Below, one piece after another: positions 1 through 24,111 of a stretch of 24,111 nt of DNA; positions within the stretch are counted from its first letter, which is position 1, and every line of letters starts with the position of its first letter. The position numbers were made by a program, and so were the translations under genes. The notes beneath the pieces are model-generated. The model saw nothing but the letters and a program-made list of their open reading frames with translations, had not been told where the DNA came from and did no database searches. Origin of the DNA: Desulfobacterales bacterium (lineage in GTDB: Bacteria; Desulfobacterota; Desulfobacteria; Desulfobacterales; UBA5852); the NCBI GenBank assembly GCA_030066455.1, contig JASJBQ010000011.1:1-24111 (forward strand). The letters run 5' to 3'.

Positions 1-2273
1 TCGTCCAGCAGCAGCAGGTCGATCACCGTGTCGCGGGCGATGTAGGAGCGGTAGCGGCGGCGGTAGGTGATGATATTCTCGGTGGTGAGCAGGACCGATT
101 CCATCATCATGCTCTCCACCACAGGCTCCTGATGTTTCTCCAGGCTGCGCCGGATGAAATCGCTGAGAATCAGGGCCCGTTCGATGCGACGACCGATATC
201 CAGAAAAGTCCAGCCCAGTTCCCGGGACATGCTTTCCTGGCACAATCCAGCAAAGGCCTGCAGCGAGGTCACCAGTCGATCCAGGGCCGGTTGCATCGTC
301 CGCAGCGCCGGGGACATGCGCTGCATGTTCAGGCGGTGCATCTCGAGATCGTTGACGATGCGCCATGAATCGGATGACCAGCGTTCACGAACCGCCTGGG
401 CCGCGCTGAACATGAAGTCGAGGCTGGCGGCCAGGCTGCCTGCATTGCCGTCGTCCGTAATGATCTCGAAGATGGTTTTTTGCAGATCGTCGAAACTGAT
501 CGGCGAGGGTGCCGCTTCGAGGGCCGCCGGCAGGGAAGCCATTTTGCAGACGATGGCCACCAGGGTGACACTGGATTCGAGATCGCCTTCATCTTCTGTG
601 CGCTCGCTGTCCTCTACCTGCCGCAATGCGGTGCGCAGGGTGCGGGCCAGCATTTCCGCGCGTTCGGCATAGCGGCCGACCCAGAACAGGTTCTCGGCGG
701 TGCGACTGGGCAGGACCGCCTGGCGCTGCAGGATGCGGCCTTGCGATTCGGACTGCAGCCACAGGCTGGTGTGTTTCTGGGGCTGAGAGGCCACCACCCA
801 GATGTCCTTCAGAATGCCGCCGGTCCGGTTGACCACCCAGTGGGTGTCCGGGTTGCCGCCGCTGCGGGCGATGCCGCCGGGCATCAGCGTGTATTCTCCC
901 GAGGCCTGGGCCAGCGCAAACAGGCGCGCCAGGGTGGGTCGGGGCTGGAAGGTGTTATCCACCAGGGCCGGGGCCGTGGCCAGCGTCTGCGGGGTCTGCC
1001 CCACGTAGCAATGCGGACAGGCCGCGATGCGCCCACGCCATTCCCGGCGTTCGTCTTTAGTAAGCCGGGAGCCGATGACGCCCTTTTCACCGGCAAGCTT
1101 CGAAATTGGTTTGATGATCAGGTTCTGCAGGTTTTCGAGAACATAGCGTCGGTCCCCCTCGCGGCCGCACCACCAGGTGGGCACCGAAGGGATAAGCAGC
1201 TCCTGGTTGATAAAATAGCGTGCCACCGCCGGCAGAAACGCCATCAGGCCCGGGTTTTCCAGGACCCCCGTTCCCAGCGGATTGGCGACGGTCACCTGGT
1301 TGCGGCGGGCCGCTTCCAGGAGGCCGGCCAGGCCGTTGGGGCCCGTGGGGTCGAGTTCCAGGGGGTCGCAACCGCGATCGTCGGTCATCCGCAGGATCAC
1401 GTCCACCGCCTCGAGCCCGTAAAGGGTTTTGAGCCACACCCGACCGTCGCGCATGGTCAGATCGTCGCCCTGGACCACCGGATAGTTCAGATAGGCGCCC
1501 AGGTAGCTCTGTTCGAAATAGGCGGGATGCTGGCGGTCCGCAGCATAAAGAATGATACGGGGCTGCTCGCGGGTGCGGGGGGCGTAACCGCGTAATTCGT
1601 CGCGCAGGAGGCGGAAGAAGGCCGATAGCCGCTGAATTTTGCAGGTGCGGAAGAAATCGGGCATGACCTTGGCCAGGGCCGTACGGTTTTCCAGGGTATG
1701 CCCCATGCCGAAAGGGCCCTGGGTGCGGTCGGCCAGCACCATATAGCTGCCGTCGCCGGTGCGGCCCAGGTCGGCCGAATAAAACAGCAGCTGATTGGCG
1801 GTCGGCAGGCGGAGGTCGTGGCAGGGGCGCAGGAAACCCGGATGGCCGTATATCAGTTCGGCCGGCAGGACACCGTCCGTGATCAGACGCCGGGGGCCGT
1901 ATAGATCCTTTAAAACGAGATCCAGCAGGTGCGCCCGCTGCTTGAGTCCGGTGCCGATGGTTTCCCAGTCGTCGCGGCCGATGATGAGCGGCAGGATGTC
2001 CAGCTGCCAGTTGCGGTGGATGCCCTGGGGGTCGCCGTGGATGTTGTAGGCCACCCCGTTTTCCCGGAACATGCGGGTGACCTCCTGGTGGCAGCGCTCC
2101 AACTGGTCGCATCCCAGGCGGTCGATGGTCTGGATCAGCGGCTGCCAGGCCCGGCGGACGGTCTGGGTCGCGCTCCAGAGTTCGTCATAGGTTGACGGCG
2201 GCGGGGTGTAGCCGTAGCAGCGTTCGGTGCCGCTGTTGATCGCTGTCGGTCCGGTCGAAGAGACGTTCGTCAT
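1..2273 (-). CDS. Fused circularly permuted ATP-grasp / alpha-E protein (DUF404-DUF407-DUF403), partial at C-terminus
   Basis: I translated this frame by hand. It is open from an ATG at 2273 to the left window edge (757 codons), so the C-terminus is missing. Residues about 30-500 resemble the circularly permuted ATP-grasp family (COG2308); the landmark ADRTQGPFGMGH is at 181-192. From about 521 (LPSRTAENLFWVGRYAERAE) an alpha-E helical domain (DUF403, COG2307) begins. ATP-grasp enzymes of this type are predicted from comparative genomics to be peptide or amide ligases; the substrate is unknown. The ATG overlaps the TGA of the upstream transglutaminase gene (ATGA, 2270-2273), so the two are translationally coupled. 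An AAGG lies just upstream of the start. The separate ATP-grasp paralogue at 6104 has EDN where this protein has ADR, so the two probably differ in chemistry. Family assignment is firm; function is inferred. Confidence 0.9.
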   Translation of the reverse strand, partial: MTNVSSTGPTAINSGTERCYGYTPPPSTYDELWSATQTVRRAWQPLIQTIDRLGCDQLERCHQEVTRMFRENGVAYNIHGDPQGIHRNWQLDILPLIIGRDDWETIGTGLKQRAHLLDLVLKDLYGPRRLITDGVLPAELIYGHPGFLRPCHDLRLPTANQLLFYSADLGRTGDGSYMVLADRTQGPFGMGHTLENRTALAKVMPDFFRTCKIQRLSAFFRLLRDELRGYAPRTREQPRIILYAADRQHPAYFEQSYLGAYLNYPVVQGDDLTMRDGRVWLKTLYGLEAVDVILRMTDDRGCDPLELDPTGPNGLAGLLEAARRNQVTVANPLGTGVLENPGLMAFLPAVARYFINQELLIPSVPTWWCGREGDRRYVLENLQNLIIKPISKLAGEKGVIGSRLTKDERREWRGRIAACPHCYVGQTPQTLATAPALVDNTFQPRPTLARLFALAQASGEYTLMPGGIARSGGNPDTHWVVNRTGGILKDIWVVASQPQKHTSLWLQSESQGRILQRQAVLPSRTAENLFWVGRYAERAEMLARTLRTALRQVEDSERTEDEGDLESSVTLVAIVCKMASLPAALEAAPSPISFDDLQKTIFEIITDDGNAGSLAASLDFMFSAAQAVRERWSSDSWRIVNDLEMHRLNMQRMSPALRTMQPALDRLVTSLQAFAGLCQESMSRELGWTFLDIGRRIERALILSDFIRRSLEKHQEPVVESMMMESVLLTTENIITYRRRYRSYIARDTVIDLLLLD

Positions 2274-5200
2274 GGCGCCTTTTTAAATCTTTTGGGGGTA
2301 AAGCGCAAATCCAGGGTGTAGGGGTATTCCGGATTGGCTTCCAGGGCCGGGGTCGACATGGGACCGGGGGGGTGGCCCTGGGGCTCGAACCGCCCCTGGG
2401 AAAAAGGGGGCGGCGGTGGCGGCGCGGTGGATCCCGGGGTGTGGCCGAAACCCCAGAAGCGGGCCGTGCGGCGGGCCTCGGCCTCGAAGGCGTTGACCGG
2501 AAAAACCTCGTAGTGGCGCCCGCCGGGATGGGACACGTGATAGGTGCAGCCTCCCACGCTGCGGCCGGTCCAGGTGTCGATCAGGTCGAAGACCAGAGGC
2601 GAGTGGACCCCGATGGTGGGGTGCAGGGCCGACGGCGGCTGCCAGGCGCGGTAGCGCACGCCGGCCACGTATTCACCCTGGGTGCCGGTGGCGCGCAGGG
2701 GGATCCGCCGTCCGTTGCAGGCCAGCGCGTAGCGACCGTCGGTCAGCCCGAGGCAGCGGATCTGCAGACGCTCCAGGGAAGAATCCACGAAGCGGCTGGT
2801 GCCGACCGACGAAAGCTCCTCGCCCAGGACGTGCCAGGGTTCGATGGCCATACGCAGCTCGATCGCGATGTCCTTGATCTGTACGGTGCCGTAATGCGGG
2901 AAGCGGAACGCGAAGAAAGGGGCCAGCCATTCGACCGCAAACGGAAAGCCGGCAGCCTGGATCATGGCCGCCACCTCGCCCAGGTCGGCCTCCACGTAGT
3001 GGGGCAGCATCCAGCGGTCGTGCAGTTCCGTGCCCCAGCGCACCAGGGGCTGCCGGTAGGGCTGATTCCAGAAGATGGCGATCAGGGTCCGCAGCAGAAG
3101 CATCTGGACGATGCTCATGCGGGCGTGCGGCGGCATGTCGAAGGCCCTGAACTCCACCAGTCCCTGGCGTCCGGCCAGGCTGTCCGGGGAGTAGAGCTTG
3201 TCGATGCAGAACTCGGCCCGGTGGGTGTTGCCGGTGATGTCCACGAGCAGATGCCGCAGCAGGCGGTCCACCAGCCAGTAAGGCGCCTGCGCTTCGGCGG
3301 GTGGTATCTGGTCGAAGGCGATCTCCAGCTCGTAAAGCTGCTCGTCGCGGCCTTCGTCCACCCGCGGCGCCTGGCTGGTGGGTCCGATGAACGTGCCGGC
3401 GAAGAGATAGGACAGGCCCGGGTGGTGCTGCCAGAAGGTGATCAGGCTGCGCAGCAGGTCGGGGCGCCGCAGCATCGGGCTGTCCGCCGGCGTCACCCCG
3501 CCCAGGGTCACGTGGTTGCCGCCGCCGGTGCCGGTGTGGCGGCCGTCGAGCATGAACTTTTCGGTGCCCAGGCGGGCCAGGCGGGCCTCTTCGTAGAGCG
3601 TGACCGTGTTGGTGACCAGTTCGCGCCAGGAGGCGGCCGGGTGGATGTTGACCTCGATCACGCCGGGATCGGGCGTCACCCTGAAGTGGTGCAACCGCGG
3701 GTCGGCCGGCGGCGGGTAGCCCTCGAGAATGACCGGGTGGCCCAGTTCGGCGGCCGTGTCTTCGACCCGGGTGACGAGCTCGAGGTAGTGCTCCAGATGG
3801 CTGGCCGGGGGCATGAAAACATGGAGATGCCCGTCGCGGGGCTCCACGCACAGGGCGGTGTGGGGAATTTCCCGTGGCGGCTTCGGGGTTGCGCGTACGT
3901 TCGCGGAAGTCGGCCGCGGGGCTTGCGACGGTTCGTCGACCGGGTCGGCGGCCAACATCGCCTGGCCGTATTCCCCAAGGGGCGGTAACGCCTCCAGAGG
4001 GGATGGTTCGGGCCAGGGCTCGCGCTCGTCCTTCGCCACCCAGGGAAGCGACTCCAGCGGCAGGCGCAGCCCCATGGGCGAGGTGCCGGGGGTCAGGTAC
4101 ATGCGGGGGGTGCGGAACGTCCAGCGGGCTCCGGTCCAGCCGTCGATGCCGAAATCCCACTTCAGGGGCAGGGCATAACCCGCCGGCGCCCCCAGGTCGC
4201 CCCGCAACCGCTCGGCCAGGCGCTGCCGCTCCTGCGTGTCCTTGAGGTCGGCCTCGAGAGGGTCCACGTTGACGGGCAGGCGGCTTTCGGCCCACAGGTG
4301 GTAAAGGGGGTCCTCGTAGCCCGGCGTCACCCAGGACGGGTCCAGCCCCAGCCGCCGGGACAGGACCTGGATGAAATTCAGGGCCAGATCGAGATCGGCA
4401 CCCCGAGGGGTGTTGTTAGCGGCCAGAAGCGAAGGATTCCGCCAGATGGGCCGCCCGTCACGGCGCCAGTAACTGGCCAGCGCCCAGCGCGGCAGTTCTT
4501 CGCCCGGATACCATTTGCCCTGGCTGGCGTGGCGCAGGCCGCCCGGGGCAAACACGGCATGCAGGCGCTGCCACAGGTTTTCCGCCAGGGCCCGCTTGTG
4601 CGCCCCCAGCGCGGTGGTGTTCCACTGGGCGGATTCCATGTCGTCGATGGAGACGAAGGTGGGCTCGCCGCCCATGGACAGGCGCACGTCCCCGGCCACC
4701 AGGGCGGCTTCGACCTGCTCGCCCAGGGCATCGATGGCCTGCCACTGGTCTTGGGTATAGGGCTTGGTCACCCGCGGTTCTTCGGCCACGCGCGCGACGT
4801 GGTTGGTGTAGCTGAAAGTCGTCTCGCACTTATCGGTGGCGCCGGTGACCGGTGCGGCACTGACCGGATCCGGTGTGCAGGCCAGCGGAATATGGCCCTC
4901 GCCGGCAAACAGGCCTGAGGTGGGATCCAGGCCCAGCCAGCCGGCGCCCGGTATATAGACCTCGGCCCAGGCGTGCAGGTCGGTGAAGTCGGCCTCGGGG
5001 CCGGAGGGGCCGTCCAGGGATTTTTCATCGGCCACCAGCTGCACCAGGTAGCCGGAGACAAATCGGGCGGCCAATCCCAGGTGCCGCAGGATCTGGACCA
5101 GGAGCCAGGCCGAGTCACGGCAGGAGCCGCTGGCTTTCGTCAGGGTTTCCTCACAGGTCTGGATTCCCGGCTCGAGGCGGACGGTGTAGGCGATCGCCTC

Positions 5201-5659
5201 CCAGAGCTTCCGGTTCAGCCCCACCAGGAAATCGTTCATGCGTTCACGGGAGCGCGCGATGCCGCGCATCCAAGCCTTGAGGCCGGGGCCGTTTTCCTCC
5301 ACCTGCAGGTAGGGCCAGAGCTCCTTTTTGAGCTGTGCGGGATAGTCGAAGGGAAAATGCTGGGCATAGGACTCATGAAAAAAGTCGAACGGGTTGATGA
5401 CGGTCATCCGGGCCACCAGGTCGACGTCGATCAGCATGCGATCCGTCTTCTCATTGAAGACCACCCGGGCCAGGTAGTTGCCGAAAGGGTCCTGCTGCCA
5501 GTTGATGAAGTGGTCGCCCGGCGTGATCTTGAGACTGTAGGCCTCGATCGGCGTACGGCAGTGCGGGGCCGGCCGCAGTCGGAAGACGTGCGGGCTCAGA
5601 GAAACGCGGCGATCATAACGGTATTCGGTCTTGTGGCAGATAGCAACATGAATGGTCAT
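2270..5659 (-). CDS. Transglutaminase-like / DUF2126 putative amidoligase protein
   Basis: A 1129-residue protein. Residues 1-85 look like the bacterial transglutaminase N-terminal beta domain, starting MTIHVAICHKTEYRYDR. Residues about 150-260 are the papain-like transglutaminase core, with catalytic triad candidates C180 (in ASGSCRDSAW), H229 (in DLHAWAEV) and D245 (in LGLDPTSG). From about 310 to the end is the DUF2126 region, described in family databases as a putative amidoligase, with hallmark segments MGGEPTFVSIDD and HTGTGGGNHVTLGG. The length and domain order are the usual ones for this fusion. The C-terminal tail has a proline run. It is the first gene of the leftward operon and overlaps the ATP-grasp/alpha-E gene by 4 bases. 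The likely role is making or cleaving an amide or isopeptide bond on an unknown peptide. The ribosome site is weak (GAAAGAAAA). No signal peptide is seen, so it is probably cytoplasmic. Confidence 0.93.
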   Translation of the reverse strand: MTIHVAICHKTEYRYDRRVSLSPHVFRLRPAPHCRTPIEAYSLKITPGDHFINWQQDPFGNYLARVVFNEKTDRMLIDVDLVARMTVINPFDFFHESYAQHFPFDYPAQLKKELWPYLQVEENGPGLKAWMRGIARSRERMNDFLVGLNRKLWEAIAYTVRLEPGIQTCEETLTKASGSCRDSAWLLVQILRHLGLAARFVSGYLVQLVADEKSLDGPSGPEADFTDLHAWAEVYIPGAGWLGLDPTSGLFAGEGHIPLACTPDPVSAAPVTGATDKCETTFSYTNHVARVAEEPRVTKPYTQDQWQAIDALGEQVEAALVAGDVRLSMGGEPTFVSIDDMESAQWNTTALGAHKRALAENLWQRLHAVFAPGGLRHASQGKWYPGEELPRWALASYWRRDGRPIWRNPSLLAANNTPRGADLDLALNFIQVLSRRLGLDPSWVTPGYEDPLYHLWAESRLPVNVDPLEADLKDTQERQRLAERLRGDLGAPAGYALPLKWDFGIDGWTGARWTFRTPRMYLTPGTSPMGLRLPLESLPWVAKDEREPWPEPSPLEALPPLGEYGQAMLAADPVDEPSQAPRPTSANVRATPKPPREIPHTALCVEPRDGHLHVFMPPASHLEHYLELVTRVEDTAAELGHPVILEGYPPPADPRLHHFRVTPDPGVIEVNIHPAASWRELVTNTVTLYEEARLARLGTEKFMLDGRHTGTGGGNHVTLGGVTPADSPMLRRPDLLRSLITFWQHHPGLSYLFAGTFIGPTSQAPRVDEGRDEQLYELEIAFDQIPPAEAQAPYWLVDRLLRHLLVDITGNTHRAEFCIDKLYSPDSLAGRQGLVEFRAFDMPPHARMSIVQMLLLRTLIAIFWNQPYRQPLVRWGTELHDRWMLPHYVEADLGEVAAMIQAAGFPFAVEWLAPFFAFRFPHYGTVQIKDIAIELRMAIEPWHVLGEELSSVGTSRFVDSSLERLQIRCLGLTDGRYALACNGRRIPLRATGTQGEYVAGVRYRAWQPPSALHPTIGVHSPLVFDLIDTWTGRSVGGCTYHVSHPGGRHYEVFPVNAFEAEARRTARFWGFGHTPGSTAPPPPPPFSQGRFEPQGHPPGPMSTPALEANPEYPYTLDLRFTPKRFKKAP

Positions 5660-5759
5660 GATTTTCTTTCGAATGCATCGTCGGCTGACCGGCGATGACT
5701 TCTTTAGCGTACGGGACGATTTCCTTTTTTAGGCCAGGGGTTGCAGACCCCCCTGTCCA

Positions 5760-5776
5760 TGCAAATTATTGGCCAG
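5760..5776 (-). promoter_or_regulatory. Candidate sigma-54 (-24/-12) promoter for the leftward operon
   Basis: Read on the - strand the site is CTGGCCAATAATTTGCA. It has the CTGGC block and TTGCA block of the sigma-54 consensus, with GG and GC exactly 12 bases apart, but it lacks the consensus ACG after TGGC. The predicted transcription start is near 5749, giving a leader of about 90 bases before the ATG at 5659. Inferred from the motif only. Confidence 0.5.
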
Positions 5777-5903
5777 CTTGGGCGGGCGATATCCATTCGG
5801 ATGGCCGCGACATCGTGGCGGTGCTTACGGGCCGCTGGCGTCGCTTGGGGCACCCGAAGGCAGGTAAAGCCCAGTCCACGCTAAGGTTTGATTTGCATTA
5901 TTG

Positions 5904-5946
5904 CAAAATATTTTTAAATAAATTACGGATTTGTAAAAATATTTTG
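5904..5946. repeat. Perfect 13-bp inverted repeat, candidate activator site
   Basis: The left arm CAAAATATTTTTA (5904-5916) and right arm TAAAAATATTTTG (5934-5946) are exact reverse complements across a 17-base spacer. Arm centres are 30 bases apart, about three helical turns, which suits a protein binding both arms on one face of the DNA. The repeat lies between the two divergent -24/-12 elements, roughly 95 bases from the predicted rightward start and 175 from the leftward start. It is too AT-rich, and too far from any stop codon, to look like an ordinary terminator. Confidence 0.6.
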
Positions 5947-5992
5947 GCGTGGCGCGGCCATTTCCTGCCCGCGCGTGAGCCCCGATACGGTG

Positions 5993-6009
5993 TTGGCGCC
6001 AAGTTTGCC
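5993..6009 (+). promoter_or_regulatory. Candidate sigma-54 (-24/-12) promoter for the rightward operon
   Basis: The site TTGGCGCCAAGTTTGCC matches the sigma-54 consensus in its TTGGC and TTGC blocks, with GG and GC exactly 12 bases apart. It departs from consensus at the A and G of the ACG triplet. The predicted start is near 6020, about 84 bases before the ATG at 6104. Its mirror-image partner is at 5760-5776. Confidence 0.5.
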
Positions 6010-6103
6010 GCCCGATCGTATTGGTATTTATTTTGCTTATCAAGATCGAATCGCGGTGTTATCCACCGTTTGCGGATTCAAAAAACAGCCCCGGGACAAC
6101 CCC

Positions 6104-7597
6104 ATGGATTTCAGCCACTACGACATCGGACCTTTTTTCGACGAAATGTTCGTCGCCCCCGATCAGGTGCGGTCCGGCACCGATCTGCTGCGGCGCAAGA
6201 TCGAGTCCCTGCCCCCCGGGGAGCTGAACCGCCGACAGGCGGCGGCCGAGAAAGCCCTCTACGACACGGGGATTACCTTCAACGTCTACGGCCACGACGA
6301 AGCCACCGAAAAGATCTGGCCTTTCGACCTGGTGCCCCGCATCGTCCCCATCGATGAGTGGCAGCACATCGAGGAAGGCCTGAAGCAGCGCATCCAGGCC
6401 CTCAACCTCTTTATCGACGATATCTACCACGACCAGAAAGTCGTCAAAGACGGCGTGGTTCCGGAAGAACTGATCGCCACGGCCGAGGGCTTTCTTAAAC
6501 CCTGCGTGGGACTGGATCCGCCGCAGGGCGTCTGGTGCCACATCAGTGGGTCGGATCTGGTACGCGACGGGGACGGCCGGCTTTTCGTGCTCGAAGACAA
6601 CCTGCGCTGCCCCTCGGGCGTCTCTTACGTGATCGCCAACCGTCGGCTGATGAAACGGACGTTTCCGGAAGTCTTTGCGGCATCCAGCGTGCGCGCCGTG
6701 GAGTCGTATCCCGCCCGGCTGCTGGACATGCTGCATGCCATTGCCCCCAGCAAGGGCCGACCCCCCCTGATCACGCTTCTCACGCCGGGGGCTTTCAATT
6801 CCGCTTATTTCGAGCATTCCTTTCTGGCCCACGAGACCGGCATCGAACTGGTGGAGGGACGCGACCTCGTGGTGCACGACGGCTACGTGTGCATGCGCAC
6901 GACCAAAGGACTGCAACAAATAGACGTTATCTACCGCCGCTTGAACGACGACTTCCTCGACCCTAAAGCCTTTCGCCCGGACTCGCTGTTGGGCGTACCC
7001 GGCCTGATGGACGTCTACCGCGCCGGCCGGGTGGCGGTGGCCAATGCGCCGGGAACCGGGGTGGCGGACGACAAGGTGATCTACGCCTACGTGGAAGATA
7101 TTATCAAGTACTACCTGGACCAGGATGCCCTGATCCCGAACGTGCCCACTTATCTGTGCTGGCGCCCGAAGGATCTGAGCTATGTGCTCGAGCACATCTC
7201 TGAACTGGTGGTCAAGGCGGCCAATGAATCCGGCGGTTACGGCATGCTGGTGGGGCCGGCGGCCACCCGGGCGGAATGTGAGGCCTTTGCGGCCAAAATC
7301 AAGCAAACCCCGCGCAATTTCATCGCCCAGCCGACGCTCAGCCTTTCCCGGGCGCCGGTGATCGTCGACGATCGGTTCGAAGGGCGCCACGTGGACCTGC
7401 GGCCCTTCATTCTCTACGGCGAGGATATCTTCGTGCTGCCGGGCGGGTTGACCCGGGTGGCGCTGCGCGAAGGTTCGCTGGTGGTCAACTCCTCGCAAGG
7501 CGGCGGCAGCAAGGATACCTGGGTCGTGGATCCTGACAAGCAAACGGGAGCCCCATTGGCCTTGGGGATAGATGACGATGTTGAGCCGAGTTGCTGA
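6104..7597 (+). CDS. Circularly permuted ATP-grasp protein (DUF404/DUF407, COG2308)
   Basis: A 497-residue protein from the ATG at 6104 (MDFSHYDIGPFFDEMF). The frame stays open further upstream to 5975, but the family normally starts near this point, and an upstream start would lie before the predicted transcription start. Family landmarks are NLFIDDIYHDQ (101-111), KDGVVPEEL, the nucleotide/metal segment LEDNLRCPSGVSYV (163-176), ESGGYGMLVGP and HVDLRPFILYG near the C-terminus. The full EDN motif suggests an active ligase. The predicted role is ATP-dependent formation of an amide bond on an unknown peptide or amino-acid substrate. It overlaps the following alpha-E gene by 20 bases and forms a two-gene operon with it. 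The ribosome site is poor (GGGA). It is paralogous to the N-terminal part of the fused protein at 1-2273. Confidence 0.92.
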   Translation: MDFSHYDIGPFFDEMFVAPDQVRSGTDLLRRKIESLPPGELNRRQAAAEKALYDTGITFNVYGHDEATEKIWPFDLVPRIVPIDEWQHIEEGLKQRIQALNLFIDDIYHDQKVVKDGVVPEELIATAEGFLKPCVGLDPPQGVWCHISGSDLVRDGDGRLFVLEDNLRCPSGVSYVIANRRLMKRTFPEVFAASSVRAVESYPARLLDMLHAIAPSKGRPPLITLLTPGAFNSAYFEHSFLAHETGIELVEGRDLVVHDGYVCMRTTKGLQQIDVIYRRLNDDFLDPKAFRPDSLLGVPGLMDVYRAGRVAVANAPGTGVADDKVIYAYVEDIIKYYLDQDALIPNVPTYLCWRPKDLSYVLEHISELVVKAANESGGYGMLVGPAATRAECEAFAAKIKQTPRNFIAQPTLSLSRAPVIVDDRFEGRHVDLRPFILYGEDIFVLPGGLTRVALREGSLVVNSSQGGGSKDTWVVDPDKQTGAPLALGIDDDVEPSC

Positions 7598-8555
7598 CGC
7601 CCTCTACTGGATGACGCGCTACCTGGAGCGGGCCGAGAACATTTCACGCTTCGTGGAAGTCAACTGGCACCTGACGCTGGACCAGCCTCAGAACGGGTGC
7701 CAGGAATGGGCCGCGCTGGTGCGCATCACCGGTGACACCGATTTGTTCTTGGAACGCTACGACGGGTTCGACCCCCGGAGCGTCGTGTCGTTTCTACTCT
7801 TCGACCGGGCCTATCCCCACTCGGTGCTGTCATGCCTGCGGGCCGCCCGGGAGAACGCCCGGACGGTGCGTGAAATCATCTCCAACGATCTCTGGGAACA
7901 GGTCAACGATTTCTACCACCTCGTGGTGGACGCCAGCCAGCATCCGAACGCGCTGCACATCAATCCCCAGGAATTCTGCAAGCAGATCAGCCTGCGCGGT
8001 ATGATGCTGGGCGGCATCGGCAACGAAACCATGATCCACGGCGAGGGCTGGCACTTCAGCCGGGTGGGGCGGTTTCTTGAACGGGCCGACAAAACCTCGC
8101 GCATTCTGGACGTGAAGTATTTCATCTTGTTACCGAACGTGAGCTACGTGGGCACGGCCTACGACGATGTGCAGTGGGGGGCCCTGCTGCGGGCCACCAG
8201 CGGCCTGAATGCCTATCGCCAGCGCCACGGGCGCATCTATCCCGCCAATGTGGCCGATTTTCTCATATTCGACCGCGAATTTCCGCGCTCGATCCTCTTC
8301 GCCCTGAATGCCGCCCTGGCTTCGCTCAGCAGCATCAGCGGCACATCGCCGGGAACCTTCAGCAACAAGGCCGAGCAGCGCCTCGGACGGCTGTGCGCCG
8401 AATTGGCCTACACGGACATTGCCACGGTCTTCAGTACCGGGCTGCATGAGTTTACCGACAACCTGCAGCTCGAGATCAACCATGTCAACGACGCCATCGG
8501 GACGGTATTTTTCGGCTACGCTCCCGACCTCGCGACGAGCGATCAGGAACAATAA
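7578..8555 (+). CDS. Stand-alone alpha-E domain protein (DUF403, COG2307)
   Basis: A 325-residue, largely helical protein beginning MLSRVADALYWMTRYLERAEN, the standard alpha-E opening. I prefer the ATG at 7578 to the one at 7572 because GGGGAT (7564-7569) sits 8 bases before it. Later landmarks are MMLGGIGNETMIHGEGWHFSR and FLERADKTSRILDVKYF. Alpha-E proteins nearly always travel with circularly permuted ATP-grasp proteins, fused or adjacent, and the reaction they perform is not established. This copy starts inside the 3' end of the ATP-grasp gene, so translation is probably coupled. A terminator-like hairpin follows at 8607. No transglutaminase or Anbu-type peptidase gene follows on this side, although such genes are often seen in these clusters. 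Confidence 0.92.
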   Translation: MLSRVADALYWMTRYLERAENISRFVEVNWHLTLDQPQNGCQEWAALVRITGDTDLFLERYDGFDPRSVVSFLLFDRAYPHSVLSCLRAARENARTVREIISNDLWEQVNDFYHLVVDASQHPNALHINPQEFCKQISLRGMMLGGIGNETMIHGEGWHFSRVGRFLERADKTSRILDVKYFILLPNVSYVGTAYDDVQWGALLRATSGLNAYRQRHGRIYPANVADFLIFDREFPRSILFALNAALASLSSISGTSPGTFSNKAEQRLGRLCAELAYTDIATVFSTGLHEFTDNLQLEINHVNDAIGTVFFGYAPDLATSDQEQ

Positions 8556-8606
8556 AGGCAGTCCGCAGCGGCCTGCCGCCAGGCGATCGATCCGGATGTG
8601 CCCGGT

Positions 8607-8637
8607 AGGGGCCTGCGCCGCGGCGGCCCCTCCTTTT
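8607..8637 (+). terminator. Rho-independent terminator after the alpha-E gene
   Basis: Perfect 7-bp GC-rich stem AGGGGCC (8607-8613) with GGCCCCT (8625-8631), an 11-base loop, then CCTTTTATT. It lies 52 bases after the alpha-E stop and ends the rightward amidoligase operon. The rest of the 288-bp gap to selO shows no clear promoter. Confidence 0.6.
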
Positions 8638-8843
8638 ATTCCCATTGCCTATCGGGCCCTACAAATGGCGCGCGGCTGATCGCCTTGGAGGTCGCCGGCG
8701 ACACCGCGCCGGGTTTCCCGTTTGCGGATAGCGATTGTCTGCCGACCGCTGGCGCGCGTCACTATTTACCGGCGCCCTCTTGACCTCGGGGGTTCTCAGT
8801 ACAAGGTTCTGCACGCAGACAGATCACGTGGCCGGAGGACGCC

Positions 8844-10325
8844 ATGGCGCCAAGCACCACACCAACCGCCCCGGACGCCGGGTGGACATTCGATAACAGT
8901 TATGCACGCTTGCCGGAGGCATTTTACGTTCGCCTGAATCCGATACCGGTGCGAATGCCGACGCTCGTCGTTTTCAACACCGCACTGGCACATTCTTTGG
9001 GGCTGAACTCCGATGCCCTGAAGGGCGACGATGGGGCTGCCGTTTTTGCGGGCAACCGTCTCCCCGAGGGCGCCGAACCGCTCGCCCAGGCCTATGCAGG
9101 GCATCAGTTCGGCTATTTCACCATGCTGGGCGATGGGCGGGCCATCTTGATGGGTGAGCAGCTGACGCCGCAGGGTGAACGCTTTGACATTCAGTACAAA
9201 GGATCGGGCAAGACGCCGTTTTCGCGGAATGGAGACGGGCGGGCGGCCCTGGGGCCGATGCTGCGGGAGTATATCATCAGCGAAGCCCTCTACGCCTTGG
9301 GCATACCGACGACCCGCAGCCTTGCCGTGGTGACGACCGGTGAGCAGGTGTTTCGTGAGACCCCCCTGCAGGGGGCGATTCTGACCCGCACGGCGGCCAG
9401 CCACATCCGCGTGGGCACGTTCGAATATGCGGCCGGGAGGGGCCAACCCGATGATATCCGGGCATTGGCCGACTACACCATCCACCGTCATTTTCCCGAG
9501 CTGGTTGCGGCCGACAACCCCTACATGGCCTTTTTGAGGGCCGTCATGGAGCGGCAGGCGTCCCTTGTGGCCCGCTGGCTGCTGGTGGGTTTCATCCACG
9601 GGGTGATGAACACGGACAACATGGCCCTTGGCGGTGAAACCATCGACTACGGCCCCTGCGCCTTCATGGACGCCTACGATCCGAACACCGTTTTCAGCTC
9701 CATCGATCACCACGGCCGCTACGCCTACGAACGCCAGCCGCAGATCGCCCAGTGGAATCTGGCCCGGTTGGCCGAGACGCTGCTGCCGCTGATCCACGAT
9801 GAGCCGCAAGAGGCCCTGGCCATAGCCACCGAGGCGGTGACTGGTTTTACGGACACATTCCGCCGTCACTGGCTGGCCGGCATGCGGGCCAAACTCGGGT
9901 TGTCGAACCCGGAAGAGGACGACGGCACGCTGGTGGCGGACCTCCTCGAGTGCATGCACCGGCACGGGGCGGATTTCACCAACACCTTCCGCGACCTGGC
10001 AACGGGTCCCGTGCCGGAGGCCTCCTTTTTCCAGGCCCCGGATTTTAAACACTGGCACGAGCGCTGGCAGGCCCGCCTCAAACGGCAACCCGGTGGCTGG
10101 GAGACCTCCAGACAGCTCATGAACGCCAACAACCCAGCGGTGATCCCCCGCAATCATCGGGTGGAAGAGGCTATCGCGGCGGCCGTGGAGCGGGCCGACT
10201 ATGCGGTCATGGAAAAACTGCTGGATTTTCTGTCCCAACCGTTTCAGGCCCCACCGGTGGAGGCCGGTTACCATCTGCCCGCACCCCCTTCGGCACCGCC
10301 CTACCGCACTTTCTGCGGCACGTGA
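8844..10325 (+). CDS. selO: SelO/YdiU family pseudokinase, protein adenylyltransferase
   Basis: A 493-residue protein, the usual size for bacterial SelO. The family transfers AMP from ATP to Ser/Thr/Tyr of target proteins and is linked to redox stress. Visible signatures are [17 protein letters not shown] (84-100), the nucleotide-binding [11 protein letters not shown] (118-128), HGVMNTDN (252-259) and the metal site DYGPCAFMD (268-276). C272 and the C-terminal C491 (ending FCGT) match the two cysteines that form a regulatory disulfide in E. coli SelO; there is no selenocysteine codon. GGAGG at 8834-8838 lies 5 bases before the ATG. It stands alone between terminators, and the arsenic genes downstream begin after a separate gap. 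Confidence 0.95.
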
Positions 10326-10351
10326 ACCCGCAGAGGAATGCGGCTGAATGC

Positions 10352-10394
10352 CAGCCGCCCCGCCGGCGACCGTCACGGCGGTGGCTGTTTTTTT
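10352..10394 (+). terminator. Rho-independent terminator after selO
   Basis: Imperfect GC-rich hairpin with outer stem CAGCC (10352-10356) pairing GGCTG (10383-10387) and inner CCGCC/GGCGG pairing, followed directly by seven T residues (10388-10394). It starts 27 bases after the selO stop. Confidence 0.65.
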
Positions 10395-10542
10395 AATTTG
10401 ATTGAAAACGGTTACCGAATTGTTAGGCGACCCCAATTGGCACCCTTGGCGGTGGAAAGCGATTGCGTCGGCAGGGTTAGTTGCATCCTAATAGCTTCTG
10501 GGTTTAAGTTCCCATTTTAATCAATGCCGTTAGTGGGGAATC

Positions 10543-10977
10543 ATGGACAACCGGCTGAAAGTCTTGTTTTTATGCACGGGAAATTCGTGCCGCAGCCAGA
10601 TGGCTGAAGGGTGGACCAACCATCTCAAGCGTGACGTCATCGAGTGCCGATCCGCAGGGGTCGAAACCCATGGCCTCAATCCGCTGGCGGTCAGGGTCAT
10701 GGCCGAAGCCGGTGTGGACATATCGCACCACAAGTCGCAGCTTGTCGACGAATTCCTCGGTGCGCCCTGGGATGTTGTCGTTACCGTTTGCGGCCATGCC
10801 CATGAGAGCTGTCCGTTCTTTCCCGGCAAAGCCAACGTCGTGCATGTCGGGTTTGACGACCCGCCCGCATTGGCCCAATCCGAAAGCACCGAAGAGGCGG
10901 CCCTGGTTCACTACCGCCGCGTGCGCGACGAGATTCGCGCGTTTGTCGCATCCTTGCCTGAATCTCTTCGTAAATAA
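10543..10977 (+). CDS. arsC: Thioredoxin-coupled arsenate reductase (low-molecular-weight phosphatase fold)
   Basis: A 144-residue cytoplasmic enzyme that reduces arsenate to arsenite. The phosphate-binding loop CTGNSCRS (11-18) carries nucleophile C11 and R17. C83 and C90 in VCGHAHESCP fit the cysteine relay of the S. aureus-type, thioredoxin-recycled ArsC (C10, C82, C89 there). D105 in FDDPP is the likely general acid. A plain tyrosine phosphatase would lack the C83/C90 pair. GGGGA at 10535-10539 precedes the ATG. The acr3 efflux gene starts a few bases after its stop, so the two form an operon in which reduction feeds export. No arsR lies on either side within the window. Confidence 0.95.
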   Translation: MDNRLKVLFLCTGNSCRSQMAEGWTNHLKRDVIECRSAGVETHGLNPLAVRVMAEAGVDISHHKSQLVDEFLGAPWDVVVTVCGHAHESCPFFPGKANVVHVGFDDPPALAQSESTEEAALVHYRRVRDEIRAFVASLPESLRK

Positions 10978-11001
10978 GTCGCCATGGGAGCAAAACGCAT
11001 C

Positions 11002-12183
11002 ATGCAAGATACTGCGGCCATTCACAACGAACGCAAAATGACCAGTCTTTTCGAGCGCTACCTCTCCGTCTGGGTGCTGTTGTGTATCGCCGGCGGCATC
11101 CTGTTGGGTAAAGTGGCCCCCGGCGTGGCCCAGGCCCTGGACGGCATGGCCATCTTCGTAAAAGGCGCGCCGGTTGTCTCCATCCCCATCGCCGTTTGTC
11201 TGTTTTTCATGATGTATCCCATCATGGTCAAGATCGACTTCGGCGAGGTCATCAAGGCGGGGAAAAGCGGCAAGCCGGTTTTTTTGACCCTGTTCATCAA
11301 CTGGGCGATCAAACCATTTACCATGTACGCCATTGCCCTGTTCTTTCTGGGCACGCTCTTCTACGGCTTTATCGGCCCGGATGCGGTGGACCAAATTAAA
11401 ATGCCGTTTGGCCTGGATCTTCCGGTTGGCGTTACCCACGGATCAGGCACCGTCGTCCTCGTCGACGGCATCAAGATGCTTGAGATTCCCCTGTGGCGAA
11501 GCTACCTGGCCGGATGCATCCTGCTGGGGATCGCACCCTGTACGGCCATGGTGCTGGTCTGGGGCTTTCTGTCGCGGGGCAACGACGGTCTGACTCTGGT
11601 CATGGTGGCCGTCAACTCGCTGACCATGTTGGTGCTCTATGGCGTTCTCGGCGGTTTTTTACTGGGCGTCGGGCGGTTGCCGGTGCCATGGCAGGCGCTG
11701 CTTCTCTCCATCGGCATCTATGTGGCCCTGCCCCTCATCACCGGATATCTTTCGCGCCGCTGGATTATTGCGGTGAAAGGTGAGGCGTGGTTCACGGAGC
11801 GTTTCCTGCACGTGCTCACGCCCATCACCATCGTTGCCCTGCTGATTACGCTGGTGCTGCTCTTCTCTTTCAAAGGCGAAGTTATTCTGGCCAATCCGCT
11901 GACGATCCTGTGGATTGCCGTGCCCCTCTTCATTCAAACCGTGCTCATTTTCTGCATTGGTTATGTGATGGCCAAGTTCCTGAAATTGCGATATGAGGAT
12001 GCGGCACCGGCAGCCATGATCGGGGCGTCGAACCACTTCGAAGTCGCCATTGCCACAGCGACCATGCTCTTCGGCCTGAGTTCAGGCGCCGCCCTGGCAA
12101 CCGTGGTGGGGGTTCTGATCGAAGTCCCGGTCATGCTCATGCTGGTTAGAATTTGCCTGAACACCCGGTCCTGGTTCAGTTAG
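11002..12183 (+). CDS. acr3: ACR3-family arsenite efflux permease
   Basis: A 393-residue polytopic membrane protein with about ten hydrophobic segments. It should expel arsenite using the membrane potential. Hallmarks are [17 protein letters not shown] at the first helix, the conserved cysteine C180 in [19 protein letters not shown], and E374 in [11 protein letters not shown]. The start is uncertain: ATGs lie at 10984, 11002 and 11038, all in frame. I chose 11002 because GGGAG (10986-10990) lies upstream, although its 11-base spacing is long; 10984 would be 6 bases after the arsC stop. It is longer than a typical ACR3 of about 350 residues because of an extra loop around residues 122-162 between two membrane segments. 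A hairpin without a T-run follows at 12342. Confidence 0.94.
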
Positions 12184-12341
12184 CATGCCAAACCGATCTT
12201 GATGTTAGCAGCTAAAGTGCGGTGAAGTGCCATAACCAGACGGTTTGCGGCTCCAGCGATCTACAGATCACAGTGATGCTCCCGGCACGGATCATGACGC
12301 TCAATGCTTGAAATACACCCCCCGACCCATGCCCCACAGGA

Positions 12342-12364
12342 GGGTGCCCGGTCAACGGGCACCC
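12342..12364 (+). terminator. Hairpin downstream of acr3, possible terminator
   Basis: Perfect 9-bp stem GGGTGCCCG (12342-12350) with CGGGCACCC (12356-12364) and a 5-base loop. No T-run follows, so it may stabilise the 3' end or act with Rho rather than terminate by itself. Confidence 0.45.
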
Positions 12365-12434
12365 CGACGCCATTCAAGCGACATCCATCCACCGCGGCCC
12401 GGGCCGCATGAAATCACTCCAGGTGTGAAGTCGG

Positions 12435-12462
12435 TTGACAAACGACAGCATATTGTTTTATT
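12435..12462 (+). promoter_or_regulatory. Candidate sigma-70 promoter for the GntR/liv/AOR operon
   Basis: A perfect -35 box TTGACA (12435-12440) is followed after 16 bases by TTTATT (12457-12462), a 4/6 match to the -10 box. Start of transcription would be near 12469, with a leader of about 147 bases that includes the AT-rich inverted repeat. Confidence 0.4.
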
Positions 12463-12615
12463 TGGCCGTACCATTAAGGCGATTGGTTCATTCCCACCTT
12501 GCAAAACAAACAACGAAAAATAAATTATTTATAATTAAAACCAATATTTTATGAATTATTTAACTGCTTGCAGGCGTTACACCGATAAAATTAAGGTAGG
12601 ACCAATGGGGTGAAA

Positions 12616-13464
12616 ATGCATCCACCCGACCTTGCGAATATATTCAGACCGGCCCAAGTCGGCCGAGCCAGTGAAGATGTCGCCCTTCAGATTGAAGCGG
12701 CCATTCTCGGTGGACAGCTCAAAAGGGGTGAACGCCTGCCCAGCGAGCGGAGTCTGCAGGGCGTATTCAAGAGCAGCCGGGGCGTCATCCGGGAGGCATT
12801 GCGTGCCCTCAAGCAGAAGGGCCTCATTGAAATCAAGAAAGGCGCACATGGCGGCGCGTCCGTCAAAGATCTCGAATTGATCAATGCCAGTGAACCGTTG
12901 GCCCTTTTCCTCAAACAGCAGCAGGTGCCATCCCCGTATCTAATCGAGTTTCGTGAGTCCATCGACCGTACCATCACGCAATTGGCCACGTCCCGGGGAA
13001 GTCGTTCGGACAAGCAGGCCCTGGTCGCTAAAACGGGCGCTTTCGAGGAACTTCTCCGGCAGCCGAATCCCGACATGAAAAAAGTGGCTGAAATTGATCG
13101 CGAAATGAATATCGCCCTGGCCCAAATGACAGGCAATCCGATTTTTGAAATGATCATGCGGATGACGCAGTTTGGTTTCAGCTCTCAGGACCAGCTGCTT
13201 TATGATGATCCTGATTTTCGTTTCAAGACGGCGGCCAATTGGGGCGAGACCGCGCGACGGATCGCGTCCGGCGATATTCTGCGAGCGCTTTCCAGCATCA
13301 GTTACCACTATGTTTTATTGGAACGCTGCCTGGCAAAAAGGGAAAAAGAAAAAACGGCTGCAGCGGGTTTTCAGATGCGCGACGCCACGACGGCCGCACC
13401 CGGCCCCACAGGGCCCGATTGGCCTTTTCCGTCGACTCCGCCCTCAACTGACAGCGGACCTTGA
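12616..13464 (+). CDS. GntR-family transcriptional regulator, FadR/FCD subfamily
   Basis: A 282-residue protein. Residues about 20-83 form the winged helix, with LPSERSLQGVFKSSRGVIREALRAL as the helix-turn-helix and GLIEIKKGAHGGASV as the wing. Residues about 95-240 are the all-helical FCD ligand domain. Where metal-binding FCD proteins have D-x-x-x-H, this one has DREMN, so the usual metal site looks altered. The last 30 or so residues are a proline-rich tail not typical of the family. It is the first gene of the operon, 26 bases before livG, and so probably controls the transport and oxidation genes and itself in response to the substrate. A GTG at 12610 (with AGGA upstream) is an alternative start; I chose the ATG at 12616. 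Confidence 0.9.
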   Translation: MHPPDLANIFRPAQVGRASEDVALQIEAAILGGQLKRGERLPSERSLQGVFKSSRGVIREALRALKQKGLIEIKKGAHGGASVKDLELINASEPLALFLKQQQVPSPYLIEFRESIDRTITQLATSRGSRSDKQALVAKTGAFEELLRQPNPDMKKVAEIDREMNIALAQMTGNPIFEMIMRMTQFGFSSQDQLLYDDPDFRFKTAANWGETARRIASGDILRALSSISYHYVLLERCLAKREKEKTAAAGFQMRDATTAAPGPTGPDWPFPSTPPSTDSGP

Positions 13465-13490
13465 AATGGAGATAGAAGCGGGCACCCTGA

Positions 13491-14207
13491 ATGTTGACCT
13501 TAATTAATGTGACTAAAAAATTCGGCGAACTGGTGGCCGTCAACGATCTGAGCTTCACGGTCGAGGCGGGCCAGATATTCGGTATCGCCGGTCCCAACGG
13601 GGCCGGCAAGTCGACCGTCTACAATCTGATTACCGGCTTTCATTCCTACGAAGGCCGCATTGAATTTGACGGGCAAAACCTGTCGGGCATGCCACCCTAC
13701 AAAATCGCCAAGACCGGCATCGCCCGTACCTTTCAGATACCCCAGATTTTCCCCAGCCTTACGGTCGAAGAGAGCATTGGCGTCGGCAGCCGCTTCGGCA
13801 ACCGGGACGGATGGGACCCGTCGCATGTGGCGGAGGTCATCCGCTTTGTCGGGCTCTCCGGGGAGAAATCTTTGTCTACCGGTCAACTCAACCTGCTGGG
13901 GAAGAAAAAGCTGATGATTGGTGCCGCACTGGCGACCAAACCAAAACTGCTCATGCTGGACGAACCCATGGCCGGGTCCAACGCCGGCGAAATCAAGGCG
14001 CTGATGCAGCTCATCCGAAGCATACGTGCTGAGTTCGGACTGACCATCATCATCATCGAGCACTTCATGAAAGTGCTGACCGAGCTGACGGAAAAGCTTC
14101 TCATCATTGAGTCCGGGGCCATGCTCTGCTGCGATGCGCCTGAGATCGCCACCGGCAATCCGCGTGTCATCGAGTCCTATATCGGAGATGCCTATGCTGC
14201 AGGTTAG
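13491..14207 (+). CDS. livG: LIV-type ABC transporter ATP-binding protein (LivG-like)
   Basis: A 238-residue ATPase of the branched-chain amino acid / amide importer class. Walker A is GPNGAGKST (34-42), the Q-loop is Q82 in ARTFQIPQIFP, Walker B is LLMLDEP (153-159) and the switch histidine is H191. The ABC signature is degenerate: NLLGKKKL (134-141) in place of an LSxGQ-type motif, so this subunit's half of the ATP site may be altered. It overlaps livF by 14 bases. It pairs with LivF, LivH, LivM and the binding protein encoded next. LivG-like proteins serve many solutes, so the name does not prove amino-acid transport. The ribosome site is weak, consistent with read-through from the regulator gene 26 bases upstream. 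Confidence 0.9.
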   Translation: MLTLINVTKKFGELVAVNDLSFTVEAGQIFGIAGPNGAGKSTVYNLITGFHSYEGRIEFDGQNLSGMPPYKIAKTGIARTFQIPQIFPSLTVEESIGVGSRFGNRDGWDPSHVAEVIRFVGLSGEKSLSTGQLNLLGKKKLMIGAALATKPKLLMLDEPMAGSNAGEIKALMQLIRSIRAEFGLTIIIIEHFMKVLTELTEKLLIIESGAMLCCDAPEIATGNPRVIESYIGDAYAAG

Positions 14208-14898
14208 CAATCTCAGCGCCTGGTATGGTGAAGCCCGGGTGTTGGAGCAGGTAAGCGTTTCCGTGGACCAAGGCCAGGTGGCGGTGATGCTGGGGCCTAA
14301 CGGCCACGGAAAAAGCACCCTGCTGAAAGCCATCTGCGGGCTGGCGGAACGGATCAGCGGCGAGATCGCCTACCAGGACCGGCCCATCAACGGATTGACG
14401 CCGGATAAGCTGGTCAACATGGGCGTGGTCTACATTGCCGAGAATCGGGAATTGTTTCCGTATATGACGGTTCTGGAGAACCTGAAACTCGGGGCCTATT
14501 CCAAGGCCGCCCGTCCCCACGAGAAGAGAAACATGGAGCGGGTCTTCAGTCTTTTCCCGAGACTGGAGGAGAGACGCACCCAGCTGGCCTCCACCATGAG
14601 CGGGGGGGAGGCCAAAATGCTCGCGGTGGCCAGGGGACTCATGTCCAATGCGGACTTTTTGTGCATCGACGAACCGTCCCTGGGCCTTCAGCCCAGCCTG
14701 CGGATGGAGCTGTTTGCCACCATCAAGGAGATCAACAAGCAGGGCAAAACCATTTTGCTCGTGGAGCAGAACATTCCCCATATCGCGGAGCTGGCGGACA
14801 AGATCTACGTCATGGAGGAAGGGCGTGTGTCTTTCGAAGGCAACAGCGATGAGGCTTTGCAAAATGAGCATTTGAAGGAAATCTTTCTCGGGATGTAA
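14194..14898 (+). CDS. livF: LIV-type ABC transporter ATP-binding protein (LivF-like)
   Basis: A 234-residue ATPase. I start it at the ATG at 14194 (MLQVSNLSAWYGEARVL), with GGAG at 14184-14187 six bases upstream; the frame is open further upstream but that part lies inside livG and is not family-like. Walker A is GPNGHGKST (34-42), the signature is a good MSGGE (135-139), Walker B is FLCIDEP (155-161), and the switch position is Q192 in VEQN, as usual in LivF. AENRELFP replaces the commoner PEGRRLFP. It is coupled to livG by overlap and is the second nucleotide-binding subunit of the same importer. Confidence 0.93.
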   Translation: MLQVSNLSAWYGEARVLEQVSVSVDQGQVAVMLGPNGHGKSTLLKAICGLAERISGEIAYQDRPINGLTPDKLVNMGVVYIAENRELFPYMTVLENLKLGAYSKAARPHEKRNMERVFSLFPRLEERRTQLASTMSGGEAKMLAVARGLMSNADFLCIDEPSLGLQPSLRMELFATIKEINKQGKTILLVEQNIPHIAELADKIYVMEEGRVSFEGNSDEALQNEHLKEIFLGM

Positions 14899-14917
14899 GC
14901 ACTCAGGACCCAAACGA

Positions 14918-15820
14918 ATGCTCAGCGAAGACACCATATTACTGCTCTATGAAATAACGGACGTGATCATCGCCGGCTTGTCCACAGGCTCCGTGTACGC
15001 CCTGATGGCCGTGGGCATGACCCTGGTCTACGGGGTGAGCAAGGCTTTTAACTTCGCCTATGGTGATTTCTTCAACCTGGGCGGTTATTGCGCCTGGATT
15101 CTGATCTTCGGCATCGGTTTGGAATTCGGGGGCTATCCAGTGATTCTGCTCATCGTCATGCCTGTTTTGTTCGCCGTGGGCTACGGGCTGGAAAAACTTC
15201 TGGTAGCCCCATTGCGTGATCGCGATGACTGGGAAAACAAGGTCATGATGCTGACCCTGGGTCTGGCGCTCTTCCTGACCAGCCTGTACATGGTGGTCTT
15301 CGGCGTGCGCATGAAGTCCCTGCCCCCCATTCTGGAGGGAACCCTGGAAGTGGGTCAGCTGGTGTTCGCCTACCAGGACATCATGATATTTACCTTGTCC
15401 ATCAGCGGCATCTTGGCTTTCGGCTGGATGCTCAACAACACCCGCATCGGCCTGGCCGTGCGTGCCGTGGCGCAGAATCCGGTGGGTGCCACCATCGTGG
15501 GCATTCCCAAGGAGCGGATTTTTGCCACGACGTTTGCCATTTCAACCGTCATGGTGGGGTTCGGCGGCATTCTCCTGAGCCAGAAATGGTTCATCAACCC
15601 CAACTCGGGGGGCACCATCATGGTCAAGGCCTGGGTGGTGACCGCCCTGGGGGGGATGGGCTCCATTCGCGGAGGGCTCTATGCGGCTTTCATCATCGGT
15701 ATGCTCGAGGCGTTCGTGGGTTGGTTGTTTGGGATGAGTTACGGCATCATTGCGCTCTTTGTGCTCTTGCTGGCGACCCTCGTGCTGCGGCCCCAGGGCC
15801 TGATGGGAAAGGGTGAGTAA
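14918..15820 (+). CDS. livH: LIV-type ABC transporter permease (LivH-like)
   Basis: A 300-residue inner-membrane permease with about eight hydrophobic segments. Family landmarks are GLSTGSVYALMAVGMTLVYG near the N-terminus, FNFAYGDFFNLGGY, the coupling-loop segment RAVAQNPVGATIVGIP that contacts the ATPase, and VVTALGGMGSIRGG towards the end. It starts 19 bases after livF and ends 3 bases before livM, so it is in the same transcript. With LivM it forms the heterodimeric membrane channel. Confidence 0.94.
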   Translation: MLSEDTILLLYEITDVIIAGLSTGSVYALMAVGMTLVYGVSKAFNFAYGDFFNLGGYCAWILIFGIGLEFGGYPVILLIVMPVLFAVGYGLEKLLVAPLRDRDDWENKVMMLTLGLALFLTSLYMVVFGVRMKSLPPILEGTLEVGQLVFAYQDIMIFTLSISGILAFGWMLNNTRIGLAVRAVAQNPVGATIVGIPKERIFATTFAISTVMVGFGGILLSQKWFINPNSGGTIMVKAWVVTALGGMGSIRGGLYAAFIIGMLEAFVGWLFGMSYGIIALFVLLLATLVLRPQGLMGKGE

Positions 15821-15823
15821 ACG

Positions 15824-16786
15824 ATGCGCTTGAGACACATGGCCGTCATCATCGGCATTTGTTACGGAACGATGGCCATCCTGCCCCTATTCGTGGGGGA
15901 CATCCGATTTATCATGAACATCATGATTATGTGCCTGATATGGGCCGTGGTGGCTTCATGTTGGGACCTGATCATGGGATTCGCCGGCATTTTCTCCTTC
16001 GGGCAGGTGGCGTTCTTCGTCATGGGGGCGTACTGCTCGGGCATTCTGGCCATCGAACACCATGTCCCGCCCGTACTTGCCATCCTCCTGGCCGGAGGGT
16101 TTACAGCGGTCATGGGGGTGTTGGTGGGGCTGCCCTGCCTGAAGCTCGCCGGGCCCTACATCGCGCTGGTCACCTTCGGGGTGCACATGGCGCTGCAGCC
16201 CACACTGAGGGGCAAGATCGGCATCGCCCTGGGCTCGGGCGGCTCCGTGGGGCTGCTGACCATCCCCCCGGTAAGCCTTTTCGGTTACACCTTCAGCTCC
16301 GCCAACATGATTCCCACGTTCTATCTGACGCTTCTGCTGTCACTCGCCTGTGTGCTGGTGATCATGTTTGCCATCAAATCCCACTGGGGGGTGGCTTTTC
16401 TGGCCCTCAAGGATTCACAGGATTTCGCCATGAGTCTTGGCATCAGCGCCTTTAAGTACAAGCTCATGGTCTTTGCCCTGACTTCATTTCTCACGGGGAT
16501 CATCGGGGCCTACTACGGACATTTTTACGGGGTGCTGTCCTATCGCATGCTGGACCTGGACCTCTTCAGCATCCTGATGGTCATGATGCTGGTGGGCGGA
16601 CTGGGGCATTTCCCCGGTGCCGTGTTCGGGGCCTTCCTGGTGGTGGCGGGCAGTGAACTGATGGCGCCGCTGGGCGCCTACCGGGCCGTAACCATGGGCG
16701 CGCTGGTGGTCATTTTGGTCCTTGCGCTCCCCAACGGCGTTATGGGGCTCTTCATGGGACGGCCGAAGCGGATTTCAGCCGGTTGA
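15824..16786 (+). CDS. livM: LIV-type ABC transporter permease (LivM-like)
   Basis: A 320-residue membrane protein with about nine or ten hydrophobic segments. Landmarks are CWDLIMGFAGIFSFGQVAFF, the coupling segment KDSQDFAMSLGISAFKYKLMVF, and MVMMLVGGLGHFPGAVFGAF. In many relatives the coupling segment reads ENEIAAEAMGIN-like; here it begins KDSQDFAMSLGIS. The ATG follows the livH stop by 3 bases, with GGGTGAG upstream. It is the second half of the importer channel, next to the gene for its binding protein. Confidence 0.94.
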   Translation: MRLRHMAVIIGICYGTMAILPLFVGDIRFIMNIMIMCLIWAVVASCWDLIMGFAGIFSFGQVAFFVMGAYCSGILAIEHHVPPVLAILLAGGFTAVMGVLVGLPCLKLAGPYIALVTFGVHMALQPTLRGKIGIALGSGGSVGLLTIPPVSLFGYTFSSANMIPTFYLTLLLSLACVLVIMFAIKSHWGVAFLALKDSQDFAMSLGISAFKYKLMVFALTSFLTGIIGAYYGHFYGVLSYRMLDLDLFSILMVMMLVGGLGHFPGAVFGAFLVVAGSELMAPLGAYRAVTMGALVVILVLALPNGVMGLFMGRPKRISAG

Positions 16787-16832
16787 TTTGAACAGGAACA
16801 ATACGCAACCCAAACGAAAGGAACCGTGCAGG

Positions 16833-18059
16833 ATGAAAAAAATGTGCAGGCTTGCAACCAGTTGGGCGATCGCGGCGGTTTTGATCTTAGCGCCGGCGGC
16901 CATGGCCGCCGAAACCATACCGGTCGGGGTCCCCATTCCGATGACCGGGTGGGCCGCGGGGTCCGGTGCGGATTATTTCAAAGGGATCAAGATGGCCATC
17001 GACGAAATCAATGAATCGGGCGGCCTGTTGGGCAAGCAGCTCGAAATCATTCGCTTCGATTCCAAGGGATTTGAGCCCGAAGTCGTGATGCAGGCCGCCG
17101 ATTACCTTTGCGGCCAGAAGAATGTGGCCTCGGTGCATGCCGGCTGGGCTGGGTGGGGCCAGGATGTCCGGGCCTACGGCAAGTACGATGCGCCGTTCTT
17201 CGCGGACGACGGCTCGCAGGCGGCCGTAGACGTCTTCAAGGAGGACCCGGCGAAATACTACAATATCTACCAGACCACCGATGTGGGCGTGGAACAGGCC
17301 AAGAGTATGTTCCGGGCGTTGATGGCGCTGCCTTACGAGTATCCCAACAAAAAGGTGGTGATCATCAACACCGATGATTCCTGGGGTCTGGAAGTCGGCG
17401 ACACGCTGGAGAAGCGTTTCAAGGAAAGCGGCTGGAAGGTGGCCAAACGGGAAACCGTGCCCTACGGCACCAACGAGTGGGGTGTCATTCTCTCCCAGAT
17501 CCGCAGGATCAAACCGGCCCTGATCCACATGGAAATTCCCAGCGGCCAGGAAAACATCACCTTTGTTCAGCAGTTTTTGAAAAAGCCATCCAATGCGATC
17601 ATCAGTCTCGGCTGGGGCATTACCCCGCGGGAGGTCGTGGACGCCTTGGGTAAATCCGCAGACGGTATCGTGGGTGAGATGCCCAGCGGGCTGCCCGGCC
17701 CCAAGGCCCCGAATGCGAAGGCGCAAGCCTGGGTGGATAAATTCGTGGGGCTCTACCAGCACCAGGTGCCGGCCGGCGCCTGGATCGCCTACACGGCCGT
17801 GAAAGCCTGGGCCCATGCCGTGGAACAGGTGGGCGATGCCTATGATTTCAAGGCCGTGAACGCCTACATCAAGGAACACGGCTACGAGGGCGAGCTGGGC
17901 CGCATCAAATGGGACCAGGACAATGTGCTCCGGGCCCAGGCGGGCGCACCGGTGGTGCATTATCAGGTCCAGAATGGCGAACTCCAGCCGATCTTCACGG
18001 ATCCGCCGCTGACGCCCTACCAAGGCAGCCAGTTCATCACACCGCCCTGGATCCAATAA
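16833..18059 (+). CDS. Periplasmic substrate-binding protein of the LIV-type ABC importer
   Basis: A 408-residue type I periplasmic binding protein (Peripla_BP_6 class). The ATG at 16833 gives a clear Sec signal peptide: MKK, a hydrophobic core to about residue 22, then AMA with cleavage after about residue 25. The mature protein opens ETIPVGVPIPMTGWAAGSGADYFKGIKMAIDEINESGGLLGKQ, the normal first lobe. An AAGGAA Shine-Dalgarno lies 9 bases upstream. The open frame extends into the end of livM, but an earlier start would bury the signal peptide. It captures the solute for LivHMGF. The ligand cannot be read from sequence; the adjacent alcohol and aldehyde oxidation genes suggest a hydroxylated compound rather than an amino acid. 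A strong hairpin follows at 18149. Confidence 0.93.
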   Translation: MKKMCRLATSWAIAAVLILAPAAMAAETIPVGVPIPMTGWAAGSGADYFKGIKMAIDEINESGGLLGKQLEIIRFDSKGFEPEVVMQAADYLCGQKNVASVHAGWAGWGQDVRAYGKYDAPFFADDGSQAAVDVFKEDPAKYYNIYQTTDVGVEQAKSMFRALMALPYEYPNKKVVIINTDDSWGLEVGDTLEKRFKESGWKVAKRETVPYGTNEWGVILSQIRRIKPALIHMEIPSGQENITFVQQFLKKPSNAIISLGWGITPREVVDALGKSADGIVGEMPSGLPGPKAPNAKAQAWVDKFVGLYQHQVPAGAWIAYTAVKAWAHAVEQVGDAYDFKAVNAYIKEHGYEGELGRIKWDQDNVLRAQAGAPVVHYQVQNGELQPIFTDPPLTPYQGSQFITPPWIQ

Positions 18060-18148
18060 CAACTCGTTGCCTGCGGCTTGCGGCATCAACCCTCTTCAGG
18101 TGATGAGGCTTGCGTCGGGCAGGGGTTCAAAAGAGAGAATCTGATTGG

Positions 18149-18182
18149 GGATGGTCCGGGCAGTGGCTTGCCCGGACCATCC
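18149..18182 (+). terminator. Strong intra-operon hairpin between transport and oxidation genes
   Basis: A perfect 14-bp stem, GGATGGTCCGGGCA (18149-18162) with TGCCCGGACCATCC (18169-18182), has a 6-base loop. It lies 90 bases after the binding-protein stop and 42 before the ferredoxin gene. There is no proper T-run (CCTTATC follows), so it may be a partial terminator or protect the upstream mRNA 3' end. Either would give more binding protein than enzyme. Confidence 0.55.
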
Positions 18183-18224
18183 TTATCGGGGCCAATTTGA
18201 AATTCCTTTCTTCGAAAGCGATCC

Positions 18225-18653
18225 ATGCCTGGGAATTACTTTATCAAGACCCATTTCGATCTCTGCACGGGGTGTGAAATCTGCCGCCTGGTCTGCAGCG
18301 ACCGTCTGCTGGGGGGCTGCAATCCCCACCGGGCGCTCCTGCGGGTCACCCATACGCATGAAAACCTCTACCATTTCCCGGAGGTCTGCAACCAGTGCAC
18401 CAACGCCTACTGCGCCCGGGTGTGTCCGGTGGATGCCATCGACCGCGATGCGGACACCGGGGCCATGGTGGTGGACCGCGATGCCTGCGTGGCCTGCGGG
18501 TTGTGCCAGCGATATTGCCCCACCGATATGATCGGCGTGGATCCGGAGCTGAAGAAGTCGGTCAAATGCGATCTCTGCGGCGGTCGCCCGCGATGCGTCA
18601 AAGCCTGTCCCACCGGCGCGCTTGAGTTTTTTTCCAGGGAGGACCGACGATGA
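18225..18653 (+). CDS. Four-cluster [4Fe-4S] ferredoxin-type electron-transfer subunit (AOR partner)
   Basis: A 142-residue protein with sixteen cysteines in four groups: C14/17/20/24, C55/58/63/67, C88/91/94/98 and C115/118/124/128, enough for four [4Fe-4S] clusters; C32 is extra. Layout and size resemble the small Fe-S subunits next to tungsten aldehyde oxidoreductases (the AorA type of Aromatoleum) and the BamC-like partners. No signal peptide, so it is cytoplasmic. Its TGA overlaps the ATG of the AOR gene (ATGA at 18650-18653), strong evidence for a 1:1 complex. The role is to carry electrons from the AOR to an acceptor not encoded here, such as free ferredoxin or a flavin subunit. The ribosome site is weak. 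Confidence 0.92.
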   Translation: MPGNYFIKTHFDLCTGCEICRLVCSDRLLGGCNPHRALLRVTHTHENLYHFPEVCNQCTNAYCARVCPVDAIDRDADTGAMVVDRDACVACGLCQRYCPTDMIGVDPELKKSVKCDLCGGRPRCVKACPTGALEFFSREDRR

Positions 18654-20533
18654 CGGCAAATGCGACCATGGGCCGATTTCTGCTGGTGGATCTTGGCCGG
18701 TCCGAGGCCAGGAGTGTTCCCGTGCCGCCGTGGTTGGTTGCGGATTTCGTCGGCGGCAAAGGGTTCGGCGCCAAGCTGCTTCACGATCTGCTCCCGGCGG
18801 GGGCCGACCCTTTGGGGCCCGAAAACGTCCTCATGTTTCTTACCGGCCCCCTCACGGCCACGCTGGCACCCGCCATGCGTGCCTGCGTGGTGACCAAATC
18901 CCCCCTGAGCGGTACCTTTCTGGACTCGTATTTTGGCGGCCGGTTCGGACCGGAAATCAAATATGCCGGCTATGACGGCCTGATCATCATGGGGAAGGCC
19001 GAGGCCCCGACCCTTTTGGCGATTCGCGACGACCAGGTGGAATTCCGGCCGGCCGGCAAGATTTGGGGCCTGGATACTCTGGCGGCCAATGCCGAAGTCA
19101 AAAAGGTCCTGGGGGCCGATAACGCACGGGTCGTAACCATCGGCCCGGCAGGGGAAAACCTGGTGCGGTTTGCATTGATCAGCTGCGAGTATAACCGCCA
19201 GGCAGGCCGGGGCGGGGCCGGGGCCGTCATGGGGGCCAAGAATCTCAAAGCCATTGCCGTTGAAGGCAGCCGTCTGGTTCGTGTGCATGACCACAGCGCT
19301 TTTGAAGTTGCCTGCCAGCAGGCCTTGACGGAAATATCCGCCAGCAGCGCCTGTCGTGCCTTGACCGAGAGCGGGACCAGCAATGCCGTACCCTGGTCCC
19401 ACGCCGTGGGCACGCTGCCGGTTAGCAACCACCGTCGATCGAAATACCGCCAGGCAGACGGGCTGGGTGACCTGGGCCAGAGTCGGCATCTGTTTTTGGG
19501 CAAGGCCGCCTGCCTTGGCTGCCCCATTCGCTGCAGCCAGATGGGTGCGGTGCGCACCGGCAAATACGCCCATACGATCACCGACATTGTGGAGTATGAA
19601 TCCGCCGCCCTGATGGGCAGCAACCTGGAAATTGCGGACACACGGGCGGTCGCTCACCTGGTCAAGCTTTGCGATATCTACGGACTGGACAGTATGTCCA
19701 CCGGTGGTGTTATCGCGTTCGCTTTCGAGGCGACTGAAAAACATCTTCTTGAACCGCCCCGTGACGTACGGCTGGCCTTCGGCAGCACGGAGGGGGCGGC
19801 CTGGCTGATTCGGGCCATCGCCTTTCAGGAAAACGAACTGGGGTCGTTATTGGGCCAGGGGGTCAAGCGGGCGGCCGCGATGATCGGGCAGGGCAGCGAC
19901 GCCTTGGCCCTGCATGTGAAGGGGATGGAAATTCCGGGGTTTTCTCCCCGGGGAACGCCGGGAATGGGGCTGGCCTACATGACGGCCGACCGGGGCGCCT
20001 GCCACCAGCGCGGGTTCATGGTGGGCTATGAGGCCGGGGGCGAACTGTACAACGGCAAGCCCGTGGACAATTACGCCCTGACGCACAAGGCGGCCATCCT
20101 CAAGGACCGTCAGGACTACCTCAGCGGCCTGGACATTCTGGTTAAATGCGATTTCGGCGCTTTCGGGGTGTCGGCCGATGGCTATGCTCAACTTTTGGCG
20201 GCGGCGACGGGCCGGGAAGTGACCCCCGCCTTTTTTAACACGATCGGCGAAAAAATCTGGAATCAGATCCGGCTGTTCAATCTAGGCCAGGGGATCGATA
20301 CGAGGGACGATCGTCTGCCGCGCCGGTTTGTGGAGGAACCCCTGCCCGACGGTCCCCACAAGGGGCGCCGCATCAGCGAAAATGATATGGCGTTCATGCT
20401 TAAGGATTACTACCGCGTTCGGGGCTGGGATGAAAACGGGCGGCCTACGGCCGAAAAGCTCAAAGCACTCGGTTTGGACCGCCAGCCTGGATGTGATTTT
20501 TCAAGGAGAACCAATGATCAGGAAAACCTATGA
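18650..20533 (+). CDS. aor: Tungsten-containing aldehyde ferredoxin oxidoreductase
   Basis: A 627-residue AOR-family protein of normal length. These enzymes oxidise aldehydes to carboxylic acids with a tungsten bis-pyranopterin and one [4Fe-4S] cluster. Cluster ligands are C288, C291 and C295 (CLGCPIRC) plus C500 (VKCDFGAFG); the first three have the same numbering as in Pyrococcus AOR. Pterin-binding segments are DIYGLDSMSTG (342-352) and DYLSGLD before C500. E316 or E318 and H452 (DRGACH) fit the active-site acid/base pair. MRACVVTKSPLSG and FGGRFGPEIKYAGYD are typical N-terminal signatures. It overlaps the ferredoxin gene by 4 bases and the GMC gene by 20. BamB-type benzoyl-CoA reductase is a relative, but no Bam genes are nearby. 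The aldehyde is probably made by the GMC enzyme. Confidence 0.94.
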   Translation: MTANATMGRFLLVDLGRSEARSVPVPPWLVADFVGGKGFGAKLLHDLLPAGADPLGPENVLMFLTGPLTATLAPAMRACVVTKSPLSGTFLDSYFGGRFGPEIKYAGYDGLIIMGKAEAPTLLAIRDDQVEFRPAGKIWGLDTLAANAEVKKVLGADNARVVTIGPAGENLVRFALISCEYNRQAGRGGAGAVMGAKNLKAIAVEGSRLVRVHDHSAFEVACQQALTEISASSACRALTESGTSNAVPWSHAVGTLPVSNHRRSKYRQADGLGDLGQSRHLFLGKAACLGCPIRCSQMGAVRTGKYAHTITDIVEYESAALMGSNLEIADTRAVAHLVKLCDIYGLDSMSTGGVIAFAFEATEKHLLEPPRDVRLAFGSTEGAAWLIRAIAFQENELGSLLGQGVKRAAAMIGQGSDALALHVKGMEIPGFSPRGTPGMGLAYMTADRGACHQRGFMVGYEAGGELYNGKPVDNYALTHKAAILKDRQDYLSGLDILVKCDFGAFGVSADGYAQLLAAATGREVTPAFFNTIGEKIWNQIRLFNLGQGIDTRDDRLPRRFVEEPLPDGPHKGRRISENDMAFMLKDYYRVRGWDENGRPTAEKLKALGLDRQPGCDFSRRTNDQENL

Positions 20534-22181
20534 TTTCATCATCGTGGGGGGCGGTTCGGCGGGCTGCGCCCTGGCCAACCGCCTGAGCACCAATCCCGCC
20601 AACCGGGTGCTGGTGCTGGAAGCTGGCAGGCCGGATTACATCTGGGATATTTTCATCCACATGCCCGCCGGACTCACGATCCCCCTGGGCAACAAGCTCT
20701 ACGACTGGTGCTACCACAGCGAGCCCGAGCCCCACATGCAAAACCGGCGCGTCTACCACGGCCGGGGCAAGGTGCTGGGGGGCTCCAGCAGCATCAACGG
20801 TATGATCTACATTCGCGGCAACGCCATGGATTATGAGAAATGGGCCGCGGACGACGGCATGGCGAACTGGGGCTACGCCCACAATCTTCCCTATTTCAAA
20901 CGGGCCGAAACCCGTCTCATCGGCGCCGATGAGTACCACGGTTTTAACGGTCCCCTGGCCCTGGAAACGGGCCCCTGCCAAAACCCGCTGTTTCAGGCCT
21001 TCTTCAAGGCCGCGCAGCAGGCCGGCTACCCGCTGACCAGCGACGTCAACGGATACCAGCAGGAAGGTATCGGCCCCTTTGACCGTAATATCGACCGGGG
21101 CCGTCGACAGAGCGCGGCCAGGGCCTACCTTCACCCGGTGAAAGGCCGTCCCAACCTGGACGTCGTCTGCCGCGCGCTTACCACCCGGATTCTCTTCGAC
21201 GCCAAGCGGGCGGTGGGGGTCGCGTTCGCCAAAGGCAAATCCCTCCAAAAAGTTTACGGCGGCGAGGTAATCCTTTGCAGCGGGGCCATCAACTCACCCC
21301 AACTGCTGCAACTCTCGGGTGTCGGTAATGCCGAAGAACTGGCGGCTTTGGGCATCGACGTCATTTGCGATCTGCCCGGCGTGGGGGAAAATCTGCAGGA
21401 CCACCTGGAGGTTTATGTTCAGTATGCCTGCAAAAAGCCGGTGTCCGAATATCCGGCGCTGTTGTGGTACAACAAACCCTGGGTCGGGTTCCAGTGGCTT
21501 TTTCAACGCAAAGGGGCCGCCGCCACGAACCATTTCGAGGCCGGAGGCTTTATCCGCACCAATGACACCGTAGCCTACCCCAACATTCAATTCCATTTTC
21601 TGCCCGTGGCCATCCGCTATGACGGCTCATCGCCCCAGAAGGGGCATGGGTATCAGGTGCATGTCGGCCCGGTTAACTCCGACGCCGTGGGCACGGTCAA
21701 GATTGTTTCCGCCAACCCAAGCGACTATCCGGCCCTGCGTTTCAATTATCTTTCCACGGAAAAGGACCGCCGGGAATGGGTGGAAGCCATCCGCTGCACC
21801 CGTAAAATCATGAACCAGCCGGCCTTCGATGCGTTTAACGCTGGTGAAATCTCGCCGGGTCCCGACGTCGAGACCGACCGGGAAATCCTTAATTGGGTGG
21901 CGGCCGACGGCGAAACCGCCCTGCATCCCTCGTGCACCTGCAAAATGGGGACGGACAAGATGGCCGTGGTCGACCCCGACACCCTCAAGGTTCACGGTCT
22001 CGACGGCCTGCGCGTCGTGGATGCATCGGTCATGCCCTACGTGACCAACGGCAATATCTACGCGCCGGTGATGATGATCGCCGAAAAAGCGTCCGATATC
22101 ATTTTGGGCAACACCCTATTACCGCCGGCGACGTTATCCTGGTATCGGCATGAACCCAGCGAGGTGCCGGCCCAACGGTAG
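20514..22181 (+). CDS. BetA-like GMC-family FAD-dependent alcohol (choline-type) dehydrogenase
   Basis: A 555-residue GMC oxidoreductase, nearly the length of E. coli BetA. The ATG at 20514 has AGGAG 5 bases upstream. The FAD site is VGGGSAG (11-17) with E36 in LEAG; the GMC signature is GRGKVLGGSSSINGMIYIRGN (83-103). Catalytic H471 lies in ALHPSCTCKMG and N514 in TNGNIYAP. By recall it matches BetA in BetA-specific stretches: EPEPHMQNRR, GYQQEGIGPFDR, NHFEAGGFIR and FHFLPVAIRYDGS. The likely reaction is oxidation of choline or a similar primary alcohol to the aldehyde, with electrons passing from FAD to a membrane or flavoprotein acceptor. HPSCTC departs from the usual HPxGTC glycine. It is coupled to the AOR gene by a 20-base overlap. 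The substrate is inferred, not shown. Confidence 0.92.
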   Translation: MIRKTYDFIIVGGGSAGCALANRLSTNPANRVLVLEAGRPDYIWDIFIHMPAGLTIPLGNKLYDWCYHSEPEPHMQNRRVYHGRGKVLGGSSSINGMIYIRGNAMDYEKWAADDGMANWGYAHNLPYFKRAETRLIGADEYHGFNGPLALETGPCQNPLFQAFFKAAQQAGYPLTSDVNGYQQEGIGPFDRNIDRGRRQSAARAYLHPVKGRPNLDVVCRALTTRILFDAKRAVGVAFAKGKSLQKVYGGEVILCSGAINSPQLLQLSGVGNAEELAALGIDVICDLPGVGENLQDHLEVYVQYACKKPVSEYPALLWYNKPWVGFQWLFQRKGAAATNHFEAGGFIRTNDTVAYPNIQFHFLPVAIRYDGSSPQKGHGYQVHVGPVNSDAVGTVKIVSANPSDYPALRFNYLSTEKDRREWVEAIRCTRKIMNQPAFDAFNAGEISPGPDVETDREILNWVAADGETALHPSCTCKMGTDKMAVVDPDTLKVHGLDGLRVVDASVMPYVTNGNIYAPVMMIAEKASDIILGNTLLPPATLSWYRHEPSEVPAQR

Positions 22182-22229
22182 CCGGCGTATACGCTCGGGT
22201 CGCCAAGGCGCGTCGTATCGCCCCGGGCC

Positions 22230-23291
22230 TCAAACGCTGAGCGGTGCGGGGATGGCGACGCCAAGCCTGGCGGCCCATTCGGTAAGGGTGGGCATGATCT
22301 CCGGTTCGAGGGCGACGCCTTCCTGCAGGCCGCGCTGTTTATTGGCCAGGGCGGTTTGCCCCGGCAGGCGCACCGGGCGATCGGCTGCCATCGGTTCAGC
22401 CCCGCGGCAGGCCCGAGCCAGCCAGCTGGCTTCGGCCTTGAACGCTTCGCGCCCGCCAAGGTATTCGGGATTGATCATCATCAGGAAAACCGTTGCCCCC
22501 CAGCGGCCGGGCTGGTCTTTACGCCCGAACCCGCACAGCCCGGAGGTCAGGGCTTCCACCAGAAGACCCAATGCGAAGCCCTTGTGACCGAGGTCAAGTT
22601 CTCCCAGCGGCAGGATGGCGCCGGAGGGTTCCTGGAACAGTACGCCCGGCTCGTCGGTGGGCGTGCCGTTCGCGTCAACAAGCCATTCACCGGGCAGCCG
22701 CCGGCCACGGCGGTGAAAGCGCTGGGTCATGCCGATGGTGGTGGTGGACATGGACACGTCCAGCATCACGATACCGTCCTCCAGCGGCCAGGCGGCGGCC
22801 ACGGGATTGGGCGTATAGACCGGCGTGCGGCCGCCGTGGGGCGCCACTTTGGCACCCAGGGTCGGATCCGAGGTTGCCAGCACGATCAGGCGGCCCTCCC
22901 GGGCGACGGGTTCCAGGTAGGCGGCCAGACAGGCGATGTGGTGACTTTGCTTGATGTTGGCCACAAACACGGGCAGCTTGCGCAGGCGCTCGCGCCCCGC
23001 CGCGATGGCCTGGCTGACGAGATAAGGGCCCGGAAGATAGCGCCCGTCCCAGAAAACGGCCGTGTCATTGTCTTTGAGAATTTCGGGGGCCCCGCTCGGT
23101 GTCATCTTCCCGGATGCAAGTTCGTCGAGATAAGGCGCCAGCAGCTGCAGGCCGTGGGTGGTGTGGCCCAGAAGGTCGCCCTCCACGAGGGTTTCGGCCA
23201 CGGTACGGGCGATGGCCGGGTCCATGCCCAATGCGATCAGAAGCTGTTGGCCGAACGAGACCAGTTCGCCGGCCTGATAGCGCGGGGTCAT
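22230..23291 (-). CDS. Ldh2/malate-lactate dehydrogenase family NAD(P)-dependent oxidoreductase
   Basis: A 353-residue protein of the Ldh2 (AllD/YbiC/malate dehydrogenase-2) family, which interconverts 2-hydroxy and 2-keto acids with NAD(P)H and has a fold unlike classical lactate dehydrogenase. Signatures are GHTTHGLQLLAPYLDEL with catalytic H46, KQSHHIACLAAYLEP (114-128), the nucleotide segment TPNPVAAAWP (160-169), and DLGHKGFALGLLVEALTSGL (233-252) with K237. GGGAG lies 8 bases before the start. It converges on the GMC gene with a 48-base gap, so it is not in that operon. The substrate (lactate, malate, ureidoglycolate or another) cannot be told from sequence. A link to the neighbouring pathway is possible only through location. 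Confidence 0.92.
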   Translation of the reverse strand: MTPRYQAGELVSFGQQLLIALGMDPAIARTVAETLVEGDLLGHTTHGLQLLAPYLDELASGKMTPSGAPEILKDNDTAVFWDGRYLPGPYLVSQAIAAGRERLRKLPVFVANIKQSHHIACLAAYLEPVAREGRLIVLATSDPTLGAKVAPHGGRTPVYTPNPVAAAWPLEDGIVMLDVSMSTTTIGMTQRFHRRGRRLPGEWLVDANGTPTDEPGVLFQEPSGAILPLGELDLGHKGFALGLLVEALTSGLCGFGRKDQPGRWGATVFLMMINPEYLGGREAFKAEASWLARACRGAEPMAADRPVRLPGQTALANKQRGLQEGVALEPEIMPTLTEWAARLGVAIPAPLSV

Positions 23292-23342
23292 ATGGGCGCT
23301 CCCGATGCTCTCTGGTTGATGGGTTTGTAGGCGCTAAGTGTT

Positions 23343-23495
23343 CCGGTGTCGGGTTTCAGCATCTCTTCCGGCACCGCTTTTTCTGACACCGGACACCCTA
23401 AATCTTGTGGATGTTATCCGTTCAACCCAGAACCCGGAACGGAGAACCCCGAACCTTGAGCCTATCTCCCTGCACACTAGACGCCGGGCACTAGA
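23343..23495. repeat. Degenerate heptad-repeat debris between the Ldh2 and archease genes
   Basis: The 199-bp gap contains several short runs with a 7-base period: GGTGTCG-GGTTTCA (23345-23358), TGACACC-GGACACC (23384-23397), AACCCAG-AACCCGG-AACGGAG-AACCCCG-AACCTTG (23424-23458), and CACTAGA twice, 14 bases apart (23475 and 23489). The last copy overlaps the archease stop codon. The 8-bp arms CCGGTGTC (23343-23350) and GACACCGG (23385-23392) can also pair. No gene is seen here. Confidence 0.6.
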
Positions 23496-23928
23496 TATCC
23501 AGAATCACCCGGGCCTCCCAGCCGCCTGGCGCGGGCGCCAGTTTAAAGCGGTGCATGGTCACGGCCTTGACGTCCACGACCAGATCATGCCGCGAATAGT
23601 CCAGCCGCGCACCGTTCAACACGGCCTTGAGGCGGAAGTCTTCTCCGTAGGCGTCGACATCCACTTGTTCCACGCGCCACAGGGTTTGATCTCGGTCCTT
23701 GAGGAATATGAGCTCCTGCAGGAAATCGAAGAGCAGCATTTCGGCCGATTCCGCCTCGAGGGTCAGATCCTGCCGTTTTTCGGTGCCGAGCGCTTCGGGG
23801 TTGCTCAGCATGACATCCAGCAGGGCTTCGGCCGCGGCTGTAAATACTTCTTCCAACGTGGCGCCGAGTGCTTCGAAAGCCACATCCGCCGTGGCAATGT
23901 CGTCGATGAACCGATAGGGCGGTTTCAT
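23491..23928 (-). CDS. Archease family protein
   Basis: A 145-residue protein of usual archease length. Archease helps the RNA ligase RtcB to become guanylylated and turn over during RNA repair or tRNA ligation. Family features are the opening YRFIDDIATADVAFEALGATLEEVF (D15 is the likely metal ligand), LLFDFLQELIFLKD (65-78), KAVTMHRFKL (121-130, with H126) and the C-terminal GWEARVILDI ending in D144. The more common N-terminal motif is HTAD; here it is ATAD. No rtcB is present within the window, though it could lie outside. It is on the same strand as the Ldh2 gene but 199 bases upstream, with repeat debris between, so co-transcription is doubtful. Confidence 0.9.
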   Translation of the reverse strand: MKPPYRFIDDIATADVAFEALGATLEEVFTAAAEALLDVMLSNPEALGTEKRQDLTLEAESAEMLLFDFLQELIFLKDRDQTLWRVEQVDVDAYGEDFRLKAVLNGARLDYSRHDLVVDVKAVTMHRFKLAPAPGGWEARVILDI

Positions 23929-23965
23929 GCCTTTGCTCTTTATTGAAGATGTTCAGTATCATTCG

Positions 23966-24090
23966 TGACGGTGGTGTAAGACGTTCGAGATCAAGGCGTG
24001 CAAAGCCCGAAGAATGAGGCGTACTGAGGTACGCCGCAGTGATGAGGGCTGACGCACAACGCCGATATCGGGCGTCTTACGCCACCGTCA
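23966..24090. repeat. Long imperfect palindromic intergenic repeat element
   Basis: Outer arms 23966-23983 and 24073-24090 are inverted repeats matching at 17 of 18 bases (TGACGGTGGTGTAAGACG on the left). Partial pairing continues inward. The centre has a perfect 7-bp hairpin, GGCGTAC (24018-24024) with GTACGCC (24029-24035) and loop TGAG. The element is about 125 bp and non-coding. It looks like a mobile palindromic unit (REP/MITE-like) of the sort found in many copies in Desulfobacterota genomes. It lies upstream of the archease gene. Confidence 0.65.
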
Positions 24091-24111
24091 ACCTTTGATG
24101 TTGCCAATGGG

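Follow-up and report, generated by a model that had tools for sequence, protein, structure and literature searches.

Systems built of CP-ATP-grasp, alpha-E and transglutaminase proteins were predicted by Iyer, Abhiman, Burroughs and Aravind in 2009 to act in peptide synthesis or modification, as passages of PMC3597751, PMC6376114 and PMC5666114 recount. Passages of the latter two papers describe the class as studied since then through Anbu operons; the suggestion, in an earlier sequence-only reading of the locus described below, that it is a candidate for an undescribed system is thus not supported. Phosphate release from ATP by the ATP-grasp protein of the Y. bercovieri operon, given in part of PMC6376114, is the sole biochemistry that we found for a family that spans several phyla and keeps enzyme-type sites; in the same part of that paper a pull-down with Anbu as bait yielded no specific contacts. 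Control by nitrogen is on record for Anbu of Pseudomonas putida (as told in passages of PMC6376114 and PMC5666114) and for a cluster of this kind in B. cenocepacia, which under nitrogen limitation was down in an ntrC mutant by log2 values of -6.0 to -9.4 (PMC5491218, in the part available).

The window, i.e. the whole stretch of DNA that was analysed, is 24,111 nucleotides long and comes from a Desulfobacterales bacterium. Its locus contains two pairs of genes pointing away from each other. The leftward pair starts with a gene at 2270-5659 (- strand), whose product carries Pfam domains Bact_transglu_N and Transglut_core (transglutaminase-like, residues ~6-246) followed by DUF2126 (residues 276-1119, 1315.7 bits); we call it TG-DUF2126. 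The second gene of this pair (3-2273, - strand) encodes a fused protein with CP_ATPgrasp_2 at residues 95-470 (428.5 bits) and then Alpha-E at residues 521-757 (178.6 bits). Its end is missing because no stop codon occurs before the window edge, so that 757 aa are visible and the C-terminus is lost; the homologue in genome G001, with 98.4% identity, has 863 aa. The rightward pair has the same two domains as separate proteins: a split ATP-grasp of 497 aa (6104-7597, + strand; CP_ATPgrasp_2, 548.4 bits, in the frame 5975-7597) and a split alpha-E protein of 327 aa (7572-8555, + strand; Alpha-E, 330.4 bits). For the split ATP-grasp the ATG at 6104 is a likelier start than the GTG at 5975, because the alignment with relatives begins at 6104. 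Genes overlap in an operon-like manner, by 4 bases in the left pair (2270-2273) and by 26 bases in the right pair (7572-7597). The Pfam scores of the four proteins are far beyond chance, and together with the coordinates they bear out the composition of the two operons given in the sequence-only reading. No PADLOC model of anti-phage defence was matched by the four proteins (0 families).

In relatives the set consists of the split ATP-grasp, alpha-E, TG-DUF2126, the fused ATP-grasp/alpha-E and a small transglutaminase. The gene of the latter comes after the fused gene, and in the organism studied here it is expected to sit just left of the window edge. Among 274 Gammaproteobacteria the split form was present in all 50 genomes with DUF2126 and in all 22 genomes with the fused form, defined for these counts by a frame of at least 800 aa and a score <525 bits; three small ATP-grasp fragments (in G279 and G327) were left out of the gammaproteobacterial count. 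Among 242 Desulfobacterales, a CP-ATP-grasp above the cut-off was found in 20 genomes, of which 17 also had DUF2126, and in Alphaproteobacteria the split form was found in 27 of 29 DUF2126 genomes, with one more fragment. Marinomonas sp. KMM3893 (L037) carries the complete set of five genes, and in Synechococcus elongatus DUF2126, CP-ATP-grasp and alpha-E were found. These co-occurrences (50/50, 22/22 and 17/20) uphold the claim that the two halves are linked rather than duplicated by chance. The sequence-only reading had named as its refutation that the operons turn up separately in the majority of relatives; when whole genomes were compared, this was not the case for DUF2126 or for the fused form. 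The split form does stand alone, in 27 of 79 ATP-grasp-bearing gammaproteobacterial genomes. Split pairs are often alone, so a core function requires neither DUF2126 nor the fused form. In one fetched set of loci, the genes for alpha-E and the split ATP-grasp were neighbours everywhere but in L011, L031 and L036, the last two being cut by a contig end. Stretches were fetched around the genes of the 22 gammaproteobacterial genomes with the fused form and of 14 of the 30 with DUF2126 and no fused form, from 25 of 28 planctomycetotal DUF2126 genomes (a 26th being L018) and from 28 of 29 alphaproteobacterial ones (the 29th being L032); some genomes were reached by two routes and may be near-duplicates. 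A link to the downstream genes for SelO, LMW phosphatase and ACR3 was considered and dropped, as among annotated loci their seeds were matched in the window alone.

The two pairs bracket a control region (5660-6103, no strand assigned), in which the sequence-only reading saw an argument for their link. An alignment of two sequences, this region and that of locus L001, shows a pair of conserved AT-rich blocks, at about 5883-5945 and at about 6018-6058. Matches to sigma-70-like promoters are weak, and no sigma-54 box was detected in the region at up to 2 mismatches, a result that leaves room for indirect control or a non-consensus site; in the whole window the sigma-54 scan gave 5 matches vs 4.97 expected. 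Small open frames exist in the region, and its alignment to L001 has frame-breaking gaps. Among the 17 Desulfobacterales genomes with DUF2126, nine layouts were co-directional and five divergent. In Gammaproteobacteria, with one best DUF2126 place taken per genome, 37 DUF2126/split pairs within 8 kb comprised 23 co-directional, 9 divergent and 5 convergent ones, and in Alphaproteobacteria the split pair is usually not close to the TG-DUF2126/fused half. The split ATP-grasps of the divergent Desulfobacterales loci group in one clade; as far as sequences can tell, the divergent arrangement is inherited within one Desulfobacterales lineage. The control region is therefore a lineage-specific layout and not the basis of the link. 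A shared divergent promoter was accordingly rejected as the functional connection (5/17 and 9/37), and the argument from one bracketed control region falls, co-directional layouts being the commoner ones.

The split ATP-grasp retains both the E-x-N motif (E164-D165-N166, codons at 6593-6601, + strand) and the glycine-rich loop (SGGYG), and it is predicted from these residues to be an active carboxylate-amine ligase. E164 and N166 we take to be metal ligands, as in the ATP-grasp signature. A profile search of the PDB with this protein gave one real match, 3n6x (550 bits, aligned over nearly full length), which carries the motif LEDNLRTPSG and is a 'putative glutathionylspermidine synthase' by depositors' name only. 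By eye, the spacing D151..E164-x-N166 resembles that of D318..E330-x-N332 in E. coli glutathionylspermidine synthetase, residues whose role there we presume; assigning the role of E-x-N by homology to this enzyme was given up, as hhalign did not align the two (probability 0.2%). The split alpha-E protein has an all-helical AlphaFold2 model (pLDDT 88.6) and is internally duplicated, its halves aligning with an hhalign E of 1.8e-18. Conservation was counted on 79 of 82 split alpha-E ORFs and 44 of 46 fused ones.

The fused protein looks different. Where the split form has VLEDNLRCPSG, the fused protein of the window has VLADRTQGPFG, and the SGGYG loop is not retained. The same holds widely. Of 195 labelled ATP-grasp ORFs, 6 were too short for the alignment and were left out; of the other 189, E-x-N was present in 106 and absent in 83. 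It was kept in 105 of 108 ORFs with no detected alpha-E, the three others being L099 and L100, which are of fused size, and the 432-aa fragment L120. Of the 81 ORFs in which an alpha-E was detected, 80 lacked it. These 81 come from four large bacterial groups, and the motif was missing in 17/17 from Desulfobacterota, 20/21 from Gammaproteobacteria, 22/22 from Alphaproteobacteria and 21/21 from Planctomycetota. The single exception (L101, G504) is a separate fusion that sits within the clade keeping the motif. By residue, E164 and N166 each occur in 105/108 ORFs with no detected alpha-E vs 1/81 alpha-E-bearing copies; for the glycine loop the figures are 105/108 vs 6/81 (G377), 105/108 vs 2/81 (Y379) and 104/108 vs 6/81 (G380). 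In a tree built with the diagnostic columns masked, motif-keeping and motif-less ORFs were fully separated (0 of 189 misplaced, support 1.0), by a branch of 0.967 vs a median internal branch of 0.089. By alignment and tree, the ATP-grasp part of the window's fused protein belongs to the motif-less, putatively pseudo-ligase, paralogous clade. The alpha-E-bearing copies still keep R180 (81/81), R433 (81/81), D471 (80/81) and W473 (79/81), positions whose conservation argues against simple decay. Judged by the relatives compared here, the fused ligase seems to be without a catalytic centre, so that it probably serves as a helper, a pseudo-ligase partner, and not as a second enzyme; the proposal of two ligases acting on one substrate fares badly with E-x-N absent in 80/81 alpha-E-bearing copies and the loop largely lost. 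Our open-licence literature search returned no statement of an inactive fused ATP-grasp, though Iyer et al. 2009 may contain one.

In TG-DUF2126 the transglutaminase triad C180, H229 and D245 and the DUF2126 residues E669, N671, H716, H813, E816, E836 and R838 were each present in all 56 relatives used (those of at least 950 aa among 66 ORFs). That E, N, H and R residues are conserved in DUF2126 suggests a catalytic role for them, and DUF2126, a putative GS-like amidoligase, is likely the second ligase of the set. The small transglutaminases (57 of 58 ORFs used) also retain conserved catalytic-type residues.

We put a probability of roughly 0.6 on the reading that the locus is a divergent layout of a conserved five-protein amide-ligation system, with a split ATP-grasp ligase, DUF2126 as a second ligase and a fused pseudo-ligase, probably for nitrogen limitation. 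The split ATP-grasp, with alpha-E as helical partner, would turn a carboxylate into an acyl-phosphate and join it to an amine, making a small peptide or placing a tag on a protein; DUF2126 would act as the second, GS-like ligase; and the transglutaminase-like domains would hydrolyse or transfer the amide formed. The fused protein may bind the substrate or the active pair and thus scaffold or regulate. Service under nitrogen limitation is suggested by relatives of the cluster. Counting against this reading are the frequent split pairs that stand alone, the Y. bercovieri pull-down with its lack of specific contacts, the failed profile alignment with E. coli glutathionylspermidine synthetase and the missing sigma-54 match (at up to 2 mismatches) in the control region. 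A bolder version, for which the odds fall slightly short of even, takes the fused form for an ancient family of pseudo-ligases, spread over four or more large groups of bacteria, that would serve as an activator or scaffold indispensable to the split ATP-grasp/alpha-E ligase and DUF2126; the set would then be an Anbu-independent five-protein machine in which two ligase sites are live and one is dead.

One could suppose instead that both ATP-grasp proteins are active, the fused one having another metal or nucleotide geometry and extending their common substrate by a second residue. The fused protein is kept at full size in the four large groups, and R154 (78/81), R278 (78/81) and K470 (73/81) are retained by its alpha-E-bearing copies besides the four positions named above. 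Against this, the sole copy with E164 and N166 comes from the motif-keeping clade, D323, K324 and D431 are each found in 1/81, and the glycine loop is largely gone; we consider two active ligases improbable. Protein tagging and turnover of the Anbu type, in which ligases would tag proteins and an Ntn-hydrolase would break down or remove the tags, has a chance that is hardly better. Tagging has been proposed in print, in a passage of PMC6376114, where a passage also reports that no peptidase activity of Anbu was seen. In Gammaproteobacteria that have DUF2126 but lack the fused form, Anbu is nearly always encoded (29/30 genomes) and sits within 12 of 14 such loci that were fetched; yet with the fused form it is rarer (14/22 vs 29/30 genomes; Fisher p 0.003, kinship ignored), and of 21 stretches fetched from Gammaproteobacteria around the fused gene only 2 contain it. 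No Anbu gene was found in the window, genome-wide in G001 or in any of the 20 Desulfobacterales draft genomes with such an ATP-grasp.

Two further readings were weighed. In nitrogen scavenging, the ligases would store nitrogen in an amide polymer, and the transglutaminase-like domains would free amino acids or ammonia from polymers of this type. To our knowledge, no amide nitrogen-storage polymer of this sort has been described. Nitrogen control of the related Burkholderia cluster and of Anbu in P. putida fits such a role, as does an association with urea domains that part of PMC3597751 mentions for marine metagenomes; the failure to find a sigma-54 site in the window's control region (at up to 2 mismatches) does not. 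This reading, to which we give somewhat less credence than to either of the former two, overlaps with the five-protein amide-ligation reading and concerns purpose rather than mechanism. Least credible is a natural-product cluster of the graspetide type that modifies a genetically encoded precursor: ATP-grasp ligases do work in graspetides (PMC8939145, in part), but no precursor-like recurrent neighbour appeared among the clustered ORFs, which were those of at least 100 aa, and the same gene set is found in several phyla.

For the five-protein amide-ligation system, the division into ligase domains that are probably live and those that are probably dead shows which proteins to assay and which to treat as a partner. 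The split ATP-grasp, DUF2126 and the transglutaminases are probably live and worth assaying; the fused protein is the candidate partner. The unit of study would be five genes and not the divergent promoter.

Among described systems, the cluster I35_5080-5083 of B. cenocepacia resembles the locus in grouping DUF404/407, DUF403, a transglutaminase and a large transglutaminase protein (PMC5491218, from part of the text); nitrogen control was shown there, whereas the window's control region has no sigma-54 match at up to 2 mismatches. The Anbu operon of Y. bercovieri and others shares the split ATP-grasp, alpha-E and a transglutaminase-like protein (passages of PMC6376114 and PMC5666114); the window has TG-DUF2126 and the fused protein in place of Anbu. 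With the class predicted in 2009 the locus has in common the domain families and the gene association: the window contains an ATP-grasp with intact motifs, an alpha-E that is adjoining or fused and a transglutaminase triad. It differs from that class, as the citing papers recount it, in a second ATP-grasp copy devoid of the E-x-N motif and of an intact glycine loop, the window's set adding DUF2126 and this second ATP-grasp/alpha-E copy in divergent orientation.

The gene coordinates and Pfam domains bear out the two divergent gene pairs that the sequence-only reading had placed within the first 8.5 kb. The leftward pair consists of a gene for a transglutaminase-like domain joined to DUF2126, a putative GS-like amidoligase (TG-DUF2126; 2270-5659, identified by Pfam), and, overlapping it by 4 bases, the fused ATP-grasp/alpha-E gene (3-2273, truncated by the window edge). 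The rightward pair is the split form, with an ATP-grasp gene at 6104-7597 (6104 being the best start) and an alpha-E gene at 7572-8555, overlapping by 26 bases. The nearest relative in the genome scan, Desulfobacterales MAG MO_140.B12 (genome G001), has the same divergent layout, pieced from two contigs that each end within TG-DUF2126; its split ATP-grasp (locus L001) is 93% identical to that of the window, and its fused protein is 98.4% identical across the 757 aa visible in the window. After the fused gene G001 carries a small transglutaminase gene (L062, 2403-3305; Pfam), so a fifth gene is expected immediately left of the window. The 444-base control region has two AT-rich blocks in common with L001, in an alignment of two sequences only; no sigma-54 box within 2 mismatches was found in it.

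Downstream of the split alpha-E gene lie genes for a SelO-like protein adenylyltransferase (8844-10325), an LMW phosphatase-like protein (10543-10977) and an ACR3-type arsenite exporter (10984-12183). Seeds of these three genes had no match in any annotated related locus, thus they are probably unrelated neighbours. Farther on are a GntR-FCD regulator with a branched-chain amino acid/urea-type ABC transporter of two ATPases, two permeases and a binding protein (12610-18059), then a 4Fe-4S protein, an aldehyde ferredoxin oxidoreductase, a GMC oxidoreductase whose listed frame overlaps that of the latter enzyme, and an opposing malate/lactate dehydrogenase (18225-23291).

The window's genes had been read as encoding two ATP-grasp ligases. 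Alignment with relatives gives VLEDNLRCPSG in the split protein versus VLADRTQGPFG in the fused one, the difference including E164 and N166 (split ATP-grasp numbering), which we take from the ATP-grasp signature to be metal ligands; a profile comparison with E. coli glutathionylspermidine synthetase gave no match supporting this role. The comparison took in 189 ATP-grasp ORFs, drawn from 150 loci plus the window (six short ORFs were dropped), with alpha-E presence called by a profile built from split alpha-E only. Both residues were kept in 105 of the 108 ORFs without detected alpha-E; of the three exceptions, those in L099 and L100 are as long as fused proteins (872 and 930 aa), and that in L120 is a 432-aa fragment. 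Among ORFs with alpha-E both were absent in 80 of 81 (Desulfobacterota, 17/17; Gammaproteobacteria, 20/21; Alphaproteobacteria, 22/22; Planctomycetota, 21/21). In these ORFs little of the glycine-rich loop (SGGYG) is left, and D323, K324 and D431 each survive in a single sequence; R154, R180, R278, R433, K470, D471 and W473 are conserved in 73 to 81. The fused ATP-grasp is thus probably a pseudo-ligase, a predicted inactive paralogue, and the two-ligase proposal is probably wrong.

Could fusion itself account for the loss? In genome G504 the lone exception (L101 6196-8877) is a motif-keeping ATP-grasp that was fused independently; the same stretch holds a motif-less fused gene at 2818-5430, so that in this locus both ATP-grasps are fused to alpha-E. 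Motif loss therefore tracks the paralogue and not fusion as such. With the 14 diagnostic columns masked, a tree placed all 106 motif-keeping sequences on one side and all 83 motif-less ones on the other (support 1.0); the branch between them measures 0.967, the median internal branch 0.089.

The fused alpha-E domain keeps W13, R16, E19, R20, R26, E170 and R171 in 41 to 44 of 44 sequences, and retains W46 in 0, R93 in 2, N95 in 1 and R177 in 4. With residues lost here as well, both domains of the fused protein have diverged from the active pair. The alpha-E model is all-helical (AlphaFold2, pLDDT 88.6) and internally duplicated (halves align with hhalign E-value 1.8e-18); sequence search found no solved relative, and no match from fold comparison reached the level that the tool itself sets for helical bundles. 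Across the 56 TG-DUF2126 relatives that reach at least 950 aa, the transglutaminase residues C180, H229 and D245 are invariant, as are E669, N671, H716, H813, E816, E836 and R838 in DUF2126; other DUF2126 positions vary, e.g. H673 (40/56) and R707 (50/56). Small transglutaminases keep Cys in 57/57 and His and Asp in 56/57, one being gapped there.

G001 belongs to the Desulfobacterales; of 242 genomes in that order, 17 have DUF2126 and 20 have the CP-ATP-grasp above cut-off, namely these 17 plus G056, G164 and G126. DUF2126 was not found in G126, where the motif-less ATP-grasp gene (L120, C54) is broken into overlapping pieces. Regions from all 17 genomes were fetched and annotated. The co-directional order ATP-grasp, alpha-E, TG-DUF2126, fused gene, transglutaminase was seen in nine, counting G169, where the contig end truncates the ATP-grasp side. 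The divergent layout was seen in five (G001, G151, G189, G220 and G146), counting G146, where the contig stops inside TG-DUF2126 and the fused gene was not found. G195 is tail-to-tail, G081 has the split pair on a separate contig, and G179 is unreadable at a contig end. The divergent cases and G081 form a single clade of split ATP-grasps (support 0.999); the matching fused-protein clade also includes G081 and co-directional G169 (0.994). From these clades the divergent layout looks inherited within one lineage, with one likely gene exchange. The fused gene of G169 (L067, C264, 4294-6894) is 87% identical to that of the window, the other genes of its operon resembling the co-directional type; this may reflect transfer of a single gene between layouts or a chimeric assembly.

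Genome co-occurrence supports the view that the two halves are a linked system. DUF2126 was found in 50 and the CP-ATP-grasp in 79 of 274 Gammaproteobacteria. From coordinates, all 50 DUF2126 genomes have the split form; the 22 genomes with the fused form all have the split form and 20 have DUF2126; 27 have the split form alone. DUF2126/split pairs within 8 kb were co-directional in 23 cases, divergent in 9 and convergent in 5; another 13 lie >8 kb apart or on separate contigs. One genome in this group, G397 (L100), has the window's layout plus the small transglutaminase. In Alphaproteobacteria (DUF2126 in 29/190 genomes), 22 of 29 stretches have DUF2126 and the fused gene together. For 17 of these 22 the surroundings showed no split ATP-grasp, and in one more (L200) the label falls solely on a 153-aa fragment that overlaps the fused gene. 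The split form was present in the stretch or elsewhere in 27 of the 29 genomes, as an edge fragment in G652, and was not found in G624. In Planctomycetota, 28/199 genomes have DUF2126, and 9 of the 25 stretches fetched showed all five genes in co-directional order. These counts make the dependence of the parts nested (split pair, then DUF2126, then fused form) and adjacency frequent, not required. A shorter relative of DUF2126, its frames spanning ~700-880 aa, is found in addition to the longer one in G430, G289, G294, G400, G409, G907, G892, G865 and G758, a further paralogue layer.

Some related operons encode the proteasome-like protein Anbu. A profile of Anbu proteins had no match in the 20 Desulfobacterales genomes carrying the CP-ATP-grasp, and matched 14/22 gammaproteobacteria with the fused form against 29/30 with DUF2126 but without it (Fisher p 0.003, relatedness not corrected). 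From this distribution the window's version of the system probably works without Anbu. According to PMC6376114, the ATP-grasp of an Anbu operon released phosphate, Anbu had no peptidase activity, and a pull-down with Anbu as bait gave no specific partners.

The proposal of an undescribed system is not supported: PMC6376114 and PMC5666114 credit Iyer et al. 2009 with predicting peptide synthesis or tagging for this type of system, and also mention Anbu induction under nitrogen limitation in Pseudomonas putida. According to PMC5491218, B. cenocepacia I35_5080-5083 encode DUF404/407, DUF403, a transglutaminase and a large transglutaminase protein; in a nitrogen-limited ntrC mutant their log2 changes were -8.2, -9.4, -9.4 and -6.0. 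A marine metagenome study linked urea metabolism to these domains (PMC3597751). Two points may be new: that the parts depend on one another in a nested way, and that the fused paralogue has consistently lost E-x-N and the glycine loop in four large groups.
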